In this document: positions 1 through 64,000 of the stretch, in pieces
Numbering within the stretch: position 1 is the stretch's first letter
How the letters are laid out: each line of letters starts with the position of its first letter
Source of the DNA: Chaetoderma sp. LZ-2023a
Lineage: Eukaryota; Mollusca; Caudofoveata; Chaetodermatida; Chaetodermatidae
Reading direction: 5' to 3'
NCBI GenBank assembly: GCA_034401795.1
Contig: CM067372.1
Span: forward strand, 19,879,722-19,943,721
Length of the DNA: 64,000 nucleotides
Position numbers and translations under genes: made by a program
Notes under the pieces: model-generated
The model's input: the letters and a program-made list of their open reading frames with translations, nothing else
Told to the model about the DNA's origin: nothing
The model's database searches: none

Positions 1-3000
1 TGGTAGGATAGCATGATGTAGGGAAGAGGGACCACCGGGGATGATGAGGAGATACATGGCTGTGTTAGGTAGGGTGATGATAGGATAGCATGATGTAGGG
101 AAGAGAGGACCACCAGGGATGATGAGGAAACACGTGGCTGTGTTAGGTAGGGTGATGGTAGGATAGCATGATGTAGGGAAGAGGGGACAACCGGGGATGA
201 TGAGGAAAGACATGGCTGTGTCCGGTAGGGTGATGGTAGGATAGCATGATGTAGGGAAGAGAGGACCACCTGGGATGATGAGGAAACACTTGGCTGTGTT
301 AGGTAGGGTGATGGTAGGATAGCATGATGTAGGGAAGAGAGGACCACCGGGGATGATGAGGAAACACGTGGCTGTGTTAGGTAGGGTGATGGTAGGCTAG
401 CATGATGTATGGAAGAGGGGACCACCGGGGATGATGAGGAGACACTTGGCTGTGCTAGGTAGGGTGATGGTAGGATAGCATGATGTAGGGAAGAGAGGAC
501 CACCGGGGATGATGAGGAAATATGTGGCTGTGTTAAGTAGGGTGATGGTAGGATAGCATGGTGTAGGGAAGAGGGACCACCGGGGATGATGAGGAGATAC
601 ATGGCTGTGTTAGGTAGGGTGATGATAGGATAGCATGATGTAGGGAAGAGGGGACAACCAGGGATGATGAGGAAAGACATGGCTGTGTCCGGTAGGGTGA
701 TGGTAGGATAGCATGATGTAGGGAAGAGAGGACCACCAGGGATGACAAGGAAACACGTGGCTGTGTTAGGTAGCGGGATGGTAGGATAGCATGATGTAGG
801 GAAGAGGGGACAACCGGGGATGATGAGAAAAGACATGGCTGTGTTAGGTAGGGTGATGGTAGGATAACATGATGTAGGGAAGAGAGGACCACCAGGGATG
901 ACAAGGAAACACGTGGCTGTGTTAGGTAGGGTGATGGAGGATAGCATGATGTAGGGAAGAGAGGACCACGGGGGTGATGAGGAAACACGTGGCTGTGTTA
1001 GGTAGCGTGATGCTAGGATAGCATGATGTAGGGAAGAGAGGACCACCAGGGATGATGAGGAAACACGTGGCTGTGTTAGGTAGTGTGATAGTAGGATAGC
1101 GTGATGTAGGGAAGAGAGGACCACCGGGGATGATGAGGAAACACGTGGCTGTGTTAGGTAGTGTGATGGTAGGATAGCGTGATGTAGGGAAGAGAGGACC
1201 ACCGGGGATGATGAGGAAACACGTGGCTGTGTTAGGTAGGGTGATGGTAGGATAGCATGATGTAGGGAAGAGGGGACCACCGGGGATGATGAGGAAATAT
1301 GTGGCTGTGTTAGGTAGGGTGATGGTAGGATAGCATGGTGTAGGGAAGAGGGACCACCGGGGATGATGAGGAGATACATGGCTGTGTTAGGTAGGGTGAT
1401 GATAGGATAGCATGATGTAGGGAAGAGAGGACCACCAGGGATGATGAGGAAACACGTGGCTGTGTTAGCTAGGGTGATGGTAGGCTAGCATGATGTATGG
1501 AAGAGGGGACCACCGGGGATGATGAGGAGACACGTGGCTGTGCTAGGTAGGGTGATGGTAGGATAGCATGATGTAGGGAAGAGAGGACCACTGGGGATGA
1601 TGAGGAAACACGTGGCTGTGTTAGGTAGGGTGATGGTAGGATAGCATGATGTAGGGAAGAGGGGACAACCGGGGATGATGAGGAGACACATGGCTGTGCT
1701 AGGTAACGTGATGGTAGGATAGCATGATGTAGGGAAGAGAGGACCACCGGGGATGATGAGGAAACACGTGGCTGTGTTAGGTAGGGTGATGGTAGGATAG
1801 CATGATGTAGGGAAGAGAGGACCACCGGGGATGATGAGGAAACACGTGGCTGTGTTAGGTAGGGTGATGGTAGGCTAGCATGATGTATGGAAGAGGGGAC
1901 CACCGGGGATGATGAGGAGACACTTGGCTGTGCTAGGTAGGGTGATGGTAGGATAGCATGATGTAGGGAAGAGAGGACCACCGGGGATGATGAGGAAATA
2001 TGTGGCTGTGTTAGGTAGGGTGATGGTAGGATAGCATGGTGTAGGGAAGAGGGACCACCGGGGATGATGAGGAGATACATGGCTGTGTTAGGTAGGGTGA
2101 TGATAGGATAGCATGATGTAGGGAAGAGAGGACCACCAGGGATGCTGAGGAAACACGTGGCTGTGTTAGCTAGGGTGATGGTAGGCTAGCATGATGTATG
2201 GAAGAGGGGACCACCGGGGATGATGAGGAGACACATGGCTGTGCTAGGTAGGGTGATGGTAGGATAGCATGATGTAGGGAAGAGGGGCCCACCGGGGATG
2301 ATGAGGAGACACGTAGCTGTGTTAGGTAGCGTGATGGTAGGATAGCATGATGTAGGGAAGAGGGACCACCGGGGATGATGAGGAGATACATGGCTGTGTT
2401 AGGTAGGGTGATGATAGGATAGCATGATGTAGGGAAGAGAGGACCACCAGGGATGATGAGGAAACACGTGGCTGTGTTAGGTAGGGTGATGGTAGGATAG
2501 CATGATGTAGGGAAGAGGGGACAACCGGGGATGATGAGGAAAGACATGGCTGTGTCCGGTAGGGTGATGGTAGGATAGCATGATGTAGGGAAGAGAGGAC
2601 CACCTGGGATGATGAGGAAACACTTGGCTGTGTTAGGTAGGGTGATGGTAGGATAGCATGATGTAGGGAAGAGAGGACCACCGGGGATGATGAGGAAACA
2701 CGTGGCTGTGTTAGGTAGGGTGATGGTAGGCTAGCATGATGTATGGAAGAGGGGACCACCGGGGATGATGAGGAGACACTTGGCTGTGCTAGGTAGGGTG
2801 ATGGTAGGATAGCATGATGTAGGGAAGAGAGGACCACCGGGGATGATGAGGAAATATGTGGCTGTGTTAAGTAGGGTGATGGTAGGATAGCATGGTGTAG
2901 GGAAGAGGGACCACCGGGGATGATGAGGAGATACATGGCTGTGTTAGGTAGGGTGATGATAGGATAGCATGATGTAGGGAAGAGAGGACCACCAGGGATG

Positions 3001-4187
3001 ATGAGGAAACACGTGGCTGTGTTAGGTAGGGTGATGGTGGGATAGCATGATGTAGGGAAGAGGGGACAACCAGGGATGATGAGGAAAGACATGGCTGTGT
3101 CCGGTAGGGTGATGGTAGGATAGCATGATGTAGGGAAGAGAGGACCACCAGGGATGACAAGGAAACACGTGGCTGTGTTAGGTAGCGGGATGGTAGGATA
3201 GCATGATGTAGGGAAGAGGGGACAACCGGGGATGATGAGAAAAGACATGGCTGTGTTAGGTAGGGTGATGGTAGGATAACATGATGTAGGGAAGAGAGGA
3301 CCACCAGGGATGACAAGGAAACACGTGGCTGTGTTAGGTAGGGTGATGGAGGATAGCATGATGTAGGGAAGAGAGGACCACGGGGGTGATGAGGAAACAC
3401 GTGGCTGTGTTAGGTAGCGTGATGCTAGGATAGCATGATGTAGGGAAGAGAGGACCACCAGGGATGATGAGGAAACACGTGGCTGTGTTAGGTAGTGTGA
3501 TAGTAGGATAGCGTGATGTAGGGAAGAGAGGACCACCGGGGATGATGAGGAAACACGTGGCTGTGTTAGGTAGTGTGATGGTAGGATAGCGTGATGTAGG
3601 GAAGAGAGGACCACCGGGGATGATGAGGAAACACGTGGCTGTGTTAGGTAGGGTGATGGTAGGATAGCATGATGTAGGGAAGAGGGGACCACCGGGGATG
3701 ACAAGGAAACACGTGGTAGTGTTAGGTAGCATGATGGTAGGATAGCATGATGTAGGGAGGGGACAACCGGGGATGATGAGGAAAGACATGGCTGTGTCAG
3801 GTAGGGTGATGGTAGGATAGCATGATGTAGGGAAGAGAGGACCACCAGGGATGACAAGGAAACACGTGGCTGTGTTAGGTAGCGTGATGGTAGGATAGCG
3901 TGATGTAGGGAAGAGAGGACCACCGGGGATGATGAGGAAACATGTGGCTGTGTTAGGTAGTGTGATAGTAGAATAGCATGATGTAGGGAAGAGGGGATCA
4001 CCGGGGATGATGAGAAAACATGTGGCTGTGTTAGGTAGTGTGATAGTAGGATAGCGTGATGTAGGGAAGAGAGGACCACCGGGGATGATGAGGAAACACG
4101 TGGCCGTGTTAGGTAGGGTGATAGTAGGAAGAGAGGACCACCTGAGACTATGGAGAAAGACATGGTCATATTAGGTAGGGTGGTGAT
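1..4187. repeat. 78-bp minisatellite array, about 54 units, cut by the window edge
   Basis: Units start with TAGGATAGCATGATG and recur every 78 bp (77 in units with a one-base deletion in the GAAGAGGG stretch). The array is already running at base 1 and decays near 4130-4187. Variants (CCGGTAGG, GACAAGG, GATAACATG) recur in the same order about 2.33-2.41 kb apart, so a block of units was duplicated. Because 78 is divisible by 3 and the units lack stops in two minus frames, long repetitive reading frames (up to 646 codons) arise. They have no start context, splice logic or non-repeat domain and are not called genes. The array lies in an ACSM intron and stops 58 bp from a splice donor. Confidence 0.95.
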
Positions 4188-4245
4188 GAAACAATATAGA
4201 TTAAATTCAGCAATCAACATATATATGACATAAATGCAATCATAC

Positions 4246-4374
4246 CATAGGTTCTCCGGCACAAATGGAGGTTCTTAAATGTTTGAAGGTGAACTTTGTC
4301 AGATCATGGCTGACATACAGCCGCGAGGCAGTAGGCGGACAACAAAAAGTTGTGATTGGGTACTTGTCCAAGAC
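4246..4374 (-). CDS. ACSM-like exon e (43 codons, CPPTASRL to SICAGEPM)
   Basis: The exon starts after TTTGTTACAG and ends before the donor GTATGA. It has 43 whole codons, phase 0 at both ends. It reads [19 protein letters not shown] at the start and SICAGEPM at the end. This matches the ACSM stretch after the DTGW segment, where family members have a conserved PIT-x-C-x-x-PT-x-x-R-L run and a GEP motif of the adenylate-forming fold. The frame remains open upstream only because the intron lacks a nearby stop. The next exon would be left of base 1, beyond the 78-bp array. Confidence 0.9.
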
Positions 4375-7300
4375 CTGTAACAAACAAACCGTCTTCACAA
4401 CCATACCATACGATAAACTAGACAAGAGGCCCAAGGGGACTCTATCACTCACCTGGAAGTATTGGCCACTGGCACAAACAAACAAAACGAGATGACCACT
4501 GGAAAAAGTTAACAATCAAATTTCTGTGAAGAAGGCTTAGCTAAGTTTTATTGAAACTGGCCTGGTGGTTAATAAGGAGTCTTTTTATGATCTTATCAGA
4601 AATTTGCAGAAATTATGTCCACCAAAAATGCAAAATTTTGATTGCTTCATGGCGGAGATGTTTTTTTAACATATCAACTTTCCATGGACAAATCTTAATG
4701 GCGTTTCGGCCATAATCATATCCACCAAATTTCGGGCCGATCTGTTCCGTGGTTCTGGAAAAGTTGTTTTCGCGAAGACTAGATCCTCTAAGATGGCTGC
4801 CGAACCGCTTGGCAAATCAAGTTCCCTCAAACAAACTTGGTTCAGCTCTTGCCCTAGATCATATTTCATGAGGTTTGCATCGATCCCCCAAACAGTTTCG
4901 GAAAAGATTTTTAAAGACATTTCTAAATCGGCCAAAATCCAAGATGGCCACTGGCCAAATTGGACAATTATCTTTATTTGAACTTGTATGTCTATGCCAT
5001 AAGAACGCTTCCTGTCAAATATACTTGAAATCGAGAACCCATTTTAAATTTCCCATTGCTTTAGTATGGGAGTTTTTGGCTGGAAAAAGATCCAAGATGG
5101 CCGCCAAACCGATTAACTGACAGTTTCGAAAATGGCAAATCAGAAATAAGAATACCCCAAAAAATAGATAAAAACAATTTCGGCTTCAAGATCCATCAAA
5201 TAAAAATGTCCGATCTGGCCGCCAAACACGCTACATTTTGATTGGTCCATGGCGTCCATGTTTTTCCCTTGAACAAACTTTAATGTCCCTTTGATTCGTT
5301 AAGCGGTTTCGGAGATGATTTTTAGACGTTTATAAAAATCAGACAAAATCCAAGATATCCGCAGGCCAAATTGGCCGATCTGCTTTGTTTGAACAAACAT
5401 GGCTCTCTATGCCCTAAGAATGCTTCCTGCCAAATATACTTGAAATCAGTCCAGTGGTTTTTGCCAAGACATTTTAAATTTCCCATTGCTTTAGTATGCA
5501 AGCTTTTGGCAGGAAAACGATCCAAGATGGCCAACAAACCGTTTATCTGACAGTTTCCACAGTGGTAAATTGGAAATCAGAATACCAAAAAACATACATG
5601 TATATAAAACTAATTTCGGCCTTAAAATCCATCAAATAAAAAAATCCAATATGGCCGCCAAACACACTACATTTTGATTGTCCCATGGTGGCCATGTTTT
5701 TTTATGGATCAACCTCTCTTGAACAAACTTTAATGGCCCTTAGTCCCTAATTATATGTCAAATTTCGGCTCGATCTATTAACAGTTCTGGAGTCGTTTTC
5801 ACGAAAATTAGGTCCTCCAAGGCGGCCGCTGAACTATTTGTGCAATCAAGTTCTCTAGAACAAGAGGCTCAACGGGCCTGTGTTGCTCACCTGGAGCACT
5901 GTGCTTTTTTGTCAAAATTGTTGGCGAGTGGTTTAGTCGGCCCAATCCGCTCAGTGGTCCTGGAGTTGTTTTGGCAAAAGATAGGTTATCCAAGATGGCT
6001 GCCAAACCATTTGGCCAATCAAGTTCCCTTGAACAAACTTGGTGCAGCTCTTGTCCTAGATGATATTTCATGCATTTTGAATTGATCCCCCAAACGGTTT
6101 TGGAGATCTTTAAAGACATTTCTAAAAACCGACCAAAATCCAAGATGTCGCGAAAATACATTTTAAATTTCCCATTGCTTGAGTATGGGAGATTTCGACA
6201 GGTAAATGATCCAAAATGGCCGCTAAACCGTTTATCTGAATCTCGAAAATGGCAAATTTGAAATCACAATACGCACAAACATACATAAAAACAATTTCTG
6301 CTTAAAATCAATCAAATAAAAAAATACAATATGGCCGCCAAACACGCTATATATTGATAGACCCAGTGGCAAATTTTTTTTATGGATCAACTTCTCTTGA
6401 ACAAACTTTAATGGCCTTTAGTCCCTAATCATATATCACAAATTTCCGCCTAATCGCTTCAGCGGTTCTGAGGAAGTTGTTTTTGCGAAAACGAGGTCAT
6501 CCAAGATGGCTGCTGAACCATTTGGTCATTTAGTTCCCTTGAACAAGCTTGAGTGAGCTCTTGCCCTAGATCATATTACATGAGGTCTGAATTGATCCCT
6601 CAAACAGTTTTAAAGATTTTTAAAGACATTTCTAAAAATCGGCTGAAATCCAAGATGGCCACTAGGGTTACACGATTATTCACTTTTCATAATCGCGATC
6701 ATTTTAAAAAAATAATCGCGATCATACGATTAATCATGAACTATATTAACTACGTCAATGCTGCTTAGAGGACGTTATTATGCTACTGCAGATTGTAAGA
6801 TTATGGGTTAGGCACTTGGGTATACATACGTGGACAGAATACGCCAGTTGCTGATTGCAAACAAAGGAATGTATCAAGATTTTTCTAGACGGAAAATGGA
6901 AGTTACCGTATTTCGCTTAATTGTAGCCTATGCTCTAATAGAAACCCACCCCCTAACTTTGACATATGAGCTCCAATGAGTTCTTAGCAGTTTCAAAACG
7001 GCAAAACTCTGCATTAGAAGCCCACCCCCTAACTCAGCAGATTGTATAGACAAATTTTTTTTAAGAGCAAATTTGTAAGAATAGCGTGTATAATAATAAC
7101 AATCGTGTCACAGGGTGTGTCTACTTCAGACCGATCTCTGCCCTGATACTTTTCCAGCCCCTCTAGAAGTCAATACAGGCCTCGGTTTTGTAAATCTCGA
7201 CCACCTATTAGATCAATACTAATAGTAGGCCACGTAGTTCAAGATATAATACAGTTTATTCCACACTTTTGTAGTCAAAATGCGCTTAAAACAGTCTTGG

Positions 7301-10300
7301 TGTGATTTAATACCTTCCTTAAAAATATTTTTTAAGACCAAATTTATGTACCAAACAAGTACGGGAGAAAATATGCATCAATTTTGTAACGCTGATCAAC
7401 ATTAAATGACCAAAATTGAATTATTATGAATGACAATATAGCCGGCTTCTTAAGTTGGCGAGCCAGCGGCTCTTTTGCGATGGGAGACGGCGTGTTCTCG
7501 CAAGATATTATATGCTAACGGGAGTTTATCAAACGTTATTCAGATCAGTATAATACTCAGTTCCTATCGCGCAATGATAATATACATTCGTATCTCGCGA
7601 GATCTCCTTCGATTCGAGATCGAGAAAAGTATTCTCGTAGAAGCCACACCTCTATTTTTAGAATGGATAATAAATAGAAATTCCCGAATTCCGAGTCCAG
7701 AATATTTATATCCGAGTACTCGCTCTAAAATAAACTCGTCAATTGGAGGCGAATAACGTGATTTGTATTTTTCGCGACGCCATTTTATATCAAGATATTC
7801 AACTGCGAATTGGTACGTTGTTTTGTTATGAGAAATTACAGACCAAGTTCAAGTTTCAGGCATTTGCGTCAATTTTTGATGGAGTTATGTCCCCTTTCAA
7901 CTTATGAAATACAAACATATCAGCTTTCAAGACTTTTTCGTTCTTCTGCACAGTATATAACTGAAACTTGGTTTATTGCTATGTTATGAGAAGTTACAGA
8001 TCAAGTTCGAGTTTCAGCTGCTTCTGCCAATTTTTAATCACGTGATTTGTATTTTTTCGTGACGCCATTTTATATCAAATTGTGGATTAATTTTGATGTA
8101 ATAAACGACCTTTATTAAAGGATACGCAATATTTAGGCGCTCAAATCAAATAATTTCACTTCCCCGGTGATGTTTTGAGGTATACATTAAACATAGGTGT
8201 AGGCGGTGAGAATTTTTACGGGAGAAAATGCATTGAATTCCCGTGGTACCAGTTTTAGAACTTTGTTAGGAAAACCGCTAGCGCATAACTATTCAGAGAA
8301 TGGGGAACGCGGGATAAGCGTGTGTGATTACAACAACAATGACAAATAGCCACCAAGTGAACAATCTTCTTTCATCTAAAACTAATCATGAGTCAATACA
8401 AACAAATCAGTTATTTATTTAGTTTATTTAATCATTCACACATTCGACTGATAGCCGGATGTTTGTTTCCATGATGGGTAACGCGAGCAGAGTTTCACAA
8501 GCGTAAAGGTGTCTTGACAAAAATATCAACACGGCGATTAGACGATTATTTCATTTTATAATCGTCCACGATCATTTTGAATTATATAATCGTGATTAAT
8601 CGAATAATCGAAAAATCGTGCAACCCTAATGGCCACCGGTCAAATTGGCCGATCGGCTTCGTTTGAACACAATTAAATCTCTATACCATAAGGATGCTTT
8701 GTGCCAAATATAATTCAAATCGGCCTAGTAGTTCTCGAGAAGATATTTTTAGTTTCCCATTGCTTTAGTATGGGAGCTTTTGGCAGGAAAATGATCCAAG
8801 ATGGCCGCCAAACCGTTTATCCAACAGTTTCGAAAATTGCAAATTTGAGATCAGAATACCCAAAAACCTATAAATTGCAAATTTGAGATCAGAATACCCA
8901 AAAGCCTACATAAAACCAATTTTGACCTCAAAATCCATCAAATAAAAAAATCTAATAAGACGTTTTTAAAAATCGGCCAAAATCCAAGATGGCCGCCTGC
9001 CTAATTGGCCGATCGGCTTCATTTGAACAAATTTGGATCCCTATTCCCTAAGGATGCTTCCTGTCAAATATAATTGAAATTGGCCCAGCAGTTCTTGAGA
9101 AGAAGTCGTTTAAAGGAAAAGTTGATGGATGGGCGGACGGACGATGGACACACGACGGACGGTCGCCACGACATAAGCTCACTTGGCACTTGGCACTTGG
9201 CACAGTTTTGAATCGATTCCCAGAGGCCCAAGGGACCTGTATCACTCACATGGACCATAGGCATTTCAACTAGAATGGTCATTAACAATACGTAGAACTC
9301 TAATGAGTTGAGCAGACTTGTAACAAGAAAACAGAGGCCATGTTTCTTTATGTATCAATTTCTCTTGAACACACCTTGGCCCTTAGTCATCAATATCATA
9401 TCCCCCAAATTTGGACCCAATCCGTTCAGTGGCTCTAGAGACGGTTGCTTTCATAAAAACCAGGCCATCCAAGATGGCCGCCCAACCATTTGGCAAATAA
9501 AGTTCCCTTGAACAAACTTGGTTCAGCTCATGCCCTAAATGATATTTTATGAGTTTTGAATTAATCGTTCAGTTTCGGGGAAGATTTTTAAAGACATTTA
9601 TAAAAATCGGCCAAAATCCTTGATGGCTGCAGGCCAAATTGGCCGATCAGTTTCGTTTGAACAAACTTAAATCTCCATGCCATAAGGATGCTTCCTGCCA
9701 AATAAAATCAGCCTAGTGCTTCATGAGAGACATTTTAAATTTCCAATTGCTTTAGTATACGTTTAGCGGGAAAATAATCAATGATAACCCCCCAAACCGT
9801 TTATCGATAGTTTCGAAAACGGCAAATTTGAAATCAGAATACCCGAAAACATATATAACGACAATTTCGGCCTCAAAATCTATCAATTAAAAAATTCCAA
9901 TATGCCCACCAAACAAGCTGCATTTTGATTGGCCCATGGCAGGCATGTTTTTTTACAGATCAACTTCCCTTGAACAAACGTTAAGTTTAATGGCCCTTAT
10001 TCCATAATCATATCTCCCAAACTTCGGCCCAATCCCTTCAGCAATTCTGGAGTTGTTTTCAGAAAAAGTAGGTCATCCAAGATGGCCGATGAACTGTTTG
10101 GTCAATGACGTTCTCTTGAACAAATTTGGTTCCGCTCTTGCCCTAGATGATATTTCATGAGTTATGAATCGATCCCTCAAACAGGAGAACATTTTTTAGA
10201 CATTTCTAAAAATCAGCCGAAATCCAAGATGGCCACCGGCCAAGGTGCCAGATAGGCTTCATTTGAACAAACTTGGATCTCTATGCCCTAAGGATGCTTC

Positions 10301-13300
10301 ATGTCAAATATAATTGAAATCGGCCTAGTAGTTCTCGAGAAGACATTAAATTTCCCATTGCTTTAATATGGGCGCATTTGGCAGGAAAATAATCCAAGAT
10401 GGCCACCAAGCCATTTATCCGACAGTTTTAAAAATGCCAAATTTGAGCTAAGAATAGCCAAAAACATATATAGAAGCAATTTTGACCTCAAAATCCATCA
10501 AATAAAAAAATCCAATATGCCGGCCAATCATGCTACATTTTGATTGGCTCACGGAGGTCATGTTTTTTGAAGGATTAACTTCCCGTGAACAAACTTTAAT
10601 GGCCCTTAGTTCCTAATCATATCTCCCAAATTTCGGCCTGATCACTTCAGCGGTTATGGGTAAGAAGTTGTTTTTGCGAAAACTAGGTCATCCAAGATGG
10701 CCGCTGAACCATTTGGTCAATCACGTTCCCTTGAACAAACTTGGTTCAGCTCTTGCCTTATATCATATTTCTTGAGTTCTGAATCGTTTCCCCACGCTTC
10801 ATTTGAACAAACTTGGATCCCAATGCCCTAAGGATGCTTCCTGCCAAATATAATAGAAATTGGCCCAGGGGTTCATGAGAAGTTGTTTAAAGGAAAAGTT
10901 GACGTATGCCGGACGATGAATGGACGGTCCCCACGGCATAAGCTCAATTGGCCTTTCAGGCCAGGTGAGCTAAAAACCAATCAAAATCCAATAATGGCCA
11001 CCAGCTAAATTGGCCGATAGGTTTCGCTTGAACAAACTTCGATCTCTATGCCAAAAGGATGATTCCTGCCAAATATAATTTAAATCAGCGTGGTGGTTCT
11101 CGAAAACAACACATTTTTAGCTTTATTATGTGATTCTTTGGTGGGAAAATGATACAAGATGGCCACCAAACTGTTTATCCAACAGTTTCGAAAGTAGCAA
11201 ATTTAAAAATCAGCATACCCAAAAACATATATAATAAAACCAATTTCTGCTTCAACATAAGTCAAATAAAAAAATCCAATATGGCTGCCAAACATATTGA
11301 TTGGTCCACAGCGGCCATGTTTTTAAAGCATAAATTTTCCTTAAAGAAACGTTAATGGTGCTTAGTCCAATAATCATATCTCCCAAATAATCATATCTCC
11401 CAAATAATCATATCTCCCAAATAATCATATCTCCCAAATAGCGACCAGATCTGTTCAGTGGTTCTGAAGACGTCGTCTTCGCGAAAACTACATGTAAATC
11501 ATCCAAGATTGTCACCAAAGCATTTGGCCAATCAAGTCCCCTTGAAGAAACTTGGTTCAGCTGTTACCCTAGATAATGTTTCATGATATTCACCTCCAGA
11601 TAAAATTTAATTAATTTGATTATGTTAATGACTTGTCAAGTTCAATTTCAGACCACGCAATTGAGTTAGTCATCTTTAATACTAACCTTTCAGTGATGTA
11701 CACAAATACACAGCTCCCATAGCTAATTAAAATTCATAAGTGAAGTTCCACAACAAAGAATATTATATGTGATTGTATGAGCGTCACTGACAAGCTCTCA
11801 ACGTATGTGAAAACATTAGAAATATTATGTGTAATATTTTACCTTGAGCGTATAACAGGTGCTTACCTTCAAGTTATCCAGTGGGTTCCACACCGTGTAA
11901 TGTTGTTGGAAGACACATGCACCTACCATCCATGGACCAAACAGACTGGAGTATGACGCTTTTGCCCAACCAGTATCGGACAGATTCCAAACAACATCGT
12001 CGCTATTTATGCGCAGGAAATACCTGAAGCAGGATTCAATAGATCTTAATCAGAATTCTGTGTCTCAGTGATAAGATGGAATAACATTAACCCTTTCAAT
12101 GATAAATCCCAAAAAATGTATACCCATTATGATATAAAGCTTAGTCTGTAGAATATTTTGAAATTAATTTGACTGGAAGCCATTGCTGCCTCAGGTAGCA
12201 ATGGCTTCCAGTCAAATTAATTTCAAAATATTCTACAGTTTTCCTGTATGTTTGCCTTGAAATTGGGAATTCATCGGTGAAGTGGTTAATTATGTGGTGC
12301 TTGATGTGTCATTTAAGCCAAAGTTATTCGTTCCTGTTAACCGCCCGCTTAATGGTCAAGCTGGCCAAAACAGAGCCAGTCATTCCAGTGTTAAATTTTT
12401 TTTTTAATGCTCTTCTCGTCTGCAAATGGACATTCACTAAGCAGAGATCTAATGTCATGACCAATCACTAAGCAGAAATCTAATGTCATGACCAATCACT
12501 AAGCAGAAATCTAATGTCATGAACAATCACTAAGCAGGAATCTAATGTCATGAACAATCACTAAGCAGGAATCTAATATCGTGATCGATCACTAAGCAGA
12601 AATCTAATGTCATGAATAATCACTAAGCAGAAATCTAATGTCTGGACTAATAACTAAGCACAAATCTAATGGCTGGACCAATCACTAAGCAGAAATCTAA
12701 TGTCATGACCAATCACTAAGCAGGAATCTAATATCGTGATCAATCACTAAGCAGAAATCTAATGTCATGACCAATCACTAAGCAGGAATCTAATATCGTG
12801 ATCGATCACTAAGCAGAAATCTAATGTCATGACCAATCACTAAGCAGGAATCTAATGTCTGGACAAATCACTAAGCAGGAATCTAATGTCTGGACAAATC
12901 ACTAAGCAGAAATCTAATGTCATGACCAATCACTAAGCAGAAATCTAATGTCATGACCAATCACTAAGCAGAAATCTAATGTCATGACCAATCACTAAGC
13001 AGAAATCTAATGTCATGACCAATCACTAAGCAGAAATCTAATGTCTGGACCAATCACTAAGCAGAAATCTAATGTCTGGACCAATCACTAAGCAGAAATC
13101 TAATGTCATGACCAATCACTAAGCAGAAATCTAATGTCATGACAAATCACTAAGCACAAATCTAATGTCATGACCAATCACTAAGCAGAAATCTAATGTC
13201 ATGACCAATCACTAAGCAGAAATCTAATGTCATGACAAATCACTAAGCAGAAATCTAATGTCATGACCAATCACTAAGCCGAAATCTAATGTCATGACCA

Positions 13301-16300
13301 ATCACTAAGCAGAAATCTAATGTCATGACCAATCACTTAGCAGAAATCTAATGTCATGACAAATCACTAAGCAGAAATCTAATGTCATGACCAATCACTA
13401 AGCAGAAATCTAATGTCATGACCAATCACTAAGCAGAAATCTAATGTCATGACAAATCACTAAGCAGAAATCTAATGTCATGACCAATCACTAAGCAGAA
13501 ATCTAATGTCATGACCAATCACTAAGCAGAAATCTAATGTCATGACAAATCACTAAGCAGAAATCTAATGTCATGACAAATCACTAAGCACAAATCTAAT
13601 GTCATGACCAATCACTAAGCAGGAATCTAATGTCATGACAAATCACTAAGCAGAAATCTAATGTCATGACAAATCACTAAGCAGAAATCTAATGTCATGA
13701 CAAATCACTAAGCACAAATCTAATGTCATGACCAATCACTAAGCAGAAATCTAATGTTATGACAAATCACTAAGCAGAAATCTAATGTCATGACCAATCA
13801 CTAAGCACAAATCTAATGTCATGACCAATCACTAAGCAGAAATCTAATGTCATGACAAATCACTAAGCAGAAATCTAATGTCATGATCAATCACTAAGCA
13901 GAAATCTAATGTCATGACCAATCACTAAGCAGAAATCTAATGTCATGACCAATCACTAAGCAGAAATCTAATGTCATGACCAATCACTAAGCAGAAATCT
14001 AATGTCATGACGAATCACTAAGCAGAAATCTAATGTCATGACAAATCACTAAGCAGGAATCTAATATCGTGATCGATCACTAAGCAGAAATCTAATGTCA
14101 TGACAAATCACTAAGCAGGAATCTAATGTCATGACCAATCACTAAGCAGGAATCTAATGTCATGACCAATCACTAAGCAGAAATCTAATGTCATGACCAA
14201 TCACTAAGCAGGAATCTAATGTCATGACCAATCACTAAGCAGAAATCTAATGTCATGACCAATCACTAAGCAGAAATCTAATGTCATGACCAATCACTAA
14301 GCAGAAATCTAATGTCATGACCAATCACTAAGCAGAAATCTAATGTCATGGCCAATCACTAAGCACAAATCTAATGTCATGACAAATCACTAAGCAGAAA
14401 TCTAATGTCATGACCAATCACTAAGCACAAATCTAATGTCATGACCAAGCACTAAGCACAAATCTGATGTCATGACCAATCACTAAGCACAAATCTAATG
14501 TCATGATCAATCACTAAGCAGAAATCTAATGTCATGACCAATCACTAAGCACAAATCTAATGTCATGACCAATCACTAAGCAGAAATCTAATGTCATGAC
14601 CAATCACTAAGCAGAAATCTAATGTCATGACAAATCACTAAGCAGAAATCTAATGTCATGACCAATCACTAAGCAGGAATCTAATGTCATGACCAATCAC
14701 TAATCAGAAATCTAATGTCATGACCAATCACTAAGCACAAATCTAATGTCATGACCAATCACTAAGCAGAAATCTAATGTCATGACAAATCACTAAGCAG
14801 AAATCTAATGTCATGACCAATCACTAAGCAGGAATCTAATGTCATGACCAATCACTAAGCAGAAATCTAATGTCATGACCAATCACTAAGCAGAAATCTA
14901 ATGTCATGACCAATCACTAAGCAGGAATCTAATGTCATGACCAATCACTAAGCAGAAATCTAATGTCATGACCAATCACTAAGCACAAATCTAATGTCAT
15001 GACAAATCACTAAGCAGAAATCTAATGTCATGACCAATCACTAAGCACAAATCTAATGTCATGACCAATCACTAAGCAGAAATCTAATGTCATGACCAAT
15101 CACTAAGCAGAAATCTAATGTCATGACCAATCACTAAGCAGGAATCTAATATCGTGATCGATCACTAAGCAGAAATCTAATGTCATGAACAATCACTAAG
15201 CAGAAATCTAATGTCTGGACTAATAACTAAGCACAAATCTAATGGCTGGACCAATCACTAAGCAGAAATCTAATGTCATGACCAATCACTAAGCAGGAAT
15301 CTAATATCGTGATCAATCACTAAGCAGAAATCTAATGTCATGACCAATCACTAAGCAGGAATCTAATATCGTGATCGATCACTAAGCAGAAATCTAATGT
15401 CATGACCAATCACTAAGCAGGAATCTAATGTCTGGACAAATCACTAAGCAGGAATCTAATGTCTGGACAAATCACTAAGCAGAAATCTAATGTCATGACC
15501 AATCACTAAGCAGAAATCTAATGTCATGACCAATCACTAAGCAGAAATCTAATGTCATGACCAATCACTAAGCAGAAATCTAATGTCATGACCAATCACT
15601 AAGCAGAAATCTAATGTCATGACCAATCACTAAGCAGAAATCTAATGTCTGGACCAATCACTAAGCAGAAATCTAATGTCTGGACCAATCACTAAGCAGA
15701 AATCTAATGTCATGACCAATCACTAAGCACAAATCTAATGTCATGACCAATCACTAAGCAGAAATCTAATGTCATGACCAATCACTAAGCAGAAATCTAA
15801 TGTCATGACCAATCACTAAGCAGAAATCTAATGTCATGACAAATCACTAAGCAGAAATCTAATGTCATGACCAATCACTAAGCAGAAATCTAATGTCATG
15901 ACCAATCACTTAGCAGAAATCTAATGTCATGACAAATCACTAAGCAGAAATCTAATGTCATGACCAATCACTAAGCAGAAATCTAATGTCATGACCAATC
16001 ACTAAGCAGAAATCTAATGTCATGACAAATCACTAAGCAGAAATCTAATGTCATGACCAATCACTAAGCAGAAATCTAATGTCATGACCAATCACTAAGC
16101 AGAAATCTAATGTCATGACAAATCACTAAGCAGAAATCTAATGTCATGACAAATCACTAAGCAGAAATCTAATGTTATGACAAATCACTAAGCAGAAATC
16201 TAATGTCATGACCAATCACTAAGCACAAATCTAATGTCATGACCAATCACTAAGCAGAAATCTAATGTCATGACAAATCACTAAGCAGAAATCTAATGTC

Positions 16301-19300
16301 ATGATCAATCACTAAGCAGAAATCTAATGTCATGACCAATCACTAAGCAGAAATCTAATGTCATGACCAATCACTAAGCAGAAATCTAATGTCATGACCA
16401 ATCACTAAGCAGAAATCTAATGTCATGACGAATCACTAAGCAGAAATCTAATGTCATGACAAATCACTAAGCAGGAATCTAATATCGTGATCGATCACTA
16501 AGCAGAAATCTAATGTCATGACAAATCACTAAGCAGGAATCTAATGTCATGACCAATCACTAAGCAGGAATCTAATGTCATGACCAATCACTAAGCAGAA
16601 ATCTAATGTCATGACCAATCACTAAGCACAAATCTAATGTCATGACCAATCACTAAGCACAAATCTGATGTCATGACCAATCACTAAGCACAAATCTAAT
16701 GTCATGATCAATCACTAAGCAGAAATCTAATGTCATGACCAATCACTAAGCACAAATCTAATGTCATGACCAATCACTAAGCACAAATCTAATGTCATGA
16801 CCAATCACTAAGCAGAAATCTAATGTCATGACCAATCACTAAGCACAAATCTAATGTCATGACAAATCACTAAGCAGAAATCTAATGTCATGACCAATCA
16901 CTAAGCACAAATCTAATGTCATGACCAATCACTAAGCACAAATCTGATGTCATGACCAATCACTAAGCACAAATCTAATGTCATGATCAATCACTAAGCA
17001 GAAATCTAATGTCATGACCAATCACTAAGCACAAATCTAATGTCATGACCAATCACTAAGCAGAAATCTAATGTCATGACCAATCACTAAGCAGAAATCT
17101 AATGTCATGACAAATCACTAAGCAGAAATCTAATGTCATGACCAATCACTAAGCAGGAATCTAATGTCATGACCAATCACTAAGCAGAAATCTAATGTCA
17201 TGACCAATCACTAAGCACAAATCTGATGTCATGACCAATCACTAAGCACAAATCTAATGTCATGATCAATCACTAAGCAGAAATCTAATGTCATGACCAA
17301 TCACTAAGCACAAATCTAATGTCATGACCAATCACTAAGCAGAAATCTAATGTCATGACCAATCACTAAGCAGAAATCTAATGTCATGACAAATCACTAA
17401 GCAGAAATCTAATGTCATGACCAATCACTAAGCAGGAATCTAATGTCATGACCAATCACTAAGCAGAAATCTAATGTCATGACCAATCACTAAGCAGAAA
17501 TCTAATGTCATGACCAATCACTAAGCAGGAATCTAATGTCATGACCAATCACTAAGCAGAAATCTAATGTCATGACCAATCACTAAGCAGGAATCTAATA
17601 TCGTGATCGATCACTAAGCAGAAATCTAATGTCATGACAAATCACTAAGCAGGAATCTAATGTCATGACCAATCACTAAGCAGGAATCTAATGTCATGAC
17701 CAATCACTAAGCAGAAATCTAATGTCATGACCAATCACTAAGCACAAATCTAATGTCATGACCAATCACTAAGCACAAATCTGATGTCATGACCAATCAC
17801 TAAGTACAAATCTAATGTCATGATCAATCACTAAGCAGAAATCTAATGTCATGACCAATCACTAAGCACAAATCTAATGTCATGACCAATCACTAAGCAC
17901 AAATCTAATGTCATGACCAATCACTAAGCAGAAATCTAATGTCATGACCAATCACTAAGCACAAATCTAATGTCATGACAAATCACTAAGCAGAAATCTA
18001 ATGTCATGACCAATCACTAAGCACAAATCTAATGTCATGACCAATCACTAAGCACAAATCTGATGTCATGACCAATCACTAAGCACAAATCTAATGTCAT
18101 GATCAATCACTAAGCAGAAATCTAATGTCATGACCAATCACTAAGCACAAATCTAATGTCATGACCAATCACTAAGCAGAAATCTAATGTCATGACCAAT
18201 CACTAAGCAGAAATCTAATGTCATGACAAATCACTAAGCAGAAATCTAATGTCATGACCAATCACTAAGCAGGAATCTAATGTCATGACCAATCACTAAG
18301 CAGAAATCTAATGTCATGACCAATCACTAAGCACAAATCTGATGTCATGACCAATCACTAAGCACAAATCTAATGTCATGATCAATCACTAAGCAGAAAT
18401 CTAATGTCATGACCAATCACTAAGCACAAATCTAATGTCATGACCAATCACTAAGCAGAAATCTAATGTCATGACCAATCACTAAGCAGAAATCTAATGT
18501 CATGACAAATCACTAAGCAGAAATCTAATGTCATGACCAATCACTAAGCAGGAATCTAATGTCATGACCAATCACTAAGCAGAAATCTAATGTCATGACC
18601 AATCACTAAGCAGAAATCTAATGTCATGACCAATCACTAAGCAGGAATCTAATGTCATGACCAATCACTAAGCAGAAATCTAATGTCATGACCAATCACT
18701 AAGCACAAATCTAATGTCATGACAAATCACTAAGCAGAAATCTAATGTCATGACCAATCACTAAGCACAAATCTAATGTCATGACCAATCACTAAGCAGA
18801 AATCTGATGTCATGACCAATCACTAAGCACAAATCTAATGTCATGATCAATCACTAAGCAGAAATCTAATGTCATGACCAATCACTAAGCAGAAATCTAA
18901 TGTCATGACCAATCACTAAGCAGAAATCTAATGTCATGACCAATCACTAAGCAGAAATCTAATGTCATGACAAATCACTAAGCAGAAATCTAATGTCATG
19001 ACCAATCACTAAGCAGGAATCTAATGTCATGACCAATCACTAAGCAGAAATCTAATGTCATGACCAATCACTAAGCAGAAATATAATGTCATGACCAATC
19101 ACTAAGCAGAAATCTAATGTCATGACAAATCACTAAGCACAAATCTAATGTCATGACAAATCACTAAGCAGAAATCTAATGTCATGACCAATCACTAAGC
19201 AGAAATCTAATGTCATGACAAATCACTAAGCACAAATCTAATGTCATGACAAATCACTAAGCAGAAATCTAATGTCTGGACAAATCACTAAGCAGAAATC

Positions 19301-22300
19301 TAATGTCATGACAAATCACTAAGCACAAATCTAATGTCATGATAAATCACTAAGCACAAATCTAATGTCATGACAAATCACAAAGCAGAAATCTAATGTC
19401 ATGACCAATCACTAAGCAGAAATCTAATGTCATGACAAATCACTAAGCAGAAATCTAATGTCATGACAAATCACTAAGCAGAAATCTAATGTCATGACCA
19501 ATCACTAAGCAGAAATCTAATGTCATGACCAATCACTAAGCAGAAATCTAATGTCATGACAAATCACTAAGCAGAAATCTAATGTCATGACCAATCACTA
19601 AGCAGAAATCTAATGTCATGACAAATCACTAAGCACAAATCTAATGTCATGACAAATCACTAAGCAGAAATCTAATGTCATGACCAATCACTAAGCAGAA
19701 ATCTAATGTCATGACAAATCACTAAGCAGAAATCTAATGTCATGACCAATCACTAAGCAGGAATCTAATGTCATGACCAATCACTAAGCAGGAATCTAAT
19801 GTCATGACAAATCACTAAGCAGGAATCTAATGTCATGACAAATCACTAAGCAGGAATCTAATGTCATGACCAATCACTAAGCAGAAATCTAATGTCATGA
19901 CCAATCACTAAGCAGAAATCTAATGTCATGACCAATCACTAAGCAGAAATCTAATGTCATGACCAATCACTAAGCAGAAATCTAATGTCATGACAAATCA
20001 CTAAGCACAAATCTAATGTCATGACAAATCACAAAGCACAAATCTAATGTCATGACCAATCACTAAGCAGAAATCTAATGTCATGACCAATCACTAAGCA
20101 GAAATCTAATGTCATGACAAATCACTAAGCAGAAATCTAATGTCATGACCAATCACTAAGCAGGAATCTAATGTCATGACCAATCACTAAGCAGAAATCT
20201 AATGTCATGACCAATCACTAAGCAGGAATCTAATGTCATGACAAATCACTAAGCAGAAATCTAATGTCATGACCAATCACTAAGCAGGAATCTAATGTCA
20301 TGACCAATCACTAAGCAGAAATCTAATGTCATGACCAATCACTAAGCAGAAATATAATGTCATGACCAATCACTAAGCAGAAATCTAATGTCATGACAAA
20401 TCACTAAGCACAAATCTAATGTCATGACAAATCACTAAGCAGAAATCTAATGTCATGACCAATCACTAAGCAGAAATCTAATGTCATGACAAATCACTAA
20501 GCACAAATCTAATGTCATGACAAATCACTAAGCAGTAATCTAATGTCTGGACAAATCACTAAGCACAAATCTAATGTCATGACAAATCACTAAGCACAAA
20601 TCTAATGTCATGATAAATCACTAAGCACAAATCTAATGTCATGACAAATCACAAAGCAGAAATCTAATGTCATGACCAATCACTAAGCAGAAATCTAATG
20701 TCATGACAAATCACTAAGCACAAATCTAATGTCATGACAAATCACTAAGCAGAAATCTAATGTCATGACAAATCACTAAGCAGAAATCTAATGTCATGAC
20801 CAATCACTAAGCAGAAATCTAATGTCATGACAAATCACTAAGCACAAATCTAATGTCATGACAAATCACTAAGCAGAAATCTAATGTCATGACCAATCAC
20901 TAAGCACAAATCTAATGTCATGACAAATCACTAAGCACAAATCTAATGTCATGACAAATCACTAAGCAGAAATCTAATGTCATGACAAATCACTAAGCAG
21001 AAATCTAATGTCATGACCAATCACTAAGCATAAATCTAATGTCATGACCAATCACTAAGCAGGAATCTAATGTCATGACCAATCACTAAGCAGAAATCTA
21101 ATGTCATGACAAATCACTAAGCAGAAATATAATGTCATGACAAATCACTAAGCAGGAATCTAATGTCATGACCAATCACTAAGCAGAAATCTAATGTCAT
21201 GACAAATCACTAAGCACAAATCTAATGTCATGACAAATCACTAAGCAGGAATCTAATGTCATGACCAATCACTAAGCAGAAATCTAATGTCATGATCAAT
21301 CACTAAGCAGAAATCTAATGTCATGACCAATCACTAAGCAGAAATCTAATGTCATGACAAATCACTAAGCAGGAATCTAATGTCATGACAAATGACTAAG
21401 CAGAAATCTAATGTCATGACCAATCACTAAGCAGAAATCTAATGTCATGACCAATCACTAAGCACAAATCTAATGTCATGACAAATCACTAAGCAGAAAT
21501 CTAATGTCATGACCAATCACTAAGCAGAAATCTAATGTCATGACCAATCACTAAGCAGAAATCTAATGTCATGACCAATCACTAAGCAGAAATCTAATGT
21601 CATGACAAATCACTAAGCAGAAATCTAATGTCATGACCAATCACTAAGCAGGAATCTAATGTCATGACCAATCACTAAGCAGGAATCTAATGTCATGACA
21701 AATCACTAAGCAGGAATCTAATGTCATGACAAATCACTAAGCAGGAATCTAATGTCATGACCAATCACTAAGCAGAAATCTAATGTCATGACCAATCACT
21801 AAGCAGAAATCTAATGTCATGACCAATCACTAAGCAGAAATCTAATGTCATGACCAATCACTAAGCAGAAATCTAATGTCATGACAAATCACTAAGCACA
21901 AATCTAATGTCATGATCAATCACTAAGCAGAAATCTAATGTCATGACCAATCACTAAGCACAAATCTAATGTCATGACCAATCACTAAGCAGAAATCTAA
22001 TGTCATGACCAATCACTAAGCAGAAATCTAATGTCATGACCAATCACTAAGCAGAAATCTAATGTCATGACCAATCACTAAGCAGAAATCTAATGTCATG
22101 ACAAATCACTAAGCACAAATCTAATGTCATGACAAATCACAAAGCACAAATCTAATGTCATGACCAATCACTAAGCAGAAATCTAATGTCATGACCAATC
22201 ACTAAGCAGAAATCTAATGTCATGACAAATCACTAAGCAGAAATCTAATGTCATGACCAATCACTAAGCAGGAATCTAATGTCATGACCAATCACTAAGC

Positions 22301-25300
22301 AGAAATCTAATGTCATGACCAATCACTAAGCAGGAATCTAATGTCATGACAAATCACTAAGCAGAAATCTAATGTCATGACCAATCACTAAGCAGGAATC
22401 TAATGTCATGACCAATCACTAAGCAGAAATCTAATGTCATGACCAATCACTAAGCAGAAATATAATGTCATGACCAATCACTAAGCAGAAATCTAATGTC
22501 ATGACAAATCACTAAGCACAAATCTAATGTCATGACAAATCACTAAGCAGAAATCTAATGTCATGACCAATCACTAAGCAGAAATCTAATGTCATGACAA
22601 ATCACTAAGCACAAATCTAATGTCATGACAAATCACTAAGCAGTAATCTAATGTCTGGACAAATCACTAAGCACAAATCTAATGTCATGACAAATCACTA
22701 AGCACAAATCTAATGTCATGATAAATCACTAAGCACAAATCTAATGTCATGACAAATCACAAAGCAGAAATCTAATGTCATGACCAATCACTAAGCAGAA
22801 ATCTAATGTCATGACAAATCACTAAGCACAAATCTAATGTCATGACAAATCACTAAGCAGAAATCTAATGTCATGACAAATCACTAAGCAGAAATCTAAT
22901 GTCATGACCAATCACTAAGCAGAAATCTAATGTCATGACAAATCACTAAGCACAAATCTAATGTCATGACAAATCACTAAGCAGAAATCTAATGTCATGA
23001 CCAATCACTAAGCACAAATCTAATGTCATGACAAATCACTAAGCACAAATCTAATGTCATGACAAATCACTAAGCAGAAATCTAATGTCATGACAAATCA
23101 CTAAGCAGAAATCTAATGTCATGACCAATCACTAAGCATAAATCTAATGTCATGACCAATCACTAAGCAGGAATCTAATGTCATGACCAATCACTAAGCA
23201 GAAATCTAATGTCATGACAAATCACTAAGCAGAAATATAATGTCATGACAAATCACTAAGCAGGAATCTAATGTCATGACCAATCACTAAGCAGAAATCT
23301 AATGTCATGACAAATCACTAAGCACAAATCTAATGTCATGACAAATCACTAAGCAGGAATCTAATGTCATGACCAATCACTAAGCAGAAATCTAATGTCA
23401 TGATCAATCACTAAGCAGAAATCTAATGTCATGACCAATCACTAAGCAGAAATCTAATGTCATGACAAATCACTAAGCAGGAATCTAATGTCATGACAAA
23501 TGACTAAGCAGAAATCTAATGTCATGACCAATCACTAAGCAGAAATCTAATGTCATGACCAATCACTAAGCACAAATCTAATGTCATGACAAATCACTAA
23601 GCAGAAATCTAATGTCATGACCAATCACTAAGCAGAAATCTAATGTCATGACCAATCACTAAGCAGAAATCTAATGTCATGACCAATCACTAAGCAGAAA
23701 TCTAATGTCATGACAAATCACTAAGCAGAAATCTAATGTCATGACCAATCACTAAGCAGGAATCTAATGTCATGACCAATCACTAAGCAGGAATCTAATG
23801 TCATGACAAATCACTAAGCAGGAATCTAATGTCATGACAAATCACTAAGCAGGAATCTAATGTCATGACCAATCACTAAGCAGAAATCTAATGTCATGAC
23901 CAATCACTAAGCAGAAATCTAATGTCATGACCAATCACTAAGCAGAAATCTAATGTCATGACCAATCACTAAGCAGAAATCTAATGTCATGACAAATCAC
24001 TAAGCACAAATCTAATGTCATGATCAATCACTAAGCAGAAATCTAATGTCATGACCAATCACTAAGCACAAATCTAATGTCATGACCAATCACTAAGCAG
24101 AAATCTAATGTCATGACCAATCACTAAGCAGAAATCTAATGTCATGACCAATCACTAAGCAGAAATCTAATGTCATGACCAATCACTAAGCAGAAATCTA
24201 ATGTCATGACAAATTTTGCCCGTGAAATGATTAATAACTCAAGGGATCAAATTTTGTATTAATTCATAAAACTGTCTTCTCTTAACCTGCAAATGGACAT
24301 TCCTTATGACCCTTGCGGAGGCCAGTTATGCCTGGCTTGACCAGCTAACCCTTTGACACATTAACACTCATATCAGCCAAAGATACCTTCTGCAGTGATC
24401 TTGAGAAATGTCCATTTGCAGACTAAACGAAGACTATTTTTGAAAATTTATCACTGGAATGACTGGCTCGATAACCGAGCCAGTCATTCCAGTGGTAAAT
24501 TTTTAAAAATTGTCCTCTCATGGCCTGCAAATTGACATTTTGTATCAGAAAATTTAAATTTTCTTTAAACAAATTTGAGGGTTAAACGGACAATGGTCTG
24601 GGAAACATGGCTAATAAATAAATCATAAAGATAAATAATTTATGAATAGGTTGCTAGAGGGAAGACGTGATGGGAATATCTTAATCAACCTTTCCAGTTT
24701 ATCCATCAATCACATGACATCATAATCAACTACGAGACGTGTAGGATGATGTCATAATCAATTACATCATGAATGACGTAGATAAGTTCATCACAAACGC
24801 TTAATTGATGACAGACTAAGCATTGTTGGATGAATTGTATGTCTTTACCATTTAATAAACGTGCGATGGAATATTTTAAATATTTAATATCCAGTCAAAT
24901 TACTTTCAAAATATTCAATAGCTTAACCTCTATAGTTTTCTGGAAATTGATAGTCGGGGAGTTCAGGGATCGATCGATCCCAACAATAGCGAAGTGTGGG
25001 TGGAGCTTAGTTAGAGATGGGCAGGGCGTAGCTAAAACTGGATTCCTCCATTATATGAGAAGTTTAAAAGGCTTTAACACCAGATATCTGTAGAATCAGT
25101 AGAAAGTTCAATCTGACTGATCATACCGAGTAACCATTGAACTCTCATAGACCCAAAACAATAAATTGTTTACATTGTACGGAATATTCTATGGGAGCGA
25201 CAAGTGCCAGTCAAATTAGTTTCAAAATATTCAACAGCATCCCTATATAACTGTCTTGAAATTGAGACTCTAATTTCAATGGTTAAAGATATTACAGAAC

Positions 25301-28300
25301 TCTACTTATTAACCCTTTCACTGATGAATTCCCCATATCTCATTTTCAAGGCAACCATACAGGAAAACTGTTGAACATTTTGAAATTAATTTGACTGGAA
25401 GCCAAACCTGCATCACACAACAATGGCTTCCAGTGAAACTAATTTTAAAACATGCAACAGAATAAAGTTTATATCATAAAGAATCTACTTTTAATAAAAT
25501 CCTTCATAGTCTAACTGGTGGAATTAGCAGGTCTAAGATAAACGAAACAAACAAACTGTTGCTTTTTGAAATATTGAAAACCAACATTTCATTGACAGAT
25601 GTCAAATGAAGGGAAACAACTTCTATAGATGACTCATTGATATCAGTCAAGTAAAGTAGTATAAAGAAGTAAGTACCGAGCTGTGGTTATATGCCCGAGT
25701 CCATAACTGCCATGTGAGTGTTCTGTCATTTTTGGCAGGCCAGTTGTTCCACTGGTGAAAAACACCATCATTGACTCATTAATATGAGTGTTCACACACT
25801 GCAACATGAGATTATGAACCTACTTCAGTCTCAATTCGCAATGACTGGAGGTCAAGAGATGCAAACTCACGTAAAGAGAAAGCTTACAGATTTGTAACAC
25901 AAAGTGGACGAATATACGACATGAATTCACAATCACTGGAGGTCAGGAGGTAGACATAAAGAGAAAGCTTACAGATTTTTAACACAAAGTGGACGAACAT
26001 AACAATATGAATTCACAATGACTGGAGGTCATGAGACAGACATAAAGAGAAAGCTTACAAAGTGAAAGCTATGTCTCACATTCTATTTTGCAGGTGAGAC
26101 AATAAGCTGATAAGATTTCACAAATGCAAAAACTTATTGAAAAATAACAAACTTTTGTAGAGGTCAGCATGACTTTGACCTTTGAACTGGTGGCCTTGCT
26201 GTCACTATCATGCCTCCTCTTGGTATAAGCAACAGCAATCCAGAAATATAAGCTGATAAGATTTGTTAAACAAAAATTTAACGTTGAAAAATAGCAGTTT
26301 TGTGCAGGTTAAGAGTGGCCTTAACCTTTGACACACTCACCTCCCTGTCACCATCCTGCATTCTCATGGTAGAAGCAACCATGTAGCCAGGTTGTGTTCC
26401 ATTAGGCTAATGTAATCCCAAAATATAAGCTGATAAGATTTGCTAAACACAAAAACGATGAAAAATAGCAGTTTTGGAGAGGTCAGAGTGGCATTGACCT
26501 TTGACCTGGCCACCTCCCTATCGCCATCCTGCATCCTCTTTGTAGAAGCTAACATGTAGAAGTAATCATGAAATATAAGCCGATAAGATTTGCTAAACAC
26601 AAAAGCTTATGTTGAAAAATAACAACGTTTTATAAGAGGTCAAAGTGGTCTTGACCTGGTGACCTCTCTGTCACCATCCTGCATCCTCTTGGTAGAAGCA
26701 ACCTTGTACTCAAGGTATCTCCCATCTGGCTTTAAAAATCCCAATATAAAGTTAAGATTAGATTCATAAAATATATTGTCAAATGGTTAAAATGTATTAA
26801 AGGAACATTTCGTCTAAATCTTGTTTTAATCGATTAACAATTGATGAAATGTACTACAGATGTATTCTCCCCATAGGGTGCAATACATAACCAGAAATGT
26901 GGCTGCAATGCAACCATGAAGCTGGACTTTACAGGCTTTGCAATGAACTATGAAGCTTGACTTCAAACACAAAATAAAAATAGAAGGCATCTCAATACAC
27001 TTATCAATGACCACGGCCTTTGATGGTTTGACCCCAAAGCAATCATCTCATCCTCTCTCACTAGCACGTGTCCAAGTTTGGATGCAGTACAATTAACACA
27101 ACGTGAGATATGAACTGCTAAGTTGAGGTACAAGCAAAATGTTATTGCTGAGAAAAACCCTTGTTTTGTCATTATCACACTGACCTTGACCTTTTGATGC
27201 CAACATGATTGTGTCATGCCATCTCATTATAAGGGAGGATGTGTCTGAATGTGGGCCCTGTATGCTTAACAAAACATGAAATATAAACGGCTAAATTGAG
27301 CTAAACACAAAATGTTACTTTTGAGATTTCAGCAAAGACAGTGAGCTTGACCGTTGACCTTTTGACTCCAAGGTGTCATGTGTTATTCCCACTCCTAATA
27401 AAGAAGCATGTGTCCTGGCTCCAGTGTGATTAAGCAAACATGAGATATAAACAGTGAATTTGAGCCAAAGACAATGTTACTGATGAAAGTTTTTCCCAAG
27501 AGCACAATGACTTTTGAGCTTGACCCTGAAGGACATTGTGTCATGCAATCTCAGTATAAGGAAGCATGTGTTTAAGTTTGGGTCCAGTATGATTAAACAA
27601 ACATCAAATATGAACTATTAAGTTGAGTTACACACAAAATGTTAATGCTGACAAAATCTGTCATTTACAAATATCGCAATAATATTGACCTTTGACATAT
27701 TAGCCCAAAGGTCATTGTGTTAAACCGTCTCATTATAAGGAAGTATGTGTACAGGTTTGTGGCCAGGAAGAGTAAGCAAACATGAGATATGAACTGCTAA
27801 GTTGAGCCAAACACAAAATGTTAATGTTGAAAGAAGAGCAAAATCTTTACTAATGTCACAATAACCTTGACCTTTGCCCTTCTGCTAAGTTGAACTAAAC
27901 AGAAAATGCTAATGTTGAAAATCAGGGTTATTACCAAGGTTACAGTGATCTTGATCTTTGATATTTTGACACCAAAGTCATTGTGTGATACTATGTCATT
28001 AAGAGGAAGCATGTGTCCAAGTTTGGGTCCAGTATGATTAACCAAAGATGAGATATAAACTGCTAAGTTGAGCTAAACAGAAAATGTTACTGTTGAAAAA
28101 AACCAGGTTGTTACCAAGTCACAGTGACCTTGACTTTTAGCCTGTTAAGCCCAACATCATTTTGTGATTCCAGGTCATTATCAGGAAGAATATGTCAAAG
28201 ATTGAGGCCAGTATGATAAACCAAACATAAGATATAAACAGAAAGGTTGAGCTAAACGGAAAATGTTAACATTATGTTGAAAAACATTGAGAAAAGTTGA

Positions 28301-31300
28301 GCTAAACGCAAATTGGGTGACAACACTGCCACCGGAGGACATGCCAGGTATCACAATAGCTCGTTTTCGTTCGTAGTCTAGCTAAAATGTCTTTAAGAAC
28401 TAGAATTATGGCCCTTGGTACAAGTTGTGGCCTCGTCACATACACAATGAAGATTGTTATTAACCACAGCTAGGGCCCTTGTCTAAAAGTGTGGCGTATT
28501 CATTTTTATAATTCAAATAGATATTTCTTGAAGGAACAGCTGCAAAATTTGGTTTTAATCCATCAACAAGAAAAGAAACGTGCCACAAACATTTTCCACA
28601 TAGGCTTCAATAGTTTGAAAGTACCACAAGGGGCATACCTCAGTTATTTAAAGGTGTGGCCACTTAATATTCATAGCTCAAATAGATGTTGCCTAAAGGA
28701 AATTATCTGCAAAAGTTAGTTTTAATCTATCCATAAATGACAAAATTTATTACAAAATGTTTTCTCCATCTACGCCATAACTCTGCTATTTGAAGGCCTA
28801 GACACTTCATATTCAGAGCCCAAGTACTAATGGTTCCAATGGGGAAATTAACCTTTGACCTATATTATCAATAAACTAGGTTAGCCTGGCCTAGTTTGTA
28901 TATCGGTGGTAGCTTATGCCTATAGGTACACAGTAACACACCCATCAAATTTGAAGCCAATTGCTCTAAAAATTATTAAACATTCCACCGAAGTAATATC
29001 TTTCCTCCAGAATGCACAGCCTAGAAGATTTGCACCTCACAACTTGTCATCGATTCAGCATCATTTTCATCATGGATAGATTTTCACAGTTGCCAGTCAA
29101 CTGATCTAAAAACCTAACGTTGACAAGGACGCTGTTACCACTGCCAAGAAAAGTGATGCATATGTCTCGAATTCTTATTTGCAGGTGAGACAAAAATCCA
29201 GGGTTGGAAAAAATCATGATTGTTTCAAAAAAATCAAAAATCAGATTTTGATGATTTTTTACTAGAACTATAACAAAATCAATTTTTTTTTACATGCACT
29301 CATATACGGAACTTAATAGAATATAATCAATCTAAACAATGTTGACCTTATTTATACTATTGAAATGTATTATAACAATAAGCATCCCATAATTTGTTCT
29401 AGTTGTTCTTAAGACATTGTTTAACTTGTGATCACATTTTGAAATAACTGCTGTTCTACTGGACGGGTCATGACCATTGACCAAATATACCTACACTACC
29501 ATAACCATGTTTTGTCTACACTTGATGGGTTAATTTTATTCATCTTAATATTTTGTGGATAAAATTTGTATAAGGCTGTATAACTCTGGACATGGTATAA
29601 AATATTTTGAATACAATTTAACTGAATGTAGTCGGCAATAGCTGTCGGTCAAATTTGTTTGAAAATATTCAGCTGGTCTAGTTATTATTGTCTAGTGAAA
29701 TTATTGTCTAGTGGCTGACAGCAGTCAAAGTTAAGTCGGTTAAAAATAATATTCACAGAACTGTTATAAATAGTATTGGTCTGTGCTGTGTTTATGCATT
29801 AATTAACAACTACGGAAAGTTTCCACTAACTGTACTGAGAGAAATAAAGCTTCCTAGTTCTTATATTAGCATAATATTGTATAACCAGGCCTATTAACTA
29901 TCTGAAACAATAGCTACAATAACTTTTAACAAATCAAAAAAAATCTTTAGAAATTTTATAGTGCAAATGAGATGAGTTGAGGAGGAAAAAATCGAAAAAG
30001 TGTATTTTTCTCAGCTTGATTTAATCATTGATTTAATCATAGGATTTAATCGATTTGATTAAATCAAAACCACCCTGCAAAGATCCATATTGGGCTCACA
30101 AATGTAAAAAGGACAACTGATTGCCAAAAAAAGAAGAAAATAAACGTTTCAATGTAACATTGTGTTAATAGCTATTACAAAATACTGAGAATGACAATTG
30201 AGATGAGAACTTCAATGAACCTGTCCAGCTTATCCATCCATCATCTGACGTCATAATCAACTAAGTGATCTGTAGGATGACGTCATAATTAATTATGGCA
30301 TGAATGACTTGATTTAGTCCATCTTTAATGTCTAATAGTTTGACATGTTGTATGAATTGTATGTTTTTACTATTTAATAAATATTGTCGAATATTTTGAA
30401 TCTAATTTGACTTGGCGCTGTTGCTGCCATAAGCAGCAACAGCACCCAGTCAGATTTGTTTCAAAATATTTAACAGCTTACCTGTAGTTTTCTGGAAATT
30501 GATAGTCAAGGATGTTCAGGGATCGACGGGCGAAGCGTGGATGGAGCTTAGCTAGAGATGGATGGGGCACAGCTAAAACTGGAAAAGTCCATTATGATGT
30601 AATAATATAGTGATGTAATAGTATTATGATGCAACATTTGCATGGCAAATAACAAAGCCACAGCAAATGATACAAGAGTCCCTTGTGACGCTCACCTGGA
30701 CTATTAGTATTTCAGAATCCAAGATGGCCACCAGAAAGATCGACCAATCAAAACTCTGAATAGCATAGCACCATGGGGTACTCCTGGTGAAATTTGGCTA
30801 AAATCAGGCCATTGACTGAGGACGAATAGTGGTAAATGTTTGGAAATTGCCAAAAAATAAGATTTTGACTCAAACTAGAGCCGACCGCTATATGAATCTT
30901 CTAGACAGATTTGGTTGAAAACAGCCAAGCTTTAAAGGAGAAAAAGCAATTTGACAATTTCCAGGAACGTTTGCATAAAATCTAAGATTTTCACCCAATA
31001 TTTGACGAATCAAAATTCTGATTGAAAATTCTAGAGCCTATCATCATAGGATCCTTGCATCCAAATTTGGTTGAAACCGCTCAAGTCGGTAAGAAGCAGC
31101 AATTTAAACGAAATCACGGATTTCTTTTTTCACGAGAGAGTTGATACTTACCTCCCTAACACACTTTGATATTTCCAAAACATCGACTTTCACTCAAAAA
31201 ACACTCAGATTAAAAGGTTAGGTGCCCCTAATAGGCAGGTAGTCAGATGACAATTCGGCGGATGCCAGCCCCAACTTAGCGCATGCGCAGACTAGCACTT

Positions 31301-34300
31301 CCTCTGACTAATTTATTGGCTGACACTATGCAAATTTAAGAAAGCCTGAAGACCGAGCCTCTGTGGGGCAGAGAGGTCGGGTCCGTGTTAGGGAGGTAAG
31401 TATCAACTCTCTCGTGAAAAAATAAATCCGTGATTTCGTTTATTTCACTTCAAGAGTATACATACCTCCCTAACAGTCTTTGATATTGCCAGAATTCGTC
31501 AGAGAATTCGGCGGGAGGGAGGTGAGGTCAAAAGACCAGCTCTTCCCTATGCGCTTTTCTGCGTTTAAGGCACTTAAACTTCTGAAATTGTGTAAAAACA
31601 CAACCAGAGATAGAGTTGAATATCAGATAACACAACCGATGGATGAGAGAAGACCATATGTCATATGCGCTCCCCACCCCCATCCCCTTCTCTTGTGAGT
31701 GTAGCTCGCGGGGGTACACGCTGGTCCGTGATGTTGCTCCACTCTATTGCACCACATTACAGGATGTGCGGGAGGGCTGGTTAGCTACGGTTCTCGGGGT
31801 TACGGATCCCGTTTCGCGACTCTGAAAGGTACAAAGACCGGCCTCTAGAGCCGGTGGAACGATCACGTTCCAGTGGGGCCATGCGACCATTGCCGCCGAG
31901 ATTGACCCTCATGGTCTCGTCCCAACTGTCCGTGTCACCGGTATGTCAGTCCATTAACTAGTTTAAATGTCTGGACTTGATAATATAATTAATAGTAATA
32001 TCCTATACAAACAATGCTACTCGTTTGATAGTAAATAAGCAAAATAATACAGTACATAGAACCAACCTGGTGTTCTTTCTACGTGGGCTCGCCGAAGGTA
32101 CCACACAGATTTGTAAATCTGCAGAGGTATCCCCGCAAGGGAGCATCGCAACGAGGCTACTTGAATAGTTTAATATAAACCAATTATACTCCTAACACAC
32201 ACAAAATATTATTGTTGTGAGAGGAAAGTGTCTCGCATGGGCCTCCGTCACAGGAAAATGCCTTCAACGACGAGGTGGAGGAAAAGAGCTGGCAAAAAAG
32301 GCCACTCTTTTGTTCAAACAAAAAGCTTAGTGCAGTGGTCAATCCTAGTGAAGTCATAATTAACGTGATGCACACAGGTTTACATGAAGACGGGACGGAT
32401 GATTTCCGAAGAATTCGCGGGTAACCGTCTTATGTAGGTCCAAAGATACTGCATTGGTAGTTGCTTCTTTATTTATGCAGGCCTTCTGCTAAAGTCTAAC
32501 CTACCCTTTAGTTGTTAGATACGTTTCCAAGCTTTGGCCGCGAGTGGCAGGGATTCTTACCTATCTTTAGACACATACATCTAACCGGCGAAGATGCCCA
32601 GCTTCCCGAAGGTCGCCCCACATAGCATGTTCCTCAGAAAGACCGCGTGCGTACATGTTACGGAGAAACAGCTGCCGAATCACATGACGATCCGGTCACC
32701 ATTGCACCTCATCCACATATAACATCACCAGGACAAATTACAGTTCACATAAGCAATTTAGAAAGAGCAATAGCATTTATGGTGGGGAGTAAAAGACAGA
32801 TATCCATCGCTAGTGGCCTTCCCGTGAGGGCGTGGTGGGTTCTAAGACCTCACCCAGTCACTATACCGAGTTGGATGGAGATTTGCGTCTCGTCCATCAC
32901 CCGTGTGTTACCGAATTAACATTTCACCTGTCATTAGGGTTAAGTTCCAGAATGCACAGAGATGCACTGCAGGCCAGTCTACATAATATAATTTCTTTTC
33001 TTCCTACATTGGCGGGGGAATCTAAACTAACTGGTATCCGAAGATACTGGGGGAAGTGTATGTAAATCAAAACTTTAGTTATCACCGTTCAGAAACCCCA
33101 ATAGTTTCCGAGTTGAATCCTGCCAACGTGTCGATTGGGAGTCCAGACAATTACCACGCCATGAGGCTGGAGGAGTGCAGAAAGAGACAATCACTCGATA
33201 TTAATAAGAGGCCCTAAGGTAATTGGCCAATTTTATACAATCTAGCCGGTGTGTGGTATTACATATCCACTACAGCCAGAAAAGAGGCGTACACAATGTG
33301 TCTCTTACAGAAAGATTGTCCCTAACTACTTTAAACCTATCCTATCGAGCTAGAATAGCTAGGTTTAGTCGGTCACATGTCAGGCTCGAGCATGTGAGCA
33401 TGATCAGTGACCTCAGTGTAAAATTGATGCTGGGGGAATATATTGATGCAGATATAATGTTGCTGTATAGTATTACCTAGCGTACTGTGTCCTAGAGTTT
33501 TCATATAAACAAAACATAATAACTAGGATAGCTACTTGCCATATATACACCTGTGCAAAAGTTAAGCACCAGCAAAAACAATAGAACGTAGAAACATGAT
33601 GGTACAACTAGGCTGCCATACTTTTTGTCCCCGCGTTAGCTGACATAATTCCAAGTACGAAATGCATATGCATGCATGACTTCACGCCGCTTGATGTCCG
33701 TGCGTGGTGGGAAACAGCACATGTGTTCAGTTATGTAAAAGTCCAGTTTGAGGTGTAGAACATTACATACAGATTTAGGCGACAAGATTAGGAATTTTGT
33801 GTTCATGACCGTGGTTTATTTGTACAGAGAGAATTAGCTCTTGATTGTGAACCGCTATGGCAAGACGAAGGTTAAGTGATCGTGTGAAATGGCAAATCAT
33901 AGGCATGCATACCACTGGTATGTCATGCAGAGAGATTGGCAGACAGCTGAACATTAACCATACTGTAATCAGTCGTTTGATTGCAAAACATGGGCAAACT
34001 AACAAGATGAAGGACAGGCCTAGATCTGGAAGACCGAAGAAGACTACTGCCCGTGATGATCGAGCCCTAGTACGCCTTGTTAGGAGATCTCCATTCACCA
34101 ACAGCAGAGTGCTCAGCCAGCAATGGGAAACGCGCAATAGAGTGTCAATGTCTACCGTCAAAAGGAGACTGTATGCGGCTGGCATGAAAGCTAGGAGACC
34201 TGTCAGACGTCCTCTCCTCACTGCACACCACAAAGAGGAGCGTCTGAGGTGGTGCAACGAAAGAAGACACTGGAACATGAGATCCTGGAGACGGGTACAC

Positions 34301-37300
34301 TGGTCCGATGAAAGTCGGTTCCTGCTTCATGCCACAGATGGTCGAACTCGTGTATGGAGGTCCAGACGCACGGCGTACGCCCAACGTAACATCATGGAAG
34401 AAGTTCCATTTGGTGGAGGTTCCGTTATGATATGGAGGTGCATCTCATTTGATTGTAAGCTGGATCTGTTGAGTGTACCTGGAACACTAAATGGACAAAG
34501 ATATCAAGATTCCATACTGGATAGAGTTGTGGTCCCTCATTTTGTAAATCATGCACCTGGAACCCACCCTATATTCATGGATGACAACGCCCGACCACAT
34601 CGTGCTAGAGCTGTGCATGAATACCTCCGCCAGAATGCCATCGAAACCCTACCATGGCCAGCAAGGAGCCCTGACATGAACCCTATTGAGCATATCTGGG
34701 ACATTCTGGGAAACATGGTGAGAAGGAGGGATCCTCCTGTGCAGAACCTACAGGAATTAACAGACGCACTCCATCTTGAATGGCAACGAATACCACAATG
34801 GCGTATCAGTCGGTTGGTGACCAGCATTAGACGTCGTGTCCAGGCCGTCATCCAGGCACAAGGTGGATATACCCGGTATCAATAATGACAGTCTCAAACT
34901 CGTGCACAGATGTTAAACTTAGTTTTCAGACACCATTAATGACAATCTAGCCATGTGTGTCAACTGTAGGGCAATAGTTGTCAGTTGTGTCAACGTAACC
35001 ATATTCAGGCCTCGTTTTCAAGTTCAAACAAAAACATACAGTGTTTCCCCACCATCATAATCAGCATTCCTCTAGTTGCATTATTACCTCTTGCACTAAG
35101 ATGGATGGGTACATAAATGTTTATGCTATTGCTTTCTTCATAGCACATGAATATACCCTCGCATGTGCGTAAAAATAGGGTGGTGCTTAACTTTTGCACA
35201 GGTGTATACATAACTAACTAATACAATGCTGACAGTATATCAGGTCATAAGACCTTACGGTGCTTGTTAGTTGTAAGCACATGGAAATAAAGATAATATA
35301 TACCATATGAAACAGAAAGTATAAAAATCTGGTCGGAAAGACCGGGAAGGTACCTATTAGTCATCAGTACTGTGTACTGAAATAATGAAATGTACAATAG
35401 TATAGTTACTTGACTACCTATTGATCATCGGTACACTAAGTTCATAAATCACAGAAATTGATATGCTACAGTTGAGTAGCGCCAGATGGCACCATTCTAA
35501 ATGCAGGGAAGATTTTCACAAGCAGACTGTTGATGCGGCTCACTCTCAAGACGGTGAAGAAGAACAGTTATAGAAAGATGTCTATTAGATAGGCACAATT
35601 CCGAATGCAGGGAAGATTTCCGCAAGCAGACTGTTGATGCGGCTCACTCTCAAGATGGTGAAGAAGAACAGTTATAGAAAGATGTCCATTAGATAGTCAG
35701 AATAACTGATACACAGTGTTATAAAGTTTCCGTCCGGCGACGGTAGTTTGAAAGTTGGCCATTAACAACGAGGGCTACAGTTGTAATTAAATATGCATGT
35801 ACATTAAATTGGGTACGCAGTGCGGGATACATCCCATAGCTCTTGTGATGCACCGAGCAGAGTCCCACCAGACTGTGGTCTAAAAGTTAATTAACACACG
35901 CGACATGCTGCGTGGAAGTTTGATACCTCTTTTCAGCATGGTCTGGAAGATCCGGCGAGTCATCCACCAAGAATCACCTCGGCTTTACATCCTGTGGAAT
36001 ACATCGGGCCCGCAAGGCCCATCCGCAGGAAACTCCTTTGTGAGCGCTCCGAAAAAAGGGAGTTCTTATATTAATTTATTTTGCCCCCGGATGGCCGTCC
36101 GGGAGCTTCCAAAATTGCTATCGCGGATGTCCAAGACTGCTCACCAGCGCAGGAGATCTCAATTCCGAATGGCACTGCTGTTAGTCTGTGAGCTTGTGTA
36201 CCTTATATGCATTTTTGGGTATAGTAGCTGAAACTTTCAGGAAGTATTTTCATGATATCAAGATACATGAAACCACTTGATACCAATTTTTCCTATCTAT
36301 CGATAAGCCGCCATCTTGGATTTCAAAATGGCCGCCATATTCAAGTTAGTTTTCTACTTATATCGCCGGCTGTTTATTGGCATACATGATATCAACGTAC
36401 ATGCCATACTCTATAGTATGTGTTTGCATTAGGGATTCATGTAAAATGATAGAAAATAAGATAACAAACAACAATGTCCCCTAGAACGGCCATATTGGAT
36501 TTAAAAATGGCCGCCGATATGGAGAAACCCCTATTAAATTACACAAAAATTATCCAACTGGTCCTTGCCTTAAAATGAGTAAGACTTTACATTAATTGGT
36601 ATATGTTTAGAGAAAAAAAAGAACATATATACATTGTATAAACCAGTGGTGTAGCAATAGAAGGTTCAAGGAACATGGGCCCCCTGACCATTAGGGGCCC
36701 CACCAGCCTGCAATATTATTTTATGCAGAAGTTTTGAACCTTCTTTCTTTAATAATAATGTGACCAGAAATACCCCCTCCATCTCCTGCATTCTGATAAA
36801 ACCTTTTTATCAGAATGCAGCCTTGCAGTAGATGACTTCTCAGATCATCTACTTTCCCAACTTTAATCGTGAGTAGCACTCAGAACCACTCCATACTGCA
36901 ATGGCGTAGACAAATGTGGCTTGTGTAGGGGCTTAAGCCCTAAAGATTTTGGCAAATATTTTTCAATTCTGCACAATCAACCAAATGAGTGTCTATATAT
37001 ATATATACCTCTGAGAGCATCTAAAATTTAAAAAACCCTCTGGGGAGGACATCCAGAATTGGGACCCACACACGTTCTGACCAGGGGCCCCCAAACGACA
37101 TCGCTACGCCACTGGAATACACATTACTCACTTGTAATATATCCAAAATAGATACCTTTTTTTACCATTTTTAACATTTAAAAAATAATCTTTTGATCTT
37201 TTGGTTACGACGGCTGTTTGCCACCTCGTCCCAAACTGCAAATTTGCTACTATTTCTTTGACCAAAACTGATGATTAAACAACAATTCAAATTCGCTTAT

Positions 37301-40300
37301 TGTAAATATAATACACTGAAGTTCTAATTTTGAGATCAGTTTGCATCATCTGGGTCAACATAACTACTTACGTTCTGGCAATGGTCTTCCTCTCCTTCAC
37401 ACCGGCACAGTTCTGTACACACTAGACCTTTTAATCGACATGAACATCTACCTAAAGCGCACTTATTTGTTGAGCTTGGGTTAGTGGTACCACACGTACA
37501 CCTCACTAACTCAACCACCGCTGCAGGGGCTGGTGCAACCTTGGAGAACAGAGGTACAAGCCTGTGCTCTTCCTTCACCCAGCCATCCTGTAAGGGATCT
37601 GGTGATAGTGGACTGACAACAAGGTCTTGTTCCCACACCGAAGCTTGGCAGTGAGCACGCTGGATATGCTAAACCCATGTTCCATGTGTCGGTGGTAGCA
37701 TGTCGACACCTTTGTTCATGCCTTGTTGTTTGAATAGGTGCCATCTGAGGTGATGGGGCTAAGTAATGTGCACATTCTTCTTACAGAATAAACTACATAA
37801 AAAGGAAATGCACCCATTTAATGTATCATTAGAAGGCTGGGTGTCACAGCCGAGGCCGGATATTAAAGTTACAATCTTGGTATTTGCTTTTAGGAAGGCT
37901 TCTAAGCACGCTTTCTTAGACTTATGCAGCCTGTGGTATCTTTTGCTCTCTCCGGTCCAAGAGCATCATAAATAGGTTGAAGTAGAACTAGTCGTCGTCG
38001 ATCACCCGTGCCCATCACCAGGACAGATTTCTTGCCAAGAAGAACTGTACGTCTCAGCGCAAGAATCAAAACATCTGCATCCTGACTGTAAATGTGAACA
38101 TTATATCCAACTTTATTTGCTTCCACTGCATGCAAGATCATTAAGGTATCGGCTTCTTCTTGTGCACTGACACCAGGAGTGGCATTATTGGTGTAGTTGG
38201 ACATCACTTCTTTGCGTGTGGCTGTTATCATACACATTTTAGAATGGTCTATTAATCTCTGTGCAAGATAAAGTGTCAACAAATCTTTTGTAGCTACACT
38301 TCCAAGGAATACTTTTAATTCAGGAATTTTGGTATTGCCTTCTACATTATAATCTTTTGGCTGTGCCTTTCCACCCCTGCGTCGTTCATGTCTTGATTCC
38401 TTTAATGAGCCAACGACAGCGTAATTGTCAAAAATTACCCTTACAGAATTGTAATTACGTGATTTGATATCAATGAGCTCAACATAAGCTTTGCCAAGGG
38501 CTTTACCATTTTCAAATGACTTCACAGCCATGAGTTCTTGTACTACAGCCATACTGTCTACAATTAGACAGAGCTGTGCATCTGTGGAACCGTATGCACC
38601 ATCTGAAATGAGATTGTCTTGGCAATCCTCCATCGGTGACACTGGAAGATTCTCGAAGACAGTTATCAATGAGCCTTTATTTAATGTTGGGTGCACAGAA
38701 CCATCTGGTCTCATTAATGTCCGATTAACAGTTGTAAATTCATAATTACCAATCACCTCTTCCATATCTATTTTACGAGATGAGCGCGCTACAACAAGTA
38801 GTCGAGACATTAGACCAGACGTTGCCTGGAGGGTTAAAACATCAGACTTTGCCTGTACTTTAACCTCCTTGGTTGTAGAAGTCCATGTAAACGACTTACA
38901 TTTTGTCATCTTGTCCCAAAGATTTGTATTTCCACATATTCTTTCATCAACAAATTTCTGCATTGCAGATTTTCCCATGAGCTCACAGGACAGGATGCTT
39001 TCCTCAACAGCTTTAGGAACTATCCCATTAGTGACAAGCTTAACCATTGCTGTATTGCCACTCTTGAATATTCCACAAGGTGCTAGGACATCAAATAGCT
39101 TTTTAATAGCTTGTTCTTGCCCGAGTGTTGTTGACTTATTGAGTTCATGGTGATCCATTTTACTCTGTTTCTTTAAGTCAGCCATGGCCTCTGTTTCATT
39201 GGCAATTCGTGCTAATTCTGGTGCACACATACAAAACTTCAGAAGAGTAGCCGGAGACTGAGTGATGCCACCAATAGCACCCTGACCTTTGAGATTTTTG
39301 TTTACATGTTCTTGAGCATGATCAATACCGATGCGAGTGAATGGTATCTGGTTGGAAGTGTTCACAGTGAATTCATGTGCCATAAACTCCTGCCAGATTT
39401 CTGGATCAGTAGTTTGAAGCCGACACATTCGTGCAATATATTCTGGAATATTCTGTGCATAATCATGCCTCCCATAAGCAAAGAAATACACACATAGTTT
39501 TTCAAGTGACAACAGGTGAAGGAACCAGTCACCTAGCCGGGTAGCACGCTGGAATTGCAGTAAGATCAAGACCTGTTTCATGTACATTCGTGCCCATTTG
39601 AAAATGGGCTCTGTGTTGTGCTCAGCATCAAAGTCGGCAAGCTGTTTCTCTATATTAAGTGACTCAAGTGTGATTAATAATCCCTTATCTGACTCACGAA
39701 TGCTCTGTTTCGATGTGCATGCATCAGACAGTATTTTAATACTCTCTTCAAGAGCTACGCGGACAGCAGGCCTTTCAGCAAAAAACTCTCCTATCCAAAG
39801 ATCGAACAATACCTGCAGGGTGACTTCGTGAGCTTCCATAGCTCTGTTGCAATGATTCCCATTTATAATTTGATTAACAGTCACAGAACTGTATAAACCT
39901 GCTTCGACCCAAGCCTCGTCAATCCCGCTTCCTTCTATGGCCTTTACCAAACATCTGAGAGCACATACTGAAGTGTGGAATACACCTGGACACACAACAA
40001 ACTGATCCTTGAACCGTGAATCCAAATCTTCCAACTTCAACACTCGTTTGTATAGATCCATGTCAAATGTGACAACAAGCTTCCGCCCATTACCAGACAC
40101 CAGGCTGTTCAATCTACAAAGTTGGTCTAAAGTGGTAACCAGGGTTGACCATTCGTGTGCTGGGGCATTTATGATAGGTAGAGTAAATGCCTTATCAACA
40201 ATCAAAGAGGAATGATTCGTGGATTCAGGTGTGTTTGAAAGACTGTTGTATGCAGCCCACACTGGTATCATTTGCGTTGTTCTCTCGTCATCTACTACTT

Positions 40301-43300
40301 GTGGAGACATTTGTACAGATATTTCACCTGAACTCAATAAACACACATGCTCCTCTCGCACTGCTGGCATATTTGATATGTCAGTTACTGAAAGCATACC
40401 TTGTACATTATCTGACAAAATATTGGTAACATCAAAAGCAGGAATCGTAACTTCATCAGAGGCAACTGTTTTAGGTTCTACATCAGACAAATTTAAATCA
40501 ACTGTTTGAGATCTGTTGAAATATCTTGCCATCATCCAACACATATCATGCTTTATCGCTCTATCAAAATGTTCATCGTAGGAACCCACTTTATACGATG
40601 CATAATGGGGACTGAATTGAGGTTTGGGACTGCCTTCTAAGTCACATTTAAGAATCTTGATGCATGTGCTCGGAACACCTAAAAGGCCACCAGCAGAAAC
40701 TTCATATAGATCAAGTGGTTCTACCAAGGTCATTCCAGCACATATTGGCTGATATACACAAGCTGCCATTGCATGGAAACTTGACTTTCCATCAAAAGTA
40801 TCAACTTTCTTGTCAACATTATCAGCGGAAGCCCGAATAGCTCTACCTTTCACAATACCAACTGGGACAAAAATACCATTTTTATTGATGTTTTCTTGCA
40901 CAGCATTGGCTGTCTGACTACAAACCCTGGTCACCCGACTATATGATATTCCACAACATAAATGGCTGAACAGATTTATAGCGGTCTGGCTGCGTAAATT
41001 GTGATATATCCACAAAGACAATCCGACTGCATATGGACTTTCACATTGGCGACGAAAAGTAGACAATTCAGACTGAGATTTTGTTGTGTATGCTACTTGC
41101 TTTGAAGTTTTAAATTCCTGCATCATCGGTTGAGAAATTGTGACACATGATTTTCTTAGAGACTGATCTCGCAACTCAGTAGTCGCAGCCTTAGAACGTT
41201 GCAAGATCCATCTGTTTAACATTAATACCGCTACTGGCAATCCAGATTCGCCAACACCATCTAGAGAGCCTGTAAATACCCAAGGTTTCTCTTTTCTGGC
41301 TTTAGTTATCTCTTTTCTGATGATTTTGGCACATTTAACTATTATATTAAGGTCGCCTTTTATGTCTTGTTCAGAAATAGCAATATCGACTGCTTCACGT
41401 CCAGATTTTTTTTAATGGAAGACGCCAGGTAATTTACCTCTATGTTGGGATAGTTCAATGTCTGGTAAATTGTGTGTGATGTTTGTTATTAGTGTTCGTC
41501 TGGCTATTGCACGACCAGTGACTCCGTGGTCACGCATCATATTATAATACAATTCTTCAGCCTGAACAGTCGTTATATAGTCTCCCGATTCTATTCTTTC
41601 ATGCAACTCATCGTAAAATTCCATCTCTGCTGCTATAAAGAAAATCGTCTCCTCACTATTCTCTCCAGTATGTGGTTTTGCAGGATTTGTGATAGACAAT
41701 GTCCCTAGCCAGAAAGTCCCCTTCTGATATTATGTCGGCCAATTGTACTTTCCAGGATGCATTGTCACTTTTATCTACTATCTCTTTGACAGATATCCCG
41801 CTATTCTCACTACGACAGGCATATAAAATTTCATTATCTTTTTCCGTATTTTGACCGTGACAGAAAAAGCACTTTTCACGATCAAAACGCTCTGTGGCAG
41901 ATCTCAGTAGTACGCTACTAGATTCTACAGATAAGGTTGGGCGCCCCTTCCCCTTATGTTTTTCAGGATTATTGAGATACTTAATCTCGTCTCTTTTAGC
42001 TTTGTTCTTGTCTGTGGTTTCACTATAACAGCTGCGATGCCACTTAGCACCCTTTTGCAAAAGGTCCGATGCTGTTATACCTATTAATCTGTTCCCTACA
42101 TTAATAAAATCATGACTGCCCCATTCAGATCTTTTGACATTCGCTAAAAATGTATCATATGATTCTACATCTCGGGGGGTGGTCAATCTTTCTTTCTTAT
42201 TATATTCTTGGCATTTAATACATAAACTGTAATCAGTTGGTTTATTTTTTGCCGGCAATTCCAATTCACTCTCCATCGTTGACTACATGTGTTACCAAAT
42301 GGCAAAGATATGCAGTTTGTCTGTTTGTTAGCAGACGACAGCGCTTTTTATAAATAAAATTTGAGGATAAGCGCAAGATCGTCTTTTCAATTTACTTTGA
42401 TCCAGAGATTCTAAAATTATCCCTGGCCATGTATTATTATAAAAATACGTTTTTTAACCTTTTAAACAAGAAAGTTTGGGATATAACACTCATTTACGAT
42501 TGAATAATTATTATGATCAATATTTTGAGCTTAATTTGACTAGGTTATGTTGCTGTCTATGGCAGCAACATGTTCCAGTTAAATTAATTATGAAATATTC
42601 AATAACATACCCTTCATAGTAGCCTTAAAATTAAGATTCTTGGTATTCAGGGTTCAAAGGGTTAAACATATTACTATGATATTGCCTATCAACCATCATA
42701 CATGATCTGACATGCATTAAAACATATATCTAGACACTAAAATCAAGACACTAGGCGATTAATGCGTCAAAATGTTGAAAAACTGTTTTTCAGATAGCGG
42801 CCATTCTGAAATCCAATATGGCCACCATAACGACAAATGAAAATTTGGTATCAAGTGATTTTGGATTCCCAGATGATTGAAGAATATTCCCTGAAAGTTA
42901 CATGCATTAAAACATATACCTAGACACTAAAATCAAGACACTAGGCGATTAATGAGTCAAAATGTTGAAAAACTGTTTTTCAGATAGCGGCCATTTTGAA
43001 ATCCAATATGGCCACCATAACGACAAATGAAAATTTGGTATCAAGTGATTTTGGATTCTCAGATGATTGAAGAATATTCCCTGAAAGTTACAGCTACTAT
43101 AACCGAAAATGCATATAAGTCTCAATTTTCCTACTCAAGGCGACAGACTGTGGTGTAGGTACCACAGTCAGTTAGCGGTTCTCCCACATCTTGCATTGCG
43201 CTGGTCCAGCACTCTTGCTGACTGTTGGCTTCCACGCCAAAGTGCTCTCGATTCTCAATTTCTGGCTCCTTTTATACTACTCATGACGTCAGAGGCAGGA

Positions 43301-46300
43301 CACTCCAGCCAATCAGTGGGCGAGCAGTAGCCAATCAGCATGCAGCTAGAAATGGTGATGTGGCGATCACGTGAACAGCGCATTCCCCATTCATTTAATA
43401 CATACACACAATTACGATGTCAAAGTAATATTTTGAAGATAATTTAAGTGAGCCATTTAATAATAACTCTGCCATTTCTGGTCCCATTTTAAAAAGGTAA
43501 AAAGTTCTGAAATCCTCATTTCATTCTTGCCCTGATTGGTACCAAGAATGACGGGAATAGTGTGATTTGATGGAATCACCAGTACCAACTCGGTACACTA
43601 TAAGCATACACTCTCTCCCAATACTAACACGTGTTGCCAGGGAAGCTTTGATGTGTGCTTCGTATTCTTACGGACTTAGCCGTTTTAACGAAACCTCTCT
43701 TACAGGGCTTTATACACGCGTACTATCCTACTCAGGGGTGTGTGCTTGGAATGTACCCGGAGCGGTCGTCCCGTACCCAGCCTAGCTGGGACGGTCCATA
43801 CCCATTCGGTTGATCCGTGCTACAGGAGGAAGACAGAACGACCTCAATGTCCCATACGCTCTCCATGTACAAGTGCCATGTGCTATAGGACATTAAACGA
43901 AAAGGCTACATTTTTGTATACTCTCAAGAATGAACCACATAAAAACATGCACCATTACCATATTAATAACGAATGGTCACGTGACAACACAATGAACAAC
44001 ACATGAACAAGACTGACCTTGTGAAATGTTAGCTGCTGTCATCATCTTCCCATTGGTGAAGGCCGATGCAGTCTAGTAAGTGGTTGTTGCCACTGATAAA
44101 TTGTGAAGTATGTAAAAAAAATGAGAGAACCTCATCAAAATATGTACACCTAAATTTTTCTTTTTAAATCGATAAGGCGAGAGGATTCGAGGCGTCATGG
44201 AGGTAATGGTCGGTGAAACTTGACTCATAGTACCACTGGGCAACTGACATAATGTCATCCACAGGAACCTCATTAAACAGGGCAGTGGAAGCCACTACGC
44301 TGCGAACACTGTGAGCCTTAGTTAAGTCAACTTGTTTACCTGTGGCGGATTTATGACAAAACTGAATACATTCTGCAATCCACATGGAAATGGTGTCCTT
44401 AGATGCCCTGCCATGGGGTTCGATATATAACAACTATAACACTAGTGGGTCCGTCCGCCATTCCTGAGTACGCTGTTTGTATCGGTTTAATGCATTTCAC
44501 CTCTACGATTTGCCGAGGCTGCAGCAATTAAAAATAGTTTTAAGTGTCAACATTCTCATAGAAATGTAACTTAGTGGTTCAAATGGCTTATCAGCTAGTA
44601 CCTGAAGCACTAGAGCTAAACTCCAAGACGGAATCACTGGGGGATTCCTAGGTTTTAGATTTCCCATGCCTTTAATTAAAGTATTTAGATTACATACTTC
44701 ATCACTTCCCCTATTAACCAAGCAAGGGATAGCTGTCATCAAAGCTGAGTTGTAGCCAGCAATAGAGTTAGGCTTGAGGCTATAGGCATCATACAGGTGA
44801 CAGAGGAAATCGGCTACTACCTGAATAGATGAATTCATTGGATTAATACATCTTTTTTAGCACCATTCAGCAAATCTGTTGATTTTATAATTATATGCTC
44901 ACGAGGTTGAACGCCTTCTGACTTTTGCCATGAACAACGCTACTTACTCAGAAAAGCCCTCTTTAAGTATAGATTCCTTGACAACATCCACGCAGTCAAT
45001 CTGAACATTGACGGATTGTTGTGAAGGGCCTTGCCCTGGAAGATAATATTGTCTATCAGAGGCAGAGAAAGCAGATTGCAGACCCGAAGGTCCGGCAGAT
45101 CTGTATACCATGATCAGCTTGGCGAATTTGGGGCAATCAGAAGCACTTGGCACTCCTCCTGTCTGATTTTCTGAAGAATTTTTGGAATCAGGATTGCTGG
45201 AGGGAATGTGTATGCATACATTCCCACCCAGCTGATAGCTAAAGCGTCTGTTGCAATAGTGCTCGGATCTGGAATCGGAGAGACGTACGTTGTCATCTTC
45301 GCATTCTTCTTCGTTACGAATAAATGTTGGGTTTCCCCCAGTTGTTGAACAGACGTTCCGCCACACATTGATTCAGTTGCCATTCCGTAGGTAAAACACT
45401 CATCCTTCGGCTCAATGAGTCTGCTAGCAGATTTAACCTTCCCGGAATATGAATTGCTTTCAAGGTGATCCTCTGATCCAGACACCAGCAAAGCAATTTC
45501 CAAGTCATCATACAGAGACTGGGTGACTTCGTTCCGCGCTGGCGGTTTATGTAAGTCACTACCATTGAGTTGTCTGATTGACCTAGAACAATCTTGCCCT
45601 GAACTTTCTCTATGAAATGTTCCAGGCCCAGGGGATGATACACAAGGGGAGCTGCGCGAACGCGCTCTTTGTGGAGCACTTCAAATTGCTCACGCAACAC
45701 CCTCTGGTTATTGACCAGGGTGACCGTCTCCTGGAGGTGCTTACATCCCTCCACTCCAAAGAGACCAGGACCTGTCATAGGCATATGCAGCAGCCTATTA
45801 TACAGGTCCTGGGACAGGCACAGGTTGTCCAAGGCAAACGTGCACTGTGCCCGGACACTCCTGGTCACAGACCGGGTTAAACAATCCAGAGCCAGGTTAA
45901 TCCCATCTTGGATGGCTCTCTGGACCGTTAACGGACTAGGCTGATGCGATGCGGATGCTGTCACTACCCCCTGTAACAGCAGAGAGACATGTGAAAGCGC
46001 TGCAATAGATGCCCTCAAACTCTCCTCCACATCGCGCAACGCGGTATTAGCCGAACACAAAGCGTTCGTGCACAGTGCTCCCGTGTCAGACCAGGAGTCT
46101 GGCCGTGTATCCTCGCCTAGCGCAGCACGGTAATCCGCACTCAGCTTAGGCACCACACCATACCTCTGATACTCCTCAGGTACGATGCGACATCGTTTCG
46201 CCACCTCGCGAGGGGCCTTCGCGAGATGTCCATGCGCCTTACTGGACATCTCTGCCACTGTAAACATATCTACAATATGCTCCACTAGCGCCAGAGATGG

Positions 46301-49300
46301 CATAACGGTAGCAGTCGGCTTACCTGCCAGCCATGGGCGCTGGTCCCGTTGGCTGGCCGACTGATCCACAGCAAGACCTGGCCTGACGTTCATTAGCCAA
46401 TGACAAGCATCAGACCAGTCTTCCTCTGTGGCTGCCTGTGAATGCTCGACAAGGCGCGGTCCTTCATCATCCTCTTGAGAAATCGCAGGCGTATACGTGG
46501 CTGGAGGAACTGATACTCCTGACAGGCCAGAGAAAGCATGCGGGCCCGAGAGAGCAGGCATGCTAACCTGACTGGCTTGACTAGGAGCAGTCACCATGGT
46601 ATTGCATGGGGAAAAATTTGCCACACCACGGCCCTGGCCAGAACCAGCTACACTATCGGCAAGCCGAGGTATGAGGTAATGCTGGCCATCAGATCTGCCC
46701 GGGTTACCTTCTGCGCCATGAATGCTACTCCTGCGCGAGTAGTCACATAGAAAATGTCGCCTGTGCTCCCCGCGAGCAACTCTGGTACCAAATCATTTAT
46801 TGTCCTCTTCATCTCTCCCATCATCTCAAGACGGAAGGCCTCCATATCACCATGGTGGATGAGGCCTTCCTCTTATCCTTCTTAGCAAGACCCTATTTCC
46901 TCACTCTTCTCTCCTCCTCTAACGCCTTCTCCTTGGCCTGCAATGATAGAAATTCAGCCATTAGCTCCCCCCTCCCCACTGTTTACAGATGTCAGTTTAG
47001 CAATGGACCACAAGGACTGCATTGAAAACATAGACGGGGGGGGGGGCAAATCTCTTTCAGAAACCTTCCACAAGAAGGAAAACAAGGCTTTTGAAAACAG
47101 GTCAGAAGACGAAGACAATGAGAATTTTAATCAATGACTTAATAACTCAAAACCAAAATAAAGATCACTAACAAACAGATAAACCAGCGTTGGACACTAA
47201 ATTTTATTAATTGATAATAAAGGTGCAAGGCTGATTATGATGTCATAACTTAAAATATAAGTAGTTACTCGGACTCGAAAACAACATCCAGGTGTAAGGA
47301 TGAATTGTATTCATATCAAGATAGGGATAACTGTCATTAAAGCTGATTTATAACCAGCAATAGAGTTAGGCTTGAGGCTATAGGCATCATACAGGTGACA
47401 GAGGAAATCAGCTACTACCTGAATAGATGAATCCATTGGATCAATATATCTTTTTGAGCACCATTCTGCAAATATGTTGATTTTATAATTATATGCTCTG
47501 GAGGTTGACCCCCTCCTGGCTTTAGCCATAAACATGGCTGCTTGCTCAGAAAAGCCCTCCTTAATTCTAGATTCCTTGACAACATCCACGCAGTCAATCT
47601 GAACATTGACGGATTGTTGTGAAGGGCCTTGCCCTGGAAGATAATGTCGTCCATCAGAGGCAGAGGAACCGGATTGCAGACCAGAAGGTCCAGCAGTTCC
47701 GTATACCATGATCGGCGTGGTCAATTTGGGGCGATCAGAAGCACTTGGCACTCCTCCTGTCTGATTTTCTGAAGAATTTTTGGAATCAGGATTGCTGGAG
47801 GGAATGCGTATGCATACATTCCCAGCCAGCTGCTAGCTAAAGCATCTGTTGCAATAGTGCGAAGAGATTCTCTGTCTTCAACCACCATTGAAGGTGGTGA
47901 ATTAGAGGCTCCAACACTGACACGTTTGAGTCCAGTGAACCGGTACTCTGGGTCCATTGCGTCATGAGAAATAACTGGATCGGCCGCCTGCGTAAGGCCG
48001 CCTGAGGAATGACTGGCTCCAGGGAAACCATCAACCCCAGCATTCTCAAGTAAACCCGTGCCAGGACATGACGACTGTTGCACACTGACTGTATTACTGA
48101 GATGAGTATCTGAACCCTCTCCTGAGTAGGATAAACATATCCTGTCTCTAGATCGAAGAACATTCACAGGTAAACAAACTTCTGGGATGGAGTCAGCTCT
48201 GATTTTTGGAAATTGATTATCCAGCCTAAGTCTGTGAGTTTTCAAAACTATCTCCAGATTCGCCGATAAACTTTCCTGGTTGTGTGCTTTTAACAGCCAG
48301 TCGTCTATGTACGTGTGGACTGCTATGCTTCTCCTGCGGAGGTATGCTGTAATCGTAAGAACCACTCTGGTGAAAACCCGAGGAACGGTAGAAATTCCGA
48401 CGGGTAACATCCTGAATTCCCACTGTCTGCCCTGGAATGCAAATCTCAGGAAGCGACGGAAACTCCTCGCTACAGGGATGTGGAAATAAGCATCCTTCAA
48501 ATCTATTGAAGCTGTCCACATTCCCCTCTCCAACCGTGCCAACCCCGACTTCACAGTCTCCATCTTGAAACTGGGCGTCTCTATGAACTTGTTCAATGGC
48601 TTGAGGTTGAGAATTGGTCTCCACCCTCCGGTGCTTTTTGTTACTAAGAACACGGTTGAATAGAAGCCCGGACACTTTTGTGCTGGCTGAATTGCTCCTT
48701 TTTGTATGAGGGAGTTTATTTCCTCCTCTATACACAACCTTTGATCTGCATCTCTTGGAATCTGAGTCCAGATTGGCACCAGAGACAGTCGCGATGGTGG
48801 GCCTGTCATCCAATCGGGATGATACCCGACTGAAAGCCATCGCAAGACTAAACGGTCCTGAGTCAACCGTTCCCACTCTTGCTTGTGGTGGGCCAACCGG
48901 CCCCCCACTGGACCACCTAGGGAGAGAGGTGGACATAAGGAGTGCAAGAGTGGCACCGTCTCTTTTGCCAGAAACACCGGAGTGGTTCTCACCGTGGTAA
49001 CCGGCCCATCAGGCACGATTACCATGACCAGATCCTCGTGCGCCACGACCAGCACCACGCGCACCTCGGTGCGCGGGTGGCTGCTTGCGCCCCCTCACTG
49101 CTGGCCGAATCGCACGCGGCCGAGGCCGACGCTGCGATGGTGGCTGGCCTCTGACATGGCCACCTCCACCTCGAGCCTGCAGGGGATGGTATGCAGGGGG
49201 TGCTGCGCGAACGCGCTTCCTACGGAGCACCTCAAACTGTTCGCGCAGTGCCCTCTGATTGTTGACCAGAGTGACCGTCTCCTGGATGTGCTTGCATCCC

Positions 49301-52300
49301 TCACCTCCAAAGAGACCAGGGCCTGCCATAGGCGTACGCAGAAGCCTATTGTACAGGTCCTGGGATGGGCACAGGTTATCCAACGCAAACGTGCGCCTCG
49401 CCTGGAGACTTCTGGTCACAGCCTGAGTCATATAATCCAGAGCCAGGTTGATACCATCCTGGATGGCTCTCTGGACTGTTATCGGGCTCAGCTGGCGCGA
49501 TGCGGATGCTGTCACTACCCCTTGCAACAGCTGGGAGACATGAGAAAGCGCCGCAATAGACGCTCTCCCACTCTCCTCCGCATCACGCAATGCGGTATTG
49601 GCCGAACGCAGTGTGTTCGATCACAGCGTTCCTGTGTCAGAACGGGAGCCTGGCCGCGTATCTTCACCTAATGCCGCGCGGTCATCAACGCTCGGCTTAG
49701 GTACCACACCGTACCTCTGATACTCCACGGGTACGGTGCGGCAGCGCCTTGCAACCTTGCGAGGGGCCTTCGCGAGACGTCCATTCGCCTTGATGGACGT
49801 CTCCGCCGCCGAGAACATATCAACGATATGCTCTGCTAGCGGCAGAGATGGCATGGCGCTAACAGTCGATGTACCAGCTAACCACGGCCGGTGGTCTCGC
49901 TGGCTAGCCGACTGTTCCACGGGCAGGTCTGGCCTGACGCTTATCAGCCATTGACAAGCGTCTGACCAATCCTCCTCCGTGGCTACCTGCGAAAGCTCTA
50001 CAAGATGAGGGCCTTCGTCTTCCTCCTGAACAAACGCAGGCGAACTTGAAGTTGGGTGGCCTGACACTCCTGGCAAGCCAGAGAAAGCATGCGGGCCCGA
50101 CCAGAACCAGCTATACTCTCGGCAAGCTGAGGTATGCGGAACAACTGGCCGTCAGATCCAACCAGGGCCACCTTCTGAGCCGTGAATTCCACTCCTGCAT
50201 GAGTAGAACCGTGGACAATGTTGCCTGTATTCCCCGCGAGGGGTGCACAGATGTCAAAATCCATGGCCACAGCATCAGAAGGGGAACCCAGCAGATAATC
50301 CTCTTCTTCCTGGCCAGAAAGATTAGACTCCGGGTCAGCAAAGAGAGCTAACCCGGACTGGCCAGGAAAGGTGCCATAGGAGGTACTGGCACATGGGGCA
50401 TGCGGATACCCCTGGGCTGATAAGCAGCCAGCAGGTTCCAGCAACAACCGTCCACGGACCACCAGCGCGGCAAGCCTGCTACCAGTGTCGTGGAATGCCC
50501 CCTCTAATGGGGCTACCTCTGAATCATCGAAAACTGGTAGCGGCCTAAGGAAACCAGATTCAGAGGCGGGGATTATCTGCTCTGAGGCAGACGAAGAGGA
50601 CAACAAAGGATTTGATCCAGGAAGCATGCTACGGAGCAACTCTGGAACCAAATCCTTGATTGTCCTCTTCATCTCTCCCAACATCTCACTACGGAAGGCC
50701 TCCATGTCCACTGAGGACGAGGCCTTCCTCTTACCCTTTTTACCTGCTAGCTCTCGTTTCATCTTCCTCTCCTCCTCCCCGACCTTATCCCTTGCCTGTA
50801 AAGATAAGAACTCATTCATTAGTTCGCCCCCCCCCCCCCCCCACTGCTTGCATACATCACACTTAAGCAATGGGCCACAAGGACTACATTGGAAGCACAA
50901 GTGAGGGATGAACTTCTCCTTTAAGAAGCGACCACAGGACGGATAACCAGGTCTCTGAAACAGGGCAGAAGACGACGACAATGAGTATTTTAGTTAAGGT
51001 TAGAAACTCAAAACCAAAATAAAATAGAGGAAAGAATGATCATAAAGATCACCTATCAATATGAGAAAACCAGCGTTGGGAAAAAACTTTAATTGTTAAT
51101 AAAGTGCAAGGCTGATTATGACGTCATAATTTCAAGAAAGAAATTAAATCGATCCGAAACAAACATCCAGGTGTAAGGACGAGCTGTATTCATATCCAGA
51201 ACATCTAACTAGAAAGGATAGAATATTCAGGCTACACAAACATCCGATAAACAATGATAATACTGGCAAAGGTTTATATAATTATTTTTTAAAATAAGAG
51301 AAGTGCCTCATATCATTAACTAGAATACCTGATTCTTTGCATAGACAAACCATCCAATCTGATGAACTGGAACACTCCACCAAGACTATGACCTCTTAAC
51401 TCTCTCCACCTTACGGGGAAAGGAATTGGACCAAGAGGGCAAAGTGAGAAGACCTTCTTACGAGGCCTCCGAATCACTGGACATAGACTTTTTGGTTAGA
51501 TAACCTAACAGTATTAGTAGGAAATGGAACCTTGGTGGAGAGAAACAAACCCTCTGTTGATGTGATGTCCCATACATATCCTAGACAGATACCTGTGGAC
51601 ATAAACACAAAGAGAGATTAGTATTATATAGCGCCATTTTGAAATAAAACAACTATATTAGGCGCTTATCACGATAAACGTGAGTCCCAGAAACACATTA
51701 CACCGGGAAAGACTCGCTAAAATATAATAGAAGTCACCTGATGGATAGATCCTGGGCCCTCCTCTGGCGAAGTAATTCTATCTGCCATCTTTACAGGTGT
51801 TCTAGACTCCTAATAAACGCTTAAAAAGACTTGGAAAAGCTTTGAGCACAAAAGCATGTGTACACCCTCTGCCAATAAATTAGCAAAGAGGAAGTGCTAG
51901 TCTGCGCATGCACGGTGGTGGGGCTGGCATCCGCCAGACTGCCCTCTGACTCCCTGCCCAGTAGGGGCACCTAACTGTTTTAATCTGAGTGTTTATTGAG
52001 TGAAAGCCGATATTTAGCAATATATCAAAGAGTATTAGGGAGGTAAGTATACTCTTGAAGTGAAAAAAGATAATCTAGATTATTGTCTTGAGAATGTCAC
52101 GTTGCAGGCCAAAATGAGACTAGTTTTCCAAGATTTACCACTGGAATGACTGGCTCAATTATCAATTCAGTCATTCATGGTAAATGTAAAGCTAGAAGCT
52201 ACGGCTTGCAAATCGTCTTTGGGGCATTTTTGAAAAACTTTAACAACAAGACCAAACCACATGAAAATATGGGACAAATATGAAAAACCTTAACAAGTCT

Positions 52301-55300
52301 AAACCACATACAAATATGGGACAAGTATGAAAATCATTATCACTATGATGGAGTGGTGCGAAATATAAGTTCAAACCACATAAATGTATGGAAAAATTTT
52401 GAAATTTTTTTTTCATTCTGATGCAGACAGGATGTAATGATTTATATAGACCAAATCTGTACAGTTTTATCGAGATCAGATAAGCCCTTGATGAATTAAA
52501 TCTCCATTGAAGAACTTTTGCATTTACCTACATGTAATTCTGGCTGCACGCCATTTGGATCGCTGTGTCAAGCCATCCTCCGCTTTCCAAGAGTTCGACG
52601 AAAATAGTCTTATGTTGGCCTGCAAATGGATAAAACCTCAAGATCTTTGTAAACACAATTAGTGGTCGGCATGACCAATGAACATCAAAAACAAATGAAT
52701 AATGAAATGGATTAACAATAATAGCAAAGAAAAATAAGCTGTATAGCAAATAAGCTATAGATAGCCCACACAGACACACAAACCTATTCGGATAGACATA
52801 CTCAAAGCATAACTAAAACATTTGCTGAGGGCATATAACATGCAATGATCGAAGGACAATACCTGAAATTCAGCACCAGATTTGGACATCAAATCATCAT
52901 AGTTCAACCATCCTGGCCTGAAAAAAAGCATACAAGAAATGCAAAAAAGTTTACCTTGTTACCTCGGAGCCACGTATCCCATATTTGCCTGTCAGATGAG
53001 TCCTGGAAGGCTGAAACTGGTCGTAGAGCGGATGAGTCTCATGGTGGAGAAATATGTCATTACATGTAATTAATGTCCACAATACCACAATCACATGTGC
53101 ACACTTTCTAACTGAATCACATAGGGAGTCAACAATACCACAATCACATGTGCACACTTTCTAACTGAATCATATAGGGAGTCAACAATACCACAAACAC
53201 ATGTGCACACTTTCTAACTGAATCATATAGGGAGTCCACAATAGCACAATCACATGTGCACACTTTCTAATTGAATCATATAGGGAGTCCACAATACCAC
53301 AAACACATGTGCACACTTTCTAACTGAATCATATAGGGAGTCCACAATACCACAATTACATGTACACACTTTCTAACTGAATCATATAGGGAGTCCACAA
53401 TACCACAATCACATGTACACACTTTCTAACTGAATCATATAGGGAGTCTACAATACCACAATCACATGTGCACACTTTCTAACTGAATCATATAGGGAGT
53501 CCACAATAGCACAATCACATGTGCACACTTTCTGACTGAATCATATAGGGAGTCCACAATACCACAATCACATGTGCACACTTTCTAACTGAATCATATA
53601 GGGAGTCCACAATACCACAATCACATGTGCACACTTTCTAACTGAATCATATAGGGAGCCCACAATACCACAATCACATGTGCACACTTTCTAACTGAAT
53701 CATATAGGGAGTCCACAATACCACAATCACATCTGCACACTTTCTAACTGAATCATATAGGGAGTCCACAATACCACAATCACATCTGCACACTTTCTAA
53801 CGGAATCATATAGGGAGTCCACAATACCACAATCACATCTGCACACTTTCTAACGGAATCATATAGGGAGTCCACAATACCACAATCACATCTGCACACT
53901 TTCTAACGGAATCATATAGGGAGTCCACAATACCACAATCACATCTGCACACTTTCTAACTGAATCATATAGGGAGTCTACAATACCACAATCACATGTA
54001 CACACTTTCTAACTGAATCATATAGGGAGCCCACAATACCACAATCACATGTGCACACTTTCTGACTGAATCATATAGGGAGTCTACAATACCACAATCA
54101 CATGTACACACTTTCTAACTGAATCATATAGGGAGTCCACAATACCACAATCACATCTGCACACTTTCTAACTGAATCATATAGGGAGTCCACAATACCA
54201 CAAACACATGTGCACACTTTCTAACTGAATCATATAGGGAGTCCACAATACCACAATCACATCTGCACACTTTCTAACTGAATCATATAGGGAGCCCACA
54301 ATACCACAATCACATCTGCACACTTTCTAACTGAATCATATAGGGAGTCAATCAGACCTTTATCCTTTAACCCTCAAATTTATTCAAGAAATTTTTAATT
54401 TTCTCTGCCTCGGTTATCGAGCCAGTCATTAGTGGTAAATTCTCAAAAATAGCCTTCTTTTGGTATGCAAAGAACATTTCTCAAGACAACTGCAGAAGGC
54501 ATTTTTGTCTGATACAAGGGTTAAACGGTTAAAGATCAAAATCTAAATCTTTCTTAATCACGGCCAATCTACAGCTCCACAAGACGATATTTGAAGAATG
54601 TATCACTGAAATGCTATCAAACCAGTCATTCTGGTATTCATTTTTTAAATATTGTTCTCTTGACAGGCAATTGGGATTTGTTCAAGAGCACTGCAGAAAC
54701 CACCATTGAGACTTGATCATTCAAGTGGTTAAATAACACAGTTGCATCAATACAATGGCAGAAATGTATTAAATCATTTTAGATCTATATAAAGAACATT
54801 TACCACTGAAATGCCTGCCACGATAGCCCAGCCAGTCATTCTAGTGGTAAGTTTAAAAAAAGCCCGAAGGAGCACGGGTATCGCTCAACTGGAATTAGTG
54901 GCCACTGGCACAATCGCGCTTACCTGGACCATAGGCTTCTCAACTAGAATGGTAATTAACAATAAGTAGAACTCTAATGAGTTGAGCAGACTTGTAACAA
55001 GAAAACAGAGGCCATGTTTCTTTATGTATCAACCTCTCTTGAACAAACTTTAATGGCCCTTAGTCATCAATGTCATATCTCCCAAATTTCGGCACAATCC
55101 ATTCAGGGGCTCTGGAGATGAAGTTGCTTTCATGAAAATAAGGGGCCCAAGGGGGCTGTGTCACTCACCTGGAGCACTGTGCATTTTTGTCAAAATTGTT
55201 GGTGGGTGGTTTAGGAGTAGTCATTTAAATGAGTTTGTGGACATTTTGGCAAGTCTAATATGGCTGCCAAACATGCTACATTTTGATTGTTCCACCTCTG

Positions 55301-56527
55301 CCATGTTTCTGACTAAGCTCCTTCCCTTGAACAAACTTTAATGGCATTTAGTGATTAATCATATCGCCCAAATTTTGTCCCAATCCGCTCAGTGGTTCTG
55401 GAGTTGTTTTGGCAAAAAATAGGTTAGCCAAGATGGCCGCCAAACCATTTGGCCTATCAAGTTCCCTTGAACAAACTTGGTGCAGCTCTTGTCCTAGATG
55501 ATATATCATGCGTTTTGAATTGATCCCCCAAATGGTTTTGGAGAAGATCTTTAAAAATATTTCTAAAAATCGACCAAAATTCAAAATGTCACGAAAATAC
55601 ATTTTAAATTTCCCATTGCTTGATTATGGGAGACTTTGGCGGTTAAATGATCCAAGATGGCCGCTAAACCGTTTATCTGACAGTCTCGAAAATGGCAAAT
55701 TTGAAATCACAATACGCATAAACATACATAAAAGCAATTTCTGCCTCAAAATCAATCAAATAAAAAAATCCAATATGGCCGCCAAACACGCTATATATTG
55801 ATAGGCCCATAGCGGCTAGTTTTTTTGATGGATCAACTTCTCTTGAACAAACTTTAATGGCCCTTAGTCCCTAATCATATATCACAAATTTCCACCTGAT
55901 TGCTTCAGCGGTTCTGGGGAAGTTGTTTTTGCGACGAGGTCATCCAAGATGGCTGCTGAACCATTTGGTCAATCAAGATCCCTTGAACAAAGTTGAATGA
56001 GCTCTTGCCCTAGATCATATTACATGAGGTCTGAATTGATCCCTCAAACGGGTTTAAAGATTTTTAGAGATTTCTAAAAATGTCGAGAGCCTCTAGCTTA
56101 ACACTCTTTTAATTCTTGGTACGCGTCAGACATCATTTGGATCGCTATGGCGAGAGCCTATACGTCACTATGGGCTCAACAAAAATAGTGTTTTCTTGGA
56201 ATGCAAATGGGCATTCAACAAGCAAATATTTTGATTTTGATGACCAAATTTGACCGTCAAACGTTAGCTTGGACACTCGACAGTAACACCTTCCAGTCAA
56301 ATTAACTTCAGATTATTAAAAAAAAACTTTCTTTAATTGTAAATGATGTCTTGTACGTGATTTTGTTTTGTTCAGGTGAATAAACTATGACTATGTGGCT
56401 GACATGACATGAGTGACAGTATGAGCATATCTGACAATCAGTGCGTAGTCTCATTCATGGCTTACCTGGTATTTGCATGATTTCCAACCACCAGCTTTGT
56501 AATAGGTTCACCAAACTTGTCCACTGC
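4246..56527 (-). CDS. Acyl-CoA synthetase, medium-chain (ACSM-like): five internal exons of a gene larger than the window
   Basis: ACSM enzymes activate medium-chain fatty acids to acyl-CoA with ATP in the mitochondrial matrix. They belong to the adenylate-forming (AMP-binding) superfamily. Five minus-strand exons at 56466-56527, 52863-52917, 25677-25798, 11867-12023 and 4246-4374 total 525 bp and splice into 175 codons without a stop. All borders are GT-AG and phases fit (62+55 and 122+157 are multiples of three; 129 is whole). The product runs through a linker with GWLNYDDLM, the nucleotide-binding P-loop [10 protein letters not shown], the DTGWAK segment and the [16 protein letters not shown] segment, in the order typical of ACSM proteins of about 570 residues. 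About the first third and the C-terminal half fall outside the window. Introns are 3,548, 27,064, 13,653 and 7,492 bp and hold all other features here. Family assignment comes from recognised motifs, not a search; the exact paralogue is not decided. Confidence 0.9.
6663..8628. mobile_element. Non-autonomous hAT-type DNA transposon, 1,966 bp
   Basis: The element begins TAGGGTTACACGATT and ends with the inverse, AATCGTGCAACCCTA, giving a 15-bp terminal inverted repeat with one mismatch. It is flanked by a perfect 8-bp direct duplication ATGGCCAC (6655-6662 and 8629-8636). That duplication lies inside the surrounding repeat, which resumes without loss. An 8-bp target duplication and YARNG-type ends are hAT hallmarks. 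Subterminal regions are rich in AATCG/CGATT motifs. Inside are two related stretches around ACGTGATTTGTATTT (near 7757 and 8039). The longest frame (7475-7756) shows no transposase motifs, so the element probably depends on a helper elsewhere. Confidence 0.88.
11369..11436. repeat. 17-bp tandem repeat, 4 copies
   Basis: AATAATCATATCTCCCA occurs four times in a row with exact 17-bp spacing. It is an expansion of a motif already present once in each unit of the surrounding repeat (ATCATATCTCCCAAAT). Confidence 0.9.
11867..12023 (-). CDS. ACSM-like exon d (52 codons, with DTGWAK)
   Basis: The acceptor is CTGCTTCAG and the donor is GTAAGC. The first base completes an arginine codon begun in exon c; the following 156 bp are 52 whole codons. 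Recognisable pieces are [12 protein letters not shown] and [10 protein letters not shown]. These match the ACSM segment after the P-loop, where a WN-x-x-DTGW-x-K run is followed by a G-x-C-x-F strand. It joins exon e cleanly (LDNLK then VLDKYPIT). Confidence 0.9.
12146..12238. repeat. Perfect 42-bp inverted repeat (foldback family copy 1)
   Basis: The arms 12146-12187 and 12197-12238 are exact reverse complements with a 9-base loop. The arm contains CTGTAGAATATTTTGAAATT and the CTGGAAGCCATTGCT tip. At least five related copies occur in the window, at 25368, 29601, 30386, 42519 and 57248. Confidence 0.92.
12432..24214. repeat. 31-bp satellite array, about 380 units (11.8 kb)
   Basis: The unit is AATCACTAAGCAGAAATCTA followed by ATGTCATGACC, repeated every 31 bp almost without length change. 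Main variants are CAGGAATC, CACAAATC, CATGACA, CTGGACC and ATCGTGATCG. Rare variants recur at exact multiples of 31, showing block duplications of 83 units (2,573 bp; 12671 and 15244) and 68 units (2,108 bp; for example 20351 and 22459). No unique spacers exist, so it is not CRISPR. It fills most of the intron between exons c and d. The left edge abuts TGCAAATGGACATTC, which recurs near 24289 just past the right edge. Confidence 0.97.
24435..24511. repeat. Imperfect 36-bp inverted repeat (ACTGGAATGACTGGCTCG family)
   Basis: Arms 24435-24470 and 24476-24511 pair with a few mismatches around the loop ATAAC; the tip pairs TGACTGGCTCG with CGAGCCAGTCA. Related half or whole copies lie near 12373, 52138, 54420, 54790 and 54830. 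It is usually followed by a TGCAAATGGACATT-like motif. Confidence 0.85.
24655..25060 (+). repeat. Dispersed repeat, paired with 30190-30585
   Basis: This stretch and 30190-30585 align over about 400 bp in the same orientation (CAGTTTATCCATCA, TGAATTGTATGT, TTTTCTGGAAATTGATAGTC, GTAGCTAAAACTGG). The right copy contains a foldback hairpin; here only its right half remains. The 87-codon frame at 24830-25093 lies in repeat sequence and has no recognised domain. Confidence 0.75.
25368..25460. repeat. Foldback family copy 2 (degenerate)
   Basis: The left arm CTGTTGAACATTTTGAAATT and the right arm ending ATGCAACAG pair imperfectly around TGGAAGCC / GGCTTCCA. It has the same design as the perfect hairpin at 12146. 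Confidence 0.8.
25677..25798 (-). CDS. ACSM-like exon c (ATP/AMP-binding P-loop exon)
   Basis: The acceptor is ATGTTGCAG and the donor is GTACTT. The exon has 40 codons plus two bases that complete an arginine codon in exon d. It carries [18 protein letters not shown], the conserved glycine/serine/threonine-rich P-loop of AMP-binding enzymes (pattern TSGTTG-x-PK) that contacts ATP phosphates. SYGLG follows, as in ACSM proteins. It is preceded by a 27-kb intron that holds most of the transposons in this window. Confidence 0.93.
25830..26065. repeat. Three tandem copies of an 87-88 bp repeat
   Basis: ACTGGAGGTCA recurs near 25843, 25931 and 26018, each followed by CATAAAGAGAAAGCTTACA and AAAGTGGACGAA. 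No coding potential was seen. Confidence 0.75.
26090..26745. repeat. Four tandem copies of a 148-175 bp repeat
   Basis: TATAAGCTGATAAGATTT recurs near 26101, 26249, 26424 and 26574. Each unit carries GAGGTCA, TGACCTTTGACC-like and CACCATCCTGCATCCTC blocks. One unit holds a perfect direct repeat of TGACCT with a 1-base spacer (26495-26507). Short minus-strand frames here are not conserved between units. Confidence 0.8.
27020..28290. repeat. About seven tandem copies of a 165-180 bp repeat
   Basis: ACATGAGATAT(G/A)AAC followed by TAAGTTGAG and CACAAAATGTTA recurs near 27108, 27274, 27440, 27603, 27780, 28046 and 28225. Each unit has a TTGACCTTTG-type block, a CATTGTGT(G/C)AT block and GGAAGCATGTGT. 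The bases up to about 29190 are further degraded repeats (GCCACCGG, GGTACACAGTAACACACCCA) without a supportable gene. Confidence 0.78.
29199..30077. mobile_element. Short non-autonomous hAT-like element, 879 bp
   Basis: The ends are CAGGGTTGG and the inverse CCACCCTG. Flanks are CAAAAATC (29191-29198) and CAAAGATC (30078-30085), an 8-bp target duplication with one mismatch. Both subterminal regions are rich in AAATC/GATTT motifs. No transposase is encoded. A degenerate foldback copy sits inside at 29601-29676. Confidence 0.75.
30190..30585 (+). repeat. Dispersed repeat, paired with 24655-25060, with foldback copy at 30386-30477
   Basis: This is the same family as 24655-25060. Here the internal hairpin is complete: GCTGTTGCTGC pairs with GCAGCAACAGC inside longer TTGAATCTAATTTGAC / GTCAGATTTGTTTCAA arms. 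Two TGACGTCA palindromes occur near 30247 and 30278. Confidence 0.75.
30667..31105. other. Degraded dispersed repeat, no gene
   Basis: It starts with ACAAGAGTCCCTTGTGACGCTCACCTGG and contains AAGATGGCCACC, as in the block at 4424-11575, then runs into the DIRS terminus. No open frame of note. Confidence 0.6.
31106..31330 (-). repeat. DIRS 3' inverted terminal repeat (composite copy)
   Basis: It begins TAAACGAAATCACGGATTTC, then CACGAGAGAGTTGATACTTA and CCTCCCTAACAC. It matches 57681-57905 and, inverted, 51855-52064. Confidence 0.85.
31388..31473 (-). repeat. DIRS internal complementary region (composite copy)
   Basis: It reads GGGAGGTAAGTATCAACTCT ... CGTGATTTCGTTTA ... CACTTCAAGAGTATACATAC. 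This is the reverse complement of the joined right and left element ends, as expected for the splint used to circularise DIRS DNA. The left half is also an inverted copy of the adjacent 3' terminus. Confidence 0.85.
31696..33547. other. Insert in DIRS 3' region, unidentified, no supportable gene
   Basis: This is moderately GC-rich sequence with several short hairpins (CCGGCCTCTAGAGCCGG, GGAACGATCACGTTCC, CAGATTTGTAAATCTG). Frames up to 90 codons exist on both strands without recognisable domains. It is not found in the second DIRS copy. It may be the left part of one larger insertion whose right part is 43120-43821. Confidence 0.5.
33548..35204 (+). mobile_element. Complete Tc1-like DNA transposon, 1,657 bp
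   Basis: Perfect 24-bp terminal inverted repeats (CACCTGTGCAAAAGTTAAG... at 33548-33571 and its inverse at 35181-35204) are bordered by TA on both sides, the usual Tc1/mariner target duplication. One intact transposase lies between them. The identical ends and open frame indicate a recent insertion compared with the decayed neighbours. Confidence 0.95.
33857..34885 (+). CDS. Tc1-like transposase, 342 aa, intact DD34E
   Basis: This protein excises and reinserts its own element by a cut-and-paste reaction at TA sites in the nucleus. The N-terminal part (about residues 1-110) has two helix-turn-helix regions, with a basic GRPKKTT stretch between them like the GRPR/AT-hook linker of the family. 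The catalytic core shows D in HWSDESRF, D in FMDDNARPH and E in NPIEHIWD. The second D and the E are 34 residues apart, as in Tc1 (DD34E). The GGGSVMIW motif of the family is present. The length of 342 is normal and the ATG start gives the full N-terminus ([12 protein letters not shown]). No stop or frameshift interrupts it, so it could be functional. Frames on the opposite strand are shadows. Confidence 0.96.
   Translation: MARRRLSDRVKWQIIGMHTTGMSCREIGRQLNINHTVISRLIAKHGQTNKMKDRPRSGRPKKTTARDDRALVRLVRRSPFTNSRVLSQQWETRNRVSMSTVKRRLYAAGMKARRPVRRPLLTAHHKEERLRWCNERRHWNMRSWRRVHWSDESRFLLHATDGRTRVWRSRRTAYAQRNIMEEVPFGGGSVMIWRCISFDCKLDLLSVPGTLNGQRYQDSILDRVVVPHFVNHAPGTHPIFMDDNARPHRARAVHEYLRQNAIETLPWPARSPDMNPIEHIWDILGNMVRRRDPPVQNLQELTDALHLEWQRIPQWRISRLVTSIRRRVQAVIQAQGGYTRYQ
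35205..36201. other. Unidentified insert with a 104-bp tandem duplication
   Basis: Two copies of a 104-bp unit (35488-35591, 35592-35695) share GCAGACTGTTGATGCGGCTC and GAAGAAGAACAGTTATAG. The rest has no recognised gene; the 108-codon frame at 35905-36231 shows no domain. GGGCCCGCAAGGCCC near 36008 is a small palindrome. Confidence 0.6.
36644..37114. mobile_element. hAT-like MITE, 471 bp, nested in the inverted-repeat unit
   Basis: The ends are CAGTGGTGTAGCAAT and the inverse ATCGCTACGCCACTG. The flanks GTATAAAC and GAATACAC agree at 6 of 8 positions, a worn target duplication. It contains a perfect hairpin (arms 36786-36801 and 36805-36820, CTGCATTCTGATAAAA) and GGGGCCCC-type blocks near each end. 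Confidence 0.65.
37336..37638 (-). pseudogene. C-terminal Cys-rich segment of the PIN-like gene
   Basis: About 100 codons, ending at a TGA/TAA-type stop. The segment has a [13 protein letters not shown] stretch, then [15 protein letters not shown], then cysteine pairs [17 protein letters not shown] and HCQN. The spacing suggests metal binding. It lacks its own start and belongs to the C-terminus of the gene to its right. The overlapping frame at 37511-37744 is the same DNA read in another frame. Confidence 0.6.
37902..41411 (-). CDS. Main open segment of the PIN-like gene (1,112 codons from a non-ATG position; open from 41411)
   Basis: The frame is open from just after TAA at 41412 to 37902, about 1,170 codons, far longer than chance, so this was recently coding. 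The apparent start at 41240 is TTG and not a real initiator; the upstream 57 codons are open and read on ([25 protein letters not shown]). The last 100 residues hold the acidic motifs [20 protein letters not shown] and a terminal TTGC, resembling E-x-E, D-x-D and GCD motifs of PIN/FEN nucleases. In relatives the GCD motif is followed by a GKGK-like basic stretch and an AFL-K helix; both appear here only after a frame change past the stop. Confidence 0.7.
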   Translation of the reverse strand, partial: KKSGREAVDIAISEQDIKGDLNIIVKCAKIIRKEITKARKEKPWVFTGSLDGVGESGLPVAVLMLNRWILQRSKAATTELRDQSLRKSCVTISQPMMQEFKTSKQVAYTTKSQSELSTFRRQCESPYAVGLSLWIYHNLRSQTAINLFSHLCCGISYSRVTRVCSQTANAVQENINKNGIFVPVGIVKGRAIRASADNVDKKVDTFDGKSSFHAMAACVYQPICAGMTLVEPLDLYEVSAGGLLGVPSTCIKILKCDLEGSPKPQFSPHYASYKVGSYDEHFDRAIKHDMCWMMARYFNRSQTVDLNLSDVEPKTVASDEVTIPAFDVTNILSDNVQGMLSVTDISNMPAVREEHVCLLSSGEISVQMSPQVVDDERTTQMIPVWAAYNSLSNTPESTNHSSLIVDKAFTLPIINAPAHEWSTLVTTLDQLCRLNSLVSGNGRKLVVTFDMDLYKRVLKLEDLDSRFKDQFVVCPGVFHTSVCALRCLVKAIEGSGIDEAWVEAGLYSSVTVNQIINGNHCNRAMEAHEVTLQVLFDLWIGEFFAERPAVRVALEESIKILSDACTSKQSIRESDKGLLITLESLNIEKQLADFDAEHNTEPIFKWARMYMKQVLILLQFQRATRLGDWFLHLLSLEKLCVYFFAYGRHDYAQNIPEYIARMCRLQTTDPEIWQEFMAHEFTVNTSNQIPFTRIGIDHAQEHVNKNLKGQGAIGGITQSPATLLKFCMCAPELARIANETEAMADLKKQSKMDHHELNKSTTLGQEQAIKKLFDVLAPCGIFKSGNTAMVKLVTNGIVPKAVEESILSCELMGKSAMQKFVDERICGNTNLWDKMTKCKSFTWTSTTKEVKVQAKSDVLTLQATSGLMSRLLVVARSSRKIDMEEVIGNYEFTTVNRTLMRPDGSVHPTLNKGSLITVFENLPVSPMEDCQDNLISDGAYGSTDAQLCLIVDSMAVVQELMAVKSFENGKALGKAYVELIDIKSRNYNSVRVIFDNYAVVGSLKESRHERRRGGKAQPKDYNVEGNTKIPELKVFLGSVATKDLLTLYLAQRLIDHSKMCMITATRKEVMSNYTNNATPGVSAQEEADTLMILHAVEANKVGYNVHIYSQDADVLILALRRTVLLGKKSVLVMGTGDRRRLVLLQPIYDALGPERAKDTTGCISLRKRA
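41412..42276 (-). pseudogene. N-terminal segment of the PIN-like gene (206 + 95 codons in two frames)
   Basis: The ATG at 42276 opens [19 protein letters not shown]. Two cysteine/histidine groups follow (CIKCQEY ... WHRSCY and CFFCHG ... YHKSC), a repeated C-x2-C ... H-x2-C plan. The first frame stops at 41656. The second, offset by one base, takes over at the same spot (TYWRE to NSEETIFF) and ends at TAA 41412. This looks like a one-base indel in a once continuous frame. Confidence 0.65.
42519..42606. repeat. Foldback family copy 5
   Basis: The arms CAATATTTTGAGCTTAATTTGACT and its inverse flank GTTGCTG / GCAGCAAC. It sits between the start of the PIN-like gene and the right inverted repeat. 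Confidence 0.75.
42712..43090. repeat. 189-bp tandem duplication in the right arm of the inverted-repeat unit
   Basis: Two near-identical copies begin CATGCATTAAAACATAT at 42712 and 42901. Each contains CACTAGGCGATTAATG, CCAATATGGCCACC and TTTGGTATCAAGTGATTTT. The outer copy forms the right terminal repeat with the extra tip at 43091-43119. Confidence 0.9.
43269..43338 (-). promoter_or_regulatory. Pol II promoter-like cluster on the minus strand: two CCAAT boxes, CRE, TATA
   Basis: Read on the minus strand: CTGATTGG (43331-43338), CTGATTGG (43309-43316), the palindrome TGACGTCA (43284-43291) and TATAAAAG (43269-43276). Order and spacing (22 bp between CCAAT boxes, 7 bp from CRE to TATA) are those of a strong animal promoter. 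Transcription would start near 43240 and run left, toward the PIN-like gene. A 9-bp hairpin (GACTGTGGT / ACCACAGTC, 43147-43170) would lie in the transcript. It sits just outside the right inverted repeat, so it may belong to another element. Confidence 0.55.
43339..43821. other. Right part of the DIRS insert, no gene
   Basis: Mixed AT-rich then GC-rich sequence with no domain-bearing frame. It contains CCCAGCCTAGCTGGG, a small palindrome near 43776. The match to DIRS resumes at AGGAGGAAG (43822). Confidence 0.5.
44164..45152 (-). pseudogene. Tyrosine recombinase of DIRS derivative A1, broken
   Basis: The C-terminal part (44433-44164) keeps [12 protein letters not shown] and FTDHYL, that is the H-x-x-R and the tyrosine of the family. 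The N-terminal core-binding part is at 44838-44503. Between them about 175 bp of the catalytic domain are gone compared with the intact copy. A further stop and frame change separate the first 80 residues (up to EGFSE at 44944). It cannot make an active recombinase. Confidence 0.75.
45314..46624 (-). pseudogene. Gag-RNase H fusion frame of DIRS derivative A1 (436 codons)
   Basis: Residues 1 to about 325 follow the gag of the intact copy ([34 protein letters not shown]). The frame then jumps from YHPLG directly into RNase H ([39 protein letters not shown]), skipping all of RT and the first RNase H motifs. The frame stays open across the deletion point. It ends after WGKPN by another frame change; the methyltransferase-like region continues in the 45114-45503 frame. 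Confidence 0.75.
47311..47751 (-). pseudogene. Recombinase N-terminal fragment of DIRS derivative A2
   Basis: It starts PSASDRP and keeps the first ~143 residues of the recombinase ([37 protein letters not shown]). It is then cut at the junction with derivative A1, so all catalytic residues are missing. Confidence 0.75.
47721..49064 (-). pseudogene. Pol of DIRS derivative A2: RT present, RNase H deleted
   Basis: The frame is open through [29 protein letters not shown] and [11 protein letters not shown] (reverse transcriptase motifs). A frame change follows near 48230; the thumb continues in the 47837-48163 frame. About 550 bp spanning RNase H are missing relative to the intact copy. The methyltransferase-like tail ([16 protein letters not shown]) follows the deletion directly. 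Unlike the other copy, this one has glycine where that one has a stop in VTK-x-TGGWRP. Confidence 0.78.
49009..50981 (-). pseudogene. Gag of DIRS derivative A2, with frame breaks
   Basis: The N-terminus is a zinc-ribbon-like block ([26 protein letters not shown]). It is followed by glycines encoded by a run of 16 G on the coding strand, a basic [12 protein letters not shown] stretch and then the gag body. A deletion plus frame change near 50080-50110 and a TGA near 49620 (TGC in the other copy) split it into three frames (50981-49998, 50076-49621, 49590-49009). No ATG opens the zinc-ribbon frame; TTTCAG just before it could be a splice acceptor. Confidence 0.72.
50982..51854 (-). other. 5' untranslated region of DIRS derivative A2
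   Basis: No coding frame. It contains TGACGTCA (51119-51126) in a GGCTGATTATGACGTCAT context shared with the other copy (63785-63792). It probably belongs to the element promoter or leader. Confidence 0.6.
51855..52064 (-). repeat. DIRS 5' inverted terminal repeat
   Basis: Read inverted, it matches the 3' terminal repeat at 57705-57905: CTTACCTCCCTAATAC, TCACTCAATAAACACTCAGA, GTTAGGTGCCC, GGCGGATGCCAGCCCCACC, CTAGCACTTCCTCT. The outermost bases (CTCTTGAAGTGAAA) differ from the 3' end and match the second half of the internal complementary region. Confidence 0.88.
52066..52862. other. Intron with palindromic and short tandem repeats, no gene
   Basis: A copy of the ACTGGAATGACTGGCTC inverted repeat is at 52138-52185. 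Three loose copies of an AAACCACAT-ATATGGGACAA motif run from 52250 to 52400. The 83-codon minus frame at 52528-52779 is hydrophobic and short, partly in a repeat also seen at 56100-56200, and is not called. Confidence 0.55.
52863..52917 (-). CDS. ACSM-like exon b (18 codons, GWLNYDDLM)
   Basis: The acceptor is TTTTTTTCAG and the donor is GTATTG. The first base closes the arginine codon from exon a; the exon ends on a whole codon. It reads [18 protein letters not shown], matching the GWLNF-x-x-L linker ahead of the P-loop exon in ACSM proteins. The 27-kb intron to exon c follows. Confidence 0.87.
53075..54352. repeat. 53-bp satellite array, about 24 units
   Basis: Units read AATACCACAATCACATGTGC ... 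ACTTTCTAACTGAATCATAT ... GGGAGTCCAC with exact 53-bp spacing. Variants include CACATCTGC, AGCACAA, CTAACGG and GGGAGCCC. Neighbouring units with CACATCTGC and CTAACGG cluster, showing local expansion. It lies in the intron between exons a and b. Confidence 0.96.
54400..54860. repeat. Degenerate copies of the CAGTCATT inverted-repeat family
   Basis: Three loosely related stretches contain GAGCCAGTCATT, ACCAGTCATTCTGG and CAGCCAGTCATTCTAG. They are followed by (T/A)GCAAA and CACTGCAGAA motifs, as seen near 24290-24540. No gene. Confidence 0.6.
54885..56090. repeat. Second block of the AAGATGGCCGCC dispersed repeat
   Basis: It matches 9288-9530 and 5840-6650 over long stretches (GTAGAACTCTAATGAGTTGA, CCAAACCATTTGGCC, CAATATGGCCGCCAAACACG, ATTGATCCC). 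A GGCCCAAGGGGGCTGTGTCACTCACCTGG box lies near 55143. Frames are broken. Confidence 0.8.
56466..56527 (-). CDS. ACSM-like exon a (20 codons + 2 bases)
   Basis: The acceptor is CATTGCAG and the donor is GTAAGC. It reads [17 protein letters not shown] and ends ANT plus AG, which exon b completes to arginine. Position and phase match the ACSM stretch just before the GWLNF linker (VD-x ... K-L-V-V). The segment is short and less conserved, so the call leans on its splice borders and exact phase match to exon b. The exon before it was not found between here and base 64000. Confidence 0.8.
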
Positions 56528-56749
56528 CTGCAATGATAATGGAGAAATCCGGTCTGTCAATCAAGTATCTGATGCTATAATCAAACTAGATGATATAAAT
56601 CAAATTATTCCCCCCCCCAATGGCAGCTATGTTAGTGGGATGATATGATCCCACTGGTTTGCATAGATGCATGCACTTATGGAAGAGGATAATGATTCTA
56701 AATAAACTAAAAAGAATGATCCTTCCGATGAAATGTTGTCAAGATACTT

Positions 56750-57125
56750 CAAGCAAAAGTAAAGATATTGAACGAAAACCCAAAATTTGCGCACAGGGAG
56801 ACAAATTCAGGAAGATGGATGGATGGATGGATGGATGAATGGACTGGCTGACCCACAAAATAGTGTGCAGCTCCCTACTGCCAACGTCCCCCTGAAGTTT
56901 CGTCACAATACTCCAAGAAAAAGGAGTTATCGAACGAAAACCCAACATTTGCACGGATGGACGGACACAAATTCAGAAAGATGTCCGGATGACTGGACTG
57001 ACTGATCCACAAAATAGTGTGCAGTTCCTTATGACCATAGCCAACCTTTCCTTGAAATTTTGTCATGATACCACAGGCCAAAATAAAGCTATTGAATGAA
57101 AACCTGTGAGTGATGGACGCATGCA
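56750..57125. repeat. Tandem ~125-135 bp repeat with a GATG microsatellite
   Basis: CCACAAAATAGTGTGCAG(C/T)TCC recurs at about 56852 and 57008. AAAGATATTGAACGAAAACCCA recurs with changes near 56760, 56925 and 57085. (GATG)n is at 56815-56840. Homopolymers of C (56611) and G (57208) lie nearby. No gene. Confidence 0.75.
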
Positions 57126-57247
57126 CAGATGGATGGAAGCGAACATAATCCCTCAGCTTTTGCTAAAGGTGGGGGTGGGTGGGATGGTGTGTGTGTGTTT
57201 GTGAGATGGGGGGGGGGGGTTATAGATGGTGAATTTTCAATTCAATA

Positions 57248-57332
57248 AACATTATGTTGAATATTTTGAAACTAATTGGACTGAGAGCTCATGCTCCCCA
57301 TCAAAATCATTTGCAAAATATTCAACAGCTTA
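57248..57332. repeat. Foldback family copy 6
   Basis: GTTGAATATTTTGAAACTAA pairs imperfectly with TTTGCAAAATATTCAACAG around a short centre. The 57333-57680 interval that follows shows nothing recognisable. Confidence 0.75.
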
Positions 57333-57680
57333 TCTACAGAGTTAGTTGTTTTACTACCAGAGGTAGAGTGAGATTACCAATCAGCGTGATTGATGCCTAT
57401 AGGATACATGCAATGTGATTGATGGATCCAGAATTCTTCATGATCCTTGCGGAAAGCAGTTGCTTCCGTGCTGTCAGGGTCGTGATGTGGATTCACAATG
57501 GTTTCTGTGAATCTCGCTGGGTTGATGGAAGACGTGCTTGCTGATTCCATACTGTTGATTCTTGGAAAGAATCACGTTAAACTTCTTTGAAATGATAGAA
57601 TTCTTCAAAAGCTTGGTAGCGCTTATTGTTCATGATGCGAACTTGTGTGTAAGTTTGAGTCTGGATGCCAAAGCACAGTT

Positions 57681-57905
57681 TAAACGAAATCTAGGATTTC
57701 TTTTTTCACGAGAGAGTTGATACTTACCTCCCTAATACTTTTGATATTGCTAAATATTGGCTTTCACTCAATAAACACTCAGATTAAAACAGTTAGGTGC
57801 CCATACTGGGCAGGGAGTCAGAGCGTAGTCTGGCGGATGCCAGCCCCACCACCGCGCATGCGCAGACTAGCACTTCCTCTGACTAGATTATTGGCTGACA
57901 CACAT
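57681..57905 (-). repeat. DIRS 3' inverted terminal repeat (second copy)
   Basis: It begins TAAACGAAATCTAGGATTTC, then CACGAGAGAGTTGATACTTA. It is homologous to 31106-31330 and inverse to 51855-52064. Confidence 0.88.
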
Positions 57906-57964
57906 GCAACTATTAAGAGCCTGAAGACCGAGCCTCTGTGGGGTGGAGAGGCCGGGTCCGTATC

Positions 57965-58050
57965 TAGGGAGGTAAGTATCAACTCTCTCGTGAAAAAAGA
58001 AATCCTAGATTTCGTTTATTTCACTTCAAGAGTATACTTACCTCCCTAAT
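57965..58050 (-). repeat. DIRS internal complementary region (second copy)
   Basis: It reads TAGGGAGGTAAGTATCAACT ... GAAATCCTAGATTTCGTTTA ... CACTTCAAGAGTATACTTAC. The first half is the inverse of this element's own 3' end; the second half equals the inverse of the 5' end seen at 52040-52064. Together they are complementary to a circle junction. Confidence 0.9.
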
Positions 58051-58596
58051 ACTTTTGATATTGCCAGAATTCGAAAGTGAATCTGGCGGGAGGGAGGCGA
58101 GGTCAAAAGACCAGCTCATCCCTATACGCTTTTCTGCGTTTAAGGCACTTAAACTTCTGAAACTGTACGAAAAACAGTCAGGATTTGACTAACCATCGGA
58201 TAACACCACCGATGTATGAGAGATGACCGAATGTCATATGCGCTCCCCCCCCCCTCCTTCCTGGGAGGAAGAGTCGACTGACCTCAATGTCCTATACGCT
58301 CTCTACGTACAAGTGCCATGTACTACAGGACAGAGACGAAAAAGCTCCATTTTCGTAAACTCTCAACAATGAACCACACAAATACACAAACCATCACCAT
58401 ATTAATAACGGGTAACGTGACAATACAATCAACAACGGACAACACATGAACAAGACTGACCTTGTTGAAATGGCTGCTGACATCATCTTCCCATTGGTGA
58501 AGACTGATGCAGGCCCAAAAAAGTGGGTGTTTCCATAAATTAATTGTGAAATATATAAGCAATGAGGAAAAACCTCCTCAAAAAATATAAACCGAG

Positions 58597-59772
58597 TTAT
58601 TTTTTCAAAATCGACAAGGCGAGAGGATTAGAGGTGTCACGGAGATAATGGTCTGTAAAACTTGACTCACAGTGCCACTGAGCCACCGACATAATATCAT
58701 CCACAGGAACCCCATTAAATAGGGCAGTGGATGTCACTACGCCGCGGACACTGTGAGCCTTGGCCACGTCAACCTGCTTCCCGGTGGCGGATTTATGGCA
58801 AAACTGAATGCATTCTACAATCCACCTGGAAATGGTGTCCTTAGAAGCCCTGCCATGGGGTTCAATATATGACAACCATAACGCTGACTGATCAGTGCGC
58901 CACTCCGCCGTACGTTGCTTGTACCGGCAAAGCGCCCGGACAGGACACCATGCTTTAGAATTAGGATCATATCTAGTTAAAGCAGGCAAAATAATAGGTT
59001 GACCTGGATATTTCAACGACTGATTTTTAGCCAAGAAATTAATCCTAGGTAGCAGCTTAAGGCCTTCCCCTGAAACCACAAAACGGTCATCCTCGGCTGA
59101 TAAGGCATGAATTTCACTCCTACGCCTAGCCGAGGCCGCAGCAATTAAAAACACAGTCTTCAGTGTTAATAGTTTCATAGAAATGGAACTAAGTGGTTCA
59201 AAAGGCTTATCACCTAGTACTTGAAGCACTAGCGATAAACTCCAAGACGGAATCACCGGTGGATTCCTTGGTCTTAGATTGCCCATGCCTTTAATTAATA
59301 CATTTAATGTATTTACTCCATCACTTCCCCTCTTAGCCAAGCAAGGAATAACAGACATTAATGCTGACTTATAACCAGCAATAGAGTTAGGCTTGAGGCT
59401 ATAGGCATCATAGAGGTGACAGAGGAAATCAGCTACTACTTGAATAGATGAATCCATTGGATCAATACATCTTTTTGAGCACCATTCTGCAAATCTGTTG
59501 ATTTTATAATTATATGCTCTGGAGGTTGACCCCCTCCTGGCTTTGGCCATAAACATGGCTGCTTGCTCAGAAAAGCCCTCCTTAATTCTAGATTCCTTGA
59601 CAACATCCACGCAGTCAATCTGAACATTGACGGATTGTTGTGAAGGACCTTGCCCTGGAAGATAATATCGTCCATCAGAGGCAGAGGAACCGGATTGCAG
59701 ACCAGAAGGTCCAGCAGATCCGTATACCATGATCGGCTTGGCCAATCCGGGGCGATCAGAAGCACTTGGCAT
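58597..59772 (-). CDS. DIRS tyrosine recombinase, ~391 aa
   Basis: It would recombine the circular DNA copy into the genome using a tyrosine nucleophile instead of an integrase. Starting at the ATG at 59772, the protein has a helical core-binding part (residues about 60-200; [19 protein letters not shown]) and a catalytic part. Catalytic residues visible are R near 217-218 (SARRRSEIHAL), H340-x-x-R343 (KAHSVRGVV), W366 (SVAQW) and the nucleophile Y376 (FTDHYL). All are present, so it may be active. The frame is in fact open to 61494 (965 codons), overlapping pol. The start at 59772 is chosen because homology to the other copies begins there and the upstream part is read as pol in another frame. 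It overlaps the pol end by about 340 bp. Confidence 0.88.
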   Translation of the reverse strand: MPSASDRPGLAKPIMVYGSAGPSGLQSGSSASDGRYYLPGQGPSQQSVNVQIDCVDVVKESRIKEGFSEQAAMFMAKARRGSTSRAYNYKINRFAEWCSKRCIDPMDSSIQVVADFLCHLYDAYSLKPNSIAGYKSALMSVIPCLAKRGSDGVNTLNVLIKGMGNLRPRNPPVIPSWSLSLVLQVLGDKPFEPLSSISMKLLTLKTVFLIAAASARRRSEIHALSAEDDRFVVSGEGLKLLPRINFLAKNQSLKYPGQPIILPALTRYDPNSKAWCPVRALCRYKQRTAEWRTDQSALWLSYIEPHGRASKDTISRWIVECIQFCHKSATGKQVDVAKAHSVRGVVTSTALFNGVPVDDIMSVAQWHCESSFTDHYLRDTSNPLALSILKK

Positions 59773-61817
59773 TCCTCTTGTCTGATTTTCTGAAGAATTT
59801 TTGGAATCAGGATTGCTGGAGGGAATGCGTATGCATACATTCTCCCCCAGCTGATAGCTAACGCATCTGTTGCGAAAGCGCTTGGATCCGGAATCGGAGA
59901 GACGTACGTCGTCATCTTCGCATTCTTCTTCGTTGCGAACAAATCGATGTTGGGTTTCCCCCAATGGTCGAACAGACGATCCGCCACACATTGATTTAGT
60001 TGCCATTCCGTGGGTAAAACACTCATCCTTCGGCTCAATGAGTCTGCTAGCAGGTTTAACCTTCCCGGAATATGAACTGCTTTCAAGGTAATCTGGTGAT
60101 CCAGACACCAACAAAGCAGTCTCCATGTCATCATACAGAGACTGGGCGACTTCGTTCCGCCCTGGCGGTTTATGTAAGTCACAACTGTTGAGTTGTCTGA
60201 ACGAATAAGAACAATCTTGCCCTGAACTTTCTGTAAGAAATGTTCCAGGCCCAGGACTACTGCTCTTAGCTCCAGTAGATTTATATGTTCCTTTGACTGT
60301 TCCAGAATCCAAAGCCCTGATATCGTGGACTCTTCCAGGCAAGCCCCCCAGCCCTCCATCGATGCATCTGTATACACAGTCACCTGAGGGTGGGGAGGGG
60401 TCAGCATAACCCCCACCAAGAGATTCTCTGTGAGCAACCACCATTGCAGGTGGTGAATCAGAGGCGCCAACACTGACACGTTCGAGTCCAGCGAACCTGT
60501 ACTCTGGGTCCATTGTGTCATGAGAAACAACTGGATCGGCCGCCTGCGTAAGGCGGCCTGAGGAATGACTGGTTCCAAAGAAACCATCAACCCCAGCATT
60601 CTCAAGTAAACCCATGCCAGGACATGACGACTGTCGCACACTGACTGAATTAACGAGATGAGTTTCTGCACTCTCTCCTGAGTAGGATAAACATATCCCG
60701 TCTCCAGATCGAAGAACATTCCCAGGTAAACAAACCTCTGGGATGGAGTCAGCTCTGATTTCGGAAAATTTATCATCCAGCCCAAATCCGAGAGAGTTTT
60801 CAAAACAATCACCAGATTGGCCGATAAAGCTTCCTTGTCGTGTGCCTTTAACAGCCAGTCGTCTATGTACGTGTGGACTGCTATGCTTCTCCTGCGGAGG
60901 TATGCTGTGATCGCAAGAACCACACGGGTGAAAACCCGAGGAGCCGTGGAAATTCCGAAGGGCAACACCCTGAATTCCCACTGTCTGCCCTGGAATGCAA
61001 ATCTCAGGAAGCGACAGAAACTCCCGTGGATGGGGATGTGGAAATAAGCGTCCTTCAAATCTATCGACGCCGTACACATCCCCCTCTCCAACCCCGCCAA
61101 CACCGAGCGCACCGTTTCCATCTTGAAACTGGGCGTCTCGATGAACTTGTTCAATGGCTTGAGGTTGAGAATCGGTCTCCACCCTCAGGTGCGTTTTGTT
61201 ACTAAGAACAGGGTTGAATAGAAGCCCGGACACCTTTGTGCCGGCTGAATAGCTCCCTTTTGTACGAGGGAATCTATCTCCTCCTCGATACACAACCTTT
61301 GCTCTGGATCTCTCGGAATGGGAGTCCAGACTGGCACTAGAGACAGTCGCGACGGCGGGCCTGTCATCCACTCTGGATGATACCCGACGGAAAGCCATCG
61401 CAAGACTAAACGGTCCTGAGTTAACCGTTCCCACTCTTGCATGTGGTCGGCTAGCCGGCCTCCCACCGGTCCACCTAGGGACAGAGGTGGACACGAGGCA
61501 TGCAAGAGCGGCACTGTCCCCGTCGCCATAAACACCGGAGTGGTTCTTACCGCGGTAACCGTCCCGTCAGGACCGATAACCACGCCCAGATCCTCGCGCG
61601 CCCCGCCCCGCCCCGCGCGCACCTCGGTGCGCGGGCGGCTGCCTGGCTGACGGCGCCTGAGGAACCTGCGCCCCCCTCGCTGCTGGCCGAATCGCACGCG
61701 GCCGAGGCCGACGCTGCGACGGTGGCTGGCCTCTGACTTGGCCAGCACCACCTCGAGCCTGCAGGGGACGATACGCAGGGGGCGCGGCGCGAACGTTAGC
61801 ACGACGCAGCACCTCAA
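59436..61817 (-). CDS. DIRS pol: RT, RNase H and Dam-methyltransferase-like domain; one in-frame stop
   Basis: It copies element RNA into DNA in the host cell. The reverse transcriptase motifs are [24 protein letters not shown] and the catalytic TYIDDW. RNase H shows VYTDASMEGWG, NLLELRAV, IRSDNSTVV and LLADSLSR (D-E-D-D). After it, NIDLFATKKN, DALAISW and AYAFPPAIL resemble the Dam-type methyltransferase region reported in DIRS elements, but the NPPY-like motif reads FPP. A TGA at 61185-61187 interrupts the frame in VTK-RT-x-GWRPIL. The derivative A2 has a sense codon there, so this copy cannot make full pol without readthrough. The 5' part overlaps gag by 250 bp. Confidence 0.88.
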
Positions 61818-63642
61818 ACTGCTCGCGCAGCGCCCTCTGGTTATTCACCAGGGTGACCGTCTCCTGGAGGTGTCGACATCCCTCACCTCCAAAAAGACCA
61901 GGACCCGTCATAGGCGTACGCAGTAGCCTATTGTACAGGTCCTGAGACGGGCACAGATTGTCCAGGGCAAACGTGCGTCTTGCCCGGACACTCCTGGTCA
62001 CCGCCCGAGTCATACAGTCCAGCGCCAGGTTAATACCATCCTGGATGGCTCGCTGGACCGTGACCGGACTTGGCTGGCGTGATACGGATGCCGTTACTAC
62101 CCCCTGTAACAGCTGGGAGACGTGGGACAGAGCGGCAATCGAAGCCCTCCCACTCTCCTCCGCATCACGCAACGCGGTATTCGCCGAACGCAACGCGTTC
62201 GAGCACAAGACCCCCGTGTCAGAACGGGAGCCTGGCCGCGCATCCTCACCCAAAGCCGCGCGGTCATCCACGCTGGGCTTGGGTACCACACCGTACCGCT
62301 GGTAATCCAGGGGCACGATGCGACAACGCCTGGCCACCTCGCGAGGGGCCTTCGCGAGACGTCCACTCGACTTAATGGACGACTCCGCCGCCTCGAACAT
62401 GTCAACGACATGCTCCGCCAGCGGCAGAGAAGGCATAGCGTTAGCAGTCGGTTTCCCAGCTAACCACGGCCTGTGGTCACGCTGGCTAGCCGACTGCTCC
62501 ACGGGCAGATCAGGCCTAACGCTCACCAACCACTGGCAAGCGTCAGACCAATCCTCCTCCGTGGCTAACTGCGAGCGCTCTACAAGACGGGGGCCTTCGT
62601 CTTCCTCCTGAGCGCAAGCAGCAGAGCTTGACGGCGGGTACGCTGATACACCTGGCAAGCCAGGGAAAACATGCGGGCCTGACAGCACCGGCATGACAAT
62701 ATCACTGGTTTGACCAGGAGCAGGCGCCGTGGCAGAGCGCGGGGCACATACCGCCCCACCACGGGCCCGGCCAGCACCAGCAACACCCTCGGCAAGCCGA
62801 GGTATGCGGTACCGCTGGCCATCAGCAGCGCCCTGGGCCACCACCTGAGCCGCGGACTCTACTCCAGGGTGAGTAAAACCGTGGAAGAAGCCGCCTGTAT
62901 TCCCCGCGAGGGGTGCACAAACGTCTTCATCCATGTCCACGTCGTCAGGCGGCGACCCTAGCAGGTAATCCTCATCACCCTGGTCAGAAAGATTAGACCC
63001 CGGGTCAGCAAAGAGAGCTAACCCGGGCTGACCAGGAACGGTGCCATAGGAGGTACTGGCCACCGCGGCGTGCGGATACCCCTGGACTGATAAGCAGCCC
63101 GCGGGTTCCAGCGACAGCCGTCCACGGTCCCCTATCGGCGCGGCAATAAGCCTGCTGCCAGGGTCGTGGAACGCCCCCTCTAATGGGGCCACCTCTGAAT
63201 CGTCGAACAACGGAAGCGGTCTAAGGAAAACCGATCCAGAGGCGGGGATTACCTGCTCCGAAGCCGATGATGAGGACAGTAAAGGATTTGGTCCAGGAAG
63301 CATGCCACGAAGCAACTCTGGAACCAAATCCTTTATTGTCCTCTTCATCTCTCCCAACATCTCGGTCCGGAAGGCCTCCATATCCACCGCGGACGAGGCC
63401 TTCCCCTTACCCTTCCTACTTACAACCTCTCGTTTCCGCTTCTTCTTCTTCTCCTCCTCTACCACCTTGTCCGTCGCCTGCAAGCACAAGAATTCGGACA
63501 TTAACTCGCCCCCCCCAGTGCTTACATATCTCACAATTACCCGAGGGACCACAAGGGCTACATTGATAGCAAAGATGAGGCAAGAACTTATCATGCAGAA
63601 ATCGTCCACAGGACGCGCAACCCGGTCCCTGAAACAGGGCAA
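61567..63642 (-). CDS. DIRS gag-like protein, 691-codon frame, N-terminus frameshifted
   Basis: This is the presumed particle or RNA-binding protein of the element. The body from GGGELMSEFL onward is continuous. It has a basic KKKKRKREVVSRKGKGK segment, acidic/proline-rich parts, a conserved central region ([65 protein letters not shown]) and an arginine/glycine-rich C-terminus ([16 protein letters not shown]). The first ~45 codons of this frame are off-frame: the zinc-ribbon-like block seen in derivative A2 (CASCGRFL, LCYQCSPCG, CEICKHW) lies at about 63530-63645 in another frame, because the poly-G run is 8 here and 16 there. No ATG was seen for the zinc-ribbon frame in either copy. Confidence 0.82.
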   Translation of the reverse strand: MPCFRDRVARPVDDFCMISSCLIFAINVALVVPRVIVRYVSTGGGELMSEFLCLQATDKVVEEEKKKKRKREVVSRKGKGKASSAVDMEAFRTEMLGEMKRTIKDLVPELLRGMLPGPNPLLSSSSASEQVIPASGSVFLRPLPLFDDSEVAPLEGAFHDPGSRLIAAPIGDRGRLSLEPAGCLSVQGYPHAAVASTSYGTVPGQPGLALFADPGSNLSDQGDEDYLLGSPPDDVDMDEDVCAPLAGNTGGFFHGFTHPGVESAAQVVAQGAADGQRYRIPRLAEGVAGAGRARGGAVCAPRSATAPAPGQTSDIVMPVLSGPHVFPGLPGVSAYPPSSSAACAQEEDEGPRLVERSQLATEEDWSDACQWLVSVRPDLPVEQSASQRDHRPWLAGKPTANAMPSLPLAEHVVDMFEAAESSIKSSGRLAKAPREVARRCRIVPLDYQRYGVVPKPSVDDRAALGEDARPGSRSDTGVLCSNALRSANTALRDAEESGRASIAALSHVSQLLQGVVTASVSRQPSPVTVQRAIQDGINLALDCMTRAVTRSVRARRTFALDNLCPSQDLYNRLLRTPMTGPGLFGGEGCRHLQETVTLVNNQRALREQFEVLRRANVRAAPPAYRPLQARGGAGQVRGQPPSQRRPRPRAIRPAARGAQVPQAPSARQPPAHRGARGAGRGARGSGRGYRS

Positions 63643-63659
63643 AGGACGAGGAGTATGAG

Positions 63660-64000
63660 CAAACTAGTTAAGCTTAGACACTCAAACCAACTCAAAGAGA
63701 AGGAAAACGATCATAAAGATCAATATACATCAGAAACCAGCATTGCAACTTGAATTGCTGATAAATACATAGCCAGGCTGATTATGACGTCATTAATCCC
63801 GTGACAGGAAAAAATCGATCCCAACAAACATCCAAGTGCAAGGACGAATTGTATGCTGAATGGATACGTCGACTACACAACCATCAGATACACATAGATA
63901 ACTCTTTTCTGGCAAAAATGTTAATTATCTCCCTTTGCTTACTATAATTAACATCACCACATTATCAATAACTAGATACCTGACACCTTGTATAGACAAA
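63660..64000 (-). other. DIRS 5' leader with TGACGTCA, no gene
   Basis: It is homologous to 50982-51250. It holds TGACGTCA at 63785-63792. The element continues past the window edge. Confidence 0.7.

Follow-up and report, generated by a model that had tools for sequence, protein, structure and literature searches.

The window analysed here, a stretch of 64,000 nucleotides from the mollusc Chaetoderma sp. LZ-2023a, contains a unit that is best explained, with a probability of roughly 0.85, as an autonomous cut-and-paste DNA transposon that has decayed and that belongs to a multi-copy family, whose most likely place is in the AcademX lineage of Academ. The best reading is that of a new family within a known, though sparsely studied, superfamily rather than of an undescribed class. 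In this group, one large protein appears to unite a transposase with a nuclease. Membership in Academ is suggested by a comparison made with the published description of AcademX rather than with a reference sequence. The features of the copy are listed in Table 1.

Table 1. Features of the transposon copy, in positions of the window.
Feature	Position	Strand	Details
Target duplication TGT, left copy	36179..36181		Empty copies of the target repeat
Whole transposon copy	36182..43149 (right limit ~43149)	gene on minus	Common ends in sister copies; empty-site comparison
Left terminal inverted repeat	36182..36355	+	~170 bp, imperfect, inner limit approximate; takes in the arm starting at 36202
C-terminal Cys-rich block, Tesmin/TSO1 CXC-like	37372..37515	-	Within ORF 37336-37638
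Putative FEN/PIN-like acidic-motif domain	37905..38603	-	Motifs IVD, IFDNY, QEEAD, SQDAD; frame lost after DTTG
Main transposase ORF	37902..41411	-	1169 codons; in the window copy, both ends of the frame are broken
DUF6589 (PF20231) region	39159..40031	-	Pfam E 1.5e-14, 54 bits (cut-off 27)
N-terminal part of transposase gene	41656..42276	-	ORF with ATG; Cys/His pairs CIKC, WHRSCY, CFFCH, YHKSC
Two 190-bp tandem subterminal units	42710..43089		Bear part of the right arm
Right terminal inverted repeat	42970..43149	-	~180 bp, inner limit approximate; takes in the arm ending at 43119

Ends of the element and its insertion site

The original prediction described two inverted arms, at 36202 and 43119, around one large minus-strand gene, and this arrangement is real. 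The arms (36202-36248 and 43073-43119) are 89% complementary, and when the two element ends are aligned in inverted orientation with gaps, the score is 177, whereas 200 shuffles never exceeded 57. The arms had also been taken as the ends of the element, which they are not. In 16 of 20 fetched copies, with both ends found, the common sequence extends to TAGTCTGTCAGC... and ...GGCGACAGACTA with at most two mismatches, and this outward-extending shared sequence rules out the arms as true ends. The latter lie 20 bp (left) and about 30 bp (right) outside the arms, and the tips of the family read TAGTCTGTC...GACAGACTA. Those of the window copy are TAGTCTGTGAGC on the left and GGCGACAGACT on the right, where the last base or bases have been lost. 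The 190-bp subterminal unit is present one to four times per copy (16 loci and the window, where found). A search of the whole window against Rfam gave zero matches.

The flanks of the element, once joined, match another repeat, and every one of the 40 matches scored, out of 3226 candidates, spans the junction, the shortest covering bases 20-242 of 248. Moreover, three fetched empty copies of this target repeat read straight through the junction, with GCTGTGGTGTAGG or a close variant, which supports the proposed nesting of the unit inside another repeat. At the junction near 43149, the right copy of TGT lacks 2 bp, and CTGT lacking 3 bp fits equally well.

Among 36 independent insertions, perfect duplications of 3 bp were found at 22 and of 4 bp at seven, while seven had none. 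In other words, 29 of 36 carry a perfect duplication, against a mean of 2.3 and a maximum of 9 in shuffled controls. The window copy is one of the seven without a perfect duplication; it is accounted for by the empty-site comparison, and the other six are not.

Copies in the genome

Exact tips occur 157 times (left) and 116 times (right) genome-wide, whereas the reversed tip patterns, used as a control, occur 0 times. For 44 of the 100 left tips listed (of 157), an exact right tip lies within 20 kb, with two of them sharing one right tip. On contigs C1-C12, 42 tip pairs are correctly oriented and none shows any other orientation. The same contigs hold 74 matches to the C-terminal domain of the gene. 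Of these, 51 have an exact left tip placed on the side and strand expected, 41 have the exact right tip and 27 have both; nine have neither, and wrongly placed left tips number 0. The correctly placed left tips, together with the target duplications, bear out the view that the gene is carried by a mobile DNA element. The nine matches without either exact tip, which bear on the possibility raised earlier that the gene might occur apart from the arms, may be decayed or truncated.

The same nine matches speak for a different explanation, in which the arms of a nonautonomous element surround a captured multi-copy host gene, as does the resemblance of the family protein to uncharacterised multi-copy invertebrate proteins. 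This explanation is very improbable, being opposed by the placement of the left tips, by the absence of introns, by the fact that the genome holds this gene in several divergent families and by neutral pN/pS in the tested pair of copies. This pair, from within the family, gave a ratio of 1.12, and comparisons between families gave 0.35-0.48, a pattern as expected of a selfish gene.

Segmental duplicates occur among the copies: loci L011 and L012 have common flanks, and L020 and L021 align alike. They lend some weight to the notion of a retrotransposed or segmentally duplicated gene with incidental inverted arms, which is nevertheless extremely improbable, as it is contradicted by the defined ends and target duplications of independent insertions, taken together with the empty sites in the target repeat.

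Deletion derivatives of the transposon had also been anticipated. Internally deleted forms do occur, as at locus L014, with 3505 bp between the tips; short arm-only forms with both exact tips were not seen, and the shortest exact-tip pair measures 3.3 kb (44 pairs among 100 left tips listed of 157). No relatives were found in viral contigs.

The gene and its predicted protein

The gene is intronless, lies on the minus strand and comprises about 1,670 codons, which specify a Cys/His N-terminus, the DUF6589 region, the acidic-motif domain and a CXC-like tail, in this order. A spliced host gene, named earlier as an outcome that would speak against a mobile unit, is ruled out by the intron-free frame in sister copies and at locus L082 (family F3), where it stays open over at least 1,536 codons. 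Decay of the unit, noted in the original prediction, is evident: the gene of the window copy is broken into at least three pieces and, compared with sister copies, lacks 11 aligned residues before DTTG.

The N-terminal Cys/His pairs are zinc-finger-like by eye, and a Pfam scan of this part gave no significant match; in sister copy L025 it joins the remainder of the gene in an uninterrupted stretch of 1232 codons. The main ORF shares 38-55% identity with related families over its first 905 residues. Its DUF6589 region is proposed as the DDE/RNase H-like catalytic region. In related families, the DUF6589 score falls below the cut-off (23.6 bits at L082, 18.8 at L083), and a PDB search with a transposase-region profile returned one unrelated match (E 0.65) and no DDE fold. 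As for the Cys-rich tail, the related copy L083 has a weak Pfam TCR match (E 0.055, under the cut-off), and the window's own piece has no Pfam match.

The previously reported acidic stretches EEAD, QDAD and TGC (the last within DTTGC) are all present, and the acidic motifs align across families F1, F3 and F4 and recur in further fragments. At the level of motifs, they point to a possible PIN/FEN fold. By eye, their order, (I/V)D, (V/I)FD, EA-rich, D-x-D and GCD, is like that of FEN1/XPG flap nucleases, as represented by FEN1 of the same genome; the AcademX nuclease is presumably of the XPG type. In contrast to this likeness, profile similarity of the window domain to these nucleases is not significant. 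Comparison with FEN1 by hhalign gave probabilities of 0.1% (2 sequences) and of 0.2% and 1.3% (81 sequences), and the match to Pfam 5_3_exonuc_N was not significant (E 0.048). PDB searches by sequence or profile yielded unrelated weak matches and no FEN, XPG or PIN, a contig scan with the genome's own FEN1 as query recovered no relative, and a FEN1 search in phages found none.

The single intronless gene is predicted to encode some 1,670 residues, and a mechanism can be proposed for this protein. Its Cys/His N-terminus and CXC-like tail may bind the ~170-bp inverted ends and the subterminal 190-bp units, and the DUF6589 region, acting as a DDE-type transposase, would cut and join the TAG...CTA tips with a 3 or 4 bp target stagger. 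The FEN/XPG-like domain might process branched or flap DNA in excision or gap repair.

Relation to AcademX and other groups

In a 2023 paper, AcademX is described as having a 3 or 4 bp target duplication and a nuclease (PMC10045372). The window element resembles AcademX (Kojima; Repbase) in that duplication, in its length, which is that of an autonomous type, and in its terminal inverted repeats; its acidic motifs suggest a putative nuclease as well. The TAGTCTGTC tips, 190-bp subterminal units and CXC-like tail are features recorded for the family described here. AcademH belongs to the same superfamily by name but differs in a helicase and 9-10 bp duplications, according to the same paper (PMC10045372); a Pfam scan found no helicase in the window protein, and the duplications here measure 3-4 bp. 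Academ elements are also reported as amplified in bivalves, where curated elements have a mean length of 5565 bp (PMC10294476). Given these two accounts, the label "undescribed" that had been attached to the element is not supported.

A broader proposal, which we regard as unlikely, is that proteins with DUF6589 and the acidic motifs form one transposase class with a FEN-like nuclease built into transposition, which would explain the mixed 3/4 bp staggers, and that this class may stand apart from Academ. For annotators, these are presumably just unnamed multi-copy proteins. For a transposon group whose nuclease plays a part that is, to our knowledge, unsettled, the present data define ends, target duplications, empty sites and a number of related families. 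They also tie Pfam DUF6589, of which no mention was found in the literature searched, to transposition, and such a tie would aid the renaming of "uncharacterised" multi-copy invertebrate proteins.

It is quite unlikely that the transposon represents a DDE superfamily apart from Academ, with the 3-4 bp duplications and the nuclease domain acquired independently. The descriptive nature of the likeness to Academ speaks for this, as does the silence of the searched literature on DUF6589, and one report ascribes 3-4 bp duplications to some families of another group, KolobokP (PMC9587614). Against it, duplication length, likely nuclease and element length jointly fit AcademX (PMC10045372, PMC10294476). 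KolobokP itself is alike as a DNA transposon with an extra nuclease, but it is characterised in the same source by long direct repeats at its borders and a His-Me finger nuclease (PMC9587614). A Pfam scan of the window protein gave no match to the latter, and a direct-repeat search of 34500-44500 found no bordering long direct repeats, the right-hand 190-bp unit being the only sequence repeated directly within the element. The search also revealed a 104-bp duplication outside the element.

Element ends and genomic copies

The original prediction described two inverted arms around a single gene in a unit of about 6.9 kb, and this architecture is present: the gapped alignment of the ends scores 177, the highest of 200 shuffled scores being 57. 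In the assembly that contains the window (2.44 Gb, 2753 contigs), the left arm gave at least 40 matches of 99–100% identity (best 40 of 491 first-look candidates scored) and 332 residues taken from the C-terminal domain at least 122 (121 scored of 5063 candidates), both copy counts being lower bounds. Twenty copies were taken as 9.9-kb stretches for end comparison. BLAST with the window unit as query located both ends in 16 of these and did not locate the right end in L010, L017, L020 and L021. Among the 16, common sequence runs past the arms, by 20 bp on the left and by about 31 bp on the right, where copy L018 has lost part of the stretch, and the outer tips read TAGTCTGTCAGC (left) and GGCGACAGACTA (right), or variants with at most two mismatches.

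The genome holds 157 perfect copies of the left tip and 116 of the right tip, while reversed tip patterns are found nowhere in it. When 100 listed left tips were paired with right tips taken in up to C13:29.1 Mb, 44 had a same-strand exact partner no more than 20 kb away. The spacing is 3.3–8.6 kb in 42 of these pairs, 28 of the 44 falling at 6.58–7.53 kb, and 13.9 and 18.3 kb in the other two; one right tip is common to two left tips. On contigs C1–C12, 42 pairs are correctly oriented and none lies in any other orientation.

The same ends recur around the same gene, as had been anticipated. At 74 C-terminal-domain matches on C1–C12, the exact left tip is correctly placed in 51, the right tip in 41 and both in 27; nine have neither exact tip, and no wrongly placed left tip was seen near any of the 74. 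In the pairing set, 20 left tips lack both an exact right tip and an entered gene match, and nine tip pairs lack an entered gene match, the matches used for these 29 being the best-scored candidates from part of the list; at least four of the 29 do have a gene match (C9:39.71, C8:55.37, C11:135.94 and C13:30.66 Mb). The deletion derivatives looked for exist as internally deleted copies, such as L014 with 3505 bp between its tips; no arms-only form turned up among the tips paired, of which the closest exact ones stand 3.3 kb apart.

A 190-bp subterminal unit, which contains part of the inverted repeat, is present in 1–4 copies per insertion (16 loci and the window, where detected). The variation of the right-hand unit number over this range between insertions (L009–L028, window) indicates an expandable minisatellite built into the transposon itself.

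Target duplications and nested insertion

Target duplications were scored in 36 insertions, of which 16 are the window copy and fetched copies and 20 come from 80-base stretches bordering the tips in a subset of 20 among the 44 pairs; L012, a segmental duplicate, was left out. A perfect duplication flanks 29 of the 36, measuring 3 bp in 22 cases and 4 bp in seven. Random re-pairing of the flanks, repeated 2000 times, yielded a mean of 2.3 duplications and a maximum of nine. The mixture of lengths looks real, because the 4-bp match lies in a different register from the 3-bp match. The window copy is among the seven insertions in which no perfect duplication was found. Empty copies of the repeat it entered show that its target was, in the simplest reading, TGT, the right junction having lost 2 bp; a CTGT target and a loss of 3 bp would fit as well.

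The proposed nesting was confirmed. With the transposon removed, the two flanks of the window copy together match another repeat, and the junction is spanned by all 40 matches scored (best 40 of 3226 candidates). In three fetched empty copies of this target repeat, the sequence is continuous across the junction.

The element combines discrete ends, target duplications and nested insertion with empty sites. In the mechanism proposed, the DUF6589 (PF20231) region of the main ORF would perform DDE-type cutting and joining, the Cys-rich parts would bind the element ends, and the FEN-like domain would process flaps. The 190-bp unit may be an array of binding sites.

Features of the window (positions within it) and two further loci of the same assembly (G000)
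Feature	Location	Strand	Remarks
N-terminal ORF	41656-42276	minus	element
Main ORF	37902-41411	minus	element
Cys-rich ORF	37336-37638	minus	element
190-bp subterminal units	42710-43089		element
Tc1/mariner-type ORF	33851-34885	plus	open, 342 aa
DIRS-type long ORFs	44503-50993; 58597-63663	minus	by eye
31-bp satellite	12434-24214		380 copies, 95% matches
78-bp satellite	1-4129		53 copies
53-bp satellite	53075-54349		24 copies
L038, DUF6589 protein	G000:C17:87176500-87181000		
L084, host FEN1	G000:C16:42732250-42733700		390-codon open frame

Transposase gene and nuclease-like domain

Sister copies extend the gene. In L025 the frame stays open from the N-terminus for 1232 codons, and L013 has stretches of 379 and 995 codons in one frame, with one stop between them, reaching the C-terminus; with the last part from L026, these give a composite of about 1,670 codons. 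A spliced host gene was considered and rejected, as the composite frame contains no introns. DUF6589 is recognised in the main ORF (Pfam E 1.5e-14, above cut-off) and scores below cut-off in L082 and L083. These two and L041 represent related families of the same genome whose transposase regions show 38–55% identity to that of the window copy, the frame of L082 staying open over 1,536 codons or more. At the C-terminus the sequence resembles a CXC domain, L083 matching Pfam TCR below cut-off (E 0.055). None of the papers in the literature collection searched mentions DUF6589. L038, the top DUF6589 score among 102 matches listed, encodes a protein of different plan with GDNLNF and GDQLT motifs, adjoined by a reverse-transcriptase-like ORF.

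The C-terminal domain has its acidic motifs in the same order as the genome's own FEN1 (D, FD, EAD, DxD, D). In an alignment of six rows from three families, EAD, DxD and the last D are invariant; the first D and FD are kept in most rows reaching them, FD being altered in L013 and L039. Further, partly decayed fragments retain most of the motifs, with losses, e.g., in L166, L168 and L169. A FEN, XPG or PIN fold was not recovered for this domain by any of the profile methods, PDB searches included. With hhalign against two and then 81 FEN1 sequences, the best probability was 1.3% (reversed control 0.2%), in an alignment out of register with the acidic motifs; the Pfam 5_3_exonuc_N match (E 0.048) is a hint only. 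The host FEN1 itself appears intronless.

Between the window copy and L025, a single within-family pair, pN/pS is 1.12 over 905 codons: once inserted, copies decay without selection. The between-family values are 0.35–0.48, with synonymous sites saturated, and show constraint on the gene over longer times. Such a pattern is what one sees in a gene that persists solely through transposition.

Class assignment and neighbouring repeats

We place the window element in AcademX with a probability of about 85%, on the basis of published descriptions. Its duplication length, its size and its inverted ends agree with those of AcademX, and the same probably holds for the nuclease. The AcademX nuclease is reportedly of XPG type. 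In a 2023 paper, duplications of 3 or 4 bp are attributed to AcademX and of 9 or 10 bp to AcademH, and are linked to the encoded nuclease or helicase (PMC10045372). A bivalve survey gives a mean length of 5565 bp for 100 curated Academ elements (PMC10294476), and one table of a clam genome paper lists Academ-1 with 2833 and 3377 in two columns (PMC8905726).

The window holds further repeats. About 1.3 kb from the element lies the Tc1/mariner-type transposase ORF (Pfam HTH_Tnp_Tc3_2, E 4.4e-17; DDE_3, E 4.4e-10). By eye, the long minus-strand ORFs resemble a DIRS-type retroelement, apparently in more than one copy, with stretches akin to a reverse transcriptase, an RNase H and a tyrosine recombinase. 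Among the three satellites, the 31-bp repeat forms an array of nearly 12 kb.
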